A stretch of DNA of 64,000 bases. It comes from Arthrobacter cheniae (GTDB lineage Bacteria > Actinomycetota > Actinomycetes > Actinomycetales > Micrococcaceae). Within the stretch, counting starts at the first letter, position 1; every line of letters starts with the position of its first letter. Below the pieces are notes generated by a model that was not told the DNA's origin, did not search any database, and saw only the letters and a program-made list of their open reading frames with translations. Made by a program: the position numbers and the translations under genes. The stretch is from NCBI RefSeq assembly GCF_003602275.1, contig NZ_QZVT01000013.1, forward strand, positions 1 through 64,000, read 5' to 3'. Below, in pieces: positions 1 to 64,000 of this stretch.

Positions 1-33
1 TTTCCGGGCCGTCCCGAGCTCCGGTTTTCCATG

Positions 34-68
34 AACTGTTGACTAAGACGCTTGTTCCTGTAACAGTT
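34..68 (+). promoter_or_regulatory. Inverted repeat and possible promoter before hps
   Basis: A perfect 7-bp inverted repeat, AACTGTT (34-40) and AACAGTT (62-68), is separated by 21 bp. TTGACT at 39-44 and TAACAG at 61-66 are 16 bp apart and could be -35/-10 elements, so the repeat would overlap both promoter boxes as a repressor site would. It lies about 160 bp upstream of the synthase start. The promoter call is inference from position and weak consensus. Confidence 0.4.
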
Positions 69-226
69 GGCATCGCTGTGACCCGCATCACAACCACGCG
101 ATCCTCTGCTGACAAGAGGCAGCGTTCTGCCCTCGGTCTCCGCACCGGGTGCATTTCGAACTGTCTCAGAGGACCTCGGACTACTTTCATCCCCACCGCA
201 GTTTCCAGCAGAAAGAGAACAACACC

Positions 227-850
227 ATGAAGCTCCAAGTAGCCATCGATCTGCTCACCACCGAAGACGCCCTCGAACTGGCAGGCAAAGTCGCCGAGTA
301 CGTCGACATCATCGAACTCGGCACCCCCCTGATCAAGGCCGCCGGACTCTCCGTCGTCACTGCCATCAAGGAAGCCCACCCGGACAAGATCGTCTTCGCT
401 GACATGAAGACCATGGACGCCGGAGAGCTCGAAGCAGACATCGCGTTCAAGGCCGGTGCTGACCTGATGACCGTCCTCGGAACCGCCGATGACTCCACCA
501 TCGCTGGTGCCGTCAAGGCCGCCAAGGCCCACAACAAGGGCGTCGTCGTCGACCTCATCGGCGTAGCGGACAAGGTCACGCGCGCCAAGGAAGTTCGCGC
601 CCTGGGCGCGACGTTCGTCGAGATGCACGCTGGTCTGGACGAGCAGGCCAAACCCGGCTTCGACCTCAAGGGACTCCTCAGCGCCGGCGCCGAGGCCCGT
701 GTTCCGTTCTCCGTAGCGGGCGGCGTGAAGGTTGCCACCATCAAAGACGTCCAAAAGGCCGGCGCCGAGGTAGCTGTTGCCGGAGGCGCGATCTACAGCG
801 CCGCCGACCCAGCCCTGGCAGCCAAGGAACTCCGCGACGCCATCGCCTAA
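227..850 (+). CDS. hxlA: 3-hexulose-6-phosphate synthase
   Basis: Predicted 207-aa cytoplasmic (beta/alpha)8-barrel enzyme condensing formaldehyde with ribulose 5-phosphate to hexulose 6-phosphate, the first step of the ribulose monophosphate pathway. In heterotrophic actinobacteria it usually serves formaldehyde detoxification. The orotidine-phosphate-decarboxylase-superfamily signature D-x-K-x-x-D is present as D59, K61, D64, followed by conserved glycine-rich phosphate-binding segments near the C terminus (SVAGGVK, VAGGAIY). The ATG at 227 has a GAAAGAGAA ribosome site and matches the family N terminus; an earlier in-frame start at 149 would add 26 unrelated residues. No isomerase (hxlB) gene follows; a strong hairpin does. 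The related 3-keto-L-gulonate-6-phosphate decarboxylase is the main alternative, but the sequence reads closer to HPS. Confidence 0.88.
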   Translation: MKLQVAIDLLTTEDALELAGKVAEYVDIIELGTPLIKAAGLSVVTAIKEAHPDKIVFADMKTMDAGELEADIAFKAGADLMTVLGTADDSTIAGAVKAAKAHNKGVVVDLIGVADKVTRAKEVRALGATFVEMHAGLDEQAKPGFDLKGLLSAGAEARVPFSVAGGVKVATIKDVQKAGAEVAVAGGAIYSAADPALAAKELRDAIA

Positions 851-863
851 CCCTTCGAATGAT

Positions 864-901
864 GGTGGCGTCCCGCACCCCAGAATCCACGGGACGCCAC
901 C
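864..901 (+). terminator. Terminator hairpin after hps
   Basis: A perfect 12-bp inverted repeat (GGTGGCGTCCCG at 864-875, its complement at 890-901) with a 14-nt loop starts 13 bp after the stop codon. There is no clear T-tract, as is common for actinobacterial terminators. Confidence 0.75.
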
Positions 902-1235
902 CAGGGGCTCAGACCACAGATTTCAGATCCTCCAGAACGGCGCAGAGCAACGTAAGCGGGGCGGCGAGGTTTCGCGGCACACCCACTTGCTATTGGAATG
1001 TGCGGCGGTCAGATCATGCGTTGGGTGTGCAGCGGCGCAGATGGTGGGCAGGAAAGTGACTGAGGTACTTAGAGCTGAACGGCGTGTGCGCGACAACAGG
1101 GAACGTGTCCTGCAAGCGGCATTATCGCTGGCCGAGGTGTCGCGGCAGCCCTGCAGGTAGGCGGGGGAGAGGCTGCTTTCCCGGGCGAGTGGTCCTGTTC
1201 AGAGGTCGATGACAGCAGGGGCATCGAGCGCGGCT
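902..1235. other. Intergenic, no gene recognised
   Basis: Short open frames occur on the plus strand, but none has a ribosome site or family resemblance. I see nothing supportable here. Confidence 0.5.
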
Positions 1236-1837
1236 TCAGGGAGAACCTAGGGAGATGACGACGCTGCTCTTCTTGTGTCCCGATTCGACGTGGGCGTGCG
1301 CGGAGACTGCTTCGTCCAGGAGGTAGGTCCTGTCGATGACTGGGACGTAGTGTCCGGATGCTGCCAGGTCCCCCATGAACTGCACGTCCGCTGCGATGGC
1401 GGGAGCTTCCGAAGTCCGGTGAACACGATCCTCGCCCGGGTCCTACCGAACAGTGGGGTCAGAAGTGTCCAGAGGAGGACAGGGAGGGTGGGAACGGTGG
1501 TGAGGTAGATCCCGCCTGGCTTCAGGACCTTCCGGCATCGGGTGTAGGAGCTCTTTCCGACGGCGTCGAAGACCACATCGTAGGACTCGGCGGTCTCCGT
1601 GAAGTCCTCGGCTTTGTAATCGATGGTTTCGTCGGCCCCTAGGGACTTCACCAGATCAAGGTTTGCGGTGCTGCAGACGGCGGTGACATCTGCTCCGAAG
1701 TGTTTGGCGAATTGGACAGCAGCGGTGCCTACGGCGCCGGAGGCACCGTTGATCAGGATGCTCTGCCCGGCCTTCAGACCTGCGGCGTCTCTCAGGAACG
1801 GCAGGGCAGTGAGGGCGCCGTCGAGGATTGCCACGTA
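1236..1837 (-). pseudogene. Broken NAD(P)-dependent alcohol dehydrogenase (MDR/quinone oxidoreductase)
   Basis: Remnant of a medium-chain dehydrogenase. The Rossmann part is clear (LINGASGAVGTAAVQFAKHF, then ADVTAVCSTANLDLVKSLGA and DYKAEDFT). The N-terminal catalytic domain of roughly 110 residues is absent; homology begins around 1837 at ALTALPFLRDAAGLKAG. Near 1420 the frame is lost, and the genuine C terminus (AADVQFMGDLAASGHYVPVI ... HKKSSVVISL) continues in another frame to a TGA at 1236-1238. It is therefore truncated at the 5' end and frameshifted. The lost 5' half faces the dif-like sequence at 1915, so an insertion there may have cut the gene. That cause is inference. Confidence 0.85.
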
Positions 1838-1914
1838 CACCGGTCGGATACTCAAAGCAGACCTCGAGCGCCCGGCTAAAGCCAATGGTGAAGGCACTCC
1901 TCCGCCCAATTTTG

Positions 1915-1942
1915 ACCGCCGATAACCTATCTTCTGTCAATC
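1915..1942 (+). other. Degenerate dif-like XerC/XerD site (left)
   Basis: The XerC-arm-like ACCGCCGATAA (1915-1925), a 6-bp centre CCTATC, and the XerD-arm-like TTCTGTCAATC (1932-1942) align to the better site at 12185-12212. The 23-bp core is identical at 19 positions, in the same orientation. The centre and XerD arm are diverged, as expected for a decayed or hybrid attachment site. Confidence 0.5.
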
Positions 1943-2076
1943 GCGTCCATGTCTGGTTGGTTAGTCGACTGGTTCTCAGTGTTCGCCATCGTCGGCCTGC
2001 AGCTACTGAACCTGCTCTCCTACAGACCACACGTGGGGCTCGAAGTCGAATCGCATGTAACCCACAGGTGGGTGTT

Positions 2077-3204
2077 TTATGTCCGCAAGGGGCTCGGCAT
2101 TGTCGTGCTCCGCCGCACGATCAGGGTTGGTTGTAGTGTGACGCGCTGGTGTTCGTGGGTGCGCGGGTTGTCTATTTCGTCGACGAGGAGGCGGAGTGCT
2201 TCCCTCCCCATGTCGTGGCCGGGCTGGCTGACCGTCGACATGGGGATTGCTGCCTCGGAGGCGAACTGGTTGTTGTCGTATCCGATGACGGCGACGTCCG
2301 TCGGTACGGAGATTCCGGCGTCTGTGAGTTCGTGGATGAGGCCGGCTGCCAGCTGATCCGCTGGTGCCAGGATGCCGTCGGGAAGCGCGCCGGACGTGAT
2401 CAGGTCTTGGGCGATGGACCGGCCGCTCGAACTCTTGAGGTTTCGACTGTGCACCACGTCGAGGCTGACACTGCCTCCGCGCTCTCGGACAGCGCGTCGA
2501 GCGCCCTCGCGTCTGGCGTTGACCGCGTGCAGATCCTGAGGCCCGCCCGCGAACAAGAGGCGGGTGCGCCCGATGTCCATGAGGTGTGTGGCGGCGAGGT
2601 AGCCGCCGTGCTCCTCGTCGACGACCACGCTGCAGCAGTCGGTCCGGTCACCGGCGTAGTTGACGAGCACGATGTTGCGGCCGTGCCGGCGCACACGGTC
2701 GACGCCATCGAGTCCCGCGTCGAGGGGCGCGAGGATGATGCCTGCGACGCGTGCTTCGTTGAAGATGTCGAGGTAGGACTCCTGCTTCGTGAAGGTGACA
2801 TCGCTGTTGGCCAGCAGGAGTGATCGCCCGGCTGAGCTGGCTGCATCTTCGGCACCGCGGGCGATGTCGACGAAGAGCGAGTTGCCGACGTCGGTGAGGA
2901 TCATGCCAATGGTGTTGCTCCGTCCGGCAGCCAGCGATCGTGCGGCGTCGTTCCGGACGAATCCGAGCTGATCGATCGCGGCGGTCACCCGGGCCATCGT
3001 TTTGGCCGATACGATCTCCGGTTTGTTGAGCACGTGAGACACGGTGCCCAGTGAGACTCCAGCAACCCGGGCGACGTCGTTCATGCTGGGAGAGACGGCT
3101 GGTTCGTCACTCGTTGGGTGGACGGCGGTCACGGTACCTCGATCGGGGTTCGACGTTGAACGCTTCCCCGGTGGGGGCGGCTGATTCGGGAGGGCATCCC
3201 TCAT
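2077..3204 (-). CDS. LacI-family transcriptional repressor
   Basis: A 375-aa regulator. A typical LacI helix-turn-helix lies at about residues 41-65 (NDVARVAGVSLGTVSHVLNK) with the hinge helix after it (RNDAARSLAAGRSNTIG). A periplasmic-binding-protein-like sugar-sensing core follows to the C terminus (IGYDNNQFASEAAIP, TLIVRRST). It is the last gene of the importer/rhamnosidase operon, 12 nt after the GH78 stop, with no ribosome site of its own, suggesting coupled translation. About 40 residues precede the HTH, so the true start could be further in. It probably binds the TTGAAGCGYTTCAA palindromes at 9120 and 11598 and is released by a rhamnoside- or glucoside-derived sugar (inference). Confidence 0.88.
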   Translation of the reverse strand: MRDALPNQPPPPGKRSTSNPDRGTVTAVHPTSDEPAVSPSMNDVARVAGVSLGTVSHVLNKPEIVSAKTMARVTAAIDQLGFVRNDAARSLAAGRSNTIGMILTDVGNSLFVDIARGAEDAASSAGRSLLLANSDVTFTKQESYLDIFNEARVAGIILAPLDAGLDGVDRVRRHGRNIVLVNYAGDRTDCCSVVVDEEHGGYLAATHLMDIGRTRLLFAGGPQDLHAVNARREGARRAVRERGGSVSLDVVHSRNLKSSSGRSIAQDLITSGALPDGILAPADQLAAGLIHELTDAGISVPTDVAVIGYDNNQFASEAAIPMSTVSQPGHDMGREALRLLVDEIDNPRTHEHQRVTLQPTLIVRRSTTMPSPLRT

Positions 3205-3216
3205 GCTAAGGGACCG

Positions 3217-5805
3217 TCAGGAGTTGACGGCCACGTTGGAGAAGGCGTGTGTGCCGGACTGGACAGTAACTGGGCTCTGCCCCGGGAGATCGACGACAGC
3301 CGTGCAGCCGGTGGGCACGGTGACTTCAGCTGACAGTGCTCCAGCATCGACTGTCCAGGAGATCGACGCCAGTCCGTACGGTGTTTCGTGGCTGGCCTGA
3401 GCGGAGGTGATTCCGCCGCCTGGACGGGGCCGGAAGAGGATCGAGCGGTAGCCGGGCTCCGCCGGAGCCAGACCGGCGACCACCCGGTGCATCCAGTCGG
3501 CGACCGCTCCGAGCGCATAGTGGTTGAACGACGTCATCTCCCCGGGGTTGATCGACCCGTCGGGCAGCATACTGTCCCACCGTTCCCAGATGGTGGTGGC
3601 ACCCTGACCTACGGCGTAGAGCCACGAGGGGCACTGCCTCTCCATCAGGAGGGCGTACGCGGTGTCGATCTCACCGACGCTCGTAAGAGCGTCGGTGACC
3701 AGGGGTGTTCCTGCAAATCCTGTGGCAATCCGGTTCCCCGCCTGCCTCACGAGTTCAGCCAGTCGCTCACCGCTCCGCTGTTCCTGCTCTTCCGTGGATG
3801 CCAGACCGAAGGCGAGCACCAGTGCATAGGCGGTCTGGGCGTCGCTGACGACCCGGCCGGAGGGAGAGATGTACTCGCGGGCGAAGGCATCCCGGACCTT
3901 ACGCGCCAACTCCCGATAGTGGAGTTCATCGGTCGTGTTCCCCAGGACGCTGGCCATCTGGGCAAGGTGCTGTGTGGACCACGCGAAGTATGCGGTCGAG
4001 ACGAGGTAGCGATCCGTCGTGGCATCGGCGGGATCGTGGGGAGGGGCCGCGGGATCGAGCCAGTCACCGAGTTGCATGCCCGTGTTCCACAAGTAGGACT
4101 CGCCGGAACGTTCGGCCATGAGGTCCACCCACGCCTTGGCGCTGGAGTACTGGGTTGCGAGGACGCCCGTATCCCCGAAGCGCTGATACAGGGTCCATGG
4201 GGTCAGCACGGCGACGTCACCCCACACGGCTCCCGGCTGGATGGGTGTCCATTCCTCGCCCCCCGGTATCACGGGGACGTACCAGGGCACCGTGCCATCC
4301 TCAAGTTGCTCGACGGCGACGTCCTTGAGCCAGGAGCCGAGCATCCCGGAGCAGTCGTAGAGGAAGGTCGCGGTCGGGGCGAAGACCTGCAGGTCACCTG
4401 TCCAGCCGAGCCGTTCGTCGCGCTGAGGACAGTCGGTGGGGATGTCGACGAAGTTCCCGCGCATGCTCCAGCGCACGTTTTCGTGCAGCCTATTGACGTC
4501 TGCGTCGGAGCATTCGAACCACCCGGTCCGCTCCATGTCCGTGTGGTAGACGCGGGCCGTGACGGCTGCTGCCGGGTCATCGCCTGACCAGCCCGTGAGC
4601 TCGGCGTAACGGAACCCGTGGATGGTGAATCGGGGCTCCCACTCGACGTCGCTGTCGTCGCCGGCGATGTAGGTGTCGGTGGAGGCCGCCCCGCGCAGCG
4701 GACGTGTGCAGAGTTCGCCGTCTTCCAGGACTTCTGCGTGGCGCAGCCGGATTTCCTGGCCTCGCTCGAGCCCGGACAGGCTCACCCTGAGTCGGCCGAC
4801 CAGGTTCTGCCCGAAGTCGAGGATCGTCGTGCCCGACGGAGATGTCGTGATGGCAACAGGTGCGAGTTCTTCCGTGCAGCGGACGGGCGGGCCCTCGGGC
4901 GCAACCAACGTCGAAGGATCACGTCGGACAACCCGAACCGGGGACCAAGCGGTGTCGTCAAACCCGGGGGAGGACCATCCGCGAGCTTCTTCGCGGGCGT
5001 CGTACGCCTCACCCTCGTACAGCCCGGTGGTCAGGATCGGCCCGAAGGAGGCACGCCATGATTCGTCGGAGGCAATGACGGTGATGCTTCCGTCGTCGTG
5101 GGTGATGTGTAGTTGAGCCAGGAGGGCGATGTCTGTCCCGTAGAGGTTCTGGTGACCTCCGTGGAAGCCGAGGCGGCCGCGGTACCAGCCATCAGCGAGC
5201 CAGCTGCCGATGGCGTTCGGGCCGGCGACGAGATTTTCGGTCACGTCGTACGTCGCGTAGCGCAGTCGTTCGCCGTAGACGGTCCAGCCCGGCGCAAGGG
5301 CCTCCTTGCCGATGCGACGTCCGTTGATCTCCACCTCGTAGAGGCCGTGGGCTGTGACGTAGAGGCGCGCGGAGTGGACGGGTCGGGGGAGTGTGAAGTC
5401 GCGTCGCATCAGCGGGGGGCGGCGGAGGGTATCGGCGTCTTCAGCCCAGGCGGGAGAAATGGCGTGGGCTGTCCAGCCGGAGGCCTCGAGGATTCCGGTT
5501 TCCGCGGTTGTGGCCGGGCTCCATTCGCTGGGTATCTCCGTGCCGGCTCCCCAGACCCGGACCCGTACGGAGACGGCAGTCTGTGAGGTGAGGTCTCTTC
5601 CCGGCCAGGGGACGAGCACCGAGTCGGGGGAGAAGACCACGCGTGAAAATCCTGCACCGGATGCGTCCGTCACCTCGATCTCGTACCGTTCCTGTGTCCA
5701 CTCGGGGTCTGCCGTGGTCTTCCAGCTCAACCGGGGTCGCGGCTCTCCGATGCCCAGCGGCTCGCGGTGGTGCTCGAACGAGAGAGGGCTGACGGTTACT
5801 GGCAT
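3217..5805 (-). CDS. rhaB-like: Alpha-L-rhamnosidase (GH78)
   Basis: An 862-aa glycosidase removing terminal alpha-L-rhamnose from plant glycosides. N-terminal beta domains (SPLSFEHHREPLGIGEPRPR start; carbohydrate-binding rhamnosidase N domains) precede an (alpha/alpha)6 catalytic barrel. The family motif CPQRDERLGWTGD places the acidic pair at D463/E464, and a second conserved acid lies in the IWERWDS motif (E741), in the position of the general base. There is no signal peptide, so it acts in the cytoplasm on imported rhamnosides. ATG 5805 is chosen because the family N terminus begins there and an AGAAGGATCC ribosome site precedes it; an upstream in-frame start at 5868 adds 21 unrelated residues. 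It lies downstream of the two permease genes and upstream of lacI. Confidence 0.93.
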   Translation of the reverse strand: MPVTVSPLSFEHHREPLGIGEPRPRLSWKTTADPEWTQERYEIEVTDASGAGFSRVVFSPDSVLVPWPGRDLTSQTAVSVRVRVWGAGTEIPSEWSPATTAETGILEASGWTAHAISPAWAEDADTLRRPPLMRRDFTLPRPVHSARLYVTAHGLYEVEINGRRIGKEALAPGWTVYGERLRYATYDVTENLVAGPNAIGSWLADGWYRGRLGFHGGHQNLYGTDIALLAQLHITHDDGSITVIASDESWRASFGPILTTGLYEGEAYDAREEARGWSSPGFDDTAWSPVRVVRRDPSTLVAPEGPPVRCTEELAPVAITTSPSGTTILDFGQNLVGRLRVSLSGLERGQEIRLRHAEVLEDGELCTRPLRGAASTDTYIAGDDSDVEWEPRFTIHGFRYAELTGWSGDDPAAAVTARVYHTDMERTGWFECSDADVNRLHENVRWSMRGNFVDIPTDCPQRDERLGWTGDLQVFAPTATFLYDCSGMLGSWLKDVAVEQLEDGTVPWYVPVIPGGEEWTPIQPGAVWGDVAVLTPWTLYQRFGDTGVLATQYSSAKAWVDLMAERSGESYLWNTGMQLGDWLDPAAPPHDPADATTDRYLVSTAYFAWSTQHLAQMASVLGNTTDELHYRELARKVRDAFAREYISPSGRVVSDAQTAYALVLAFGLASTEEQEQRSGERLAELVRQAGNRIATGFAGTPLVTDALTSVGEIDTAYALLMERQCPSWLYAVGQGATTIWERWDSMLPDGSINPGEMTSFNHYALGAVADWMHRVVAGLAPAEPGYRSILFRPRPGGGITSAQASHETPYGLASISWTVDAGALSAEVTVPTGCTAVVDLPGQSPVTVQSGTHAFSNVAVNS

Positions 5806-5881
5806 GGAGAGGATCCTTCTCGGTGTTGGAACGCCGCCGGGTAGGCGGAGGAGATGCGAGTCGTGCAATGGAGGCGAAGTG

Positions 5882-6790
5882 TCAGCCTTTGACGGAACCG
5901 GCTGCGAGACCCTTCATGATGCGCTGGTTGAGGAAGAGGTAGATGGCCAGGGTCCCGAAGACGTTGAGGCAGATGGCGGCGAAGAGTGGGCCGTACTGGA
6001 CGGTTCCGAACTGTCCAGTGAAGTTCAGGAGTCCCACCTGGATGGTGCTCAGGTCACTGTTGTTGGCGAAGGTCAGTGCGATCAGGAGGTCGTTCCAAAT
6101 GAAGAAGAACTGGACGAGGGCCACAGTGAAGACTGCGTTACGGACCATGGGGAAGCCGATGGAGATGAAGGACCTGATGATGCTGGCGCCGTCGAGGGTG
6201 GAGGCTTCGAAGACTTCGCGGGGTACGGCTCGGAAGTAGGTGGCCATCATGAACACCGTCAGGGGTAGGCCGGTAGCAGTGTAGGTGATGATGAGCGGCC
6301 AAAGCGTCCCGGTCAGACCGGTGTTGAAGTAGGCGGAGAACAGGGGAAGCAGGATCATCTGGCCCGGCACCATGATGCCGGTCAGGAAGATCAGAAGAAC
6401 GCCGTTGCGCCCCTTCCAGACCATGACCTCGAGGGCGAAGCCGGCCGCGACGCCGAAGACGATGATCAGGGCCAGCGACGGAAGTGTGGCCATCAGTGAA
6501 TTGGCGACGAACACCGCGAGGTTGCCGGTGGTCCAGGCCTCGACGTAATTGTCGAAGTTGAACGATCCGGGCAGCGACCACACAGGGTCGTTGAGGAATT
6601 CCTGCTGTGTCTTGAATGAGCCGAGGACCAGCCAGAGCAGGGGGTAGAGCACGACGACGAGCAGGAGGGCGATCAGCAGGTGGACGGGAAGTTTCGCCCA
6701 GCGCTTCGCGGCGCGGGATCGTGTGCGGCGCGGCTCCTGGCGCTGCATCGCCTCGAGGGGCACTTTCTGGTCGGGGGCCTGTGTGCTCAT
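5882..6790 (-). CDS. Sugar ABC transporter permease (MalG type)
   Basis: A 302-aa inner-membrane permease of the carbohydrate uptake (CUT1) family, with about six membrane helices. The EAA loop that contacts the ATPase is visible as EVFEASTLDGASIIRSFISI followed by GFPM. The basic N-terminal tail (RRTRSRAAKRWAKL) is cytoplasmic. Its ATG lies 4 nt after the stop of the partner permease and has an AAGGAC ribosome site inside that gene. No ATPase gene is present in the operon; CUT1 systems in actinobacteria commonly borrow a shared MsiK-type ATPase encoded elsewhere (family knowledge). Confidence 0.93.
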   Translation of the reverse strand: MSTQAPDQKVPLEAMQRQEPRRTRSRAAKRWAKLPVHLLIALLLVVVLYPLLWLVLGSFKTQQEFLNDPVWSLPGSFNFDNYVEAWTTGNLAVFVANSLMATLPSLALIIVFGVAAGFALEVMVWKGRNGVLLIFLTGIMVPGQMILLPLFSAYFNTGLTGTLWPLIITYTATGLPLTVFMMATYFRAVPREVFEASTLDGASIIRSFISIGFPMVRNAVFTVALVQFFFIWNDLLIALTFANNSDLSTIQVGLLNFTGQFGTVQYGPLFAAICLNVFGTLAIYLFLNQRIMKGLAAGSVKG

Positions 6791-6794
6791 GGCG

Positions 6795-7679
6795 TCAGTC
6801 CTTGGTGAGGTCGCGGCGCGAGGACCGGAAGATGAAGATGGTCACGATCAGGCACAGCAGCGTGAGCAGCAGCGCGATCGAGCTGCCGTAGCCGTAGTCG
6901 CCGAAGGCGAAGGAGGTGCGGAACATGTAGAGCGTCAGCGGCGTGGTGGAGGACCCGGGTCCGCCGTTGGTCAGCGCCACGATGGAGTCGAAGACCTTGA
7001 GGGTTCCGTTGATGCTGAAGATGATTGAGGACAACAGGACGGGCATGGAGAGGGGCAGGACGATGTTCTTGATGAGTCGCCATCCGGTGGCGCCGTCGAG
7101 CCGGGCCGATTCGAGCATGTCCTCGGGGATGTCCACGAGGCCGGCGTACAGCAGGACGGCGTAAAAGCCCATGGACCGCCAGATGTCCATGAGGACGATG
7201 ACCCAGAACGAGCTCGAGGAGCTACCGAACCAGTCCACCGACTCGACTCCCACACCATTGAGAAGGCTGTTGACGAGCCCGTTCTGCGGGGCGATCTCGA
7301 ACATCTTCTGGAAGAGGAGGGCAACGGCCACCGTGGGGAGCACGACAGGGAAGAACACCAGCGTGCGGATGATGTTCGAGGACTTCTTCAGGATGAAGAC
7401 GTACATGAGCGCCAGGGCGTAGCCCATCAGGATCTGACCGATCGTGATCACGATGGCGTACCGGACGGTGAAGGACAGCGCGGTGCGGACTTCGGGGTCC
7501 GTGAACAGGCGGGTGAAGTTATCGGTCCCCGCGAAGGTGAAGCCGGAGATCGCGTTGCCGCTGAAGAAGGTGTAACCCATGGACCAGATGATGGGCACGA
7601 GCATCACCAGGGTGTACACCAGCAGTGCTGGGCCGAGGAGGATGATGAGGGCTTTCTTGTCGCCCAGTACTGACTGCAT
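6795..7679 (-). CDS. Sugar ABC transporter permease (MalF type)
   Basis: A 294-aa CUT1 permease with about six membrane helices. The EAA motif is DMLESARLDGATGWRLIKNI with VLPLSMP after it. ATG 7679 has an AAAGGACC ribosome site. It is separated from the upstream binding-protein gene by a 39-nt perfect hairpin (7737-7775), which probably lowers permease expression relative to the lipoprotein. It forms the membrane channel with the MalG-type partner. Confidence 0.93.
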   Translation of the reverse strand: MQSVLGDKKALIILLGPALLVYTLVMLVPIIWSMGYTFFSGNAISGFTFAGTDNFTRLFTDPEVRTALSFTVRYAIVITIGQILMGYALALMYVFILKKSSNIIRTLVFFPVVLPTVAVALLFQKMFEIAPQNGLVNSLLNGVGVESVDWFGSSSSSFWVIVLMDIWRSMGFYAVLLYAGLVDIPEDMLESARLDGATGWRLIKNIVLPLSMPVLLSSIIFSINGTLKVFDSIVALTNGGPGSSTTPLTLYMFRTSFAFGDYGYGSSIALLLTLLCLIVTIFIFRSSRRDLTKD

Positions 7680-7736
7680 GGTGGTCCTTTTGTTTACGGC
7701 TGGCGTGTGGGCCAGTCGGTGGCCCAGACGGTTTGA

Positions 7737-7775
7737 GCGCCGGGGAAGGAAGGCGTCGCCTTCCTTCCCCGGCGC
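7737..7775 (-). terminator. Intra-operon stem-loop between binding protein and permeases
   Basis: An 18-bp perfect inverted repeat (7737-7754 with 7758-7775) with a 3-nt loop lies 10 bp after the binding-protein stop codon. No T-tract follows on the minus strand. Such structures between binding-protein and permease genes usually stabilise the upstream mRNA or cause partial termination. Confidence 0.75.
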
Positions 7776-7784
7776 GCTCGTACC

Positions 7785-9089
7785 CTACTTGAGGGCGGAC
7801 TGCACCGTATCCATGAACTGCTCGGGGCTCATGCTGCCGGTGACCAGGGGTGCGGCGTTGGTCTGGCTGGCCGTGGTCGCCTGGGTGCCGAAGAGAGCCT
7901 CGAACCACAGGACGCTTTCGCTGGTGTCGGCGATGGTGTCCTGGACGGTCTGGGTCAGGGGATCGACGTCGACTTCCTCGTTGACCTTGAAACCGGAGAT
8001 GGCGCCCTTCTCCGCGAGGCCGACGCTGCCGTAGTTCTCGGTGATGCAGCTCAGCCATTCACCGGTCTGGTCGTTGTAGGCCTTCTCGGAGATCGCCATG
8101 GGCAGGCCGACGTTCGCTGCGTACTGGTTGTCGATGCCGGCGCCGCCGTCGACCTTGGGGAACGGCATGAAGCCGATGTTCTCGGCGCCGATCTGGTTGG
8201 CGGCCTCGTCGTTGAAGTTCGCGAGCACCCAGCTGCCCATGTAGAGCATGCCGGCCTCACCGGTGAGGAACTGGTTGACGGCGGTGTCGTAGTCGATAGA
8301 CCCGATGCCCTCACCGAAGTAACCCTTGGAGCCGAGGTCGGCGACCGCAGCGGCTGCCTCGACGTACTCGGGGTCAGTGAGCTTCGCCTCACCGTCGGCA
8401 ACCTTCTGCAGCGCGTCCTTGCCGAGGTCGCTGAAGAGGTATCCGCTGATGAGGCGTGTCAAGGGCCAGCCCTGCTCGCCGGAGGCGGAGAGAGGAGTGA
8501 CGCCCGAGGAATTGAGGGTCTCGGCGGCCGCGGTGAAGTCGTCCCAGGTCGCAGGGACCTCGATGTTGTTGTCGGCGAAGAGCTGCTTGTTGTACCAGAT
8601 GCCCTCGACGTTGTACTCGTAGGGCAGGACATTGAAACCGCCGTACAGCGCCTTCACGGTATCGATGGCTGCGGGCTCCACCTGGTCGATGACGCCCAGA
8701 TCGTTCAACGTAGCCTCGAGGTCCAGGACGTTGCCGGAGTCGGCGAGTTCCTTCGTCAGGGCGGGAGCGGAACCTGCGGCGAACTGGGCCGGCAGGGCGC
8801 CCTGGCCTGCCTGCAGCTGGAGTTGCTGGTCGAGGCTGGTCTGCGGGACGGTGTCCACCTTCAGCGGCATCGCATCAGCTGCGGTCTTGCACTGATCCCC
8901 AGCCAGGGTCTCCAGGACAGCAGGGATGGTGGTGTTCTCGACGACGCTGAGAGTCGTGAATTCGCCGGCCTCGCTCTCGCCCCCGCCGTCGTTCGAACTG
9001 CCGGCTCCGCAGCCGGTCAGCAGCAGCGATACGGTGCTGAGTCCTACGCCCAGGAACAGCATCCGGTTCTTATTACGCGTGGTGGCCAC
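7785..9089 (-). CDS. Extracellular sugar-binding lipoprotein of ABC importer
   Basis: A 434-aa CUT1 solute-binding protein. A lipoprotein signal peptide ends in the lipobox LLLTGC, giving a membrane-anchored cysteine, followed by a GSSNDGGGESEAGE linker. The rest is a type-I extracellular sugar-binding fold (EGIWYNKQLFADNN, AGMLYMGSWVLANF). The start is GTG at 9089 with a near-perfect AAGGAGGAAAC ribosome site 5 nt away; the frame is open further upstream, but those residues look random. First gene of the importer-rhamnosidase-lacI operon, with promoter and LacI-type operator directly upstream. Confidence 0.93.
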   Translation of the reverse strand: MATTRNKNRMLFLGVGLSTVSLLLTGCGAGSSNDGGGESEAGEFTTLSVVENTTIPAVLETLAGDQCKTAADAMPLKVDTVPQTSLDQQLQLQAGQGALPAQFAAGSAPALTKELADSGNVLDLEATLNDLGVIDQVEPAAIDTVKALYGGFNVLPYEYNVEGIWYNKQLFADNNIEVPATWDDFTAAAETLNSSGVTPLSASGEQGWPLTRLISGYLFSDLGKDALQKVADGEAKLTDPEYVEAAAAVADLGSKGYFGEGIGSIDYDTAVNQFLTGEAGMLYMGSWVLANFNDEAANQIGAENIGFMPFPKVDGGAGIDNQYAANVGLPMAISEKAYNDQTGEWLSCITENYGSVGLAEKGAISGFKVNEEVDVDPLTQTVQDTIADTSESVLWFEALFGTQATTASQTNAAPLVTGSMSPEQFMDTVQSALK

Positions 9090-9119
9090 GTTTCCTCCTT
9101 GAAAGTGTGCGCCCCGTCT

Positions 9120-9169
9120 TTGAAGCGTTTCAATTATTGAGGTTAGGGGGTCGTCGGGCCCTGTGTCAA
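9120..9169 (-). promoter_or_regulatory. Promoter and LacI-type operator of the importer operon
   Basis: Reading the minus strand, TTGACA (9169-9164) and TAACCT (9145-9140), 18 bp apart, form a plausible promoter. The operator TTGAAGCGTTTCAA (9120-9133), a near-perfect 14-bp palindrome centred on CG, lies just downstream, where a LacI repressor would block transcription. The same palindrome, perfect, precedes the GH3 gene at 11598. Confidence 0.7.
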
Positions 9170-9256
9170 CAGTCACATCGGGTGCTGGTCGCTCCTCACT
9201 TGCCCTACCCCCGGTTCGGACTGCTAGGCCTCGCCAATGGTGTCGCACACGACAAA

Positions 9257-9286
9257 GGACCCGCCCCCTCTTGGTGGGGCGGGCCC
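9257..9286 (-). terminator. Terminator after the GH3 gene
   Basis: Stem of 11 bp (9257-9267 with 9276-9286), perfect on the minus-strand RNA if one G-U pair is allowed, followed on that strand by CCTTTGT. It is GC-rich with an 8-nt loop and lies about 30 bp after the GH3 stop. A T-run on the plus side makes it possibly bidirectional. Confidence 0.7.
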
Positions 9287-9318
9287 TTCGTTTTTGACGC
9301 TCTGTCGGTAGTGCTGGG

Positions 9319-11574
9319 CTAGCGCACGGTCGCAGAGGAGCGGAGCGGCAGTGCCTGCGACGAAGAACCGACCTCGAGGGTGAACTCACCTGTCGGCGTC
9401 GTCCAGGTGTCGCGTTCTGCGTCCCAGATCGACAGCGGGTGATCAGGTCCGTTGGCGTCGATGACCAAATGAACCTGCGTTGTCTGATTCGGCTTGAGAG
9501 TGACCTTCTCGAATCCGACCAGGCGTTTGCCGGGTTCGCCGGCGGCACCGGGCAGGGTCAGGTAGACCTGGCCCACTTCGGCCCCTGCTGTCTTGCCGGC
9601 GTTTTTGATCTGGAACTTCACGTCCAGAGAAGTGGTGCCGGTTTCCTTGTCCACCACGGGCTTCACACGGAGGTTCCGGTATTCGAAGTCGGTGTAGGAC
9701 AGACCGTGACCGAAGCCGAACAGGGGCTTGATGCCCTGGGACTCATACCACTTGTAGCCCATGGCAAGGCCTTCGGTGTAGTCGACCTGGCGGATCTCCT
9801 GCGAACCTGTCGGAGCGGTCGTTGAGCCGTTGGAGAAGACACCGGGGTACTGCTCAGGGGAATTGGTCGGGGTGTCAGCGAGGGAAGCGGGGAAGGTCAT
9901 CGGGAGCTTGCCCGAGGGGTTCACGTCCCCCCACAGGAGGTTCACCAGGGCCGGTCCTTGCTGTTCACCGGCGTACCAGCTCTCGAGTACAGCCTCGGTC
10001 TTTCCGAGCCAAGGCATCTCTACAGCGCTTCCGGTCTGCAGGATCGCTACCGTGTTCGGGCTCGCGGAGGCAACGGCCTCGATCAGGGCGTCACCGTTTC
10101 CGGCGAGACGGAGGTTCGGCAGGTCGTTGAATTCACCGGACTTGTAGTACCCGACGACGAGGGTGACGTCGGCCTTCGCTGCGACCGCGGCCGCTCGCTG
10201 CGGGTCTGAGCCGTTGTCGAAGACGACGGTGGATCCTTCTGCTGCGGCACGCTCTCGGACTGCGTCCTCGATCGTCACGATGCTTTCGCAGGTCAGCGTA
10301 TTCGGGGAGCCGAACGGCCAGACCATGCTGCAGGTCGACAGGGCGCTGATGCCATTGGTGGGCGTCGAAGAACCAGTCGGGCCAATGATTGCAATGGTCT
10401 TGGGCGTCGAGGACAGCGGGAGGACACCGTCGTTCTTCAGAAGGACAGTGCCTTCCTCGACAGCCTGCCGCGCGAGGTCCTTGTGAGCGGCGGTCGAGAC
10501 CGAGCCTTCGGCCGGGGCGGGGAGGGGAGTGTCGAACAGTCCACCGCGGATGTAGGAGCGCACGACGTTGAAGGCCGCTCCGTCGATGGTCTGCTCGGTG
10601 ATCTCGCCGGCAGCCAGCGCTTGGGTGAGACGTTCAGGTGTGTAGTAGATCGGTCGGTTGAGTTCCTGGTCCAGTCCCGCATTCAGGGAAGGCCCGGTCG
10701 AATGCACTGCGCCGAAATCGGACATGACGTATCCGTCGAAGCCGAGTTTGTCCCGCAGGGTGTCCTTCAGCAGCGGGTTCTCGCAGGCATAGACCCCGTT
10801 GATCTGGTTGTAGGAGCACATGATGCTCTCGGGCTCGCCCTCGGCGATGGTGATCTCGAATGGAAGATCGTAGGCCTGATGCAACGTCCGCTCGTCGATG
10901 TTAGAACTGCTCGCGTTTCTGGAGACTTCCTGCTCGTTGGCGACGTAGTGCTTGACGTTGGAGAGGACCGGCTTGTCGGGATTGCGTTCCTCGATACCGC
11001 GGATCGCTGCTCCGGCAAGAGTGCCGCTCAACAACGAGTCCTCACCGAAATACTCTGCGGTGCGCCCGGAGAGCGGAGTGCGGCCGCTCGCGATGCCCGG
11101 GCCGAGCACGACGTTCTTGCCCTTGTCGAAGGCCTCGGCTGCCTGCGCGGCGCTCTTGTCGAAGACAAGACCCCGGTTCCAGGTCGCCCCAAGGGCGATG
11201 GGCGCCGGGAACGCCGTCACGCCCTCTGTGAATCTCACGCCATCGGGTCCATCGGTGTACACAACCTTCGGCGTGCACGGCAGCTGGGCCTCGTACTGCA
11301 CGGTGCCGAACGCCGTCTTGGTCGGATCATTTGCCGGTTGCTCGACAAGCCAGCGGTACTTCTGCCCGAGCGAACTCGCATCCAGCAAGATCCGGGCACG
11401 CTCGTCATGGGACTTCGAGGTATCCATCCACGGGCACTCCGCCGGATAGGACGCCGGTGCGGCGCCTTTGGCTTCCGCTGCCGGCACCTGACCTCCAAAT
11501 GAGGCCACCAGAAAGCCGCCTACTGCTAGCGCAGCCAGAGCCCGCCGTGCTGACGTACGAGATCGATGTTTCAC
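9319..11574 (-). CDS. bglX-like: Secreted beta-glucosidase/beta-xylosidase (GH3)
   Basis: A 751-aa GH3 enzyme. A twin-basic N terminus and hydrophobic stretch (ALAALAVGGFLVASF) followed by AAEAKG look like a cleavable secretion signal. The GH3 N-terminal barrel contains the nucleophile motif GYVMSDFGA (Asp286). The alpha/beta sandwich domain and a C-terminal fibronectin-III-like domain (GLSYTDFEYRNLRV, LVGFEKVTLKPNQT) follow. The start is GTG at 11574 with AAGGAGGA upstream. Its operator matches that of the importer operon, so extracellular glucose removal and uptake/rhamnose removal are probably co-induced, as needed for naringin- or rutin-type glycosides (inference). Confidence 0.9.
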   Translation of the reverse strand: MKHRSRTSARRALAALAVGGFLVASFGGQVPAAEAKGAAPASYPAECPWMDTSKSHDERARILLDASSLGQKYRWLVEQPANDPTKTAFGTVQYEAQLPCTPKVVYTDGPDGVRFTEGVTAFPAPIALGATWNRGLVFDKSAAQAAEAFDKGKNVVLGPGIASGRTPLSGRTAEYFGEDSLLSGTLAGAAIRGIEERNPDKPVLSNVKHYVANEQEVSRNASSSNIDERTLHQAYDLPFEITIAEGEPESIMCSYNQINGVYACENPLLKDTLRDKLGFDGYVMSDFGAVHSTGPSLNAGLDQELNRPIYYTPERLTQALAAGEITEQTIDGAAFNVVRSYIRGGLFDTPLPAPAEGSVSTAAHKDLARQAVEEGTVLLKNDGVLPLSSTPKTIAIIGPTGSSTPTNGISALSTCSMVWPFGSPNTLTCESIVTIEDAVRERAAAEGSTVVFDNGSDPQRAAAVAAKADVTLVVGYYKSGEFNDLPNLRLAGNGDALIEAVASASPNTVAILQTGSAVEMPWLGKTEAVLESWYAGEQQGPALVNLLWGDVNPSGKLPMTFPASLADTPTNSPEQYPGVFSNGSTTAPTGSQEIRQVDYTEGLAMGYKWYESQGIKPLFGFGHGLSYTDFEYRNLRVKPVVDKETGTTSLDVKFQIKNAGKTAGAEVGQVYLTLPGAAGEPGKRLVGFEKVTLKPNQTTQVHLVIDANGPDHPLSIWDAERDTWTTPTGEFTLEVGSSSQALPLRSSATVR

Positions 11575-11597
11575 ATGTCCTCCTTGACATAGCGCTT

Positions 11598-11616
11598 TTG
11601 AAGCGCTTCAATTTTA
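11598..11616 (-). promoter_or_regulatory. LacI-type operator and -10 box of the GH3 gene
   Basis: TTGAAGCGCTTCAA (11598-11611) is a perfect 14-bp palindrome. On the minus strand TAAAAT (11616-11611) directly abuts it and could be the -10 box. It matches the operator at 9120-9133 in 13 of 14 positions. Confidence 0.7.
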
Positions 11617-11869
11617 GTTCGTACCTTGCCGCGTTGGTGTTTCGATAAGGGGCATGAGCTATCCGATATGTGATCGTGGTCTCATGTAGGCACCAACGTA
11701 GGGTGGGTTTGACTGTCCCGTCAAGATCACCTTCTGCACATCTGGGAACCGAGCTCGCAGGACAGGGGGTACGTGTGGAGTCGCGTGAAGATCTCGATGC
11801 CGGATCCACAGTCGGTGCTCTGACTTATAAGCTTCGTTCCTTCACGAACTTTCTCGTCATCACACCTAG

Positions 11870-12145
11870 CACGTCGATATTGAGCTCACCTACGGCAGAA
11901 GGACAGACAAAAGGGCACTGTCGGAATACACTCGAGCCGACGGACGATCCTTCAACACCTACATGGATGAACTGCAGTGGCCGCAGACTGAACTGGTCCA
12001 GCATCTGAAGAAACGCTCAGCGTTCATCAGCATCACGCTTGAGGACATCACCAGAATTACCGACCGTTTCGAGATCCTTTACAGCATCAACGCGGACCCA
12101 GAGGCAGTGCCGCCGCCTGCTGACAGATCCATTGTTGGAAGGTAG
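11870..12145 (+). other. Open frame of unknown family, possible gene remnant
   Basis: From just after an in-frame TAG (11867) to 12145 the frame encodes about 91 residues with protein-like composition (DIELTYGRRTDKRALSEY, NTYMDELQWPQTELVQHL, RFEILYSINADPEAVPPP). The first ATG is at 11963 and no ribosome site is obvious, so it may be the 3' end of a lost gene. I do not recognise it. The rest of 11617-11869 holds nothing I can support. Confidence 0.35.
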
Positions 12146-12184
12146 AACATAGCCCCTTCTGTGAGCTCTCCGGACGAACCTCAA

Positions 12185-12212
12185 ATCGCCGATAATCTAC
12201 ATTATGTCAGGT
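12185..12212 (+). other. dif: dif-like XerC/XerD recombination site (right)
   Basis: ATCGCCGATAA (12185-12195), centre TCTACA, TTATGTCAGGT (12202-12212). As I recall it, the actinobacterial dif consensus has RCCGATAAT, two variable bases, then ACATTATGTCAA; this site agrees at all but about two of 28 positions and contains the expected imperfect dyad. Dif is where XerC/XerD resolve chromosome dimers, normally opposite the origin, so this may mark the replication terminus, or an integrated copy. Confidence 0.75.
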
Positions 12213-12265
12213 AGGGGTTCGGAGAGGGGCTAGGAGTCCCTCCTATTGGTTCTTCCAGATGCGAT

Positions 12266-12751
12266 CTAGTCGAAGGCCGCCGTGAGTTCATCGGCCGGCG
12301 GCAGGGCGCGTTGCTCAGCCGTGGGAAGGTTCTACGGAGAAGTTCAGTTTGCCGGCGTACTCGGGCTGGAACGTGCCGGTCTTGAGTTCGATGACGAAAT
12401 AGCGCAGCTGCTCCACATGGAAGAACAACAAGTCGATGTAGAGGTCATCGCCCTCAACTTCAAAGTGCACCTGTCGCCCGACGAACTCGAATCCTGGAGA
12501 CGTGTTCCCGGAGTGTTGTACTGCAGGTTCCGTGACGAGAAGCCGGTCCAATCACGGAACTCACTTCGAAGGTCGGATGCCAGCAGGGCGACGACCTTAC
12601 TCCCCCATCCGTCCTCCTCCTGACGCGCAAGCACGTCTCGACCAATACCTCAGTACAGCTCGATCAGCTGCCTAGTGACTGTTCGCTGGGCGCTGTGGCG
12701 GGCACTACGTACGCGATCTTTCAGCACCAACACCACCGGCCGCCGAGTCAT
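12266..12751 (-). pseudogene. Decayed YhcG/DUF1016 PDDEXK nuclease gene
   Basis: Fragments of the YhcG family appear in order but in shifting frames. First is the N-terminal domain from ATG 12751 (KDRVRSARHSAQRTVTRQLI, then ELY and a TGA where the family has Trp). GIGRDVLARQEEDGWGSKVV and SSRNLQYNTPG follow. The PDDEXK core comes next (FEFVGRQVHFEVEGDDLYID, FVIELKTGTFQPEYAGKLNF). A tail, EQRALPPADELTAAFD, ends at TAG 12266. At least one nonsense mutation, two frameshifts and large internal deletions reduce an approximately 340-aa family to about 160 codons. Such genes are often found in restriction or defence islands and mobile DNA. Confidence 0.8.
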
Positions 12752-12957
12752 GAGGCGCCATCGGAACCTTCACCAACAGCACGGTGGCTGTATGCGCGAG
12801 ATCAATGAGTCGTGTTCTTCATGCCGGTTCGAACAACGTCCCTGCCCACCCTGTCCGAATAGTCCAGGAATCGGCTGCCGGCGCAACGGAACTGAACCAC
12901 CTCGTGGACGCATGTAACCTATTGCGACACCCCCTCAATGATTGGACTGAGACACTC

Positions 12958-13260
12958 ATGGCAACCGACTACGACGAGCCCCGCGTTCGCCCGGAAGACC
13001 AGCCCGCCAACGAGTCGCTCGAGGCGATCCAAGCCCAGCGCAGCAGCACCACGCAAACCTCCGTCATCGACGTCGAGGACAGCGACACCGCCGAGGGCTT
13101 CGACCTGCCCGGCGCGATCCTTGAAGAAGAACTCCTGGTCCAGGTCGTCCCCGTCCAGGAAGACGAGTTCACCTGCATGTCATGCTTCCTCGTCCACCAC
13201 CGAACTCAGCTTGCCCGTGAGAAAAACGGCGACAAGTACTGCGCCGAGTGCGAGGGATGA
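12958..13260 (+). CDS. DUF4193 family protein
   Basis: A 100-aa acidic protein of an actinobacteria-specific family. The conserved start MATDYDEPR, the middle GFDLPGA, and the signature DEFTCMSCFLVHHRTQLA with a second pair CAEC near the end form a small zinc-ribbon-like C-terminal module. The ATG at 12958 matches the family start; an upstream in-frame start at 12784 would add 58 unrelated residues. Function is not established; family members are usually single genes near housekeeping loci. Confidence in the family is high and in the function nil. Confidence 0.88.
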   Translation: MATDYDEPRVRPEDQPANESLEAIQAQRSSTTQTSVIDVEDSDTAEGFDLPGAILEEELLVQVVPVQEDEFTCMSCFLVHHRTQLAREKNGDKYCAECEG

Positions 13261-13475
13261 CAGTCGACGAGCCGGTACGTCCCTGATGGACGCGCGGAAC
13301 CACCCGACCGTCCGCCGCGGCACGCGCTACTTCCGCAGCAAGTAGAACTATCGGGCTCCCCGTAAAGGGAACTGCCTCCTCGGCGCAGTCGCCTGCTTCG
13401 CCGGCGCCGGACCCTCCCCCTGGCTCAGGGAATAGATGGTCAGGTTGACATAAGGCTCTTGCACACTCCCCCAAA

Positions 13476-15149
13476 TCAGGAATTAACGGTGCGAGCGTCC
13501 GTGGTGTTGATCTCTTCATATCCGTTGTGTGCGTCGAACCGGACCTGTCCGTCAGTCACCACCAGAACCGGGCTGTTATGGAGCAGAGCCTCAGGATGAT
13601 CCTCGAAGGGGTTGCTTTCGAGTACTGCAAAGTCAGCGAAGAATCCGGGTGCGAGGCTTCCCTCCTCGCCTTCGGCTCTGCATGAGTATGCTGCGTCTTT
13701 CGTGGCGTGCTGCAACGCAGCCTGCAGGCTGAGCGCGTATTTGGGTACGTTCGCCGGGAGGTTCGGGTCCAGTGCCGATTTTCTTGTGGTCGCGATGAAC
13801 ATGTTGGGCAGTGGTGCATGCGGTGCAGTGGGCGCATCGGTGCTCAGCGCGAGAGTGGCTCCGGCGTCGACAAATTCGGTCCAGGGGTAGGCCCGCTCAG
13901 TACGTTCGTCTCCCAGCACCGCCCTCCAGTTCTCCTGAATGGCGGGGTCTGCGTGGACAGGCTGCATGGAAGCGACGACGTTCAAAGCGGCAAGGCGGCG
14001 AACGTTGTCCTGCGTCACGGTCTCGAGGTGCTCGATGCGGTGGCGGCGCTCAAGGTGACCGTTCTGTTCGTACGCGGCCTCGAGGGCATCCAGTGCAATG
14101 TCCGATGCTTCGTCGCCGATCGCGTGAATGGCTATTTGCAGTCCCGCAGCATCCGCAGCGGCAACCACTGGAATGAGGGCGTCCCGATCCCAGATGGGTT
14201 CTCCCAGGGTCCCGTCGACGTAGGGCTCCTTCATCGCAGCGGTACAGCTGTCGATCACACCATCCAGGACGAGTTTGATACCGACCATCCTCACCGAGGT
14301 CCCGCGGGTGGATTCCGCGAGCTCGGCGGCTTTGGCGACTTGTCGAAGGTTCTCTTCAAGCGTCGAGCGGCGGTGGATGAACCAGTGTCCTTTGATGCGC
14401 AGTGGAAGGTGTCCGCCATGCCGTTCCTCAGCCCGTTGAAAAGCATCGAGGTCGTCCTGGCCGACAGCCATGTCCACGACGCTCGTCACACCGCTGGCGA
14501 CATAGTGGCTCATGGCACTTTCCAGCCACGAGTCCCTATCAGCATCTGTAGCCTGACGGGCAAGCGCTGGCCAGACGATCTGTTGAGCTGCCGTTTCGAG
14601 GATCATGCCTGTTGCGGCCCCCGTCGCCGGGTCTCGAGCGATGGTTCCGCCGATCGGATCCTCGGTGTCTTCGGTGATTCCCAGTTCCGCGAGCGCGGCT
14701 GTATTGACCCAGACCGAGTGAAGATCGTTCGCGTCGAGATAGACGGGGATATCACTGACTGCAGCATCAAGAAGATCCCTGTGCGGCCCCTCGGCGCCAG
14801 TCGCACTGTAGAGCCAGCCGGAGCCGAGGATTCGCTGTGCGCCCGGATCTGCTTCGCGCGCCGCCCGGAGTGCGGCCTGGATCTCTTCCGGCGTCCTGGC
14901 CTCACGCAGTTGGACCTTCTGTAGTGACTGTCCGAGCATCAGCAGATGCGTGTGGGAGTCGATGAAGCCGGGGAGAACGAAGCGGCCGCCAAGGTCGATT
15001 GTCCGATCCGACGAGGCTGGGTGGTCCGACGTCGTCGATGCGAGGCTGACCGCTGTGATCACCTGTCCGCTGACAGCGATGGAGCCCTCGACCGGCCCTT
15101 CATGAGTGAAGAGGATGGCGTTGGTGTAGGTGGTACTGGTGGGGGTCAT
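13476..15149 (-). CDS. Amidohydrolase (YtcJ-like, amidohydrolase_3)
   Basis: A 557-aa metal-dependent hydrolase. Expected ligands are visible: H-x-H in FIDSHTHL (H66, H68), the lysine region GIKLVLDGVID, His in IAIHAIGDEA, His in HRIEHLE and Asp in LALSTDAP. It is cytoplasmic, with no signal peptide. The start at ATG 15149 lies 17 nt after the MFS stop and begins the family-like N terminus; the frame is open upstream through the MFS gene but this is a shadow. Family substrates are amides, carbamoyl compounds or cyclic imides. Co-location with amine/agmatine genes under the same TetR operator suggests a nitrogenous substrate, which is inference. Confidence 0.87.
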   Translation of the reverse strand: MTPTSTTYTNAILFTHEGPVEGSIAVSGQVITAVSLASTTSDHPASSDRTIDLGGRFVLPGFIDSHTHLLMLGQSLQKVQLREARTPEEIQAALRAAREADPGAQRILGSGWLYSATGAEGPHRDLLDAAVSDIPVYLDANDLHSVWVNTAALAELGITEDTEDPIGGTIARDPATGAATGMILETAAQQIVWPALARQATDADRDSWLESAMSHYVASGVTSVVDMAVGQDDLDAFQRAEERHGGHLPLRIKGHWFIHRRSTLEENLRQVAKAAELAESTRGTSVRMVGIKLVLDGVIDSCTAAMKEPYVDGTLGEPIWDRDALIPVVAAADAAGLQIAIHAIGDEASDIALDALEAAYEQNGHLERRHRIEHLETVTQDNVRRLAALNVVASMQPVHADPAIQENWRAVLGDERTERAYPWTEFVDAGATLALSTDAPTAPHAPLPNMFIATTRKSALDPNLPANVPKYALSLQAALQHATKDAAYSCRAEGEEGSLAPGFFADFAVLESNPFEDHPEALLHNSPVLVVTDGQVRFDAHNGYEEINTTDARTVNS

Positions 15150-15166
15150 TGAGTCGATACCGGCTT

Positions 15167-16408
15167 TCAAACGATGGCAGCGTGGGGGAATTCGGCGCCC
15201 GGGGTCGTGTCCTGTGCCTGATCGGCTTCCTGCTGGTGGGAGAACCTCGAGATGAACAGCAGCGGGACCAGCACGATGAGCGTGATCGCGCCCAGGATGA
15301 TGCCGAGGTTGGCGAAGCCGACCATCTCGGATACCGCGGTCCCGAACAGGGGGGCGAAGGATGAGCCCACGAGGTAGACACCGAGGATCGGTGCAGACCA
15401 TTTACCTGTGGCATCAAGAGCTGCGGCGATCGCGACAATGTAAAGGAATGCCACCATGTAGACGGTGTTCCACACGATGATGACCACCAGATAGAGGCCC
15501 GGGTCCGTGACGAACCCCGACGTAATCTTCAGAATCGCCCCAACAAGCAGCGCGGTCACAAGTGGCACAGTCCGGCCGAGCTTCTTACCGAACAGGCTGA
15601 CGGCGGCGGAGGCGACAAGCCCGCCGGCGGTGGACAGACTCAGGACCAGGGCCATCCCGGCTTCATCGAGGCTCGCCTGCTGCTCCCCCATGACCGCGGC
15701 GACGGCCCACAGCGAGTCCTCCCCCAACGCCCACAGGGCAAAGCATGCCAGGACACCGAACCCGGCGATCCTCGTGGAGCGCGAGGTCCGGGCGCGTGAC
15801 CTCTCGATGTTCGGTGCACCGCCGGTTTCCCCCTTGGGGCGGTCGGGCATCCAACCTGTCGTGAACAGGGCTGCCAGTGCCAGGGCGGCGAGGATGCCGA
15901 AAGCGCTGCCCATGCCGATGCCGATCAGCGGAATGATGAACAGGACGACGGCGACAATGGCGCGGTTGGTGAATCCGCTGATGCCCGAGGCGCGGTCAGG
16001 GTCCCGCAGTGCTGCCAGGGCTGCGCCCCCGGCTGCTACCGCCCCTCCACTTCCCAGGCCGGCGATGATGATGCCGATCGCGGCGATCGTTGGATCCGCG
16101 ATGACTGCAGCCGCTCCGAAACCTGAGGCAGTGAGTGCCAGTCCGATGCGCGCAACCTTGTACCGACCGCTTCCCGTTGTCCACCGGGCCGTAGCCAGAC
16201 ATGTCATCGCAGAGAGCAGTAGGCAGGCCGTCATCAGCGTGCCGGCACCGGTTGCGCTGTAGCCGAGATCGGTGAGGGCAAGGATCATCACTGGAACAAG
16301 GTTCGCGGTCATGAACCCGACGACGGTGATACCGAAAGTGGAGACTGCCCGTGTTGCCGTCAGGGGCACACGAACCAGGGAATCATGGGAAGGAGCGGGC
16401 AGAGTCAA
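15167..16408 (-). CDS. MFS transporter
   Basis: A 413-aa, roughly 12-helix major-facilitator protein of the inner membrane. Helices are visible throughout (VVGFMTANLVPVMILALTDL, AVVLFIIPLIGIGMG, GIILGAITLIVLVPLLFI) with a basic central loop (RPKGETGGAPNIERSRAR). The first codon of the frame is TTG (16408) with no strong ribosome site; a later GTG or ATG 34 codons in is possible. It precedes the amidohydrolase in the same transcript. A TetR-type palindrome lies 43 bp upstream of the start. Substrate unknown; import of the amidohydrolase substrate is the simplest idea. Confidence 0.87.
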   Translation of the reverse strand: MTLPAPSHDSLVRVPLTATRAVSTFGITVVGFMTANLVPVMILALTDLGYSATGAGTLMTACLLLSAMTCLATARWTTGSGRYKVARIGLALTASGFGAAAVIADPTIAAIGIIIAGLGSGGAVAAGGAALAALRDPDRASGISGFTNRAIVAVVLFIIPLIGIGMGSAFGILAALALAALFTTGWMPDRPKGETGGAPNIERSRARTSRSTRIAGFGVLACFALWALGEDSLWAVAAVMGEQQASLDEAGMALVLSLSTAGGLVASAAVSLFGKKLGRTVPLVTALLVGAILKITSGFVTDPGLYLVVIIVWNTVYMVAFLYIVAIAAALDATGKWSAPILGVYLVGSSFAPLFGTAVSEMVGFANLGIILGAITLIVLVPLLFISRFSHQQEADQAQDTTPGAEFPHAAIV

Positions 16409-16450
16409 GGTGCGATCCGTTCACTGAAGGAGTGATCGCCGTCACCACAT

Positions 16451-16465
16451 ATGAACGGCGTTCAT
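16451..16465 (-). promoter_or_regulatory. TetR-type operator before the MFS gene
   Basis: ATGAACG-G-CGTTCAT is a perfect palindrome with a 1-bp centre. A sister site, ATGAACG-T-CATTCAT, lies before the amine oxidase (17742-17756). Both sit in promoter regions flanking the TetR gene, so they are probably its operators. Confidence 0.72.
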
Positions 16466-16503
16466 TTAGTATGAGGACCGATCTACTGTGCTGCAAGGGT
16501 TTT

Positions 16504-16516
16504 TGAAAGCCTTTCA
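16504..16516. repeat. Second palindrome upstream of the MFS gene
   Basis: TGAAAG-C-CTTTCA is a perfect 13-bp palindrome overlapping the tetR stop codon. It differs from the TetR-type operator and resembles a LacI/GntR-style site. Its role is unknown. Confidence 0.4.
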
Positions 16517-17131
16517 GTAAATTCTATGTTTCGTCCTCATGGCGATGCCGGCAAGGAGCGCATCAACTCCGAAGTCGAAGGCGCGGTTCACGCGCTCTCC
16601 CGTTGGTCCCGCTTCCTGAAGGGCGCGTCGAAGAGTCGGATGGTGTTCGGTGGAAACATCCCACACCTCGTCAGGCGCCGTGCTTTCCAGGGCCGACCCC
16701 AGGGCGAAGTAGTCGATGAGGGAGATCGCGGACATCAGATCCTGCTGTGGCAGTCCGGACCGTTCAAGCGCGGCGGCCAGATCCTCGTACATCTGCAGCA
16801 CCGCTTCTGCCCGCACTGTCTGCGACATCAGCAGCGGCACGAGGTTGGGATGCTGGGCGAAGCAGTCGTGGTAGGAACGGATGAGCCGACGTACGGTCTG
16901 CTCCCAGCTCTCATCGTCGTCCTGCATCACTCTTCTGTCTGCGAAGATCCTCGCGCGCAGGAGTTCGATGATGTGCTCGCGGCTTTCGATCCGGTTGTAG
17001 AGCGATGACTGACTTACCCCGAGCTCAGCAGCGATTCTGGGGAAGCTGAAGTTGCCGGTGCGGTCCACCTGGGCGAGGGCCGATTCGACAATGAGTTCGA
17101 CGGACAGCAAGGCAGAGCGGGGTCGGGGCAT
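16514..17131 (-). CDS. TetR/AcrR-family regulator
   Basis: A 205-aa regulator with an N-terminal TetR helix-turn-helix (FPRIAAELGVSQSSLYNRIE) and an all-helical ligand domain of the TetR_C type (SYHDCFAQHPNLVPLLMSQT, ALGSALESTAP). ATG 17131 (MPRPRSALLS) is favoured over the upstream GTG at 17158 because GGAAAGATGGG precedes it. It lies upstream of the MFS-amidohydrolase genes on the same strand and about 600 bp from the divergent amine oxidase operon. Palindromes before both arms make it the likely repressor of the whole locus. Confidence 0.88.
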   Translation of the reverse strand: MPRPRSALLSVELIVESALAQVDRTGNFSFPRIAAELGVSQSSLYNRIESREHIIELLRARIFADRRVMQDDDESWEQTVRRLIRSYHDCFAQHPNLVPLLMSQTVRAEAVLQMYEDLAAALERSGLPQQDLMSAISLIDYFALGSALESTAPDEVWDVSTEHHPTLRRALQEAGPTGERVNRAFDFGVDALLAGIAMRTKHRIY

Positions 17132-17206
17132 GAACCCATCTTTCCTGATCTGATCCACCAGGAGTCGTGCGCCGTCGTTGAGCCCGCACCTTGGGCAGGG
17201 CGTCCG

Positions 17207-17590
17207 TCATTCACGCACCCCGATCTGATCCCGTAACCCGCTGATCATTGCGGTCAGCCCTCCCTCGAAGGCAGTGTCAGCTCGGCTTTCATCCGGGCCG
17301 GGGGGTCTGCTGCTGACAACCGCGGCAGTGAAGGTCGGGAACTCCCCGGCAAGGCTGCCGGAGTCGAAGATGTTCTCCGGCGCAGACACATCCAGCGCCG
17401 AGCCGTAAATGAAGGATTCGATGGCCACGATGCCGGGAACGACTCGCTCCGGGGGCCAGCCGCCATTGATGAGGCCGACGGCAACCTGCTCGTACATCCT
17501 TAAGGTATCCGGCGCTCCGCCGACCGGCATGACCGCGATGATCGGGATCAGCGGTGCGTGCAGGGCGAAGATGTCACGGTAGGTCGAGGT
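17207..17590 (-). pseudogene. TetR C-terminal domain remnant (no HTH)
   Basis: Encodes only the ligand-binding half of a TetR regulator. The recognisable run is TYRDIFALHAPLIPIIAVMP, then RMYEQVAVGLINGGWPPERV and ESFIYGSALDVSAPENIF. It is similar in plan to the neighbouring intact TetR (FALGSALESTAPDEVW), so it may be a duplicated, decayed paralogue. The DNA-binding domain is missing; upstream the frame meets a TGA within about 30 codons. Non-functional as a repressor on this evidence. Confidence 0.7.
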
Positions 17591-17741
17591 TCGACCGCGT
17601 GATGAGGTCCCGGGTCAGAACCTTCCTTGGCGGTCTCCCCGCCCGGCGGGGCGTGCCCTGTGATGACACGGCAGTGCGCTCGGACGAACCCATCTGGGGT
17701 TGTGCAAAATCAGCCACGTCCTCTACAGTGATCCAAAATAA

Positions 17742-17756
17742 ATGAACGTCATTCAT
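17742..17756 (+). promoter_or_regulatory. TetR-type operator before the amine oxidase operon
   Basis: ATGAACG-T-CATTCAT lies 30 bp upstream of the amine oxidase start and about 12 bp after a possible -10 (TACAGT, 17724-17729) with TTGTGC (17700-17705) as a weak -35. It matches the site at 16451-16465 in 13 of 15 positions. An in-frame ATG at 17742 overlaps the operator and is not the likely start. Confidence 0.72.
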
Positions 17757-17786
17757 TTTGTGGCGTCGATCATCCTGGAAGGCACC

Positions 17787-19181
17787 ATGCGCACCATTGA
17801 CAGCGATGTCGTCATCGTCGGAGCAGGACCCTGCGGTTTGATGACCGCCAGAGAGCTTCGCCGGGCAGGACACTCCGTGACCGTCCTGGAAGCCCGTGAC
17901 AGGGTCGGCGGCCGCACCCACACCGACATCATCGACGGCGCCATGCTCGAGGTCGGCGGGCAATGGGTGTCCCCGGACCAGACCGCTTTGATCGCGCTGC
18001 TGGACGAGCTCGGACTCGGAACATACTCGCGATACCGGGACGGGGAATCGCTGTACATCGGCTCCACGGGCGAAGCCACCCGCTACACCGGAGACATGTT
18101 CCCGGCGCTTCCGGAGACACAATCGGAGATCGAGCGCCTGATCGGAATCCTCGATGACCTTGCCGGCCGGATGAACCCCGCAGCCCCCTGGGAGCACCCC
18201 CAGGCCCGCGAGCTGGACACCATCTCCTTCCACCACTGGCTCCGGCAACAGTCCACCGACGAGGAGGCCTGCAACAACATCGGCCTCTTCATTGCCGGAG
18301 GAATGCTGACCAAACCCGCCCATGCCTTCTCCGCCCTGCAAGCCGTCCTCATGGCAGCCTCGGCAGGATCGTTCTCACACCTCGTCGACGAGGACTTCAT
18401 CCTCGACAAGCGCGTGATCGGCGGTATGCAGTCCGTCTCCCAACGCATGGCCGCAGACCTCGGCGACTCCGTCGTCCTGAACAGTCCCGTCCGCACGCTG
18501 CGCCACTCCTTGAACGACGACGGCGCCACCAGGGTCGAAGCGATCACCGACGACGTCACCGTCAACGCCCGCTACGCCGTCGTCGCCGTTCCGCCGAACC
18601 TCTACTCGCGCATCAGCTACGAGCCGGCCCTTCCCCGCCGGCAACACCAGATGCACCAGCACCAGTCCCTGGGTCTGGTCATCAAGGTCCATGCCGTCTA
18701 CGCCACCCCGTTCTGGCGCGACCACGGGCTCAACGGCACGGGCTTCAGTGCCGGCTCCATCGTGCAGGAGGTGTACGACAACACCAACCACGACGACCCA
18801 CGCGGAACACTCGTCGGTTTCATATCCGACGAGAAAGCCGACGCCATGTTCGACCTCGAACCGGCGACCCGACGCCAGCGCATCCTCGAATCCATTGCGG
18901 AGTTCTTCGGCCCCGCAGCGCTCGACCCTGAGGTGTACTACGAGTCCGACTGGGCCTCCGAGGAATGGACCCGAGGCGCTTATGCCGCCAGCTACGACCT
19001 CGGCGGACTGCACCGCTACGCCCGCCACCAGCTGACCCCCGTCGGTCCGATCTACTGGGCCAGCTCCGACCTCGCCGCAGAGGGCTACCAGCACGTCGAC
19101 GGCGCCATTCGCATGGGCCAGCTCACTGCTGGACGGATCGCCGAAGCACTCTCCTCCCAAACAGTCGGCACACACGCCTGA
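17787..19181 (+). CDS. Flavin monoamine oxidase family protein (putrescine/amine oxidase type)
   Basis: A 464-aa FAD-dependent oxidase. The ADP-binding motif is G12-A-G14-P-C-G17 followed by E35-A-R-D-R-V-G-G-R, the flavin amine oxidase signature. The C-terminal FAD segment reads GPIYWASSDLAAEGYQHVDG with AIRMGQLTAGRIAEAL. It oxidises a primary amine to aldehyde, ammonia and hydrogen peroxide in the cytoplasm. The start ATG 17787 has GGAAGG at 17777-17782. It heads the operon with an APC permease, an agmatine deiminase and an amidase, which suggests putrescine or a related diamine as substrate (inference); tyramine or histamine cannot be excluded. Confidence 0.88.
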   Translation: MRTIDSDVVIVGAGPCGLMTARELRRAGHSVTVLEARDRVGGRTHTDIIDGAMLEVGGQWVSPDQTALIALLDELGLGTYSRYRDGESLYIGSTGEATRYTGDMFPALPETQSEIERLIGILDDLAGRMNPAAPWEHPQARELDTISFHHWLRQQSTDEEACNNIGLFIAGGMLTKPAHAFSALQAVLMAASAGSFSHLVDEDFILDKRVIGGMQSVSQRMAADLGDSVVLNSPVRTLRHSLNDDGATRVEAITDDVTVNARYAVVAVPPNLYSRISYEPALPRRQHQMHQHQSLGLVIKVHAVYATPFWRDHGLNGTGFSAGSIVQEVYDNTNHDDPRGTLVGFISDEKADAMFDLEPATRRQRILESIAEFFGPAALDPEVYYESDWASEEWTRGAYAASYDLGGLHRYARHQLTPVGPIYWASSDLAAEGYQHVDGAIRMGQLTAGRIAEALSSQTVGTHA

Positions 19182-19295
19182 CTGAACGATCCTGCTGATG
19201 GCGGAGCACAACCGTGCCCGTCATCGAGATACCAGGTCATCACACTCCATGCACGGGTCAACGACGACCCCTTGCCCAGTCAGAAAAGGCGCACC

Positions 19296-20846
19296 ATGAA
19301 CAGATCAGTCAGCGGAGCGACCAGCACCGTACGCACACTCCAGGACACGCCATCCCTGTCACCGAAGGGGCTGGCACGGGGACAGCTCGGTCTGCTCGCC
19401 ATCGTCGTCATCGGTATCAGCACGATCGCCCCCGCCTACGTCCTCACCAGTACCCTGGGCCTCACAGTGGCAGAGATCGGCGTCTACCTCCCCGCGATCT
19501 TCATCGTCGGGTTCATCCCCATGTTCCTGGTCGCGCTCGCCTACAAAGAGCTCAACGCCGATTCCCCGGACAGCGGCACCACCTTCACCTGGGTTACCAA
19601 GGCTTTCGGACCGTTCATCGGCTGGATGGGGGGCTGGGGCTTGCTCGCAGCCAACATCATCGTGCTCTCCAACCTCGCCGGCGTCGCCGTCGATTTCTTC
19701 TACCTGTTCCTGGCACAACTCACCGGCAACGACTCCCTCGCCGACCTGACGACGAACAAGGCCATCAACATCGTCACGTGCCTGACCTTCATGGCCCTCG
19801 CCGTCTGGGTGTCCTGCCGTGGCATCCGCACCACCAAGTCCGTGCAGTACGTCCTCGTCGGATTCCAGCTCCTCGTCCTGGCCTGGTACACCATCCAGGC
19901 CTTCAGCCGCATCGCGGCCGGTAACGCCTCCGGCCTGGCCTTCAGCTGGGAATGGTTCAACCCGTTCGGCATCGAGAGCTTCTCGGCCTTCGCCGCCGGA
20001 CTGTCCCTGTCGATCTTCGCGTTCTGGGGGTGGGACGTCTGCCTGACCGTGAGCGAGGAAGCAAAGAACGGCCGCCGCACCTCAGGTCTCGCAGCGACGA
20101 TAGCCGCGGCAGTCATCCTCGCGATCTACCTGATCGGCTCCATCGCCACGATCATGTTCGCCGGCACCGGGGACACAGGCATCGGCCTGAACAACCCGGA
20201 CAACTCGGAGAACATCTTCACTTCCCTCGCAACACCCGTCATGGGTCCGTTCGCGATCCTCCTGTCGCTGGCCGTTCTCTCGAGCTGCGGCGCGTCCCTG
20301 CAGTCGACCTTCGTCTCCCCCGCGCGCACCCTGCTCGCCATGGGCTACTACAAGGCCCTACCAGCCAGGTTCGGATCCGTGAACCCGAACACCAACTCCC
20401 CCGTCTACGCCACAATTTTCGCCGGCGTCCTGTCAGGCGGCTTCTACGTCCTGATGCGCATCATCAGCGAGAACGTCCTCAATGACACGATCCAGGCCCT
20501 CGGACTGATGATCTGCTTCTACTACGGACTGACCGCGCTGGCCTGCGTCTGGTACTTCAGAGCATCCCTGTTCAGCAGCGTCCGCAATATCCTCTTCCGG
20601 TTCGTGGCACCCCTCCTCGGCGGCCTGGGCCTGATCGTCGTCTTCCTGCAGACCGCCATCGACAGTTGGGACCCCGCCTTCGGCAGCGGCTCGGAACTCT
20701 TCGGCGTAGGCCTCGTCTTCGTCATCGGGATCGGGATCCTCGTAGCCGGCGCCGTCATCATGCTGATCATCCGAGCCCGCAACCCCGAGTTCTTCAAGGG
20801 ACAGACGCTTACCGAAGAGTCCTCCGCACTCGTCATCCCCGAGTGA
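19296..20846 (+). CDS. APC-family amino acid/amine permease
   Basis: A 516-aa, roughly 12-helix permease of the amino acid-polyamine-organocation superfamily. The first helix carries the typical GxxxIAPAY-like pattern (VIGISTIAPAYVLTSTLGLT), and the FAFWGWDVCLTVSEEAKNG segment is the conserved helix-6 to loop region. ATG 19296 is preceded by AAAAGG; the open frame begins 8 codons earlier. It lies 114 bp after the amine oxidase in the same direction and probably imports the amine that the operon degrades. Confidence 0.88.
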   Translation: MNRSVSGATSTVRTLQDTPSLSPKGLARGQLGLLAIVVIGISTIAPAYVLTSTLGLTVAEIGVYLPAIFIVGFIPMFLVALAYKELNADSPDSGTTFTWVTKAFGPFIGWMGGWGLLAANIIVLSNLAGVAVDFFYLFLAQLTGNDSLADLTTNKAINIVTCLTFMALAVWVSCRGIRTTKSVQYVLVGFQLLVLAWYTIQAFSRIAAGNASGLAFSWEWFNPFGIESFSAFAAGLSLSIFAFWGWDVCLTVSEEAKNGRRTSGLAATIAAAVILAIYLIGSIATIMFAGTGDTGIGLNNPDNSENIFTSLATPVMGPFAILLSLAVLSSCGASLQSTFVSPARTLLAMGYYKALPARFGSVNPNTNSPVYATIFAGVLSGGFYVLMRIISENVLNDTIQALGLMICFYYGLTALACVWYFRASLFSSVRNILFRFVAPLLGGLGLIVVFLQTAIDSWDPAFGSGSELFGVGLVFVIGIGILVAGAVIMLIIRARNPEFFKGQTLTEESSALVIPE

Positions 20847-20867
20847 CCGCGCTCCGAAGTCACGATC

Positions 20868-20895
20868 GATAACCGCTGACCGATAACCGCTGACC
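20868..20895 (+). repeat. Two tandem 14-bp repeats
   Basis: CGATAACCGCTGAC occurs twice without a gap, 22 bp after the permease stop codon. There is no hairpin. The rest of 20896-21109 holds no gene I can support. Confidence 0.6.
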
Positions 20896-21109
20896 GCTCG
20901 TGCCCGTATGAAAGGGGAACGCCCCGATGACCTCGACCCGCCACCAGACACTTCCACCACTCACTCCCGCCACGACCAGGGATCACAATGCTCACGTAGA
21001 TCCTTCATGCACACCCCGGTGCGAATACTGCTCAGGACCGGAAACGGACTAAGGGCCTGCAAGGAACCCTCCCAGCCTCGAGCGCACACCACGACGAAAA
21101 GAAGATCCC

Positions 21110-22219
21110 ATGAACCCTTCAGAAACCGCTGTGCCCGGCACAGCGACGGACACTGCAACAGACCGGTCTGGGGCACTGGGCGGGACGATTATGCCCGCCG
21201 AGTGGGCACCTCACGAACGCACCTGGATGGCCTTCCCGCCCTCCAATGACACCTTCGGGCTCCCTGGAAGTGACACGCTCGCCCGCGCCCGCACAGCCTG
21301 GGTCCGCGTCGCCAACACCATCGCACGCTACGAACCCGTCACGGTCATAGCCGACCCGGCAGACCTCGATACCGCCCGAACCATGCTCGGACCGGGCATC
21401 ACGGTTCACCCCGTGCTGCTCGATGACGCCTGGCTCCGCGACTCAGGACCCTCCTTCATACACAGTGAGGACGGGTCGGTCGAGGCTGTCGACTGGATCT
21501 TCAACGGATGGGGCGCCCAGTCCTGGGCCGCGTGGGGCAAGGACGAACAGGTCGGCCGGAAAGTCACCGACCTGGCCGGCGTCTCGGCGACCAGCAGCCC
21601 GCTCGCCAACGAAGGCGGCGGCTTCCACATCGACGGCTGCGGTTCCGTCCTGCTCACCGAGACAGTGCAGCTCGACCCCGGACGAAATCCCACCGCCACC
21701 AAAGCATCCGTGGAAGCCGAAATACACGCTCGACTCGGAACACATCACGCGATCTGGCTTCCGCGGGGCCTCAGTCGTGACTACGAGGAATTCGGGACGC
21801 GCGGACACGTCGACATCGTCGCGAGCTTCACAGCACTCGGCACTGTTCTCCTGCACCGCCAGGACAACCCTGACCACCCCGACTACACCGTCACCCGGCT
21901 CCTGCGCTCGACCCTCGAGGCAGCTGTCGACGCGGAGGGACAACCACTGACGATCGTCGACGTGCCGGCCCCCACCGTCATCAGGGAAGAGGGCGAATTC
22001 GTCGACTGGTCCTACATCAACCACTACGTCGCCAACGGCGTCGTCGCCCTCTGTGCCTTCGACGACCCCAATGATGCCGTGGCCCAACGGATCCTGCAGG
22101 AGGCCTACCCCGACCGCATGGTTGAACTGGTCGACGCCCGCGACATCTTCGCCTTCGGTGGGGGTATTCACTGCATCACCCAGCAGCAGCCCGCTCCACG
22201 CGCGAGTACGGTGTCCTGA
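21110..22219 (+). CDS. aguA: Agmatine deiminase family protein
   Basis: A 369-aa guanidine-group-modifying hydrolase (peptidylarginine deiminase-like fold) converting agmatine to N-carbamoylputrescine and ammonia. Catalytic landmarks: MPAEWAPHERTWMAFP at the start of the domain, WLRDSGP, NEGGGFHIDG, RGHVDIVASF (His/Asp pair) and the nucleophile in GGGIHCITQQQP (C355). ATG 21110 has an AAAGAAG ribosome site. About 25 extra residues precede the domain. The stop overlaps the next ATG (TGATG). A close relative acting on another guanidino compound is possible. Confidence 0.88.
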   Translation: MNPSETAVPGTATDTATDRSGALGGTIMPAEWAPHERTWMAFPPSNDTFGLPGSDTLARARTAWVRVANTIARYEPVTVIADPADLDTARTMLGPGITVHPVLLDDAWLRDSGPSFIHSEDGSVEAVDWIFNGWGAQSWAAWGKDEQVGRKVTDLAGVSATSSPLANEGGGFHIDGCGSVLLTETVQLDPGRNPTATKASVEAEIHARLGTHHAIWLPRGLSRDYEEFGTRGHVDIVASFTALGTVLLHRQDNPDHPDYTVTRLLRSTLEAAVDAEGQPLTIVDVPAPTVIREEGEFVDWSYINHYVANGVVALCAFDDPNDAVAQRILQEAYPDRMVELVDARDIFAFGGGIHCITQQQPAPRASTVS

Positions 22220-23973
22220 TGTTCGACGTCGTCGAAGCGACCATCGCCGATCTCCGGAACGCGCTCAACACCGGCAGGACGACGAGCGAGGAACTCGTCA
22301 CCGCCTACCTCCGCCGGATCGAGGCATACGACCTCGGTGGCATCGGGCTGAACTCCCTTGTCGTCATGAACCCCGAGGCCCTGAACGACGCACGTGCTTC
22401 CGATAAGCGCAGGACACGCAACGAAACCCTCGGCCCGCTCGACGGTATTCCCTACACCGCGAAGGACAGCTACAAGGTCACAGGACTCACCGTCGCCGCC
22501 GGCTCCCCCGCGTTCAAGGACCTGGTGGCACAGCAGGACGCCTTCACCATCGAACGGCTCCGCGCCGGCGGTGCCGTACTCATCGGACTGACGAACATGC
22601 CACCCATGGCCAACGGCGGCATGCAACGCGGCGTCTACGGACGCGCCGAAAGCCCCTACAACGCCGACTACCTCACTGCAGCGTTCGCCTCCGGATCCTC
22701 CAACGGATCCGGAACTGCCACCGCCGCAAGCTTCGCCGCTTTCGGACTGGCCGAAGAGACCTGGTCATCCGGGCGCGCCCCCGCGTCGAACAACGGGCTG
22801 TGCGCCTACACCCCGTCCCGTGGCGTCATCTCCGTGCGCGGCAACTGGCCCCTGGTGCCGACCATGGACGTCGTCGTCCCCCACACCCGCACCATGGCGG
22901 ACATGCTCGAAGTCCTCGACGTCATCGTCGCCGACGACCCCCAAACGCGTGGCGACTTCTGGCGTGCGCAGCCCTGGATTCCCGTACCTCCCACATCCGA
23001 GCTACGCCCCGATAGCTACACCGAGCTCAGCTCGGGAACACCGGACCAGGCACGGCAGGTCCTCGCCGGCAAACGACTCGGCGTCCCTCGCATGTACATC
23101 AACGCCGACCCCGAAGCCGGCACCGGGCCCTCCCCCGGCATCGGAGGACCGACGGGCCGACGTATCGAGACACGGGACTCGATCATCCACCTGTGGAAGC
23201 AGGCGCGGGCCGACCTCGAGCAAGCTGGCGCCGTAGTCGTCGAGGTCGACTTCCCCGTCGTGTCCAACTACGAAGGCGACCGGCCCGGCGCTTCAACGAT
23301 CAGCACGAGAGGGCTGGTCAGCCCCGATTACCTGCACAGCGAGACCGTCGACCTCTCGGCATGGGCCTGGCACGACTTCCTGCAGGCCAACGGTGACCCG
23401 CACCTCTCAACACTGGCCGATGTCGACGGAAGCCAGATATTCCCCGTGCCCGACGACATTCTTCACGACCGCTACACAGGCTTCGACGACGATATAGCTG
23501 AGTACCCCGACTTCATTCGCCGTAACGCAACGGTTGTCCTGACCGACATCCCTCACCTCGAGGAAGGGCTGCACGGTCTCGAGCAGACGAGGCGCACCGA
23601 CCTCGAACAATGGATGCACCGGCTTGGCCTCGACGCCGTCGTCTTCCCGGCAGCTGCCGACATCGGACCCTCGGACAGCGACTCAAATCCCGCGTCTGCA
23701 GACATCGCCTGGCGTAACGGCGTATGGGTCTCCAACGGGAACCTCGTACCCCGACACCTCGGCATACCAACCGTCACCGTGCCCATGGGCATCGCTGCGG
23801 ACCTGCAGATGCCGGTAGGACTCTCCTTCGCCGGTCCGGCCTACAGCGATACCGAACTGCTGCGCATCAGCGCAGCCTTCGAAGCTACGAGCGAGCCGCG
23901 ACGTACCGCCCCTCCCCGCACCCCGCGCTTGGCCACCCGACCAGTCAGCGAGAAGCAGGACACCATCAGATAG
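22219..23973 (+). CDS. Amidase (amidase signature family)
   Basis: A 584-aa Ser-cisSer-Lys hydrolase. The catalytic lysine is in GIPYTAKDSYKVTG (K82). The glycine/serine-rich signature is FASGSSNGSGTA (cis-Ser at 160/161) and the nucleophile region is TWSSGRAPAS (S183/S184). The usual TGGSIR is altered to WSSGRA, a noticeable variation but with serines kept. The gene overlaps the agmatine deiminase stop by one base, so translation is coupled. N-carbamoylputrescine is normally hydrolysed by a nitrilase-type AguB; none is seen here, so this amidase or the amidohydrolase at 13476 may take that step (inference). Confidence 0.87.
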   Translation: MFDVVEATIADLRNALNTGRTTSEELVTAYLRRIEAYDLGGIGLNSLVVMNPEALNDARASDKRRTRNETLGPLDGIPYTAKDSYKVTGLTVAAGSPAFKDLVAQQDAFTIERLRAGGAVLIGLTNMPPMANGGMQRGVYGRAESPYNADYLTAAFASGSSNGSGTATAASFAAFGLAEETWSSGRAPASNNGLCAYTPSRGVISVRGNWPLVPTMDVVVPHTRTMADMLEVLDVIVADDPQTRGDFWRAQPWIPVPPTSELRPDSYTELSSGTPDQARQVLAGKRLGVPRMYINADPEAGTGPSPGIGGPTGRRIETRDSIIHLWKQARADLEQAGAVVVEVDFPVVSNYEGDRPGASTISTRGLVSPDYLHSETVDLSAWAWHDFLQANGDPHLSTLADVDGSQIFPVPDDILHDRYTGFDDDIAEYPDFIRRNATVVLTDIPHLEEGLHGLEQTRRTDLEQWMHRLGLDAVVFPAAADIGPSDSDSNPASADIAWRNGVWVSNGNLVPRHLGIPTVTVPMGIAADLQMPVGLSFAGPAYSDTELLRISAAFEATSEPRRTAPPRTPRLATRPVSEKQDTIR

Positions 23974-23979
23974 TTGATT

Positions 23980-24001
23980 TTCGTCAGCCTATGTTGACGA
24001 A
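23980..24001. repeat. Short inverted repeat after the amidase gene
   Basis: TTCGTCA (23980-23986) and TGACGAA (23995-24001) pair across an 8-nt loop, 6 bp after the amidase stop. It may be a weak terminator or a relic site linked to the neighbouring recombinase fragment. Confidence 0.45.
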
Positions 24002-24055
24002 CGCTGCATGTACGACCCGCTGGCCATGCCTCATCACTTCGAGCATGATGGCGGA

Positions 24056-24301
24056 TCACACTGGCGGTTCCACTCTCGGCTTCCGGCCCTTTGGTGGAGT
24101 CACCTGATCGCGCTTGAGGGTTGGATAGATGGTGGTCCTGCTGACTCCGAGGACGTGGCCGATCTGTTCAACGGTCATGTCCTGCTGCTCCTCCATGCGC
24201 CGTGGGGCAGTGACCTCGTGAGGACCGAGCCGTGGGCGCCCTCCCGTGCGACCTCGAGCACGGGCTGCTGGAGGCAACGATGGTGTTCGAGAGCCTTGCA
24301 T
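24056..24301 (-). pseudogene. Resolvase/invertase C-terminal remnant
   Basis: Encodes the C-terminal part of a serine recombinase: AARARGRTGGRPRLGP linker, then the HTH_7 domain (MTVEQIGHVLGVSRTTIYPT). The catalytic domain with the nucleophile serine is missing; only traces such as DELERSMQG remain upstream in frame. It cannot recombine on its own. Confidence 0.72.
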
Positions 24302-24316
24302 AGAGCGCTCTAGCTC

Positions 24317-24345
24317 ATCCCTTAGCGGCAGACCCGCTGAGGGAT
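24317..24345 (+). terminator. Hairpin with short T-run
   Basis: ATCCCTTAGCGG (24317-24328) pairs with CCGCTGAGGGAT (24334-24345) with one mismatch and a 5-nt loop, followed by CATTTCT. It looks like an intrinsic terminator, either for a plus-strand transcript from the amidase operon or left over from a lost gene. Confidence 0.5.
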
Positions 24346-24427
24346 CATTTCTCGACGACCCCAGCTAGCCTCCTGGCGGTGCGGCAGACGCTAGCCAGGG
24401 AATCTTGATCATCGTTAGTCTCGGCCC

Positions 24428-24841
24428 ATGAATGGATACCCTCAGATACTTCACACGGTTCTCGACACTACTGATGTGCGAGGACTGGCGGAGTTCTACC
24501 GCCAACTGCTCGGACTCCAGTACCGGCCAGGAGACGAGCCCGCGAGTGAGGGCATGCCCGACGACGTCGATTGGCTCGTTCTCACTGATGCACAGAGCAA
24601 CCGCAGACTCGCTTTTCAGCGGGTCGATCACCTGAAACGGACCACATGGCCCTTGCCTGATGTGTCGATGCAAATGCACCTCGATCTGACCGTTCCCGAC
24701 CGGGAGACACTCGAGCATCACCATTCCAGGGCGCTGGCATTAGGGGCAGAGCTCCGATCCGATCGTACGGACGACCTGAACGAGCCGTTGTACGTCTACG
24801 CCGATCCGGCCGGTCACCCGTTCTGCATCTTCGTCGCCTGA
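24428..24841 (+). CDS. VOC-family protein (glyoxalase-like)
   Basis: A 137-aa protein of the vicinal oxygen chelate superfamily. Paired beta-alpha-beta-beta-beta modules are recognisable: ILHTVLDTTDVRGLAEFYRQ then LLGLQYRPGD, and MQMHLDLTVPDRETLEHHHS ... YVYADPAGHPFCIFVA. Metal ligands are plausible at the first-strand His, the H-L-D-L segment and the terminal acid region. No ribosome site is clear before ATG 24428, so it may be leaderless. Substrate unknown. Confidence 0.82.
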   Translation: MNGYPQILHTVLDTTDVRGLAEFYRQLLGLQYRPGDEPASEGMPDDVDWLVLTDAQSNRRLAFQRVDHLKRTTWPLPDVSMQMHLDLTVPDRETLEHHHSRALALGAELRSDRTDDLNEPLYVYADPAGHPFCIFVA

Positions 24842-25005
24842 AGCGCGCATGACGTCCGCTATCCGTTGAAGGATCCCCTCATGAAGTTTCATTTCATGGG
24901 AGCTGACACGCGGGACGAGAGATGAAAATGGCACTGTCGCTGCGTCTGCCACGTGGACCAAGTAGGCGAGGGGAACAACGCGCTCGGACAGGAAAGGATT
25001 CGACA

Positions 25006-25695
25006 ATGAGGCTGCTGCTGACATCTGGAGGCGTCACCAACGCGACGATCCGCGGGATGTTGGTGGAAATGCTCGGAAAGCCCGTTGAGGAGTGCGATGC
25101 CCTTTTCATCCCGACCGCACAATGGGGACAGCCCATGTGTTCCCCGCAGACGGTATGGACCTCGACAGCCGGCCGGGGGCCGAACCAGCAAGGTCTCGTC
25201 GACCTGGGCTGGAAGTCGATCGGCGTTCTGGAGCTGACGGTACTGCCAAGCATTGCGCCGAATCGCTGGCTGCCCTGGGTGCGAGAGGCCGACGTTCTAC
25301 TCGTAGATGGTGGGGAGGCGATCTACCTGGCGCATTGGATGCGACAGTCGGGCCTGGCAGATCTCCTGCCATCGCTCACGGACATCGTCTGGGTCGGCGT
25401 GAGCGCCGGCAGCATGGTGATGACCCCGCGAATAGGCCGGCAATTCCTGGAATGGAACCCTCATGGGAGCGACGACGCGATGGGCGTGGTGGATTTTTCC
25501 ATCTTCCCTCACTTGGACTATCCGGGCTGGTCCTCCAACACCTCCGAGAGCGCGCGTCGGTGGGCTACGGATATTGGTGGACCCGCCTATGCGATCGACG
25601 ATCAGACGGCGATTACCGTCGTAGACGGCACCGTGAAAATCGTCTCCGAAGGGAACTGGCACCTGTTCAATCACGAGACCGAGCGAAAGCCTTGA
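25006..25695 (+). CDS. Peptidase E-like / peptidase S51 family protein
   Basis: A 229-aa protein with the class-I glutamine-amidotransferase-like fold of peptidase S51 (dipeptidase E, cyanophycinase relatives). The start MRLLLTSGGVTN is typical. The nucleophile elbow is VGVSAGSM, preceded by LLVDGGEAIYLAHWM. ATG 25006 is preceded by GGAAAGGA; an upstream in-frame ATG at 24922 adds 28 unlikely residues. Probably a cytoplasmic serine peptidase with unknown substrate. Confidence 0.83.
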   Translation: MRLLLTSGGVTNATIRGMLVEMLGKPVEECDALFIPTAQWGQPMCSPQTVWTSTAGRGPNQQGLVDLGWKSIGVLELTVLPSIAPNRWLPWVREADVLLVDGGEAIYLAHWMRQSGLADLLPSLTDIVWVGVSAGSMVMTPRIGRQFLEWNPHGSDDAMGVVDFSIFPHLDYPGWSSNTSESARRWATDIGGPAYAIDDQTAITVVDGTVKIVSEGNWHLFNHETERKP

Positions 25696-25787
25696 GGACT
25701 GCGCTGCAGTTCTGACGCCCTTCCACAGGCCCGGGCTGCCTCAGGTCGGAGGCCATGTGCCCGCAGGACGATGGTCTGCCGAGCTTC

Positions 25788-26207
25788 CTAAGTTGCTGGA
25801 CCGCGGTGCATCGTCGTGCGCTTTACTGTTCCGTCCGGGTTGTAGTAGGTCCACTGGCCGGTCTTGCTGCCATGGTCGAAGTCACCCTCGTCCATGGTCG
25901 CTCCTGCTGCGTTCCACCGCTGCCAGAACCCGTGCTTTTCTCCGTCGATGAAGCCACCTCGTTGCAACAGCCCACCAGTCGCGCGATACCAGGTCGCTGG
26001 TCCGGTGAGGCTTCCAGCGGCGTAGTTGCTCACTGACCGCAGTCGCTCGTCTCCGGAGTAATGCATCCATTCGCCGGTTCGCTTGCCTTCGACGTAGGTG
26101 CCGACGACTGTACCGCCGTGAGGATCTTCCTCCGCCCAGCGACCGGCGCGGCGCCCCAAGGCATCCTTTTCATTCGGTGCCTCTTCGTTTGGCGCTTCGT
26201 TGCTCAC
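25788..26207 (-). CDS. MORN-like repeat protein (YwqK-like)
   Basis: A 139-aa protein built of repeats with the pattern G-x-(W/Y)-x-x-Y: GTYVEGKRTGEWMHYSG, GSLTGPATWYRATG, GEKHGFWQRWNAAG, GSKTGQWTYYNPDG. This is the MORN/YwqK layout. A charged N-terminal tail (NEEAPNEKD) precedes it. The start is GTG 26207 with GGGAGC upstream. YwqK homologues were named as antitoxins of DNase toxins in Bacillus; no toxin gene is next to this one, so no such role is claimed. Confidence 0.72.
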   Translation of the reverse strand: MSNEAPNEEAPNEKDALGRRAGRWAEEDPHGGTVVGTYVEGKRTGEWMHYSGDERLRSVSNYAAGSLTGPATWYRATGGLLQRGGFIDGEKHGFWQRWNAAGATMDEGDFDHGSKTGQWTYYNPDGTVKRTTMHRGPAT

Positions 26208-26655
26208 ATCATGCTCCCAAGCTGAATGAGATCACTACACGCGGTATCGAAGGTTCCCTGGCGTACTGATATCACTCGGTACTCAGTGGTTCCCATTGAC
26301 CGAGGGTAAGGCCCCTCTCTGCCTGGACCAAGCCGTCCCGGTGTTGGAGCGGCTTACGCACGGGGTGTGGCCTTGGGCGGATTGCTTGGCTGATCCGGCG
26401 CAATGACCAAATCACCGTGATGTGGCACATCGATGTTGCAATCGTCGGCGCCGACCCAAACCCTTCCTTGCCTGAAGCGACAACACGAATCTGCACAACT
26501 TCCTGTGGGGGCTGGGGTACCCAGCTACTACGGCGGCTCCACCCAGATGCACCTGGGAGCGGGACCGCACCTCGACGAAGTGCGCCAACTCCCGCTCCGC
26601 GCCGCGCTCCTCGACGGCAGGACTGTTGAGGTGACAGGACAATCACCTCTCCTCG
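26208..26655. other. Intergenic, no gene recognised
   Basis: Open frames exist on both strands (for example minus 26272-26646), but none resembles a known family or has a ribosome site. Possibly a decayed gene. Confidence 0.4.
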
Positions 26656-27216
26656 TTACTGAGTGGGCCGGTATCGCAGGGCTACTGCCCCCGACTGGAA
26701 CTCGTGGCGGTTCACCAGCTCGAGCTGGACGCGTTCGCGCAGACCGGCCAGCAACGTCGGCCCGTGTCCAGCAAGAACCGGCTGCACAAGAAACTCGTAC
26801 TCGTCGATCAGCCCCAGATCTACCAACGCCAGAGGGAGCGTCACGCCACCCACCCACAGGTTCTCACCTGGCGCCTGCTTGAGCCGCTCTACCTCTGGCC
26901 CCAAGTCGCCTCGCACCAGCTCGGCATTCCAATCAACCCCGCTCAGCGTGCTCGACACGACGTGCTTCCTCGCCCCATCGATGGCCTCGGCGAACGGAAT
27001 CTCCCACTCACCCATCCACTCAGGCCACGTACCCGTGGCCGGCCGCCGCCACGCCGCCTCCATCATCTCGTAGGTCACCCGACCGAATAACAGAGCGTCA
27101 GCTCGCTCCATCTCAGCGGTCCAGTAACGCATCGACTCCACATCAGGAGGGAGCCCTGCCTCATGATGACAGCAGCCATCCAGCGTGACGTTGATCGAGT
27201 ACCGAAGCTGCATCAT
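26656..27216 (-). CDS. Dihydrofolate reductase family protein (RibD C-terminal-like)
   Basis: A 186-aa protein of the YwjB/YyaP-type dihydrofolate reductase-like family. The N-terminal strand is LRYSINVTLDG, then YWTAEMERADALLFGRVTYE, a mid-protein KHVVSSTL, the nucleotide-binding glycine pair in NLWVGGVTLPLAL, and the end LIDEYEFLVQPVLAGHGPTL. Start ATG 27216 has GGAGGG upstream. It probably binds NADPH; the physiological substrate is unknown. Confidence 0.85.
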   Translation of the reverse strand: MMQLRYSINVTLDGCCHHEAGLPPDVESMRYWTAEMERADALLFGRVTYEMMEAAWRRPATGTWPEWMGEWEIPFAEAIDGARKHVVSSTLSGVDWNAELVRGDLGPEVERLKQAPGENLWVGGVTLPLALVDLGLIDEYEFLVQPVLAGHGPTLLAGLRERVQLELVNRHEFQSGAVALRYRPTQ

Positions 27217-27633
27217 CTCGTTGCCCTCCCTGGAAGCGCGCAGCGCGTTTCACCGGACAGTACTCAAACCACAGACAGCGATCAATCCTCACCCTGAGGA
27301 ATAGCCTTTGCGGGCAGATGCCCACCGGATCTCTATGGGTTAGGTCTCGGGTGCAGGCTAGCGCCGGGCGGGGTGATCCGCCAAGAGGTGAAGTGGACTG
27401 CGAAGTCAGCGCTGGTGGATGCACAGCAGAAGGACCCTGCTGTGACTGTTGCATCCGCGACGAGGAGGGCGACGCGGACGAGCCGCCAGGGTTCGTCGTC
27501 GACGTGGGCGCGCTCGGCGGATACGGGCGCAGCGCCTGCCAACCCCCACACCAAACCCAGTACCGGTGTCGATGCCGGAACGCACGCCGGCCCTGGCGCC
27601 GGCTTTGAACTTCACCCGGTCCGGCAGGTGTGT

Positions 27634-27753
27634 GAGGTAGGGACGTTGCTGATGCGTGTGGCTGAGGGCCACGCGCCGGCGTTCGAGGATCTGTACGAGC
27701 GCACCGCGCACCGCGTGTACGGGCTTGTGCGCAAGGTCATCACCCATGGCGAT
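27634..27753 (+). pseudogene. sigK-like: ECF sigma factor N-terminal fragment
   Basis: Forty codons match sigma-70 region 2.1-2.2 of SigK-like ECF sigma factors (TLLMRVAEGHAPAFEDLYER, TAHRVYGLVRKVI). The sequence then breaks. Regions 2.3-4 and any anti-sigma gene are missing. In another frame the following DNA encodes a short hydrophobic stretch (LYVLLAAVALTIIIFTTAAL), not part of a sigma factor. Nothing is recognisable in 27217-27633. Confidence 0.65.
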
Positions 27754-27905
27754 GCTCGGCGGCCTCTACGTCCTGCTGGCCGCGGTCGCACTGACCATCA
27801 TCATCTTCACCACCGCAGCACTAAGCCACCTCAGCCAGCACTTTCTCCCGGCAACGCACTAGCCACGACGCCACGGGACCTGCTCATCAGTGGCGGAGAG
27901 ATCAG

Positions 27906-28142
27906 TTGTACCAACAACCATTGGCCGGCCCAATAGTGCAAATGAAAGCCGAGGGCCAGAGCGATCAGGCTGAAGGCGATCTCAAGCAGAAACGGGCGCA
28001 GATACTGGGGTCTGCCTGCAAGATTGGCGGGGACCGAAGGCCCAGGCTCGTGGCCAGCTTAGCCACAGCCTGGGCCGCCATGTCGGTCCTGTTGCTGGCC
28101 AACGGCCCAGTGATTATCGCAGCCGGCCTGATCACGCTCTAG
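27906..28142 (+). other. Short open frame with CsbD-like segment (probable relic)
   Basis: A 78-codon frame. Codons from 27942 (MKAEGQSDQAEGDLKQK) match the C-terminal half of CsbD-family stress proteins, while the remainder (SLATAWAAMSVLLLANGPVI) is unrelated and hydrophobic. It looks like a CsbD tail fused by deletion to other DNA. No ribosome site. Confidence 0.45.
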
Positions 28143-28190
28143 GCCGAAACCGTTCATTCCTTTGTCGCCTGCCGCTGGTAGCTTCGCCGA

Positions 28191-29099
28191 ATGGACGTCA
28201 CACTGCCTGCACCTCAGACCGCGCACACTGCCACGGCTGCCAGCTTCGCTAACCGTAAGGGCTTCGGCGAGGACTTCCTCGGCGTCATGGTGCCCATCCC
28301 AACTCTTGACGGCATCGAGACGATCCTGCTCCCGTACATGCATTTCTCGGTATTGCTGCGCCCGGACAAGCGTTTGGCGGCCGTCACGGCCCTTGGTATT
28401 GATGGCGCGAAGCTCATGGACCTTGATCGGTCCGGGATCCAGTGGCGGCTGGATCCGCGGATCAGTGAGGACCTGCAGACCGGGGAACGGGTCTACGCCC
28501 GCAATGACATCGACCGCGGGCACCTGGTCCGCCGCGCCTCCGCCGTCTGGGGTGACACCCGGGCCGAAGCAGCCACCGCGAACGAGGACACTTTCCACTA
28601 CACGAACGCCGCCCCACAGGCGGCCAAGTTCAACCAAGGCCTCGAGCTCTGGCTGGGACTGGAGTCCTACCTGCTGGAGAACGCCGCCGACAACGGCCGG
28701 CGCCTGATCGTGTTCACCGGCCCGATTTTCAGCGACATGGATCCCGTGTACCGGGGCGTGGAAATCCCGCTGCGCTACTTCAAGATCGCCGTGTTCCTGC
28801 AAGAGGGATCACTTGCAGCCACCGGGTACGTCGTCGACCAAACCCCGCAACTCGCCGACCTCGACGACGTCCCAAAGCCAGGCACTGTCGGCGACGACGC
28901 ACCCCCGCTGGGCCCGTTCCGCACCTTTCAGGTACCGATCCGCGACCTCGCCGCACTGACCGGGTTGGACCTGGCACAGCTGATCGCCGTCGACCGGATG
29001 CCGATCGCAGCAGCACTGCCAAGCGCACGGATCACCTCGACCTGGCGTGAGCTCTCCAGCCCCGAGTGCCTCGATCTGGACTTCGACCTCCCGTGCTGA
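28191..29099 (+). CDS. DNA/RNA non-specific endonuclease (beta-beta-alpha-Me)
   Basis: A 302-aa nuclease of the NucA/EndoG family, which cuts DNA and RNA without sequence specificity. The catalytic signature D-R-G-H is present in NDIDRGHLVRRASAVWG, and the metal-binding Asn is in NAAPQAAKFNQGLELW. Strands after it (RLIVFTGPIFSDMDPVYRGV, YFKIAVFL) fit the fold. There is no signal peptide, unlike most bacterial secreted members, and no inhibitor gene alongside. ATG 28191 lacks a strong ribosome site. How the host is protected is unclear: either it is exported another way or tightly regulated. Confidence 0.87.
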   Translation: MDVTLPAPQTAHTATAASFANRKGFGEDFLGVMVPIPTLDGIETILLPYMHFSVLLRPDKRLAAVTALGIDGAKLMDLDRSGIQWRLDPRISEDLQTGERVYARNDIDRGHLVRRASAVWGDTRAEAATANEDTFHYTNAAPQAAKFNQGLELWLGLESYLLENAADNGRRLIVFTGPIFSDMDPVYRGVEIPLRYFKIAVFLQEGSLAATGYVVDQTPQLADLDDVPKPGTVGDDAPPLGPFRTFQVPIRDLAALTGLDLAQLIAVDRMPIAAALPSARITSTWRELSSPECLDLDFDLPC

Positions 29100-29256
29100 T
29101 CGTGAGCCCGGAGCGCATCCCGCACTCGGAAAGGCCTCGGAACAACGCTCGTTCCTCAAGCGCCGGCTGGGGCGGCGCGTGCTTGGATCGACAGTGCACT
29201 GAGCCCGCCCATGCCGAGGGGGACTTCAAGGCGTTGGAGGAGTCCGCCGTATTGCA

Positions 29257-29544
29257 CTACACCTCTGCCTTCTTGGCGCCCCAACGTCCGAGTGCGACGA
29301 TTGCCTCGCGCAGGGCAAGCCCGCGATCGGTCAGCGCGTAAGCCCGGGTGTTGTGTCGGAGGGGCAGGCGGGACAGTACGCCGGCCGCTTCGAGTTCGCG
29401 CAGCCGGGTAGCGAGGATGTTCGTCGGCACTCCGAGGTCGCGCTGTAGATCGCCGTAACGCTGCGGCCCGTCGAGCAACCGCTCCACGATGAGCAGGGCC
29501 CACCGTGCGCCGACGACGTCGAGGGCAGCGGCGAGGTCGCTCAC
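29257..29544 (-). CDS. HxlR-family winged-helix regulator
   Basis: A 95-aa transcription regulator. The HxlR core is complete: VVGARWALLIVERLLDGPQR, YGDLQRDLGVPTNILATRLR (recognition helix), ELEAAGVLSRLPLRHNTRAY, LTDRGLAL. Its ATG overlaps the stop of the upstream VOC gene (ATGA), so the two are co-translated. A perfect 19-bp palindrome in front of the VOC gene is the probable autoregulatory operator. The usual Cys near the N terminus of redox-type HxlR members is absent, so a ligand-type signal is more likely. Confidence 0.87.
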   Translation of the reverse strand: MSDLAAALDVVGARWALLIVERLLDGPQRYGDLQRDLGVPTNILATRLRELEAAGVLSRLPLRHNTRAYALTDRGLALREAIVALGRWGAKKAEV

Positions 29545-29945
29545 GCGGTCGGATCGGCGTCCGGCTTCATCCAGAACGGCGAGTAGTGGTAGCCGTCGGG
29601 GTCGTCGAACTGGCGCTGGTACATGAAGGGGTAGTCGTCGGTGTCACCGATCCGCCCGCCGGCGGCGCCAGCTCGGTCAACGAGCTCATCGACCGCCTCG
29701 CGGCTGCCGAGGTCGAACGAGACCGTGACCTTCGAGGGCGTATGGAGTCCACCGACCACCTCCTCGACGCCGCCGACGCTCGCGTACATCTCCCGGCTGC
29801 CGAGCATGACGTACTGCTCGGGCGCGATCGCGAAGCACGACACGTTGTGATCCGACATCTCGGTGTTGAGGGTCCAGCCGAGGGCTGTATAGAAGGCGGT
29901 TGCCCGCTCGACGCTTTCGACCGGGCAAGTGATGAAGAGGCTCAT
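29541..29945 (-). CDS. VOC-family protein (glyoxalase/bleomycin-resistance-like)
   Basis: A 134-aa vicinal oxygen chelate protein: MSLFITCPVESVERATAFYT, ALGWTLN, then KVTVSFDLGSREAVDELVDR and QFDDPDGYHYSPFWM, the classical end of lactoylglutathione-lyase relatives. No ribosome site precedes the ATG and TTGACA lies only 30 bp upstream, so a leaderless or near-leaderless mRNA is likely. First gene of an operon with the HxlR regulator, which probably controls it. Confidence 0.87.
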   Translation of the reverse strand: MSLFITCPVESVERATAFYTALGWTLNTEMSDHNVSCFAIAPEQYVMLGSREMYASVGGVEEVVGGLHTPSKVTVSFDLGSREAVDELVDRAGAAGGRIGDTDDYPFMYQRQFDDPDGYHYSPFWMKPDADPTA

Positions 29946-29952
29946 GCGTCAA

Positions 29953-29980
29953 CACTTGCAAAATGCAAGTGATCTGTCAA
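29953..29980 (-). promoter_or_regulatory. HxlR operator with -35 box
   Basis: CACTTGCA-AAA-TGCAAGTG (29953-29971) is a perfect palindrome with 8-bp arms. On the minus strand TTGACA (29980-29975) abuts it, so the operator fills the spacer and -10 region of the VOC-hxlR promoter. A bound regulator would block RNA polymerase. Confidence 0.75.
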
Positions 29981-30126
29981 GGCCTAACTGCACGCTCCGG
30001 CTCGGCGTGTTCATCGAGAGCTCTTGTTTCCGGCTAGATCGGTGTGAACGGTGGTTTCGGTCATCCCGTCGCACGTCCGACCCGCCCGAGGTTGGCCCCG
30101 TAGGGAGCGCACGGCAGGGGCGATAT

Positions 30127-30222
30127 CTCGTCGATGAGCTCATTGACGGCTTGGGCGATAAGGTCGCACTCGAGTGGGGGTAGGAGGATCAGCCCGTTGA
30201 GGTACGCGTCGATCTTGGATCT
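30127..30222 (-). pseudogene. Fragment paralogous to the N-terminal region of the GAF protein at 44 kb
   Basis: Thirty-two codons (SKIDAYLNGLILLPPLECDL then IAQAVNELIDE) match the intact GAF protein's VEGYFSGIMMLPAPQRDL and LAQAVNELLD. The surrounding frame is unrelated, with neither a credible start nor a GAF domain. It is a relic of a second copy of this protein family. The remaining sequence from 29981 to 30490 holds nothing else I recognise. Confidence 0.6.
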
Positions 30223-30490
30223 TCGTAACCACAAGCAACAGAACGAACCACCAACCCGACGCTCAGGCGCTGCGTAACGTCGCCCTGAGGCCCAACAAAC
30301 TTCTCCAGGGCCGGGCCAGCTCCAGCCAGAACACGACCAAGCTCGTCCCCCACGTGGACCCCCCGACGGACGACGCGGCTGGCCGTCATTGCGTGACATC
30401 CAGACCTCACAGGCTTATTTTGCGGAAGCCGTGCGCGGACCCACATACCGCTCATCGGACCGTCCGGGCTGATGTTGCTCGCCATCGTCT

Positions 30491-31465
30491 TCAGAGCACT
30501 GTGGCCGAAAGTTCGGCTTCCAAACGTTCGACGTCGCCCCGGTGGCATAGTTCGGTTGCCGGGGTCATCGCGGTCGCGCTGCCGGCGGCGACTGCGGCCC
30601 GGAATGCACCTTTGATCGGGTGGCCCTGTGCGAGCCGTAGTACGAAGGCGCCAAGGAAACTGTCTCCGGCTCCGACGGTACTGAGTACCTGCACCGATGG
30701 CACCGACAGACGCATGATGCCTGACTTCGCGGCGAGGATCGCTCCCGCTTCGCCAAGGGTGAGGGCTACGTATTCAGTGGACCCGTCCGCAATCAGTGAA
30801 GAGGCCGCTTCCATCAGGCTCTGCTCACTATCGAGCGACGCGTTGAAATGCGCACCGAGTTCACGACGACTGGGTTTGACCAGGAAGACGCCCTCCGCCA
30901 GCGCTTGGGCGAGGGCAGGCCCGGAGGCATCCACAATGCAGTGTGCGCCACCCTCGCGCGCCAGGCGGGTCACCCGCGCATAGAAATCATCCGGAACCCC
31001 TGGAGGCAGACTGCCACTGGCAACGACATAGCCGCCCGTCGGAATCGCTCCGGCGACAGCAGACAGGCATGCGCGCCATTCCCTCTCACTGAACTCCGGG
31101 CCTTCGAGTACAAAGCGAAATTGCTCACCCGTCGTCGTCTCATCGACGGTGAAGTTCTGGCGGGTACTCCCAGAGATCGGTACCACCAATGTAGGGACCT
31201 GCTCAGCTTCAATGAGTTGGCGATAGGCCTCCCCGGTAGGACCTCCTGCTGTGTGCACTGCCAGAGTCTGCCCCCCGAGCCGCTGAACGACCCTCGACAC
31301 GTTCACGCCTCCCCCACCTGGGTCGAGGCGGCTCGTGCCGCACCGCACCTTATGGAGGCTGACAACCTTCTCGGTCGAGGTGCTCACGTCCAGAGCCGGG
31401 TTTACCGTCAGGGTAAGAATCGGGCTCATGCTCGTCAGCTGGGGGGCTTTCATACGCCCCAGCAT
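30491..31465 (-). CDS. pfkB: 6-phosphofructokinase, PfkB family
   Basis: A 324-aa ribokinase-family sugar-phosphate kinase, closest in pattern to Escherichia coli PfkB. Landmarks: TLTVNPALD, RLDPGGGGVNVSRVVQRLGG (substrate site), RQNFTV, GSLPPGVP, FLVKPSRREL, and the ATP/anion-hole motif STVGAGDSFLGAF with catalytic Asp. It phosphorylates fructose 6-phosphate (or tagatose 6-phosphate/fructose 1-phosphate in relatives) in the cytoplasm. The start may be ATG 31465, 31453 or 31429; the last (MSPILTLTVNP) fits the family best but no option has a clear ribosome site. Single gene. Confidence 0.87.
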   Translation of the reverse strand: MLGRMKAPQLTSMSPILTLTVNPALDVSTSTEKVVSLHKVRCGTSRLDPGGGGVNVSRVVQRLGGQTLAVHTAGGPTGEAYRQLIEAEQVPTLVVPISGSTRQNFTVDETTTGEQFRFVLEGPEFSEREWRACLSAVAGAIPTGGYVVASGSLPPGVPDDFYARVTRLAREGGAHCIVDASGPALAQALAEGVFLVKPSRRELGAHFNASLDSEQSLMEAASSLIADGSTEYVALTLGEAGAILAAKSGIMRLSVPSVQVLSTVGAGDSFLGAFVLRLAQGHPIKGAFRAAVAAGSATAMTPATELCHRGDVERLEAELSATVL

Positions 31466-31644
31466 AGGAGAACCGATCGGCGCTGATCAGGGCATGGGTG
31501 GGGTCACTGCCCGCTTCACCGCCTGATGAATGCACGTGAGAATCTTCCTTTTCATTACGCGGCGGGAAGCGGGCGGTCGGTGGACCGATAGCCTGAGGTC
31601 AGGGCAATCATTCCGGTGTTGCTAAGTGCAAAGGAGGATGTCCG

Positions 31645-34365
31645 ATGATTTCCGGCGTCACCCAGAAGGCATGGCATACCAGGTCAGCTGCTGAATCCGC
31701 AGCTGTTTTGGGCGTGGATCCCTCAGCGGGACTCACGACCGCCGAGGTGAACGCGCGGCGTGCCCGACACGGTTCGAATGTGCTCGAGGACGAGGCAGCA
31801 GTACCCGTCTGGAGAAGAATCCTGCGCTTGCTCGCCGACAGGATGATTCTGGTGCTCGTCGTCGCCGCAGTCGTGAGCGCCATCGTGTCCCGGGAATGGG
31901 AAACCCCCATTGTCATCCTCGCCGTGATCGTGCTCAATACGGTCCTGAACTATGTCCAGGAAAGCCGCGCGGAAAACAGTCTGGCGGCGCTGCGGACCAT
32001 GTCGGTGGATACCTCGCGGGTGCGCAGGGACGGCCGCGCAGAGGAGGTGTCCAATGAGGAACTGGTGCCCGGGGATATCGTGCTGCTTGAAGCAGGCGAA
32101 ACCATTCCCGCCGACGGACGGCTCCTTGAGTCCGCGCGGCTGCAGGTTGCGGAAGCGGCACTGACCGGCGAATCCCAGCCGACGGAAAAGGCCGCCGCCA
32201 TCCTCGAGGATCCCGCACTGCCCCTCGCAGACCGCACGAACATGCTTTTCATGAACACGGACGTCACCCGTGGGCGGGCCGTTATGGTGGTCACCGGCAC
32301 CGGCATGGACACCCAAATCGGCGGCATTGCCACCCTGCTCAAAGGCGCCGGTCAGGGAAAGACTCCCTTGCAACGAAGAATCGACCAGCTCGCCCAACTG
32401 TTGACCGTCGTCGCACTATCCGTCGTCACCGTCGTTTTTGTCCTCGGAATTCTCCGCGGACAATCCTGGTCAGATCTCCTCATCACCGCTGTATCCCTCG
32501 CTGTGGCTACGATCCCGGAAGGACTCACCGCGGTAGTCGCCTTCACCCTCGCCATGGGGGCCTCCCGCATGGCGTCGCGCGGAGCGATCATCAAGCAACT
32601 CTCCGCCGTGGAGACGTTGGGCAGCACCACCCACATCGCCACTGACAAGACCGGCACCCTTACCCTCAATGAGATGACGGCAAGGCGCCTGCATACAATG
32701 GGGCGCTCCTTCCGTGTCACGGGCGAGGGGTACTCCTCGGACGGAAGGATCCTCACCGGCGACGCCGAGCCGCTGCCGCCCATGTCCGATGCTCTTGTGG
32801 CAATGGCGCTCTGCAATGATGCGGGAATCCAAGCCGGCAAACTCGTGGGTGATCCCACGGAAGGCGCCCTGGTGGCGCTGGCCGCGAAGGGCGGGATCGA
32901 CGTCGAAGCCGTCCGCGGTAACCACCCCCGGGTGGCAGAAGTGCCGTTCGATTCGGACTACAAGTTCATGGCCACCTTCCATGAACAGAATTTCACTGAA
33001 GGAGACCATACCGCCGCCAGGTTCCGGTGCTTCGTCAAGGGAGCACCAGGTGCCCTCCTGGAGCGGGCCGATTCCGTCCTCACCACGGAAGGCATTGTCC
33101 CGCTGACGGACATGGACCGGCAGAAAGTCGAAAAAGATGTTCAGGCGATGGCGGCCGAGGGCCTACGCACACTGATGATCGCTGGCCGTCGGCTGGACGG
33201 CCAGCTGCCAATCGACGACGACGAACTGCGTGCCGCCGCGAAACACCTGACCGTGTACGCCGTCGTCGGTATCGTTGATCCGCCCCGGGCGGAGGCTGCA
33301 GGCGCCATCGCCACTGCCCGCGCCGCCGGAATCGCTGTGCACATGATCACCGGAGATCACCTGACCACGGCCTCCTCCATCGCAGAACAATTGGGCATAC
33401 CCGGCGAAGCCGCCTCCGGCACGGAGCTCGATGGCCTGAACGACGACGAACTGAACCGGCGAGCCGCCGGATTCGGAGTGCTTGCCCGTGTGGCGCCCGA
33501 GCACAAAATCCGCATGATCAAAGCCCTGCAGCAGGACGGAAACGTTGTAGCCATGACCGGCGACGGCGTGAACGACGCACCGGCGCTGAAGCAGGCGGAT
33601 ATCGGCATCGCCATGGGCATTACCGGCACAGACGTCTCCAAGAGCGCAGCGAAGATGATCCTGACCGACGACAACTTCGCCACCATCATCTCCGCCATCG
33701 AGGAAGGCCGCGGAATCTATGCGAACATCATCAAGTTCGTGAAGTTCCAGCTGACCACCGCGTGGGGATTCGTGCTGATCTTCATCACCGCCGGAGTCCT
33801 CGGCCTGGCCGGCGGAGCACCGTTCACCGCTTTGCAGATCCTGTGGGTCAACATCATCATGGATGGTCCGCCCGCCCTTGCCCTAGGCGTGGATCCGGCC
33901 GAACCGGACATCATGAAACAGAAACCCCGCCCAGCCGACGAGCCGTTGTTGACCCGCGACCGGCTGCTGCGGATCCTGGGACTCGGCCTCGTCATGGCGG
34001 CAGGCACCATCGCCGTTCTCGCCCTGGCACCGACCCTGTTCCCGGAAGCTTCCAGCAATCCACTGCTCGGAACCACCCTTGCGTTCACCACGTTCGTCTT
34101 CCTCCAGGTATTCAACCTGCTCAACGTACGCTCGGAATCCGGTTCCGTGTTCTCGCTGCAGACGTTCACCAACCGCAGCATCTGGGTGTCCCTGCTGGCC
34201 GTCGTGACACTGCAGGTCCTGGTAGTCAATCTCGACATGCTGCAGGGATTCTTCGAAACCACCGCCCTCAGCCCCGCACAATGGGGCCTGACCGTGCTCG
34301 TCGGGTCATCCGTACTCTGGGTCGAGGAAATCCGCAAAGCGATCGTACGGTTCCGGCATCACTAG
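31645..34365 (+). CDS. Cation-transporting P-type ATPase (P2, Ca2+/Mn2+-type)
   Basis: A 906-aa inner-membrane ATPase of about ten helices. Domain order: cation-ATPase N domain (GLTTAEVNARRARHGSNVLE), actuator with ALTGES (T174-S177), M4 with IPEGL, phosphorylation site DKTGTLT (D334), nucleotide domain (KGAPGALLERAD), hinge TGDGVNDAPALKQADIG, and a six-helix C-terminal part with NIIMDGPPALALG. The M4 PEGLT motif resembles SERCA-type pumps (PEGLP) and suggests Ca2+ or Mn2+ export, though ion choice is inference. ATG 31645 has a near-perfect AAAGGAGG ribosome site. Stands alone. Confidence 0.92.
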   Translation: MISGVTQKAWHTRSAAESAAVLGVDPSAGLTTAEVNARRARHGSNVLEDEAAVPVWRRILRLLADRMILVLVVAAVVSAIVSREWETPIVILAVIVLNTVLNYVQESRAENSLAALRTMSVDTSRVRRDGRAEEVSNEELVPGDIVLLEAGETIPADGRLLESARLQVAEAALTGESQPTEKAAAILEDPALPLADRTNMLFMNTDVTRGRAVMVVTGTGMDTQIGGIATLLKGAGQGKTPLQRRIDQLAQLLTVVALSVVTVVFVLGILRGQSWSDLLITAVSLAVATIPEGLTAVVAFTLAMGASRMASRGAIIKQLSAVETLGSTTHIATDKTGTLTLNEMTARRLHTMGRSFRVTGEGYSSDGRILTGDAEPLPPMSDALVAMALCNDAGIQAGKLVGDPTEGALVALAAKGGIDVEAVRGNHPRVAEVPFDSDYKFMATFHEQNFTEGDHTAARFRCFVKGAPGALLERADSVLTTEGIVPLTDMDRQKVEKDVQAMAAEGLRTLMIAGRRLDGQLPIDDDELRAAAKHLTVYAVVGIVDPPRAEAAGAIATARAAGIAVHMITGDHLTTASSIAEQLGIPGEAASGTELDGLNDDELNRRAAGFGVLARVAPEHKIRMIKALQQDGNVVAMTGDGVNDAPALKQADIGIAMGITGTDVSKSAAKMILTDDNFATIISAIEEGRGIYANIIKFVKFQLTTAWGFVLIFITAGVLGLAGGAPFTALQILWVNIIMDGPPALALGVDPAEPDIMKQKPRPADEPLLTRDRLLRILGLGLVMAAGTIAVLALAPTLFPEASSNPLLGTTLAFTTFVFLQVFNLLNVRSESGSVFSLQTFTNRSIWVSLLAVVTLQVLVVNLDMLQGFFETTALSPAQWGLTVLVGSSVLWVEEIRKAIVRFRHH

Positions 34366-34816
34366 CCGGACGTCACCGGACTCGTTCACCAGCGCTACTC
34401 GGACCCGATAGAGACCCGACCGGTCCTCATAAGCACCGCCATCGAAGGGCCGTGAAAGCCCACCCGGTCCCCCTGTCCTTCGAACGACGGCGGGACTCGA
34501 CTACGAGCTGTTCCTGTTCACGCGGTCTCCCGAGAGTTGCGTGGAAAAAGCCCTACTGGTGCCCATCCTCGCAGCCACGTAGATCCAACACATTCACGCC
34601 CTGCAGCGGGGTCGTTGCGGTGGGAAAGCAACAGGACCTGTGCGATGAAGAAGGGCGACGGAATAGAGCCACTAATTCCTGCCGCCCCTGAACTGCGGCT
34701 GCGCACTGGAACAGCCCAAGTTACTGGGGTATACGCTGAGCGCTACTCCTGGAAACAGGAACGCCGCCGAACGCAGCTCTCAAGCGAAAGCGCCTCGGCC
34801 AGTCGAAGGAATATCG
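34366..34816. other. Intergenic, no gene recognised
   Basis: A plus-strand frame directly after the ATPase stop reads DVTGLVHQRYSDPIETRPVL and later ELFLFTRSPESCVEKALLVP in another frame. This hints at a decayed gene, but I cannot assign a family. The promoter of the dehydrogenase should lie in the last 100 bp. Confidence 0.4.
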
Positions 34817-35872
34817 ATGAAAGCGCTTGTTTACCACGGTCCTGGACAGAAGGCATGGGAAGACGTCGCGAATCCCACCATTCAGAAGCCGACCGACGTC
34901 ATCGTAAGAATCGAAACCACCACCATCTGCGGTACCGACCTGCACATCCTCAAAGGTGACGTCCCGGCAGTCGAAGACGGGCGCATCCTCGGGCACGAGG
35001 GCGTCGGAACAATCACTGAGATCGGATCCGCCGTCACCAGCCTCACCATCGGCGACCGCGTGATCATCTCGTGTATCTCCGCGTGCGGACATTGCGAGTA
35101 CTGCAAACAGGGAATCTTCTCCCATTGCCTCGGCGAAGAGGGCACCTCCGGAATCGGCTGGATCCTGGGGCACCTCATCGACGGGACGCAGGCCGAATTC
35201 GTCCGAGTCCCCTACGCAGAAACGTCCGTCTACAAAATTCCGGACAGCGTCAGCCCTCAGGAAGGGACATTGCTCTCCGACATCCTGCCAACCGGCCATG
35301 AGATCGGCATCCGATACGGCGCAGTCAAGCCCGGTGATGTCGTCGCCGTCATCGGTGCCCGTCCCGTCGGGCTCGCCGCTATCACCACCGCACAGCTATA
35401 CGGCCCCGCACGAATCATCGCGATCGACATCGACCGGAACCGGGTGGAACAGGCAAAATTGTTCGGTGCCACCGACAGCATCGTATCGACGGATGACAAC
35501 TGGAAAGACCAGGTAATGGCTCTCACCGACGGTCTCGGCGTTGACGTCGCCATCGAAGCAGTGGGGATACCGGAGACGTTCGCCATGGTTCTGGATATCG
35601 TCAGGCCCGCCGGTCACGTTGCCAACGCGGGGGTACACGGCAAAAGCGTGAACCTGCCGCTGGACAAGCTCTGGATCTCGAACATCACCATCACCACAGG
35701 CCTGGTGAACACCAACACCACCGGCACACTTCTCAAGCTCGTTGCGCAAGGAACACTGCCCGTCGACCAGTTCGTCAGTCACTCCTTCAACCTCCAGGAC
35801 ATCGAAAAGGCCTACGACACGTTCTCGCGGGCCGCAGAAACCAACGCGCTCAAGGTGATGCTCAACGCTTGA
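34817..35872 (+). CDS. Zinc-dependent alcohol dehydrogenase
   Basis: A 351-aa medium-chain dehydrogenase. Catalytic zinc ligands C38 (TTICGTD) and H60-E61 (LGHEGVG) are present, as is the structural zinc quartet C90, C93, C96, C104 (CGHCEYCKQGIFSHC). The Rossmann motif is VIGARPVGLAA, slightly unusual but seen in this subfamily. It oxidises alcohols or reduces aldehydes with NAD(P) in the cytoplasm. Start ATG 34817; ribosome site weak (GAAGGAATATCG). No operon partner. Confidence 0.9.
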   Translation: MKALVYHGPGQKAWEDVANPTIQKPTDVIVRIETTTICGTDLHILKGDVPAVEDGRILGHEGVGTITEIGSAVTSLTIGDRVIISCISACGHCEYCKQGIFSHCLGEEGTSGIGWILGHLIDGTQAEFVRVPYAETSVYKIPDSVSPQEGTLLSDILPTGHEIGIRYGAVKPGDVVAVIGARPVGLAAITTAQLYGPARIIAIDIDRNRVEQAKLFGATDSIVSTDDNWKDQVMALTDGLGVDVAIEAVGIPETFAMVLDIVRPAGHVANAGVHGKSVNLPLDKLWISNITITTGLVNTNTTGTLLKLVAQGTLPVDQFVSHSFNLQDIEKAYDTFSRAAETNALKVMLNA

Positions 35873-36342
35873 GCATCATCCGATCCGTGCGAACACAAAG
35901 CACGGCGAATCCGTAGCGCTCGATACCTGGGTAGATGGCCCGAGACTGCTGCCGGAACATACATCCAAAAAGGCCATCGGCCTAAGAACGCCAAAACCGT
36001 CGAAGTCCCTCACCTCGCGGCCACTGGTCGAGGCGCGGTCGCCGGCGTCGGCGTCGGCGTCGGCGTCGGAGCGGCCTAAGCCAGTACCGCAGTTCGCGCT
36101 CGGTACTGGGGTTCCCAATCGCCATCCATGTTCCGCTCATGGTTTTCGCCGCAGTGACGTCATCGGCAACCCAAGACGGGAGCTGGGGACCAGTCAGACC
36201 AGCTAGCATCGGGACTTTTGACCCTAGGTCGGTGGGCGGCGGGCGACGAGGCTTGGGCTCATGGTCACTCTTCGCACGCTCGGCAGTATCGCCTCAAGGC
36301 GGGCTGGCAGTAACTGGTTCCGCAGGTCTGCAGGGGTGCAGG
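35873..36342. other. Intergenic with a GGCGTC tandem repeat
   Basis: Four perfect copies of GGCGTC lie at 36044-36067. They sit at the end of a plus-strand frame that reads PETAAGTYIQKGHRPKNAKT then a Val-Gly repeat and stops, possibly the 3' end of a lost gene. No complete gene. A long in-frame extension of the ABC ATPase reaches 36139 but its residues look random. Confidence 0.5.
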
Positions 36343-37320
36343 GTGGATGAGGCGTTAGTTCGTGTCGAGCATTTTCGGATGGATTTCGGGCAGGCGACGG
36401 TCGTGGAGGATCTCTCGTTCGAGGTCCGAGCCGGGGAGACGTTCGGGTTCTTGGGCAGCAACGGATCCGGAAAGACCACGACCATCCGTGCGCTGCTGGG
36501 AATCTATCAGCCGACCTCGGGGAACCTCCACATCAAAGGCCGGCCCTTCCGGCCTGAGGAAGGCGGCCGGCTCGGCTACCTGCCCGAGGAGCGGGGCCTG
36601 TATAAGAAGGAAAAGGTTATTGACACGATGACCTACTTCGGGCGGCTGAAGGGCCTTAGTCGGGATCAGGCCCGCACCTGGTCGATGGGTTACCTGGAGC
36701 GGGTTGCCCTAGCCGACAAGGCATCATCCCGGTTGGACAAGCTCTCCGGCGGCCAGCAGCAGAAAGTCCAGTTGGGGGTGACAATCATGAATTCCCCCGA
36801 ACTGCTGATCCTGGATGAGCCCACGAAGGGTTTTGATCCAGTGAACCGGCACCTGCTCATGGACATCATCGAGGAACAGAGACTTCAGGGGGCGACCGTG
36901 GTCATGGTCACCCACCAGATGGAGGAAGTCGAGCGGCTCTGTGACCGGGTGATCCTGCTCAAGAACGGGCGCGCCGAGGCATACGGCACCATCGACGCAG
37001 TGCAGAACCAGTACTGGGGCCGGAGTGTCCGCCTGACATATACGGGCACCATCCCGGCCTCGAATCTGTATGAGCCGATACGGGTGGGCCACAACGACGC
37101 CGAACTGTCCCTGGCCGATGACCAGGACGAAGCCGACGTCCTGCGCCAGCTCGTCCAGGCCGGAGTCAGGGTCCGCAGTTTCACCACCGCGAAAACCTCC
37201 CTGGAGGATATCTTCCTGCAGGTCTACGGGGACCAGAACGAGCATCCCGGCACTGGTTCCAGGCAGGCGTCAAGCCATCGCGCCGGCGAGCCCACTACCC
37301 TGCAACCGGCGGGAGCGTAA
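36343..37320 (+). CDS. ABC exporter ATP-binding protein (NatA-like)
   Basis: A 325-aa ATPase. Walker A is GSNGSGKTTT (residues 38-47), Q-loop region YLPEERGLYKKEKVIDTMTY, signature KLSGGQQQKVQLG, Walker B ELLILDEPTKGFDPV, and H-loop VMVTHQ. A C-terminal DUF4162-type extension follows (TSLEDIFLQVYG). The GTG at 36343 (VDEALVRVEHF) has GGGGTG-rich upstream sequence and begins the family homology. Pairs with the permease 6 nt downstream to export sodium, a drug or a peptide; substrate not predictable. Confidence 0.88.
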   Translation: MDEALVRVEHFRMDFGQATVVEDLSFEVRAGETFGFLGSNGSGKTTTIRALLGIYQPTSGNLHIKGRPFRPEEGGRLGYLPEERGLYKKEKVIDTMTYFGRLKGLSRDQARTWSMGYLERVALADKASSRLDKLSGGQQQKVQLGVTIMNSPELLILDEPTKGFDPVNRHLLMDIIEEQRLQGATVVMVTHQMEEVERLCDRVILLKNGRAEAYGTIDAVQNQYWGRSVRLTYTGTIPASNLYEPIRVGHNDAELSLADDQDEADVLRQLVQAGVRVRSFTTAKTSLEDIFLQVYGDQNEHPGTGSRQASSHRAGEPTTLQPAGA

Positions 37321-37326
37321 CCCCAA

Positions 37327-38574
37327 ATGGCCCGCCACAACCTCTCCACCGTCGTCTCGTTCGAGTTCTTCCGCACCATCACCAAGTCCCGGTTCTGGAT
37401 CGGAACCCTGTCCGTGCCGGTCGTCATGGGCATCGTCATAGCCCTGATCTACCTGTCCAATTCCTCCACCAGCGCCGCCACCGATGCCCGGGGCGACGCG
37501 CAGTTCAGCATCTCCTACACGGACGCCTCCGGGTTTATCACCCCCGAGCAGGCCGCCGCATTCGGCGCCGAACCAGCACCCGCCCAAGAGCAGGCGATTG
37601 CCGCAGTGAGGAACGAGTCCCTGGACGCGTACTTCGTCTTTCCCGTTAACCCGGTCACCCAACCGATCCGGGTGTATGGGGTGGATGAGGGAATTTTCGA
37701 GAACGGGAAGTACTCCGCCGTCGCCCAAGCGATGCTCGACACCGCGGTCCAGGCCCGCATCGAGGACCCGGCCGTGGTGGCCCTGACCCAGGCCGAGCCC
37801 GTGGTGGAGGTCATCACCTACGCCGACGGTGCCGAAGCCGAAGCCGGTGGTATCAACGCGATCATCCCGCCGATGTTCTACATCGTGATCTTCTACGCCC
37901 TGATCGTCCTCCTCGCCGGGCAGATGCTCGCCTCCACCCTCGAGGAGAAGGAGAACAGGGTCACCGAGATGATCCTGACCACCCTGAACCCCACCACCCT
38001 CATCAGCGGCAAAGTCATTTCCCTGTTTCTGCTCGGAGCCCTGCAGATCATCCTGTTCTCCGCACCGATGATCATCGGGTACCTGTTCTTCCGCCAACAG
38101 ATCCACATTCCCGACGTCGATCTCTCGACCCTGATCTTCGACCCGCAGACCATAACCGTCGGATTCCTCCTCATGGTCGGAGGTTTCAGTCTTTTCACCA
38201 CCACTCTCGTGGCCCTGGGGACGATCATGCCCACCGCCAAGGAAGCCCGGAACTTCATGGGCATCATGATCGCCCTGCTCTTCGTGCCCGCCTACGCGGT
38301 GCCCCTGATCGTCTCCAACCCCCAGGCCCTCATCGTGCAGCTCTTCACCTACTTCCCCTACTCGGCACCGGTGACCGCGATGCTGCGCAACGGATTCGGG
38401 TCCCTGGACCTCCTTGAAGCCGGAATCGTCATCTCGATCCTGTTCATCGGATCCGCGATCATGCTCCGCCTGGCCGTGAAACTCTTCCAATACGGCTCCA
38501 TTTCCTACACCTCCAGAATCAGCCTCACGAAAGCCCTCTCCCCCAAACGCCGTCCGGCACCAGCGCACACCTGA
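37327..38574 (+). CDS. ABC exporter permease (NatB/ABC-2 type)
   Basis: A 415-aa membrane protein of the ABC-2 family. One N-terminal helix (IGTLSVPVVMGIVIALIYLS), a large extracytoplasmic loop of about 140 residues, then a five-to-six-helix bundle starting at MFYIVIFYALIVLLAGQMLA, with the conserved EEKENRVTEMILTTL cytoplasmic segment. It forms the channel for the NatA-like ATPase encoded directly upstream. ATG 37327 lies 6 nt after that gene's stop, with GGGAG inside its end. Confidence 0.88.
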   Translation: MARHNLSTVVSFEFFRTITKSRFWIGTLSVPVVMGIVIALIYLSNSSTSAATDARGDAQFSISYTDASGFITPEQAAAFGAEPAPAQEQAIAAVRNESLDAYFVFPVNPVTQPIRVYGVDEGIFENGKYSAVAQAMLDTAVQARIEDPAVVALTQAEPVVEVITYADGAEAEAGGINAIIPPMFYIVIFYALIVLLAGQMLASTLEEKENRVTEMILTTLNPTTLISGKVISLFLLGALQIILFSAPMIIGYLFFRQQIHIPDVDLSTLIFDPQTITVGFLLMVGGFSLFTTTLVALGTIMPTAKEARNFMGIMIALLFVPAYAVPLIVSNPQALIVQLFTYFPYSAPVTAMLRNGFGSLDLLEAGIVISILFIGSAIMLRLAVKLFQYGSISYTSRISLTKALSPKRRPAPAHT

Positions 38575-38818
38575 TCTGGAACACACGCCACTTGGCGCCT
38601 CAACCACCGCGTATTTGCCCGGTCGCGGCACCTGCAGCCGGGTGCCCGTCATGCGAGGGTTCCCTCCCCGCCGGACTCGGGTCTTTCGGCCCTGACTTCC
38701 GGGTTCGTCGCTGGCTACCGTGGAGAGCAAGGCTTTCCAGAGCCGCACGAACCACCCAACTGTGTAACAGCGAACCAGCACCGAGGCAGGCGCCCCACAA
38801 CCGCATCATCCGTTCAGG

Positions 38819-40438
38819 ATGAATCTTGGGACTCACCTGTCGCGTGCATCCAAGCCTCTCAGGAACGATGAAGACGGGCGTGGTGGGGCGGTCGCCTCGC
38901 CACCGTCCAGGACGCGAGTCGACATGCAATTGGTTCAAGAACACACCATCCCCTCTCCCCTATCGAAGAATTTTCCCCTTCGCCTGCTGGTTGGCGTGCT
39001 GGTGGTCCTGCTCGCGGGACTCATGGCGGGGTGGCTCCTGCCGCGCGGGCCGGTGACAACTGCGGCCGCGGTCCTTACCCTGGCAGTGGCCCTGATGGCG
39101 GGACTGGGGGCGGGCTGGCTCGCCCGGACCGCGTGGATCCTGCTGATCGCCCCGGTCACGTTCATGGGTGTCTTCGAGCTGGCGCGCATCCGCGTCGACG
39201 GTCCGACGGTGGACGGCATCGACCTCAGCGGGACCTACGGCATCATCGCGCTGGTCGGCGGCCGGGGAATCGACGCGCTCCTGATGCTCCTGCCGTTGAT
39301 CGTCGGCTGTGGCTGGGGTCTCGTTCTGGCGCGGCGGTACGGCCGTCCCGTGCGGTCCGGCGTCCGCGGGCGCCCTTTGGTCCGCTTCGGTGTGCTGGCC
39401 ATCGCGACGGCCGCTGTGATCGTGCTCGCCGCGGGTCTCATCCGCCCTGCGTCCACCCCGGCGATCATCGGAGCTGATGGGCCAGTGGCGGGGAGCATCG
39501 CCGAGATCGTCGACGTACCGGTCGGCGGCCATGACCAGGCTATTCTGCTCCGCGGTGCCTCTACCGAAGCCCCCGTCCTGCTGTATCTGGAGGGAGGACC
39601 CGGAGGCACCGGTATCGGTCGGATCCGCAACTCCGGCCAGGACCTGGAGCAGGACTTCGTCGTCGCCACCTGGGACCAGAGAGGCACGGGAAAGTCCAAT
39701 GACGCGCTGGAGCCGACGTCCACCCTGACCGTCGAGCAGATGGTGAAGGACACGCTCGAAGTCACCGAGTACCTCCGGAGCCGATTCGGTGAGCAGAAGA
39801 TTTATCTGGTCGGCAGCTCCTGGGGAACAATACTGGGGACCCTGGCGGTCCAACGCTCCCCCGGGTTGTTCCACGCCTATGTCGGCACCGGCCAGATGGT
39901 CGATCCGTTCGAAACCGACCAGTTGATGTATGCCGAAAGCCTGAAAGACGCGCAGGCCCGTGGCGACGACGACACGGTGACGGCATTGCAGGACCTCGGC
40001 GAGCCACCCTACGAGAACACCCTGGACTACCCCGTGGCCATCGCCTCGAACCCGAAGCTGATGAACTTCCAGCACGGGTCCGATTTCAGTGCGTCATCGG
40101 GATACCCCTTCAGTTTCTTCGTCGGCGAATACACTCTCCTGGAGCAACTGCGCGGAATGGCTGCGATCGCGGAGACCTTCGACGTCCTGTACCCGCAACT
40201 GAGCCGCACGGACTTCCGCACCGACGTCACCACGCTCGACGTCCCCGTCTACATCGTCGAGGGCCGATACGAAGCAGCCGGACGGGAAACACTGGCGCGG
40301 GAGTGGTACGACCTCCTTGCCGCCCCCACCAAGGACTACATCCGGTTCCCCGACTCGGGGCACACACCACCGTTCGACGAACCCGGACAATTCGCCAAAC
40401 TCATGTCCGACATCCTCACGGCAACGAAGGCCCCGTGA
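38819..40438 (+). CDS. Membrane-anchored alpha/beta hydrolase (proline iminopeptidase-like)
   Basis: Up to 539 aa. The N-terminal third has about five membrane helices (LLVGVLVVLLAGLMAGWLLP, AAVLTLAVALMAGLGAGWLA, LVRFGVLAIATAAVIVLAAG). The rest is an alpha/beta hydrolase of the peptidase S33 type: oxyanion region YLEGGPGG, WDQRGTGKS, nucleophile elbow GSSWGT (S334), and a late SGHTPPFDEPGQF with the catalytic His. The catalytic domain should face outside. The start could be ATG 38819 or 38924 (MQLVQEHT); neither has a strong ribosome site. The antisense open frame here is a shadow. Confidence 0.83.
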   Translation: MNLGTHLSRASKPLRNDEDGRGGAVASPPSRTRVDMQLVQEHTIPSPLSKNFPLRLLVGVLVVLLAGLMAGWLLPRGPVTTAAAVLTLAVALMAGLGAGWLARTAWILLIAPVTFMGVFELARIRVDGPTVDGIDLSGTYGIIALVGGRGIDALLMLLPLIVGCGWGLVLARRYGRPVRSGVRGRPLVRFGVLAIATAAVIVLAAGLIRPASTPAIIGADGPVAGSIAEIVDVPVGGHDQAILLRGASTEAPVLLYLEGGPGGTGIGRIRNSGQDLEQDFVVATWDQRGTGKSNDALEPTSTLTVEQMVKDTLEVTEYLRSRFGEQKIYLVGSSWGTILGTLAVQRSPGLFHAYVGTGQMVDPFETDQLMYAESLKDAQARGDDDTVTALQDLGEPPYENTLDYPVAIASNPKLMNFQHGSDFSASSGYPFSFFVGEYTLLEQLRGMAAIAETFDVLYPQLSRTDFRTDVTTLDVPVYIVEGRYEAAGRETLAREWYDLLAAPTKDYIRFPDSGHTPPFDEPGQFAKLMSDILTATKAP

Positions 40439-40894
40439 CCGGACTTCCACGGGAGCGACCCTTCCCGCACACGGATGATTTTGGTGCGGAAGTGCCGTTG
40501 TGCGCGGCATCGAGGATGCCGCAGCCGCTTCTCCTGACGTGCTCCGGGTTCCGCCGCGAGTGCGCGATGCAGCGTCAGTTGGCCCGGGACCTGGAACACC
40601 ACGTGGAGTACGCCCGCCCCCAAGACAGGGCGAACGAGGCGATGAAGAAGGTGATCAGCGAACGGACCGGCATCCCGATCGGTCTCGACGCTGCGGTGCT
40701 GTGCTGGTACTCCCGGTTGTGCTGGCCATGACTACACCCTCTTCTGCATCCGGCCACCTCCCGAAGCTGGCGGGGCCGTCCTACACGTCGAGCTTCGTTT
40801 GGGCTTGGGGCCTTCAGCCGCGGCAATGGGATGTCTGGAACATCTGAAGTACGCAGGACGGTGTCGCACCCGGTGCGACGGGCTGCCGGTCCGA
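40439..40894 (-). other. Intergenic with a possible CPBP-protease N-terminal relic
   Basis: On the minus strand ATG 40673 opens MPVRSLITFFIASFALSWG, which looks like the first helix of a CPBP-family membrane protease, but the frame turns to unrelated sequence and stops at 40575. No more of the domain (EExxxR motif) is found nearby. Otherwise nothing recognised. Confidence 0.35.
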
Positions 40895-42073
40895 TCAGGC
40901 CTGTGTTTCGGCGAGGTCCTTGACCGTGGTCGACGTCACCGCGGGCGGGGGTGGTGTGGTGACTCCTTCGCTCCGGGTGCGGTGCCATGGCCGCTGGCTG
41001 TGAATCGCCAGAAGCTGTGCTCCAAGGCCGATCAACACCATGGCGGCCCATACCGCGACGTTCAGCCACGGAATGTGCAGCGCGACAATGAGGATGGCAC
41101 CACCGACGAGAGCCTTCACGACGGGAGGTTGGTTGCCCCGGAACAGGAGCCGCCCGATGTAGTACGCGCCGTAGACGAATGTTGCGAGTGTGAGGGTGAG
41201 CCACACCAATAGGCCCGCAAGCGCGAGGGGTGCCCCGATGATCGTCACCAGGATGACCAGCAACGCAATGGGGACGGTGATGGAGGCCACGAGCCCGACG
41301 AGTAGCGCTTTCCAGGGCGCCGGAACGAGGTGATCGGTCACCCGGTGCAACAAGCGCGGAAGGAGCAGTCCCGTAAGGGCCGTAATGACGCTCAACGCGA
41401 CCAGCGCATAAAGCAACCCGAGGAACCAGCTGCCGAACAGGGCCCAGGGCGAGACTTCGACGGTGGGTGATTGCGACGACTCGACTCGCTCCACAGTGCC
41501 ACTGACTGCGCCTTCGGCGATGCGCGCGTCGATGTCGCTGTTGTAGGTGACGTTGCCCCCGACTGATCCGTCGATGGTGAGGTTTTCGGTACTGACCAGC
41601 ACATCCCGCCCCACCGGCCCGGCGATTGTTATCTCTTGTGCGGCACCCACTACATCGTCACCGAACGAGCCTGTATCGCTGACATTGACGGTCGCCGCGA
41701 AGATGGTTCCGCTGCGCGAGATGTCACCGTTGATCGTCACGTTGTCCCCGGCAAGACGGACGTTGCCGTCAACGTTCCCGGTGATGGTGATGCTCTGGGC
41801 TGCCGCGATCACGTCACCCGTAATGTCGCCGGTGATGGTAACGCTCTGGCCGGCCGCATACACGTCCCCATCAACATCGTTCGTGATGTTCACGGCCGAG
41901 GCACTGTAAAGCTGTGGGCCTTCACCGTCATTTACCACGAAAGGCGCGGTCGGCGCGGAAAGCGAGCTCGACGTCGAGGAAGCGGCGGCTGAGCCCGGCC
42001 CCATAGTGAGAACTAGAATCCCCGTCGCGAGAATCGTGGCGACGGCCCTCCTGGTATGTGACAGAAGTTCCAT
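40895..42073 (-). CDS. Bactofilin-like beta-helix membrane protein
   Basis: A 392-aa exported membrane protein. A signal peptide (AVATILATGILVLTM ... GSAAA) is followed by about 150 residues of parallel beta-helix repeats with the period ITGDITGDVIAAAQSITITG, NVDGNVRLAGDNVTINGDIS, typical of polymer-forming cytoskeletal/bactofilin-like domains. Four to five membrane helices come next (FGSWFLGLLYALVALSVITA onward) and a Ser/Thr/Pro-rich tail. The beta-helix would be outside the cell. Function unknown; an envelope-organising role is plausible. Single gene. Confidence 0.82.
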   Translation of the reverse strand: MELLSHTRRAVATILATGILVLTMGPGSAAASSTSSSLSAPTAPFVVNDGEGPQLYSASAVNITNDVDGDVYAAGQSVTITGDITGDVIAAAQSITITGNVDGNVRLAGDNVTINGDISRSGTIFAATVNVSDTGSFGDDVVGAAQEITIAGPVGRDVLVSTENLTIDGSVGGNVTYNSDIDARIAEGAVSGTVERVESSQSPTVEVSPWALFGSWFLGLLYALVALSVITALTGLLLPRLLHRVTDHLVPAPWKALLVGLVASITVPIALLVILVTIIGAPLALAGLLVWLTLTLATFVYGAYYIGRLLFRGNQPPVVKALVGGAILIVALHIPWLNVAVWAAMVLIGLGAQLLAIHSQRPWHRTRSEGVTTPPPPAVTSTTVKDLAETQA

Positions 42074-42444
42074 TTCAATGCCTCTCTCGCGCCTGGGCAG
42101 CCCGTACTCGAATTCGCCCTATCGGATGCCGCAGGCGGTTGTGTCCGGTGAGTTGCAAGTCTCGTGGGCTGCACACGCCGCCACGGCGATTAGGATCAGT
42201 TTTCCAGCGAGATTTCCTCTGCGGCAGGGTCGAAGGTCCCGACACTGCCATCACCTGATTCACTGCACAGGAGGCGTAGCACATGGGCCATGAATGCCTG
42301 GTCGTGCGTCGGGCGGCGGAAGCACACAGCACCAGGAACGAGAACGGCGGTGCTCACCGCGATACCGAAGGTTGGGGATTTCACTACTCACGTCGGGGTG
42401 ATCCTCCTGACCTCTGTAGCAATCTCTTGTTCTGGTTACCCGAT
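42074..42444. other. Intergenic, no supported gene
   Basis: A minus-strand frame of 62 codons (GTG 42384 to 42196) begins with a hydrophobic segment (FGIAVSTAVLVPGAVCF) that could be a signal peptide, but it has no ribosome site or known homologue. The bactofilin-like gene's promoter must lie in this stretch. Confidence 0.4.
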
Positions 42445-43581
42445 TCAGATCCACAGGCGTGGCTGCAGGAGCATCGTGACCGGCATGGACCCAAGCAGCC
42501 GCTGCTCCTCTGCGAAAGTGGTGCGCTCATCAAGGAAATCAAGGACGAGATCAGCGTCTCCAGAGGTGAACGCGGCCTTCATGAACTGCACCGCCTGTTC
42601 GGGATCGTGCTTCCACATCCTGAGGACAGGCTTGTCGTACCAACGGAAACGTGGGGACGGCCGGGGAACATCAGCTGATCCCGTGGTCGCAAGGGAGGAG
42701 GCGATGTGTTGGGTTTGACGCAGGATCCGGGTGAAGCCGTATCCCGTGGTGGCCTTGACAGCTCCGGAGGGCGTTCCTATACGCACATGGCGGCCGCGGG
42801 AAGGACTCGAGCGAATACCCAAGGGGATGCACCCCCGCTCCACGGACAAGGTGGAAAACTCGCTCACGCCCCAGACCTCGCGGAGGTAGGCCGACGTCGC
42901 CTGTTCGAACGAGAATTCCGGGCCCGGTCTCCTACCTGGCATGATCCGGGTGACCTCGATGAAGGCTTCTCGGTCTGATACCGGCAGAACACAGTGGAAA
43001 TGCACGGGGTTGTGGTTCCCGGATCGGAAGTCGATAAACGTGGCAATGGATGGGTCGAAGGACTCGTGCGGAGTCCTTATTCGTCGGACCTCCCCCGACA
43101 TGAGCAGTGGTGCCTTGATCCCGGGCGGGGGCACGGTGCTGTCGAAGCAGTAGGACGCCGTGAGTAGCCGACCATCGGAGAGGGCCACCTCCACAGAGCC
43201 TCTATGGGCTCGTACTCGTGAAATCTGAGCGTCAAGACGCGTGACGTGAGGGTTGGCGTCGATGACGTCGTCGAGGCATCGGAAGACGGTCCGAGAGGAG
43301 GTGAGGCACAGGCGGTGGCGCGTGAGCGGCAGAACCCGCTGAGCAGATCCTGCATCGACTGCGAGGCTCATGAACGTGGCTACGGGTACCAGGGGCAACG
43401 GGAGTGCCTTGTCGTGCCAGTAGATCAGGGAACGGTGCGCGTAGTGATCTCCGGCGTCGTCGACGATGAGGATCCGGGTCCCGGTCAGCGCTGGTTCCCG
43501 GCTCAGGAAACAAGCGAGGCTACGCCCGGCAAGTCCACCCCCGGCGATAATGACGTCGTACTCCTGCGCTCGGTGGGTCAT
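42445..43581 (-). CDS. crtY-like: Lycopene beta-cyclase family protein (CrtY-like)
   Basis: A 378-aa FAD/NAD(P)-dependent cyclase. The N-terminal dinucleotide motif is DVIIAGGGLAGRSLA, and the family signature GTPSGAVKATTGYGFTRI is intact. Further cyclase landmarks are SLIYWHDKALPL, FIEVTRIMPG and VLDFLDERTTFAEE. It would close the ends of lycopene to beta rings at the membrane. ATG 43581 (MTHRAQEYDVIIAGG) has GGAAGGAACC upstream; the frame opens 10 codons earlier. No other carotenoid gene lies in the window, so it must act on lycopene made elsewhere or be a displaced orphan. Confidence 0.83.
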   Translation of the reverse strand: MTHRAQEYDVIIAGGGLAGRSLACFLSREPALTGTRILIVDDAGDHYAHRSLIYWHDKALPLPLVPVATFMSLAVDAGSAQRVLPLTRHRLCLTSSRTVFRCLDDVIDANPHVTRLDAQISRVRAHRGSVEVALSDGRLLTASYCFDSTVPPPGIKAPLLMSGEVRRIRTPHESFDPSIATFIDFRSGNHNPVHFHCVLPVSDREAFIEVTRIMPGRRPGPEFSFEQATSAYLREVWGVSEFSTLSVERGCIPLGIRSSPSRGRHVRIGTPSGAVKATTGYGFTRILRQTQHIASSLATTGSADVPRPSPRFRWYDKPVLRMWKHDPEQAVQFMKAAFTSGDADLVLDFLDERTTFAEEQRLLGSMPVTMLLQPRLWI

Positions 43582-44041
43582 CAGTAGGAGGTTCCTTCCA
43601 GATGTGGGCATCTCTGCGGCCGCTTCCAGAGACCATCAGCGAGTCCTGGGGCCGATTGTCCTGACCGGACGAGCGACGGTAGCTTGAGCATGCCGTGCAC
43701 CAACAGGGTACAAAGTACCGACCCGGCCGGCGGATCCTTGCGAGGGGTGCCGTTGGGCCCATTTCTCACAGGCTGCCGATCGGTGACAAAGCGGCCAAGA
43801 GCATCGGGACCCGCGGAACCGGTACCGACGGCGCGGTCGCCAGCTACACCGCCAGGATCCCCTTGCCGCTAAAACACCTTCGGCACGGTCATCGAAGACA
43901 TACTTGCACCATGCCGAGTCGCCCGAGAACGAGCCCAGCGACTCGCTCGTGCGCCAGAGGATTGCCTCTCGCCCTAGTTTCACAAACAACCAGATCCTGA
44001 ACGGCGACACGCAATGAGATTTGAACCAGTCGCGGTTGAAC
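43582..44041. other. Intergenic, no gene recognised
   Basis: Frames on both strands are shadows or random. The region must hold the cyclase promoter on the minus strand; I see no clear box. Confidence 0.45.
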
Positions 44042-44914
44042 CTACATCTGCATCTGTACCTGCGCGGCCAGATACCGGAGTGCTTGCGCGTCATTTTCAG
44101 TGAAGGTCCGTGATCGGTCATCCATGAGGCAGAGGGCGCCGATGCGCCAGCCGCCCGCGGTGCAGACAGGGTGCCCGGCGTAGAAGCGGACCCCGGGTCT
44201 GCCAGCGACGAGGGGATGATCTCGCCACTCCGGGTCGGTGCTGGCATCAGCAATGACAAGGGTACGGTCCTGCTCGATGGTCCTCGCGCACAGGGAGAGG
44301 TTCCGGGGAAGGTCCTGACCCAGAGACCCGACGACGGATTTGATGACCTGCAAATCCTCCGTGATCAGGGTGATCGACGCCGAACTAACCCCGAAATGAT
44401 CCCGGGCCTGCCGGGTGATCCGGTCGAAGCGTTCCTCCGCCCCGGACTCGAGCAACCGTGATTCGTACAACGCGTGCAGGCGCCGGAACTCGACATCATT
44501 CAGATGAGGATCGCACCCAAACGGATCCGTGGCGTGAGCGGCACTAAAGGCAACGGTTCCGGAGCTGGTGCTGTGGTCCCCAACGGGTGAGGCACTGAAG
44601 TCGTACCGGTCAGGGGAGAGGGTCAGGGGGCGAAGGTAATCGCTGTGCCCGGAAAGGGACGCCGAGTACTGGTCACTGTAATGTGCACCATCGGCAGTGG
44701 ATCCGGTGCTGTCGAGCAGCTCATTCACCGCCTGAGCCAGCAAGTCTCGCTGCGGCGCCGGGAGCATCATGATGCCGGAAAAGTACCCTTCGACCTCCAA
44801 CTCATCAGCATCCCCAGCAAGAGCCAAGAACGTCATGAAGATATCCTCAAGGCCCAGGCCGGCTGCCCGTACAGTCTGGATCGCGCTCCACTGCTGCACA
44901 TACTCATCCAGCAC
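44042..44914 (-). CDS. GAF-domain sensory protein
   Basis: A 290-aa protein. N-terminal helical segment of about 70 residues (VEGYFSGIMMLPAPQRDLLA, QAVNELLDS), a Ser-rich linker, then a GAF domain (DVEFRRLHALYESRLLESGA, FGVSSASITLITEDLQVIKS, SLCARTIEQDRTLVIADAST, RFYAGHPVCTAGGWRIGALC). The sequence LPRNLSLCARTI is typical of GAF domains used in redox or light-type sensing. No output domain such as ANTAR or HTH is fused. GTG 44914 has GGAGGACGAGAA upstream. The N-terminal segment recurs as a relic at 30.2 kb. Confidence 0.83.
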   Translation of the reverse strand: MLDEYVQQWSAIQTVRAAGLGLEDIFMTFLALAGDADELEVEGYFSGIMMLPAPQRDLLAQAVNELLDSTGSTADGAHYSDQYSASLSGHSDYLRPLTLSPDRYDFSASPVGDHSTSSGTVAFSAAHATDPFGCDPHLNDVEFRRLHALYESRLLESGAEERFDRITRQARDHFGVSSASITLITEDLQVIKSVVGSLGQDLPRNLSLCARTIEQDRTLVIADASTDPEWRDHPLVAGRPGVRFYAGHPVCTAGGWRIGALCLMDDRSRTFTENDAQALRYLAAQVQMQM

Positions 44915-45043
44915 TTCTCGTCCTCCGCCGACTTCGTCCGTACGTTCCTGGGTGTCCCTTTGTCTCCCGGGGACGCCCCTCTGCTTCCGGGTGCCGGTCA
45001 GAAGTAGGATCTCCTGTTCTTGGTGCGTTCGGCAGCAGCGTCT

Positions 45044-45442
45044 TCATGCTCGCAGTGCCAGGTGCGCTATTGGTTGTTGGTGCAACCAGGCAAGGGCCTC
45101 GTCCCGGTCCTCGAAATACTCGATGAGGTAGGAGGGTCTATGAACTGCCTGGAAGTGCGTGATGAGCACCTTCTCCACAGGGGAACGGCCAACTGCTGCG
45201 ACTATCGGTACGTCCCTCAGCCCGGCGAGCAGGTTAAGAGCCTGCCGGGTCAGGGTGACCATGCTGTTGAGATCGACCAGCATCAGGGAGCAATCACGAG
45301 CGCTCAGTGGTTGCATGGAGTCCACAAGCGCCCAGACGTCCTCGACGGTTACGTGGGAGGATTCCGCCCATCGCAGCGTCAGCACACCCTCCTCGGCGCG
45401 CTCGAGCTGAAACTTCCCAGCGATGATCGGTGATGCCGCCAT
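45044..45442 (-). CDS. STAS/SpoIIAA-like protein
   Basis: A 132-aa protein with the beta-alpha layout of SpoIIAA-like/DUF7793 proteins: LERAEEGVLTLRWAESSHVT, LMLVDLNSMVTLTRQALNLL, then VEKVLITHFQAVHRPSYLIE and YFEDRDEALAWLHQ. ATG 45442 is preceded by GAGGAG; an in-frame start 29 codons earlier gives unlikely residues. It is divergent from the TetR gene, with a perfect palindrome between them. Possibly a signalling partner of the nearby GAF protein (inference). Confidence 0.7.
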   Translation of the reverse strand: MAASPIIAGKFQLERAEEGVLTLRWAESSHVTVEDVWALVDSMQPLSARDCSLMLVDLNSMVTLTRQALNLLAGLRDVPIVAAVGRSPVEKVLITHFQAVHRPSYLIEYFEDRDEALAWLHQQPIAHLALRA

Positions 45443-45611
45443 TGACCGCTCCTCACTTACCAGTTCGGAATCGAGCTCTTGCATCCCGTTCGGGAAGGCG
45501 CCGGTGCCGGCGCCGCATCTCTGCATCACCGGCGCCGCGCGGATCGGGTGTTATGCCTCTCCAACCCCGACTGTTTGGGGGGAACAGCGGGATGCCCCAG
45601 CATATCGGAAG

Positions 45612-45627
45612 GACAGACCAGTCTGTC
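45612..45627 (+). promoter_or_regulatory. TetR operator between the STAS-like and TetR genes
   Basis: GACAGAC-CA-GTCTGTC is a 16-bp perfect palindrome 57 bp before the TetR start. It is of the length and symmetry of TetR/AcrR operators and could serve both divergent genes. Confidence 0.75.
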
Positions 45628-45684
45628 TACTTGGCCGTCTACTCTATTATTGAGGAACCGGCCAAGTATCGAAGGACGCTCCTG

Positions 45685-46284
45685 ATGACAGCGGTAACAC
45701 AAGCATCGACGACTGCCAGGGAGCGGATCCTGGCGACGTCCTACGACCTCTTCCTGCAGCAGGGTGTCCGGGCCGTCGGCGTGAACGAGATCATCGCTAC
45801 GGCCGGCGTCGCCAAAGCAACCTTCTATCACCACTTCCCGTCCAAGGACGATCTCGTCATGGCGTTCTTCGAACGCCGCCAGCAGCTCTTCACCGTCGGC
45901 TACCTCGCCGCTGAGTGCGAGCGCCGCTCCGACACTCCCCGGGGACAATTGCTGGCGATCTTCGACATCTTCGACGAGTGGTTCCACGCGCCGGACTTCG
46001 CAGGCTGCCCCTACATCCGCGCCCTGTTGGAGACCGGACCGGGCCATGCCATCGGAGCTGCCGCTCTCCTCTACCTGGACGACATCCGCTCTAGCGTGGA
46101 AAAAGCCGCCGCGGCGATGGGACTGACGAACCCGGAGGACTTCTCCTACTGTTGGCTGGTACTCATGCAGGGCGCCGTCGTTTCCGGTGTCGGCATCGAC
46201 CCGGGCAGCAGTTCAAGAATCAAAAGACTGGGCGAGCACCTCATTGGCCTTCACACACCTGCTGATGACCGAACGATTAGCTGA
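45685..46284 (+). CDS. TetR-family regulator
   Basis: A 199-aa repressor. N-terminal HTH: ARERILATSYDLFLQQGVRA then VNEIIATAGVAKATFYHHFP with SKDDLVMAFFERR, a textbook TetR domain. The C-terminal helical ligand domain includes a conserved GCPYIRALLE segment. ATG 45685 has AAGGA 8 nt upstream; the long upstream extension of the frame is a shadow. Probably autoregulates through the palindrome at 45612 and may control the divergent STAS-like gene. Confidence 0.9.
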   Translation: MTAVTQASTTARERILATSYDLFLQQGVRAVGVNEIIATAGVAKATFYHHFPSKDDLVMAFFERRQQLFTVGYLAAECERRSDTPRGQLLAIFDIFDEWFHAPDFAGCPYIRALLETGPGHAIGAAALLYLDDIRSSVEKAAAAMGLTNPEDFSYCWLVLMQGAVVSGVGIDPGSSSRIKRLGEHLIGLHTPADDRTIS

Positions 46285-46488
46285 ACCGCGCTGAACCCGG
46301 GTGTAGCTGCCGAACATCAGCCCAGTGTGTTGCTAGGAGCCCTCGAGTCGATTCCGCACCGGAATACCTCCTGCGGCGCGCGGCGCGTGTTGGCCTAGTG
46401 TTCTCGGCTCTGGGCAGCAGAGGTCCAGCACAACCACCCCGACAACCGGTCTTTCCCAGTCCTTCCCGGGCCTTGCCTCATGACCGTG

Positions 46489-46753
46489 ACATGTGTAATG
46501 CGAGCAGCCGTGTATCCAAGGGCCGTTGGACCGTACGGCGGTCGGCGTCATCATGACCCAGAACCAGTTCAGCCAGGAACAAGCTTTCGCGATCCTCGCC
46601 CAGGCTGCCAGCACCCGCACCATCAAACTCCGGGACCCCGCCGCCAGCATCATCGAATCGGTAGGCCAGACCCTGCGCCAAGGGATCACCGGAAGCTGCG
46701 AAGGACTACCACCCAAACCCTTACCTGACCTCACTTATCTCCCTGCACCATAG
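46489..46753 (+). pseudogene. ANTAR-domain remnant
   Basis: From TAVGVIMTQNQFSQEQAFAI to LAQAASTRTIKLRDPAASII the sequence matches the C-terminal two-thirds of an ANTAR RNA-binding domain of GAF-ANTAR antiterminators. The preceding helix (VMRAAVYPRAV) is in another frame, so a frameshift or small deletion lies near 46525. The GAF part is missing. Not functional as it stands. Confidence 0.68.
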
Positions 46754-46789
46754 AATCAGTACTCAAAAACAGGTAAAGGAGTTTATGTC

Positions 46790-47146
46790 GTGCCTTACCG
46801 CAGCAAGAAGCTCCTCGAGCAGTGGGTCCGCGAGTTCATCGCGACCAGCGACGACTCACCCAGTGGTATTGAAGTCCTCCGTCACGACGGCGGAGCAGGA
46901 GCTGACACCGGGCTGGTGGTGATGCGAATGACCGATTTGCCCTCGGACGTCTACCTTTACCCGGCCGGACCCGGTGACCCGAACTGGGAAGTTAACTTCG
47001 GGCCGCGTGAACGGGACCTCACCATGAGCGCAGCCAAACTCCGGAACCTCGCGAAGGAACTCACCCAGGCGGCGGCGTTGTGCGAGTTCCTCGAAGCCAA
47101 ATCAGCACATCACACCCCGGGGTCAGGACACATAACGGCTCCGTAA
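46790..47146 (+). CDS. Conserved hypothetical protein
   Basis: A 118-aa soluble protein I do not recognise. It begins VPYRSKKLLEQWVREFIATS and has a central SDVYLYPAGPGDPNWEVNFG and an amphipathic C-terminal helix (AAKLRNLAKELTQAAALCEF). The GTG at 46790 has a good AAAGGAG ribosome site 8 nt upstream; the ATG five bases earlier is in another frame. Base composition and codon use match real genes nearby. Confidence 0.65.
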   Translation: MPYRSKKLLEQWVREFIATSDDSPSGIEVLRHDGGAGADTGLVVMRMTDLPSDVYLYPAGPGDPNWEVNFGPRERDLTMSAAKLRNLAKELTQAAALCEFLEAKSAHHTPGSGHITAP

Positions 47147-47420
47147 GCGTGGGCGTAGGACTAGGCGTAGGCAACGCTTCGTACGATCCCGTCCTACCGG
47201 TGGGCTTTCACCTCCTGGAGAAGGAGGCAAGTGAAACGGATTACCTGCCGGGATGCAACCTCTTACTGGTGGTTGCACCCGGTTGGCAGCAGCAATTAGC
47301 CTTTTTCCCATCGGATTGTCGAGGGGCGACCGGGCCCTGGGAGGAGGAGCGCATCACCACCGACCAATACCGAGAACAGATTGTCCCAATCCCTGGAAGC
47401 CCCTCACGAGGGGCTTTCCT
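47147..47420 (+). ncRNA. Structured intergenic segment ending in a terminator (possible small RNA)
   Basis: This segment contains a hairpin GCAACC/GGTTGC around 47260-47282 and ends in a terminator: AAGCCCCT (47397-47404) with AGGGGCTT (47409-47416), loop CACG, then TCCTTTT. No credible gene precedes the terminator except the 118-aa protein gene that stops at 47146. It may simply be a long 3' untranslated region, or a separate RNA. The rest of 47421-47736 shows nothing. Confidence 0.3.
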
Positions 47421-47736
47421 TTTGCGTCGGACACCGCAAGCCTTCGCTGGTAACAAAGCACGGTGACAACTGGTGCCTTGTTGCTCGGCGAAGAAGTAGG
47501 CCGTGAAGAGTTCGACCCCCGTAGTAACCCACCACCGACCCCTTACCCTGCACTTCCGAAGGTCCAGTAGCGCGTGGACAACCCGCTGCCAATCACCCTT
47601 CGCCGGGCGGTTCGCGACAACCACTGTGGATGGAATGCATCGGCCCGCGTACACCGTGCACCGGGCAGCCCCACTTAAGGTGACCGATCTGCCTGTGGGG
47701 CTGGCAGCGGTTGAATTGCAGTGGAACACTGGGCGC

Positions 47737-48108
47737 ATGATTGATGCAGCGAAGGCATTCAGCGGTTTCTCCGTGCGGCAGATCCCGGAAGCGAAGGCGT
47801 TCTACGAGGGCGTACTGGGGCTGCCTGTCACGGAAGAGCACGGAATGCTATGGATTGATGTGGGCACCGATCACCGCGTCCTCCTCTATGCCAAGGGCGC
47901 CACACACGAACCGGCATCGTTCACGGTCTTGAACTTCCCGGTGGCCGATGTTGACACCGCGGTCGATGAACTCAAAGCGAAGGGCGTGGAGTTCCTCCAC
48001 TACGACGGAATGACAGACAGTAAGGGCGTGAACCGGCACGGTGGGCCGCTCATTGCCTGGTTCACCGACCCATCAGGCAATGTCCTAAGCGTCCTGGCCA
48101 CGCCCTGA
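47737..48108 (+). CDS. VOC-family protein (glyoxalase-like)
   Basis: A 123-aa vicinal oxygen chelate protein: AAKAFSGFSVRQIPEAKAFY, EGVLGLPVTEE, then FTVLNFPVADVDTAVDELKA and a closing DPSGNVLSVLAT. ATG 47737 begins family homology; the frame is open from 47503 but that part looks random. No strong ribosome site is seen. Substrate unknown. Confidence 0.82.
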   Translation: MIDAAKAFSGFSVRQIPEAKAFYEGVLGLPVTEEHGMLWIDVGTDHRVLLYAKGATHEPASFTVLNFPVADVDTAVDELKAKGVEFLHYDGMTDSKGVNRHGGPLIAWFTDPSGNVLSVLATP

Positions 48109-48222
48109 CACCAAGGACACGTATCAGCGGGGACTTGTACCCGCTGAACCGTGTCGACAGCCGGTCGGTGAACTGATTCAACGCGCCTGGCGGACGGACG
48201 CATTCGCTGCGCATCCCTTTCG

Positions 48223-48426
48223 ATGGCGCGGCTAGATGTAGAAGGCCTCAAGCTCTCGCTGCTGGGAACCGCTGAACCCGCGGTCCCCCATGAGTGGTTC
48301 GACAAGCTCTCAGCCGGCGGAGCGGTGATTGATCCTCTCGCTCCCAAACCATGGGGCGCTTCCGACGGTCAGGTCATCGATCGTCACGGTCTTCACTGGC
48401 TCATCGGATACGAAACTCACGCGTGA
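48223..48426 (+). pseudogene. PhnB/VOC C-terminal fragment
   Basis: Sixty-seven codons end in a segment typical of PhnB-type VOC proteins (WFDKLSAGGAVIDPLAPKPW, GASDGQVIDRHGLHWLIGYE). The first half of the domain is missing, the region before the match (LDVEGLKLSLLGTAEPAVPH) being compressed. Probably an internal deletion of a roughly 140-aa gene. No ribosome site. Confidence 0.62.
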
Positions 48427-48565
48427 GAGACGTACACGCTCCGCCGCACAACGTCCTAGGAGCAATTCCGTAGGGACTCTGCGATGCAGAGCACCGGGAT
48501 GAGACACCGCGGATGCATGTCGAGGTCTGGAGCCGACCACACCGGTGCTCGGCGCCCGGTTCGCG

Positions 48566-49135
48566 TCACGGCACGTCGCTTCCGATATTCAGGGAGCGGT
48601 ACACCGTCGCCCGACTGGCACCATTGATCTTCCCAATATCTGCTGGTGCGAGTCCTTGTGCTTTCAGGTCCCGAGCACGTCTGACCTTCGCATGATCGGC
48701 GGTGACTTCCCGCCGGCCGGCTTTTCGCCCGTGTTCCTTGGCCGCTGCCATACAGGCGCTAGTGCGTTCGGCGAGCTGGTCACGCTCGAGCTGGGCGAAA
48801 GCAGACATGACGGTGAGCATGGCCCGACCCATTGGTCCGGTAATGCTGATCCCCTCGGTGACACTGCGAGCGTGCACTCCCCTGGTCTCCAGGCCATTTA
48901 TGAGGGCCAGCAGGTTCCGGGTGTTGCGTCTCAGCCGATCCAGTTTCCACACCAAGACCTCATCCCCACTCCGGAGGTGATTGAGGAGCTTGTCGAGCTC
49001 GGGCCGACTGGCCGTCGTTCCGCTCACCCCATGGTCGGTGAAGATCCGATCACAGCCCGCAGCAGTAAGTGCTGCGTGCTGCAGATTTGCGTTCTGCTCC
49101 ACGGTGCTGACCCTGGCGTACCCGATACTTCCCAT
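48566..49135 (-). CDS. Serine recombinase (resolvase/invertase)
   Basis: A 189-aa small serine recombinase of the Tn3/Hin type. Catalytic Ser is S10 in IGYARVS; further landmarks are FTDHGVSGTTASRPEL, VWKLDRLRRNTRNLLALING, the E helix (LTVMSAFAQLERDQLAERTS), a GRKAGRREV linker and an HTH (APADIGKINGASRATVYRSL). It appears full length and intact. ATG 49135 begins family homology; about 64 further in-frame codons upstream look random. No transposase is adjacent. It probably acts on plasmid, transposon or integrated sites; candidate repeats are listed at 49241, 50501 and 54482. Confidence 0.9.
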   Translation of the reverse strand: MGSIGYARVSTVEQNANLQHAALTAAGCDRIFTDHGVSGTTASRPELDKLLNHLRSGDEVLVWKLDRLRRNTRNLLALINGLETRGVHARSVTEGISITGPMGRAMLTVMSAFAQLERDQLAERTSACMAAAKEHGRKAGRREVTADHAKVRRARDLKAQGLAPADIGKINGASRATVYRSLNIGSDVP

Positions 49136-49240
49136 CTCCGCGTTCCCCACACTCTTCAAAGGCCTGTTTTTCCTATCCTGGCCACCGAATTCTCCGCTGA
49201 TGCTGAACGTCACTGGTCCACCCCTCGACCACCTCGTGCG

Positions 49241-49267
49241 TCCAATCAAGGGATTCCTTGGTAGGGA
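49241..49267 (+). repeat. Short dispersed repeat, copy 1
   Basis: The core TCAAGGGATTCCTTGG resembles copies at 50501 and 54482. It lies about 105 bp upstream of the recombinase start. Shared context CGTCC before the core is seen with the copy at 54482. Confidence 0.45.
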
Positions 49268-49434
49268 AGGGTCTTTGCAAGTGCTCGCCTGCAATGCTCC
49301 CGACCTTGATGCTCCTATGGGCGTCAACTTGAGCCTGGCTGTTTGATTGGAACTGGCGGGGCGGTTTGAGTCAGGGCTCAGAAGCGGTTGTCTTTAGAGT
49401 CGGGGTCATTAGCTGGCGGTATGCCTGGTGAGGG

Positions 49435-50298
49435 TCAGTTCAACTCGGGTAGTCGGGCTTTGAGCCAGCTGAGGACCCATCGCTCGAGCCGCTCGGCGTC
49501 CCAGTCGCGGGCGGTCACCAGCACCACCTCGCGGTCCTCCCTGAGCACGGATTCGATGCCTGGCTGTGCGGCAAGGTCTTTGATCATCCGGTCTATTTTC
49601 TGTGAGTGTTCGTGGGCTATTTCTTCATGTAGGCCGATGTCGAAGACTCCGTCCTCCTCGCCGACTTCTGCGAGTGGTTCTTCCACCACTGAGACCCTTT
49701 CGACCTCATCGCGAAGATGGGTGATGAGTCCGGTTGCGTAGGAGGTGAACTCGTCGTCGCGTAGCGGGTCCATGTGGCGCCGCAGTCGGCTGGCCGTGAC
49801 GGCGACCATGCGTGGTAGGTAAAGCTGGCCATCATAGTCGGTGGTCGAGCTAACGAGCACTGGATGGTGGTAGTTGACGTAGGCCTTAATTCGGTGTTGG
49901 CCAATCTGCCACACGGCTTCCGGGGCGGCTGCTGTGACGACGCCTCCGAGGTAGGAGATGAACCCGTCCAGTAGTGTCACGACCTCGTCCGGTGTGCTCC
50001 TGCGGAGGTCCGAGGAGTACCGGGCCCACGAAGGCCACCAGGTAGGGGCCGGCGCATCCGGGTCGAAGGGGGTGGAGTAGTCCTCCACTGTCGTGATGCG
50101 GGTGGCGATCCACAGCCACAGCGGGGTGAGTGACTCGGCTTTGCCGTCGAGTATGGTGGCCGGATCCCGGTCGTGGGCGGTGAGTTCGTCCCGCAGCCGC
50201 TGCAGGGCAACGGGGCGTTCGGTCAGGTACTCGGCCAGGGCGGTAGCAGCTTGGCGTTTTGTCATCTTGCGGAAGTAGGTCATCGCCATGAGGCGCAC
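49435..50298 (-). CDS. Conserved hypothetical protein
   Basis: Up to 287 aa, soluble, acidic C-terminal half. The N-terminal part is helical and basic (YFRKMTKRQAATALAEYLTE), and the middle is Trp-rich (SLTPLWLWIATRIT, APTWWPSWARYSSDL), followed by YHHPVLVSSTTDYDGQLYLP and a long helical region (LREDREVVLVTARDWDAERL). No family recognised. The first codon is GTG 50298; ATG 50289 or 50283 may be the true start. It reads like a genuine gene by composition and length. Confidence 0.68.
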   Translation of the reverse strand: MRLMAMTYFRKMTKRQAATALAEYLTERPVALQRLRDELTAHDRDPATILDGKAESLTPLWLWIATRITTVEDYSTPFDPDAPAPTWWPSWARYSSDLRRSTPDEVVTLLDGFISYLGGVVTAAAPEAVWQIGQHRIKAYVNYHHPVLVSSTTDYDGQLYLPRMVAVTASRLRRHMDPLRDDEFTSYATGLITHLRDEVERVSVVEEPLAEVGEEDGVFDIGLHEEIAHEHSQKIDRMIKDLAAQPGIESVLREDREVVLVTARDWDAERLERWVLSWLKARLPELN

Positions 50299-50645
50299 TC
50301 TACTCGGGCCTGTTCGGCCTTGATGTGATCCGGCAGTAACCGGTACCGACTCCAGCCGGGCTTTTTATGTTCAGGCCTGCACGCCGCGCACAACCAGGTA
50401 TAGCGGTGGTTATGCCAACAGGCCGCTGCGCTCCAACGAGCAGGTCAAATCGGAGTAAGGATCGCTACCCCTGAGACATTCGGTTTCAGGCATTTGGCTA
50501 TCTCATCAAAGGATCCTTCGCTGAGAAGAAACGCACGACGTTTGGCAGGGGGTAAGGGGTTAAGCCTGGGGGCGGTTTTTGGGCGGCGTAGCCTCATAGT
50601 GAGTGGTGCGATCGCCAGTCGACCACCAGAGGAGAGGGAAGACAG
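50299..50645. other. Intergenic with dispersed repeat copy 2
   Basis: Contains TCTCATCAAAGGATCCTTCG at 50501-50520 followed by CTGAGA, matching the copy at 54482 in most positions. A minus-strand frame over the whole stretch is a shadow of the SRPBCC gene. No gene recognised. Confidence 0.5.
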
Positions 50646-51077
50646 ATGCGTGCAGGATACGTCGCCACGTCGACGATCTCGATCGAGGCACCGACAAGCC
50701 GCGTGTGGACGGTACTGACCGATCGTGATGCGATCAAGGAATTCATGTTCGGCACGGACGTCGCTACCGAGTGGGAAATCGGCGGCCCGATCTCCTGGCA
50801 CGGCGTGTGGAAAGGCGCAGCGTATGAGGACCGGGGCATTGTTCTTGAGTGTGACCCCGGACGGCGGCTGGTAGTAACCCATTTCAGTCCGCTGAGCGGC
50901 CGGAAGGATGAGCCTGAGAACTACCACACGCTCGCATGGACTCTGGAAAGCGCAACCGGCACGACGCAGCTGACCCTTTCGCAGGACAACAATGCAAGCG
51001 TCGAGGAAGCCCAACACGCGGAGGGCATGTGGGACGCCCTCGTGATGAGCGTGAAAACAATCGCCGAACGAGAATGA
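50646..51077 (+). CDS. SRPBCC/AHSA1-like protein
   Basis: A 143-aa START-like lipid-binding-fold protein: TSTISIEAPTSRVWTVLTDR, ATEWEIGGPISWHGVWKG, RGIVLECDPGRRLVVTHFSP, and a long final helix (GMWDALVMSVKTIAER). The AHSA1-type motif is the W-x-x-G-G-P-I segment. ATG 50646 has GAGAGGGAAG upstream. Function likely binding of a small hydrophobic ligand or toxin resistance; cannot be specified. Confidence 0.85.
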   Translation: MRAGYVATSTISIEAPTSRVWTVLTDRDAIKEFMFGTDVATEWEIGGPISWHGVWKGAAYEDRGIVLECDPGRRLVVTHFSPLSGRKDEPENYHTLAWTLESATGTTQLTLSQDNNASVEEAQHAEGMWDALVMSVKTIAERE

Positions 51078-51339
51078 ATGATGATCACGGGCCGAGATCC
51101 CGACCTGAGTGAGAGATTGACGTACGGGCCCGGGGCGTGATCACTGGGTGGACTGACAGCAGCCGACAGCATCACGCACCCTGAAGGCTTCGTTGGTCAA
51201 CAAGCTCTTCAAGCCGGCGCTGGGGGTGCAGCAGTACAGTACGCGGTAGATGCTGCGCGAGCGAGGTCTACCGCGGTTGAGCCGACAGTCTCCTACCAGC
51301 AGGGGTGACACCCCTGCGTTGGATAGCTGAAGGTCTACC

Positions 51340-51578
51340 GTGAACACCACACCCTCCAATCCATCGCCCGATTCCTCGGCTCCTCGCGAACTCCAGGCGA
51401 TCTTCGGCCGCAGCAACGGGTACCTCCTCCCCGAGCAGACCGCCCACGACGCTATCGACGGGCTCGCAGAAATCGCCCGGACATCATCACCACCGTTGAG
51501 GGCGCCGGCGTAAGCATCATCGACACGGACGGCACCCGCACCACCGCGGTCGAGAGGCTGCTGCAAGAATCAACGTGA
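51340..51578 (+). pseudogene. Frameshifted GAF-domain protein remnant
   Basis: GTG 51340 with GAAGG upstream opens a frame reading RELQAIFGRSNGYLLPEQTA and HDAIDGLAEIAR. One base appears missing near 51480, after which the expected GAF sequence resumes in the next frame (DIITTVEGAGVSIIDTDGTR then TTAVERLLQEST). A TGA ends it at 51578, far short of a full GAF or GAF-ANTAR protein. A single-base deletion plus 3' truncation explains the layout. Confidence 0.68.
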
Positions 51579-51655
51579 TCATAGAAGTAGTGAGGATCAG
51601 CTGCCGGACAAATTGCGATCTCCCTACACAGGCGCCGAGGAAAGGATGCCAGATT

Positions 51656-52225
51656 ATGGGCGACCGACCCGCACGGTGGACCGAGGCCACCGTCTATCCC
51701 GACATGTGGGCTGACCCTGACCGCGACCCCCGCAACAGCGAGGGGGTGAGCCCGGACGGGGAACTACCCACGCTGAAGCAGTACCTCACCGATTACCGTC
51801 TGACGATCCTCATGAAGTGCGAGGGCCTGACGCCGGATCAGTTGGCGCGCCGCTCGGTACCGCCATCTACGATGTCGTTACTCGGCTTGATACGACATCT
51901 GGCCGAGGTGGAACGAGACTGGCGAAACTGGCTCAGTACGGATGCCCCGCTTCCAACGCTTTACGGCAGACGTGACGCGGACTTCGACGGCGCGGCGGCG
52001 GATGAAGCGGTGGTCGATGAGGCGCGCACTGATCTCGCTCGTGAACAGGAACTGACTGACGCCGCTCTAGCCCTCCATTCAGACCTAGGGCAACGCGTCG
52101 GGCGAGACGGTATCGCGATTCGCGAGCTCATGGTGCACAGGGTGCACAGGGTCGAAGAGTACGCCCGCCACTGCGGGAACGCCGACCTACTACGAGAATG
52201 CATCGACGGCAGAGTCGGGCAGTAA
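51656..52225 (+). CDS. DinB-family protein (DUF664, mycothiol-dependent type)
   Basis: A 189-aa four-helix-bundle protein. The DUF664 layout is visible: LKQYLTDYRLTILMKCEGLT, RRSVPPSTMSLLGLIRHLAE then VERDWRNWL, and the closing REIRELMVHRVHRVEEYARH-like metal helix with H-x-x-R-x-x-E-Y-A-R-H. Metal-binding His residues (first helix-2 His, last-helix His pair) are kept. ATG 51656 has AAAGGATG upstream; the frame is open 27 codons further. May be a mycothiol-dependent transferase or maleylpyruvate isomerase relative. Confidence 0.8.
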   Translation: MGDRPARWTEATVYPDMWADPDRDPRNSEGVSPDGELPTLKQYLTDYRLTILMKCEGLTPDQLARRSVPPSTMSLLGLIRHLAEVERDWRNWLSTDAPLPTLYGRRDADFDGAAADEAVVDEARTDLAREQELTDAALALHSDLGQRVGRDGIAIRELMVHRVHRVEEYARHCGNADLLRECIDGRVGQ

Positions 52226-52598
52226 GAAAACCAACTGCGGTTCTTCACGAGTCCGAGCCCTTCGCCGGGTAGTGCTCGGCGTATCCGGCCGGTGTCGCGA
52301 AGTGGTCAGCAGGGTCCCTGCCGGCTGAAGTCGACGTCTCAGGCACCGCCCTTCAGGCTGACCGACCATAATAGGCTTCAATGCCCCTACCTCGTCACCC
52401 AGTCCCTTGACCTCACCGGCGGCGGCAGAGCCGGCTGGGTGATCAGGTGGAAGCCGGCCCTGAACGCGCTCGTTTTTCCTCTTCACAGGCGGTTCGGAAG
52501 AACCACTCACTGATGATAATTGCCACACCTACACACCGTTTATCGGACCGTCCCGCCGAGAATCGACACCACGGGCGATGCAGAGGAAATCCGAAGTC
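52226..52598. other. Intergenic, no gene recognised
   Basis: A plus-strand frame (52292-52513) ends in WKPALNALVFPLHRRF, faintly like the end of a transposase, but not enough to assign. No ribosome sites. Confidence 0.4.
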
Positions 52599-52778
52599 AT
52601 GAAAGATTGGAAGATGAAGACATTAGTACCAGCACTTGTTGTCGTGCTCGGCTTTGCGCTCATGATCGCGCAGATCCGTGCAGAGAGTGAACCAGGCGCG
52701 ATCCCGCTTTCGCTGATCGTGATTGGTGCCAGTTGGCTCTTCATCTCGCGGGCTCGAAAGCGGCGGCACCGCGCGTAG
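52599..52778 (+). CDS. Small two-helix membrane protein
   Basis: Predicted 59 aa: MKDWKMKTLVPALVVVLGFA begins the first membrane helix, a short loop (RAESEPGAI) follows, then a second helix (PLSLIVIGASWLFI) and a basic tail (SRARKRRHRA). ATG 52599 has GAGGAA upstream, which favours it over the ATG at 52578. Family unknown. The clear topology supports it as a real gene. Confidence 0.6.
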   Translation: MKDWKMKTLVPALVVVLGFALMIAQIRAESEPGAIPLSLIVIGASWLFISRARKRRHRA

Positions 52779-52960
52779 CTGCAGTCGGCGCTGTCCGACC
52801 ACCTGAACCGTCCGTTGCGATGGAGGACAGAGAACCTGTGGTTGGCTTTCTTTGGCTTTGCCTCAGGCGTATCCTCGGAGCCAGCGACCAGTCCTTCACG
52901 ATGGCACTGGTAGTGGTCTCCCTCCCGAGATCCCAATCTTCACGATGACAAGAGACCATC

Positions 52961-54385
52961 ATGGGCAGCAGGGAAATCACCGCCGACCCGGGGATCAGCC
53001 CGGCCTCGCGAGCGTCTGGTAGCCGCCGATCGCAAACCATCGCGGTAATCCTCACCGGCATCCTGACAGCAACGCTCAGCGCTTGCACCCCTGATGAGGA
53101 TCTAGGTGCTGCGAATGTCTGGTCCTTGACAGGTCCCGACGCCTCGGCCGGTGATGTAGCACTGTCTGCCGAGGACGGAGCCCGATGGACGGACGAGGGC
53201 TTGCAGCTCAGCGGCACAAACTATGCCAGCACCTCCACACCGGGACCCATTGCGACGGATTCTAGTTTCACCGTCAGCGCCTGGGCCCGTCCAACGGGGC
53301 AGCCAGCGGAATACACCAGTGTCCTCACTCAGGCAGGGGACGTAGCCGGAGCGTTCTTTCTGGGTGTCGCCGAAGGGTTCTGGTCGTTCTCGGTCAAGCC
53401 CGAAGACGGCAATGGTGGCGACTTCGTGACCAACAGGGATCGAGCAACACAGGTGGAGGTGGAACCGGACGCATGGGTTCACCTCGCAGGGGTTTACGAC
53501 GCCGATGGCGGTCGGGCCCGATTCTTCCTCAACGGTTACCCGGTGAGCGACCAGGGCATCGCCACGGACAGTGTGTACGCGGCGGACGGTCCACTCCTGA
53601 TCGGTCGCGGCCAGACACGGCGACAACCGTCCAACTTTTTCGGCGGCACCATCACGGACGTGCGTACCTGGCCACGGGCCCTTAGCGAGAAGGAGGTCGC
53701 CGCTGCCGCTCAGGCCGCGACCCCCGAGGGCGCGTCCCTGGATGAGCCGGAAAAGTCAGCCCCATTTGTTTGTCCTGAGCCGGGCGGGGGTATCTGCCTG
53801 GGCACCCTTGCTGCGGGTACCTACGAGACGACGTCCTTCGAGCCAGCCCTCACTTACACGGTGCCCGAGGGCTGGACCAATCGCGAGGACCTGCCGGGCA
53901 ATATGCTGCTGAGCAGGATCGACGATCCGGAGGAGGGCACCTGGGGCGGCAGCTACATCGGCGTGTACCAAAATGTCCGTGCACCGGCGCCCTGCGGTGA
54001 GCAACCCCAACCCGAAATCGGTACGAGCGACGCAGAACTCGCAACCTGGTACCGCACGGTACCGGGCCTTCAGGTTATGCGGGACGTCCCCGTGACGGTG
54101 GGCGGCTTGCCCGGTGTAGTGCTCGACCTGACACTCGATAGTGAGTGGAGGACCCCCTGTCCGCCCGGTGCTCTCAATGCTGTTCCCGTCCTTATCGGCG
54201 GCGGGGTCTCTGATCTCCATCACGTCATCGGCGCGCCCCTGGAGATGCGTCTGTTCCTCCTTGACTGGGATGGAGGAAATGTCGCGATCGAGGTGACCGC
54301 CCTGCTCGAGCAGCACAGCCTCACCAACTACCTCGAGGAAGCCGGCGCTGACGCAGTCGTGAACTCTTTCGACTTCGCGTCCTGA
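52961..54385 (+). CDS. LamG-domain lipoprotein
   Basis: A 474-aa exported lipoprotein. The signal peptide ends in the lipobox TLSAC after IAVILTGILTATLS. A concanavalin-like LamG/laminin-G_3 domain spans about residues 50-250 (SSFTVSAWARPTGQPAEYTS, VHLAGVYDADGGRARFFLNG, DVRTWPRALSEKEVAAAA). The C-terminal half (TYTVPEGWTNREDLPGNMLL ... VTVGGLPGVVLDLTLD) is a separate beta domain with a few Cys pairs. Anchored outside the membrane; probably binds a glycan or surface ligand. ATG 52961 has AAGAGA upstream. No operon partner. Confidence 0.85.
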   Translation: MGSREITADPGISPASRASGSRRSQTIAVILTGILTATLSACTPDEDLGAANVWSLTGPDASAGDVALSAEDGARWTDEGLQLSGTNYASTSTPGPIATDSSFTVSAWARPTGQPAEYTSVLTQAGDVAGAFFLGVAEGFWSFSVKPEDGNGGDFVTNRDRATQVEVEPDAWVHLAGVYDADGGRARFFLNGYPVSDQGIATDSVYAADGPLLIGRGQTRRQPSNFFGGTITDVRTWPRALSEKEVAAAAQAATPEGASLDEPEKSAPFVCPEPGGGICLGTLAAGTYETTSFEPALTYTVPEGWTNREDLPGNMLLSRIDDPEEGTWGGSYIGVYQNVRAPAPCGEQPQPEIGTSDAELATWYRTVPGLQVMRDVPVTVGGLPGVVLDLTLDSEWRTPCPPGALNAVPVLIGGGVSDLHHVIGAPLEMRLFLLDWDGGNVAIEVTALLEQHSLTNYLEEAGADAVVNSFDFAS

Positions 54386-54481
54386 CTCTTCCCTCAGCCC
54401 TCCACCCCTTTCTGCCCCACCCCGTCCTACCGGGGACACCTACCCCTGTCACGTCGATTCTCCGCCGATGCGTGCAGTCCG

Positions 54482-54507
54482 TCCGATCAAGGGATCCTTC
54501 GGCGAGA
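54482..54507 (+). repeat. Short dispersed repeat, copy 3
   Basis: Core TCAAGGGATCCTTCGG followed by CGAGA; compare 50501 (TCAAAGGATCCTTCG, CTGAGA) and 49241 (TCAAGGGATTCCTTGG). All three are in the same orientation. Confidence 0.45.
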
Positions 54508-54570
54508 CCGGCAGTGCTGGGCGCGGACTGTCGCGTCGTGCAAGTTTCCTCGCTGCCGAGGGCGGCTTGT

Positions 54571-54596
54571 CTTCAAGTACTTGAAGTTCCTATCGT
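54571..54596 (+). promoter_or_regulatory. MerR-type operator and promoter
   Basis: CTTCAAGTACTTGAAG (54571-54586) is a perfect 16-bp palindrome. It lies between TTGTCT (54568-54573) and TATCGT (54591-54596), 17 bp apart, exactly where MerR proteins bind the spacer. Transcription would start within a few bases of the GTG at 54604. Confidence 0.72.
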
Positions 54597-54603
54597 TGAT
54601 GGT

Positions 54604-55065
54604 GTGAGCGCACCGACCGTCCGAAAGACCTACACCATCAAGGAAGCGGCGGCCCTGACGGGATTGCCGGCGAGCACGTTGCGCTATTACGAGTCGATCG
54701 GTGTGATCACTCCGATCTCCCGCGGTGCGAGCAGCAAGCACCGGGTCTACACGCCAGAGGATCTGGATCTGCTGACCTGGGTCTCCTGCCTGAGCGCAAC
54801 GGGAATGTCCGTGAGTGACATGCGCCGCTACATCGGGAACGGAGCGCTTGGGGCGGCTGCTGCCCCGGAGCAGATCGAGCTTTTGAAGGCCCAGCAGGAA
54901 CAGCTGGCCGTCGAAGCGAAATCCATCGCCCTGCGCAAACGCTACGTCGCACTGAAGATCGACTACTGGCAGGCCATCCAGGACGGGGACGAGTCCAGGG
55001 CCGCACAGCTGTCGGACGAAGCACGCTCCCTAGCCGACGACCTCAAGAAAACCAAGAAGCGATAG
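54604..55065 (+). CDS. MerR-family regulator
   Basis: A 153-aa regulator. The winged HTH is clear: YTIKEAAALTGLPASTLRYY, ESIGVITPISRGASSKHRVY, then TPEDLDLLTWVSCLSATGMS and a dimerisation helix (QIELLKAQQEQLAVEAKSIA). No cysteine pair for metal is seen, so an organic or oxidative signal is likely. GTG 54604 has no ribosome site, which fits a leaderless mRNA from the promoter just upstream. The upstream in-frame extension (from 54472) is noise. First gene of an operon with a cupin and an alcohol dehydrogenase. Confidence 0.87.
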   Translation: MSAPTVRKTYTIKEAAALTGLPASTLRYYESIGVITPISRGASSKHRVYTPEDLDLLTWVSCLSATGMSVSDMRRYIGNGALGAAAAPEQIELLKAQQEQLAVEAKSIALRKRYVALKIDYWQAIQDGDESRAAQLSDEARSLADDLKKTKKR

Positions 55066-55135
55066 GCACAATGCGCCCCCGGCGGACCCAACGGTCCGCC
55101 CGTCGGGCGCGCCCTCACGAAGGAAGGCATCGACA

Positions 55136-55549
<414 letters not shown>

Positions 55550-55571
55550 ACACCCCTAGAAGGAGAAACCC

Positions 55572-56618
55572 ATGACCACCACCATTCACGCCTACGCCTC
55601 ACCCTCCGCCGACGGGGACCTCGCCCCCACGACCATCGAACGCCGCGACGTCGGTCCCCATGACATCCTGATCGAGATCAAGTACGCCGGAATCTGCCAC
55701 TCCGACATCCACACCGTGCGCGGGGACTGGGGGCCGCAGCCCTACCCCCTGGTACCCGGACATGAGATCGCGGGCATCGTCGCGGAGGTCGGTTCCGAGG
55801 TGACCCGGCACGCCGTCGGCGATCGGGTCGGCGTCGGCTGCATGGTGAACTCCTGCGGGGAGTGCAAGAACTGCAGGGTGGGCGACGAGCAGTACTGCGT
55901 CAACGGGATGGTGGGCACCTACGGCGCCACCGACCGCGACGGTACCGTCACGCAGGGCGGCTACTCCACCCACGTCGTCGTCACCGAGGACTTCGTGCTG
56001 GGGATCCCCGAGGGCATCGAGCTCGACGTCGCCGCCCCCCTGCTCTGCGCCGGCATCACCACCTACTCACCCCTGCACCGCTGGGGCGCCGGCCCCGGCA
56101 AGAAGATCGCCGTGATCGGCCTCGGCGGCCTCGGTCACATGGCCGTCAAGATCGCGCACGCCATGGGCGCCGAAGTCACCGTCCTCTCACAATCCCTCAA
56201 GAAGCAGGAAGACGGCCTCCGCCTGGGCGCGGACCACTACTACGCCACCAGCGACGAAACCACGTTCACCGACCTGGCCAGTTCATTCGACCTCATCATC
56301 AACACCGTCAGCGCCCGGATCGACATCAGCGCCTTCCTTGGACTCCTGACGGTCGACGGCGCCCTGGTCAACGTCGGCGCGCCCGCCGAGCCACTGCCGG
56401 TGAACGCGATGGCGCTCATCGGCGGTCGCCGCTCATTCGCCGGCTCCATGATCGGCGGCATCGCCGAAACACAGGAAATGCTCGACTTCTGCGCCCAGAA
56501 TGGCATCGGTGCCGAGATCGAGGTCATCCCTGCCGAGAAGATCAACGACGCCTACGAGCGGGTCCTCGCCTCGGATGTCCGATACCGCTTCGTCATCGAC
56601 GCCTCCACCTTCGCCTAG
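55572..56618 (+). CDS. NAD(P)-dependent zinc alcohol dehydrogenase (YahK/CAD-like)
   Basis: A 348-aa medium-chain dehydrogenase of the cinnamyl-alcohol/YahK type that reduces a wide range of aldehydes. Catalytic zinc: [13 protein letters not shown] and PGHEIAGIV; structural zinc: [15 protein letters not shown]. The nucleotide motif is [13 protein letters not shown] and the typical YYATSDE and LINTVSA segments follow. ATG 55572 has an AAGGAGAAA ribosome site. Last gene of the merR-cupin operon, so it likely handles an aldehyde produced under the stress that MerR senses. A hairpin ends the transcript. Confidence 0.92.
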
Positions 56619-56647
56619 CCAATACCCGGACCGGAACATGGCGTAAC

Positions 56648-56690
56648 CCCTACCACCGCGCCGAATTTTGACTGGAGCGTGGTGGTAGGG
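56648..56690 (+). terminator. Terminator after the alcohol dehydrogenase
   Basis: A 14-bp inverted repeat with one mismatch (56648-56661 with 56677-56690) and a 15-nt loop containing ATTTTG lies 30 bp after the stop. GC-rich, without a T-tract. Confidence 0.65.
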
Positions 56691-56922
56691 ACGCTCCGGC
56701 CCGGCTCCCCAGGGTCCGCTGCTTGTCCCGCCCCAGGTGCACAGCAGGAACCAAGAGTCCCGCTGCACACACCCACGGTTTCGCCGCACAAGACTAACGA
56801 GCACAAGATAGCGACGAAGAACCTGCCACGACCACCACCTGGGGTGGGCACATCACCGAGGACGAGTACAACGGCTACTGAAACCGGTTCGTCGGCTCCC
56901 TCTTTCACCCAAGGACAACACG

Positions 56923-57525
56923 ATGGACAACCACGAACGAATGCTCACCGGCCGGGTCTACGACCCCAATGAGGCTCGCATTCTGGCGGAGCAGGCCCAA
57001 GCGCTGGAGCTCTTGTACGACTACAACTCCACCCGCCCGTCACAGCAGGACGAACGAGCACGCTTGCTGCCCCTGATGTTCGGGTCCCTCGGTAAGGACT
57101 GCTATTTCGAGGCTCCGATGCACGCGAACTGGGGTGGCCGTCACGTGTTCGTCGGCGACAGCGTGTACGCGAACTTCAACCTCACCCTCGTCGATGACGG
57201 AGACATCTACATAGGCAGCAATACGATGTTCGGGCCCAACGTCGTCGTCGCGACAGCCGGCCATCCAATCTTGCCTGAGTTGCGCGCCCGAGGTTTGCAG
57301 TACAACCTGCCCGTGCACATCGGATCCAACGTGTGGATCGGAGGAGGCGCACAGATCATGCCCGGCGTCACCATCGGCGATGACACGGTCATCGGTGCCG
57401 GAAGCGTCGTAACCCGTGACCTCCCCTCAGGGGTAGTCGCCGTCGGCGTTCCCTGCCGAGTCCTTCGACAAATCAGCGATCACGACCGCGAGTTCTACTG
57501 GCAGAACCGCCGCCTCGACGACTGA
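56923..57525 (+). CDS. Sugar O-acetyltransferase (maltose/galactoside type)
   Basis: A 200-aa left-handed-beta-helix acetyltransferase. The N-terminal Mac domain (MLTGRVYDPNEARILAEQAQ, LLYDYNSTRPSQQDERARLL) is followed by hexapeptide repeats (IYIGSNTMFGPNVVVATAGH, IGSNVWIGGGAQIMPGVTIG, VIGAGSVVTRDLP) and the end VGVPCRVLRQI. The catalytic His is in TAGHPI. Transfers acetyl from acetyl-CoA to a sugar in the cytoplasm. ATG 56923 has AAGGACA upstream. Single gene. Confidence 0.92.
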   Translation: MDNHERMLTGRVYDPNEARILAEQAQALELLYDYNSTRPSQQDERARLLPLMFGSLGKDCYFEAPMHANWGGRHVFVGDSVYANFNLTLVDDGDIYIGSNTMFGPNVVVATAGHPILPELRARGLQYNLPVHIGSNVWIGGGAQIMPGVTIGDDTVIGAGSVVTRDLPSGVVAVGVPCRVLRQISDHDREFYWQNRRLDD

Positions 57526-58058
57526 GTTGCGATCGTACAACTCCTGCCCGGTCCCGGTACTTCAGCGCCGGCCAAAGGGAAGTGCACTGGAGGCTACTGG
57601 TGCTGTTGCTTCATCGGTGCGCAAAAGAGTCGACGACGAGTGTCCAGCGCACCATTCTCTTGCGTGCGGCGGCCGTTGAGCAGGGCGTACCCATACGTAA
57701 CGCTCCCTGTCGTCACAAGTTAGTCCCGCTTCATGGGCCATCACTGATGGCCACGCTCTCCTGGGATGACAACACTTCATACCAATCCGGTTGATCGATC
57801 GGTGACAGCTCGACTTTGCCGTCTAGCTCCTCGGCAAGGAAGCGCAGGGCCGCAAACAAGGGTTTCCTAACACCACGCTCGGCAATGTGCGCCTCATAGG
57901 CGTCCTTCCGATCTTCGTGTTTGTGTCTCCCTGTTGGCTCGGGTAGCGATGTTGTCCGTGCCCAGACTGGGTACGAAGAGACAATGTGAGCAACTCCCCC
58001 AGCGCGCGGTCAAAGAAGCTTCGATTGTCCTCTGCAGCTGTCACGATCACCTGATGCA
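57526..58058. other. Intergenic, no gene recognised
   Basis: A minus-strand frame (57823-58092) begins near the end of the small coupled gene at 58059 and reads DNRSFFDRALGELLTLSLRT. It could be a frameshifted continuation of that gene. Otherwise nothing identifiable. Confidence 0.4.
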
Positions 58059-58310
58059 TCACGCAATCTCTCGCATACCTGAGGCCGGGCAAGGAACACC
58101 CGTCGCTATGAGAGTCGCGGCGATCCTATACGCAGGATCTTCTGCGTTCAGCTGTTCATCTAGAGAACAGGCCCAGTTGATAGCCTCAGTCGCGGCAATC
58201 GCACAAGACAGCAGACGCTTCCTGCGGGCAGCGTCAATCGCCCTCCAGGCTGCGCCAGTCATGCCTTGATGAGCGAGCGACGTGGCTTCTGGGTGGCTTG
58301 TGAATCCCAT
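58059..58310 (-). CDS. Hypothetical 83-aa protein coupled to the SRAP relic
   Basis: The ATG overlaps the stop of the SRAP remnant (TGATG), an arrangement typical of coupled genes. The product starts MGFTSHPEATSLAHQGMTGA and contains a helical, Cys-bearing segment (KRLLSCAIAATEAINWACSL) ending ATGVPCPASGMREIA. No known family. It might have continued into the frame ending at 57823 if a frameshift near 58060 is assumed. Moderate support from composition and coupling only. Confidence 0.45.
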   Translation of the reverse strand: MGFTSHPEATSLAHQGMTGAAWRAIDAARRKRLLSCAIAATEAINWACSLDEQLNAEDPAYRIAATLIATGVPCPASGMREIA

Positions 58311-58654
58311 CAAGCGACCTCTCGTACAAGCTGCGGCCCGTTGTTCCGCACTGATCCGACCTCTTTCCCGACAATCCACGGGATGAGGTTGGGCTTGGGG
58401 ATGGTGTCGATGAAGTGCTGCACCTGGTCCCGCTTCATCATGGTCGGGTCCAGCCACTGATCCTGCAGCTCCCCCGGGGTGATGACCGGCGTCCGGTCAT
58501 GAATGTGCCCGAGCGCCTCGTGTGCGGAGTGCGGGGTCTTCGTCCCGTCCTCGTTCTTCTGCCACTCGTAGTAGCCATTGGCCGGCACCAGGGCCCGCCG
58601 CTTGGCGGCCGCGGTGCGAAACGACGGCTTCTCCGTCACGGTCTCGCTGCGGGC
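58310..58654 (-). pseudogene. SRAP (YedK/HMCES-like) gene remnant
   Basis: Keeps SETVTEKPSFRTAAAKRRAL, VPANGYYEWQKNEDGTKTP, then jumps to LGHIHDRTPVITPGELQDQW and ends VGKEVGSVRNNGPQLV. The N-terminal third, including the catalytic Cys2 of SRAP proteins, is absent, and about 70 residues are missing between GTKTP and the H-x-R-M/T-P-V block. The family shields abasic sites in single-stranded DNA as a protein-DNA crosslink; this remnant cannot. Confidence 0.8.
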
Positions 58655-58717
58655 GCAAGGTTTTCATAGGCTGCGTCACCCACGATAGCTGCACCCCGAC
58701 ATGCCATTGGAGTCGCC

Positions 58718-59395
58718 ATGCCTCGTCCTGCCCCTACGTTCTTCAGCAAAGAATTGAACCGCCGCCAATTCGGCATGGCGGCCAGTGGAGGAGTTGTCCT
58801 CCTCATAGCCGGCGGCACCTACGGCGTCGTCGCGCACAGTGGCGGCGCCACCAGAACCAGCATGCGTACCACCTTCGGAGAAGTATCGATCATTCGCGGC
58901 AGCCGCTTCGCCCGCCTCGACGCGCAGGGCCACACTGCGACGAACAACCTTCTGACAGCTCGCGCGCACTTCGCAGGCCGAGGCACGCCGGACTCACGTC
59001 GGGCCGTGGCCGCCTCCGCGGGGGCGATCACCAGCGGCCTCCACCAGGGCCACGACGGCCCCACCCAGGACCACTCGTGGCCACAACCCGTGAATCTGAC
59101 GTGGGGGGACGTGCTGGTGCTTGAAGCGGAGGTCCACAACGCAGGGCGGACTCCGGTGTTGTTCAGTCCCGCTCAGCTGCGCCTCAAACTCGCGCAGGCC
59201 GGAACGACGATCACCCACCAGGACACGGACCGGCCGCCCGGTCCCCTGGGTGCTGCAGCCCGGGAGCGTATCCTCATCAGCTACCTCGCACCCCACTCGC
59301 TCGCGGACCTCGAACTCGAGTTCTCGGACCTGGTATTGGACATACCCCTGCGGCTCGCCCTGCCGCCCCTGACCATGAGCGGAGCATTCTCATGA
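58718..59395 (+). CDS. Tat-type exported Ig-like protein, partner of the multicopper oxidase
   Basis: A 225-aa protein with a Tat-like signal (NRRQFGMAASGGVVLLIAGG). The mature part is predicted beta-sandwich: TFGEVSIIRGSRFARLD, then VNLTWGDVLVLEAEVHNAGR, TPVLFSPAQLRLKLAQAGTT, ERILISYLAPHSLADLELEF, and LVLDIPLRLALPPL, similar to DUF4352-type Ig-like folds. Several His residues (LHQGHDGPTQDHSW) could bind copper. ATG 58718 has GGAG upstream. Its stop overlaps the oxidase start (ATGA). A role in exporting, anchoring or metallating the oxidase is inference. Confidence 0.72.
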   Translation: MPRPAPTFFSKELNRRQFGMAASGGVVLLIAGGTYGVVAHSGGATRTSMRTTFGEVSIIRGSRFARLDAQGHTATNNLLTARAHFAGRGTPDSRRAVAASAGAITSGLHQGHDGPTQDHSWPQPVNLTWGDVLVLEAEVHNAGRTPVLFSPAQLRLKLAQAGTTITHQDTDRPPGPLGAAARERILISYLAPHSLADLELEFSDLVLDIPLRLALPPLTMSGAFS

Positions 59396-61740
59396 GCCCG
59401 CTGAACATCTACATCAATGAGGGGTACCTGCCCATGGTGGACGGGTCACTCGTCTACCACCGGGGATTCGGCGACAGGGCAACACGGATCGACGATGCGA
59501 ATCCGGCGCTGAAGCTCAGCCCGCAGGTGTTCACTGCCGCGGGTCCGGTGGTCCCGAGCCGCACCTATCCCCTGAACTCACCCGTACCGCCCTCCGGTAG
59601 GCCCGCTCCTTCGGGTCCGGACCCGGCCTACCAGCGGAACTTCCTCCCGAGGCGCGCGTATTGGGCAAGCTCCTTTCCTGAGCGCACGCTGATCGCGGAG
59701 ACGGGAAGCACTATCAGCATCCTGCTGCAGAACACTCTGTCCCAGCCCCACCAGTTGCGCTTCCACGGCGCGGGTCCGGCAGGCGCGGACGTCACCAGCG
59801 GCCTGGTGGAGCCGGGGCAGACCCGACTCGTGGAACTCCCCGCGCCAGCGCCCGGAACCTACCTGTTCTCCGATCCAGGCAACGAGCCCGTGGAGAGGAC
59901 CTTGGGTCTGTACGGAGGCCTCGTGGTCATCGACCCTGCCGATGCCTGGCGGCTCAACACCGGCGGGCCCGAGTTCGAACGCCAGTGGCTGTGGATGTGC
60001 CATGACGTGGAGTCGACCTGGGCTCGTATCGCGTCACAGGGGCAGACGGTCAACCCTCTGACCACCCCGGCCGTGCCACGGTATTTCACGCTGAACGGGT
60101 ACTCCGGCTTCCAGGCCCTGGCCTTGACCACCGATGAGGAGTTCAACAAGCGCCGGGAAGAGGACACGTTGCCGTCGGGGTATCCGCGGGAGACCGACGT
60201 GCGCAATTTCAGCGCGTCACCTGCCTCGGGTGCAGTCCGCACCGGTCAGCTCATGCGGACGCTCAACGCCGGCATCGTCACCCACCAGCTGCATTTCCAC
60301 GGGAATCACGTGTGGACGGTGCGGGCCAACGGCAACGACTTCCCTCGATCGAACGGCAGGGTGAGTCCGGCCGGCGATGTGGTCCTTCAACAGTGGGAAG
60401 ACACGGTCCAACTTCAGCCGAGAGAACGCAAAGAGGCGATGCTTCCGGTCCGACGTCCGCCGGAGTCGATCGACGCAGTGTGGAACGCGAGGGACGAGGA
60501 CTGGAAATATCCCATGCACTGCCATGCCGAGCCGTCGCAGACCGCAGCGGGAGGGCTTTACCCAGGGGGCTTGATGGCCGACTGGGTACTCGCCGTCGGT
60601 CCTGTACGCGAACCGGGTCTGCCGGGCACCGTCGAGGACGACGCGCACCACACGTTCCGGAGCCAGGTGGACTTCGCCTCGAACCAGCCGCACGAGGGCA
60701 GCCCCGAGACAGAATTCCCTCTCCGTCCGAACGTGTCGGTGGAACTGGACTTCTTCGGCAAGGATCTGAGATTCCCGGACGGATCCGAACACGAGGTGTG
60801 GAGCTTCGAGAACGACACGTCAGGTCGGCAGTTGCCCGGCCCGATCGTCAGGATGGCCGAGGGGGACATCTTCCAGGCGACAGTCAAACCGAAGAAGAAC
60901 GTCCACACGATCCACTGGCACGGTATCGAACCGGATCCACGGAACGACGGCGTGGGCCACACTTCCTTCGAAGTGAACGGTGACTACACCTACCAATGGC
61001 GGCCGGAACACCCAGAGGCCGGCAACCCGAACAGGGGCTCCGCAGGGACCTACTTCTACCATTGCCATGTGAACACGCCCCTGCACGTTCAGATGGGCAT
61101 GTTCGGAGCACTCGTGGTGGACCCCAGGACCGATCCCGCTCGCCCGACGCCGGCGGGATCCCGCCGCCACTCCTCCGAGGGCCCTCTGTACGACATCGCG
61201 ACGGAGACATTCCTCGCTCCCTACTCGATCGATCCCCGGTGGCACGAACTGAACCACGCGGCGGGTCTGTCGGGTGACGACGCAGGCCTCAACCGCTTCG
61301 AGGCAAAGCACTTCTTCATCCTGGGCGGGACGATTCCCGCGCGGCCCAAGGGCGACCGGGTGTGGGCGATGTCCGCCATGAAGGCCAATGTGACGGGCGG
61401 CAGCAAGCAACCGACGCTGGTGCGCATGGTGAACGTAGACTACTTCCCCACGCGCACACGATTCCTGGACGCAGCCGGGAGACCAGTGCAGATGGCCGAA
61501 CTCATCGGGCACGACGGGCGTCCGTTCTGGACGACTCCCAGTCCGACGGGGCCGGCTGTGCACCCGTCGACGGCAGGACAGCCGCTTCTCACCAGCATCA
61601 TCAGGTCAGGCGCAGCCGAGAAGTTCGACTTCCTGCTGCGGCCGCCGGCGCCAGGGCAGTACACGATCGCGGTCGACTTCATCCACTGGCTCACGGGCCG
61701 GGTCCAGGCGACGCGGACCGTGGCGGTGACCGCTGCCTGA
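59392..61740 (+). CDS. Large multicopper oxidase without own signal peptide
   Basis: A 782-aa cupredoxin-repeat oxidase. Copper motifs in order: HQLRFHG (H120, H125), HQLHFHGNH (H298, H301, H303, H306), MHCHAEPSQTAAGG (H376, H378), HTIHWHG (H505, H508, H510) and HCHVNTPLHVQMGM (H557, C558, H559, H565 and a Met ligand). The last is the type-1/trinuclear motif with two extra residues between the HCH and the following His. Total length exceeds the usual 450-650 residues. The N terminus (MSPLNIYINEGYLPMVDGSL) shows no signal, yet such oxidases act outside the cell; the coupled upstream gene has a Tat signal. Substrate unknown (phenols, metals or Cu(I)). Confidence 0.85.
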   Translation: MSPLNIYINEGYLPMVDGSLVYHRGFGDRATRIDDANPALKLSPQVFTAAGPVVPSRTYPLNSPVPPSGRPAPSGPDPAYQRNFLPRRAYWASSFPERTLIAETGSTISILLQNTLSQPHQLRFHGAGPAGADVTSGLVEPGQTRLVELPAPAPGTYLFSDPGNEPVERTLGLYGGLVVIDPADAWRLNTGGPEFERQWLWMCHDVESTWARIASQGQTVNPLTTPAVPRYFTLNGYSGFQALALTTDEEFNKRREEDTLPSGYPRETDVRNFSASPASGAVRTGQLMRTLNAGIVTHQLHFHGNHVWTVRANGNDFPRSNGRVSPAGDVVLQQWEDTVQLQPRERKEAMLPVRRPPESIDAVWNARDEDWKYPMHCHAEPSQTAAGGLYPGGLMADWVLAVGPVREPGLPGTVEDDAHHTFRSQVDFASNQPHEGSPETEFPLRPNVSVELDFFGKDLRFPDGSEHEVWSFENDTSGRQLPGPIVRMAEGDIFQATVKPKKNVHTIHWHGIEPDPRNDGVGHTSFEVNGDYTYQWRPEHPEAGNPNRGSAGTYFYHCHVNTPLHVQMGMFGALVVDPRTDPARPTPAGSRRHSSEGPLYDIATETFLAPYSIDPRWHELNHAAGLSGDDAGLNRFEAKHFFILGGTIPARPKGDRVWAMSAMKANVTGGSKQPTLVRMVNVDYFPTRTRFLDAAGRPVQMAELIGHDGRPFWTTPSPTGPAVHPSTAGQPLLTSIIRSGAAEKFDFLLRPPAPGQYTIAVDFIHWLTGRVQATRTVAVTAA

Positions 61741-61813
61741 GTCTCTTGGTGGTGGTGTGGGTGGTTGACGGGCTCTCCGTGGTTGGTGGTCGATTCCACT
61801 GCTGAGGAGATGA

Positions 61814-61950
61814 TCAGCGTGCCTTTCTGACGATGCTTCTCAAGAGGATGCGGGTTCTGCAGTCAGCGCTGTTCACGAAGCCGCGTCCGGTACGTCTGAT
61901 GTTCTTGATGGCGTGTTATTTGCCTCGACTTTCGCCGTGGTGGCTCCGGT
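61814..61950 (-). pseudogene. Transposase C-terminal relic (ISL3-like)
   Basis: The minus strand encodes TGATTAKVEANN, then after a frameshift HAIKNIRRTGRGFVNSADCR and TRILLRSIVRKAR with a stop at 61814. This pattern is the C terminus of ISL3-type DDE transposases. The catalytic core and terminal inverted repeats are not seen. Nothing else is recognised from 61741 to 62070. Confidence 0.65.
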
Positions 61951-62070
61951 GACGATGAGGACCGTTCGGCGGCAAGGAGGTCCTCGCGGAGTTCGAGCGG
62001 GAACTGGTCTCCGGGCGCACCGTCGCCGGTCACCGACAAACGGGACGGGACTCTTCAAGGGTCCGTCCGC

Positions 62071-62442
62071 TCATCGGCGAGAGTCAGCTTCTCCCGTAGT
62101 TGGAGCACCAAGGATTACCAGGTTCCCGTTTGGGTCTCGAGTTCGAGCCACACGCTCGCCCCAGGGCTGGTCTTCGGGCCCGGCGATCACTGGCGCACCC
62201 AAGGTTTGTAAATTTACGAGGGTTGAATCGACGTCCTCGACATAGACCCATAGGCCGAACGGGTCCTCATCGCTACTGCCAGTCCCCAGACCAATACTCG
62301 AGCCCTCACGCTCCATCGTCACAAATCCCGGCCCGCCGTCCGGCGGAAACTGGTATGTCTGAGAGAATCCAAGTCGTTCATAGAAAACCCGTGAGGCGCG
62401 AAGATCCTGAACGCTGATGATGGGAAATGCTCCGGTGCTCAT
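62071..62442 (-). CDS. VOC-family protein (glyoxalase-like)
   Basis: A 123-aa protein: FPIISVQDLRASRVFYERLG, FSQTYQFPPDGGPGFVTMER, WVYVEDVDSTLVNLQTLGAP, then WGERVARTRDPNGNLVILG. This is a complete single-domain VOC with conserved end Arg-Asp-Pro-Asn-Gly-Asn. ATG 62442 (MSTGAFPIISV) starts the homology; the frame opens 24 codons earlier. No strong ribosome site. Substrate unknown; resembles bleomycin-resistance/lactoylglutathione-lyase relatives. Confidence 0.83.
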   Translation of the reverse strand: MSTGAFPIISVQDLRASRVFYERLGFSQTYQFPPDGGPGFVTMEREGSSIGLGTGSSDEDPFGLWVYVEDVDSTLVNLQTLGAPVIAGPEDQPWGERVARTRDPNGNLVILGAPTTGEADSRR

Positions 62443-62784
62443 GCTGGGAGTATCCCAAAGCATTAGTGACCACACCAGGTCCTCCAGCGATGATACTGAA
62501 CACCGCAGGCACAATCAGTTGCGCGACCCGTAGCCCGCGCCCGGCCAGGCGCAACATCACTCGTCAGTGGTGCGAGCAGGCGTGGCCAGGCCCCTTGAGG
62601 CTGCGCCAAGGGACGCATCTTGCAGCAGCTACACGTCCCTCTCACATGACAACGTCATGCGGGGTAGCATGCCGGCTCAGCCAGTTGCCCGATTCTTGCT
62701 CGCGGTGAGCAACTCCTGGTCGCCCCACCACTCTCCCTCAGAGGGAAGGATCCAATTCGCCGATTTGAGCGAGCAGCGATCGAT

Positions 62785-63119
62785 CTAGGGGGCAATCCCA
62801 GACACATGCCCAACCACCGGTTGCGCAGGGTGCGTGGTGGGGTGACGTGGACACTGCGGCCAACTGCTGCCGCTTCGCCACAGTTCCTCGATGACCCACT
62901 CTTGGATCTGGTCCGCTAGATCAGCAAGTCTTCCCGCCGAGTTATGGTCCCGGAACACCGCCACTCCCTTACCGGACCCGTCGGACGAGCATGATCTGGC
63001 CGATGCGCGTCTCGTACTTTCGTCCCATGTGCCTTATCTTCGACGCGGGGCATCGGCGCACCAGTAGCAGCGACGTCGACGAGGATAGGCACGAGAGTAT
63101 CGCGGAGAACCGGATCCAT
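62785..63119 (-). pseudogene. Frameshifted conserved actinobacterial gene
   Basis: ATG 63119 opens MDPVLRDTLVPILVDVAATG and APMPRVEDKAHGTK. The protein then continues in a second frame (YETRIGQIMLV) and a third (DGSGKGVAVFRDHNSAGRLA, DLADQIQEWVIEELWRSGSS, WPQCPRHPTTHP) to a TAG at 62785. The end C-P-R-H-P-x-x-H-P is a small metal-ligand-like motif known from short actinobacterial proteins of unknown function. Two frameshifts, if real rather than sequencing error, make it a pseudogene. 62515-62784 holds nothing else. Confidence 0.65.
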
Positions 63120-63581
63120 CGATTTATCGTTCTCTCAACCCAACGGAGGTTAGCCTCCGTCGTGTGAATCAACCCCACCAAGCCCGGGAAATGGACCTTC
63201 CTGACGCTGCCTCGACCATCGAGCCGCCTATAGCTGCTCAGGGACAACGTCCTTGAAGTGTCTGGATCGCAGCCGTGAAACGACGTTGTTGTGCCGGTTC
63301 TAACCGGCACCCCGACAGGCTGTACACCGATGGTCCTGCGGGGCTGCGCAATCGGCGATTGAACGTTGCGAACAACGCGCCATTTACCCACTACGGCTCA
63401 CAGCATCATCGTCCCTGCTCCAATCAAGGACCACAGCGTGCGTGCATTTTCCGCCTTGGTCCTATGCCTACCTCGGAAATCACCGCCCGGCCAGCACGAC
63501 AACGGGTGTCGTGCTGGCGCTTCCAGGACAAATCCTAGAGATGGCAGCAGTGGTCCGGCTCAAGGACTGCTGGCGACCTGA
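63120..63581. other. Intergenic with palindromes
   Basis: ACGGAGG-TTAG-CCTCCGT (63144-63161) and GTGCCGGTT-CT-AACCGGCAC (63291-63310) are perfect inverted repeats. The second is a 20-bp site with a 2-bp centre, suitable for a dimeric regulator or recombinase. Open frames here are not convincing. Confidence 0.5.
63491..63517 (-). terminator. Hairpin after the GyrI-like gene
   Basis: CCAGCACGACA (63491-63501) pairs perfectly with 63507-63517 across a 5-nt loop. It lies 65 bp downstream of the minus-strand gene that ends at 63582 and is its likely terminator; no T-tract. Confidence 0.55.
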
Positions 63582-64000
63582 TCAGCCGTGTTCGACAGGG
63601 AGCCACAGCTCGCAGGTGGCCGTGCTGAAATCGTCGGCACGGTCGAGGATCGCGACGATCGACGGGCCCGGGCGCAGACGCCACGGATTGGAGGGAAACC
63701 ACTCCGTGGCAGTCGCCGCCCAGAAGGATTGCAGAGTAGCCGGGTACTCGCCCTCGGTACGGAACACCGCCCATGTACCGGCGGGAACCTCGATCGCGTG
63801 GAGATCCTCCGGTAGCCCGGCTGTCGCGGTGATCGCGACACCGTGCAGGTAGGTCAGCTCACTGCCTTCGGCGTAGTCGGGATCGACGTCGGCACTCACC
63901 TGCAGCAGACCGGCCGGCTCGGTGTTGCCCAGCCCTTTGAGTCGGTCGTGCTCCTCGGCCGGCAAGGACGCGATGTGCGCCTGGATATGTGGATTGATGC
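63582..64000 (-). CDS. GyrI-like/effector-binding domain protein, 5' end outside window
   Basis: Partial: the frame stays open to the window edge (INPHIQAHIASLPAEEHDRL). The visible C-terminal part is a GyrI-like small-molecule-binding domain: PAGLLQVSADVDPDY, AIEVPAGTWAVFRTEGEYPA, LQSFWAATATEWFPSNPWRL, then ATCELWLPVE. Such domains stand alone or follow an AraC- or MerR-type DNA-binding domain, which here would lie beyond the window. Cytoplasmic. Confidence 0.75.
   Translation of the reverse strand, partial: INPHIQAHIASLPAEEHDRLKGLGNTEPAGLLQVSADVDPDYAEGSELTYLHGVAITATAGLPEDLHAIEVPAGTWAVFRTEGEYPATLQSFWAATATEWFPSNPWRLRPGPSIVAILDRADDFSTATCELWLPVEHG

Follow-up and report, generated by a model that had tools for sequence, protein, structure and literature searches.

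Within the window, a 64,000-nucleotide stretch of Arthrobacter cheniae DNA (contig NZ_QZVT01000013.1, positions 1 to 64,000), a rhamnoside cluster, with genes for the use of a plant sugar, lies between two directly repeated dif-like sites. Pfam identifies the cargo, all on the minus strand, as genes for a LacI-family regulator (2077 to 3204), a GH78 alpha-L-rhamnosidase (3217 to 5868; NCBIfam match below the curated cut-off), two ABC permeases (5882 to 6790 and 6795 to 7679), an extracellular solute-binding protein (7785 to 9092; the Pfam match is on 7788 to 9155, and the start was inferred from a 435-amino-acid homologue in the related genome G002) and a GH3 glycosidase (9319 to 11574), whose best NCBIfam match is an arabinopyranosidase model, under its cut-off. 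This gene content agrees with the first-pass annotation, which had proposed a single module of GH3, importer, GH78 and LacI genes between the sites. Immediately outside the left site lies a zinc dehydrogenase remnant (1247 to 1909, minus strand), identified by DNA homology and Pfam, in which the match to the N-terminal ADH_N domain is absent and whose homology to relatives ends at position 1835, 82 bp before the site, as expected from the earlier description of a truncated gene. Further left, a 3-hexulose-6-phosphate synthase gene (195 to 875) has a 98% identical copy on another contig of the window genome (G000:C22:4585-5265).

The Pfam-identified genes between the sites include no transposase, phage or secretion genes. 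A profile search for tyrosine recombinases (PF00589) found none on the window contig and matches on C23, C26, C27 and C28 only; the previous statement that the module contains no recombinase thus holds for this class. The host genome encodes XerC and XerD (NCBIfam); the XerD gene scores above the curated cut-off, and the XerC gene matches the XerC model best yet falls below its cut-off. As potential attachment sites, neither tRNA genes nor RNA families at the gathering score were detected in the window. With the whole module as the query, a plasmid collection returned one Streptomyces record (73.6% identity over 20% of the query), and the gaps between cargo and sites (1935 to 2110 and 11600 to 12190) had no match in loci L032 to L101.

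Two Xer sites in direct orientation

The right site, CGCCGATAATCTACATTATGTCA (12187 to 12209, plus strand), is the sole match in the window at up to three mismatches and is the commonest dif sequence of the genus. A dif pattern with two free spacer bases was found in all 38 genus genomes, 22 of them with 0 mismatches, and the Frankia dif quoted in PMC3025954 agrees with the window sequence. The cumulative GC skew of the window rises until about 17 kb and then falls, which fits a terminus nearby, although its peak lies about 5 kb to the right of dif. The site combines an XerC-6-XerD organization, conservation in the genus and proximity to the GC-skew shift, and pattern searches of the window, genome and genus identify it as the chromosomal dif, in line with the near-consensus actinobacterial dif placed earlier at 12185 to 12212.

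The left site, CGCCGATAACCTATCTTCTGTCA (1917 to 1939, plus strand), lies 10.27 kb from dif and 1.9 kb from the contig end, has the same orientation as dif and is identical to it at 19 of 23 positions; the second-best place in the window reaches only 16. Of 100 first-order Markov simulations, none produced a place matching at 19 positions (places matching at 18 or more averaged 0.01), and the expectation that such a match would be rare by chance was borne out. A search of all 37 contigs of the genome (4,019,022 bases) with the dif pattern at up to three mismatches yielded just the places at 12187 and 1917, and the reversed control matched none. With a looser pattern (XerC arm-N6-XerD arm, up to two mismatches), a third match appeared at C17:120651, where the sequence is possibly coding and has counterparts in other genomes; the reversed pattern matched twice in this same genome.

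Within the left site, the XerC arm GCCGATAA matches at 8/8 positions and the XerD arm TTCTGTCA at 7/8, and the spacer CCTATC differs from the dif spacer TCTACA at three of six positions, including both ends. The exact 23-mer occurs again in G003:C8, and a 22-mer of the site, allowing A or C at one place, was found in five stretches of an 84,980-species collection (Arthrobacter agilis 4041, Arthrobacter sp. B0490, an uncultured Arthrobacter, Arthrobacter sp. ISL-95 and Nocardioides sp. Root140); G037 also has the 22-mer and is absent from those five stretches. Given the perfect XerC arm, the single XerD-arm mismatch, the distinct spacer and the recurrence in other genomes, the left site is better read, from its sequence, as a secondary Xer site than as a decayed dif. 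The earlier label of a degenerate or hybrid dif was thus right in recognizing a dif-like site and probably wrong as to its degeneracy.

The 16-kb contig G003:C8 was considered as a donor replicon for the left site, as a candidate plasmid, and set aside: nothing on it matches window positions 1 to 40000, and the five open reading frames scanned there encode members of the IclR, luciferase-like, MFS, peptidase S15 and binding-protein families. Separately, window positions 1 to 103, at the contig start, are shared with another contig of the window genome (G000:C15:1-103), and contig C15 carries a further worn dif-like site (L057 3475-3496, minus strand) with the spacer CCTATC, followed by acaaATGTTGACG.

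The cluster and the dif neighbourhood in relatives

Window positions 2105 to 11615 are 80% identical to G006:C1:237663-247110, and the remainder of the cluster, GH3 excluded, has 82% identity in G003, G002 and G021. This homology ends about 165 bp and about 570 bp before the two sites. Both flanks of the cluster are common to G003 and G006, with one also present in G002, and the 17 to 20 kb read around the cluster in these three genomes held no site matching at 13/16 or more. The first-pass annotation had held that insertion at dif would be refuted by related strains whose module has no dif in its vicinity, and G002, G003 and G006 are such relatives. The flanks of the G006 cluster are found on contig C16 of the window genome, where 2.0 kb of other genes stand in place of 11 kb in G006, and the only full match of the cluster in the window genome is on C20, which indicates that the cluster lies at dif instead of at the G003/G006 locus, not in addition to it. 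We read the location in G003, G006 and G002 as the probable usual home of the cluster, with which a later move is compatible. Because the divergence of the cluster from G006 (80% identity) resembles that of its flanks (79 to 86%), relocation and separate acquisition both fit. G021 has the cluster's GH3 gene next to a dif-like site (C59:42712), on its XerC side and near a contig end, and a YhcG gene follows beyond the site, an arrangement also seen in the window.

No genome was found with an empty site in which the sequence left of 1917 is joined to that right of 12209. A comparison of window positions 1 to 1914 with the 38 genomes matched chiefly two genes, those for hexulose-phosphate synthase and the dehydrogenase, with no match placed beside dif so as to rebuild the junction, and the left flanks of the relatives' dif sites do not match positions 1 to 1916. 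The original proposal of a catabolic island inserted at dif therefore stands in part: direct Xer sites flank the cluster and the cluster is absent from the G003/G006 locus, but the empty site was not recovered.

The neighbourhood of dif is variable among relatives, as judged from alignments. In eight of the 15 relatives compared a left arm is conserved; the edge they have in common is 0.57 to 9.6 kb away from dif, and the DNA in between differs. In G012 the left-arm match stops further out, and the other six have no match within the fetched stretch. In the window genome, the conserved left arm is on C26 with its edge 5.7 kb from the contig end, which would place it at least about 17.9 kb from dif if C26 precedes C20. 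The right arm, common to G001, G003, G012, G023 and G025, is on C23 in the window genome.

To the right of dif, homology to G024, G007 and G019 delimits a second cargo block (17221 to 23975, plus strand) encoding an amine oxidase, an amino-acid permease, a PAD_porph deiminase and an amidase. It is 88 to 89% identical to a G024 block that lies between two direct dif-like sites. Parts of the block (17696 to 17797 and 19253 to 23928, with most of the amine oxidase gene missing) also occur to the right of dif in G019 and G007, beginning 0.25 kb and about 2.5 kb from it, respectively. Beside the dif of G024 itself the block is missing: within 0.8 kb there, similarity to the window passes from position 12294 to position 24074, where the match is only 123 bp long. 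Where the G024 homology ends, we read by eye a probable fossil dif-like site (23965 to 23999, plus strand), with degenerate arms followed by GCCTATGTTGACG. An insertion about 140 bp to the right of dif, seen between G007 and G019, has no dif-like site visible at its edges.

Secondary sites, break points and companion genes

In the 38 genus genomes, the arm-N6-arm pattern gave 117 matches (true dif sites and the window genome included), compared with three for the reversed pattern, two of them in the window genome; the 117 retain two-mismatch matches of near-identical recurrent sequence (for example, with the spacer cagcgc) that are possibly coding. Among the 78 matches at up to one mismatch, the spacer TCTACA occurs 30 times, and CCTATC and TCGACA five times each. 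In a family sample, at least 134 of 139 genomes have a match at up to one mismatch, several with more on other contigs, and the reversed pattern contributed one match among the matches listed, in the window genome. Of 20 family stretches fetched, 14 are on contigs of 27 to 245 kb and three on contigs longer than 3 Mb. All five whole Micrococcaceae plasmid records searched (pAO1 and pCZY among them) match at up to three mismatches and four of the five at up to two, with none for the reversed pattern. The phenomenon is wider than one island. On viral contigs, 72 stretches (L102 to L173) contain the arm-N6-arm pattern, L137 twice within about 50 bp.

Neighbouring sites on one contig within 60 kb form 20 pairs in the genus, the window pair included, and all 20 are direct repeats; the pairs are partly non-independent, three coming from one G021 contig and four from one G024 contig, and one (G002) includes a possibly coding match. 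Outside the genus, pairs at up to two mismatches among the matches listed, counted by eye, comprise three direct and four inverted, so the direct layout is a feature of the genus.

Similarity between loci breaks at dif and dif-like sites more often than expected by chance. Of 63 sites, 16 have an alignment end no more than 15 bp away (null mean 3.3, maximum 10 in 500) and 47 have none; in an earlier count on fewer loci, 42 of 1,256 ends lay no further than 40 bp from a site (null mean 7.3, maximum 27 in 300). The loci compared had been selected for their sites, and the null distributed sites uniformly. For example, G010:C42 and G009:C1 share 3,959 bp at 99.8% identity, ending just past a dif-like site, and are unrelated beyond it. 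On the G009 side an integrase gene follows, and on the G010 side the first ~80 bp have their counterpart to the right of the true dif in G005; the G005 and G010 flanks both lead to YhcG, with an extra pRiA4b ORF-3-like gene first in G010. Similarly, an alignment of G022:C33 with G025:C41 (5,006 bp, 97.6% identity) reaches a site beyond which the two are different, although only 80 bp of the G022 contig remain there. In G022, the same ~75 bp follow the true dif and two secondary sites that differ in left flanks and spacers, after which the contigs end. The right flank of the window dif likewise recurs beside secondary sites in G003, G006, G023 (twice) and G024. When the fetched loci were searched for modules that one locus has and another lacks, none had sites at both ends, and two rows had a site at one end. 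At L056 ~15697 (G021:C59), homology of a YhcG unit to G021:C12 ends at a dif-like sequence with a 7-bp rather than a 6-bp spacer.

A remnant of a YhcG/DUF1016 PDDEXK nuclease gene (12327 to 12494, minus strand; profile match to model positions 42 to 97 of 157), in a stretch that contains stop codons, converges on the window dif and is the sole YhcG match in the window genome; relatives have longer open copies. YhcG (PF06250) occurs in 24 of the 38 genomes at 42 loci (46 rows, four merged as fragments), and 19 of these loci, the window remnant included, lie within 1 kb of a site, against ~0.09 expected under uniform placement and a nominal genome size. Among the fetched loci, 14 of 81 sites have a convergent YhcG gene in the 500 bp that follow them downstream (null mean 0.48, maximum 3 in 300). 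Two direct sites bracket YhcG in G021:C12, G021:C59, G032:C3 and G006:C1 (where the left site matches at only 13/16), and in G021:C12 it is the only open reading frame of at least 150 amino acids between the two sites. The YhcG gene of G021:C59 shares the orientation of its site, whereas that of the window faces dif. YhcG-bearing right flanks could have spread partly by homologous recombination. A DUF4193 gene, identified by Pfam at 12784 to 13260 (plus strand) of the window, has homologues within 2.5 kb downstream of seven of the 81 sites.

Tyrosine integrase genes lie within 500 bp downstream of eight of the 81 sites (null mean 0.29, maximum 3 in 300). They belong to a family located ~220 to 460 bp downstream in the orientation of the site (L037, L065, L085, L090, L178, L194, L207 and L209), and the sites concerned include the true dif sites of G001 and G012. 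In pCZY, the integrase is followed by a helix-turn-helix gene and then a long gene, and at three sites such an integrase gene lies upstream. These genes may mark an element whose own integrase directs it to dif. With such integrase-bearing elements at dif in some relatives, borrowing of XerCD is not the sole route to this position.

Proposed assembly at dif and relation to known systems

We consider it fairly probable that the region is a dif-module island built by recombination at Xer sites, with the rhamnoside cluster as one of its modules. In such a scheme, secondary Xer sites with the XerC and XerD arms of dif and varied 6-bp spacers, present on plasmids and chromosomes of the genus and family, would be recombined by the host XerC and XerD, integrating a circle that may be a plasmid cointegrate or an excised module and leaving its cargo between directly repeated sites. 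Integration of a circle through one site must yield direct repeats, and the uniformly direct pairs in the genus thereby support circle integration. The rhamnoside cluster would have arrived at dif in this manner, with the secondary site (spacer CCTATC) on one side and the resident dif on the other, and excision would then be hampered by the spacer mismatch and the altered XerD arm, keeping the cargo in place. The differing spacer ends also count against this scheme, since they make the left site and dif a poor substrate pair. Further points against it are the empty site that was not found, the gaps between cargo and sites that had no match in L032 to L101, the clusters of G002, G003 and G006 with no site around them, the nearness of the left site to a contig end, the 47 sites with no alignment end close by, and the two reversed-pattern matches in the window genome. 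Judged from sequence comparisons, insertion of cargo at dif through Xer sites is partly supported.

Other histories would account for parts of this layout. It is unlikely, in our estimate, that the cluster was moved to the terminus by an insertion sequence or by homologous or illegitimate recombination and that the left site is by chance the border of another module or an integrated plasmid; this reading draws on cluster homology that stops short of both sites, on relatives that keep the cluster without sites and on a dif neighbourhood that varies regardless, and is opposed by the G021 GH3 gene, which adjoins a dif-like site on the same side, and by the lack of a transposase among the Pfam-identified genes between the sites. 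Quite unlikely, too, is delivery of the cargo or of the left site by a dif-targeting element that encoded a tyrosine integrase and lost this gene later. Integrases close downstream of eight sites, including two true dif sites, lend it some weight, but 73 of the 81 sites have none within 500 bp downstream, the window contig is devoid of PF00589, and a LacI gene sits downstream of the left site where such elements carry their integrase. A chance origin of the left match, to which its mere 19 of 23 positions and the two reversed-control matches under the looser pattern would point, is highly improbable and was rejected on the whole-genome pattern search and the simulations: no simulated window reached 19, the site is one of two dif-pattern matches in the genome and lies close to the other, and the exact 23-mer recurs in G003:C8.

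The position of many sites at the borders of differing gene blocks suggests, by analogy, that the proposed dif-module island belongs to a gene-shuffling system like that of Acinetobacter. The dif (pdif) modules of Acinetobacter similarly carry cargo between XerC-6-bp-XerD sites with varied spacers and have no recombinase of their own; they are exchanged between plasmids and chromosomes and form multi-module islands (PMC12907356, PMC13141974). There, however, sites alternate in orientation, defining C and D modules, and direct pairs are described for fused CD modules (PMC13141974), and the modules are associated with Rep_3/OrfX plasmids, whereas all 20 pairs in this genus are direct. The window thus has cargo bounded by two sites without inversely oriented flanking sites, and further differs in its catabolic cargo, the YhcG gene often beside the sites and its actinobacterial host. 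Recurrence of the same module in other contexts bounded by sites was seen for the 17.2 to 24 kb block (its G024 copy) and for YhcG units; of the rhamnoside cargo elsewhere, only the GH3 gene adjoins a site (G021). One account calls the dif module system unique to Acinetobacter species (PMC13141974). The literature matches listed (titles and starts of abstracts, with subscription journals largely outside) included no dif modules in Arthrobacter or other actinobacteria and no direct-repeat dif modules tied to a YhcG nuclease gene.

Integrative mobile elements exploiting Xer (IMEX; CTX-phi, TLC-phi, VGJ-phi, the gonococcal genomic island and EludIMEX-1) place cargo at dif with one divergent site and use the host XerCD (PMC5357621). 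The island resembles them in its position at dif, its direct dif-like sites and its lack of a tyrosine integrase, but phage and secretion genes are missing from its identified cargo, and arrays of sites are also present on plasmids and at places other than dif. LME-1 of Legionella is a mobile element in dif with a dif mimic, and its stability is reported to depend on a modified downstream dif (PMC9765430); it is likened here by description alone and differs in having another host with a single recombinase.

More tentatively, and as a reading we think somewhat less likely to be right than wrong, Micrococcaceae may possess an Xer-cassette system of their own, with an origin independent of that of Acinetobacter, in which dif-like sites of varied spacer (direct in the genus), frequently with a YhcG/DUF1016 PDDEXK companion and some with a ATGTTGACG element, would shuffle catabolic cargo between plasmids and the terminus, with dif itself as a docking site. 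If true, host Xer recombination would be a wider route for the movement of metabolic genes, extending beyond Acinetobacter to an actinobacterial family, with direct rather than alternating borders and involving both plasmids and the terminus. It would also give a nuclease family (YhcG) a possible role in module movement and explain why the dif neighbourhood varies so much among these species. The ATGTTGACG-like element, a motif picked after the sequences had been seen, lies just past the XerD arm at 15 of 39 genus secondary sites, at none of 16 dif sites and at none of the 26 sites from other genera and plasmids. Together with the end of the XerD arm, it forms by eye an inverted repeat (TGTCAAC..GTTGACG), as at L034 10676, L048 10125 and L179 9996.
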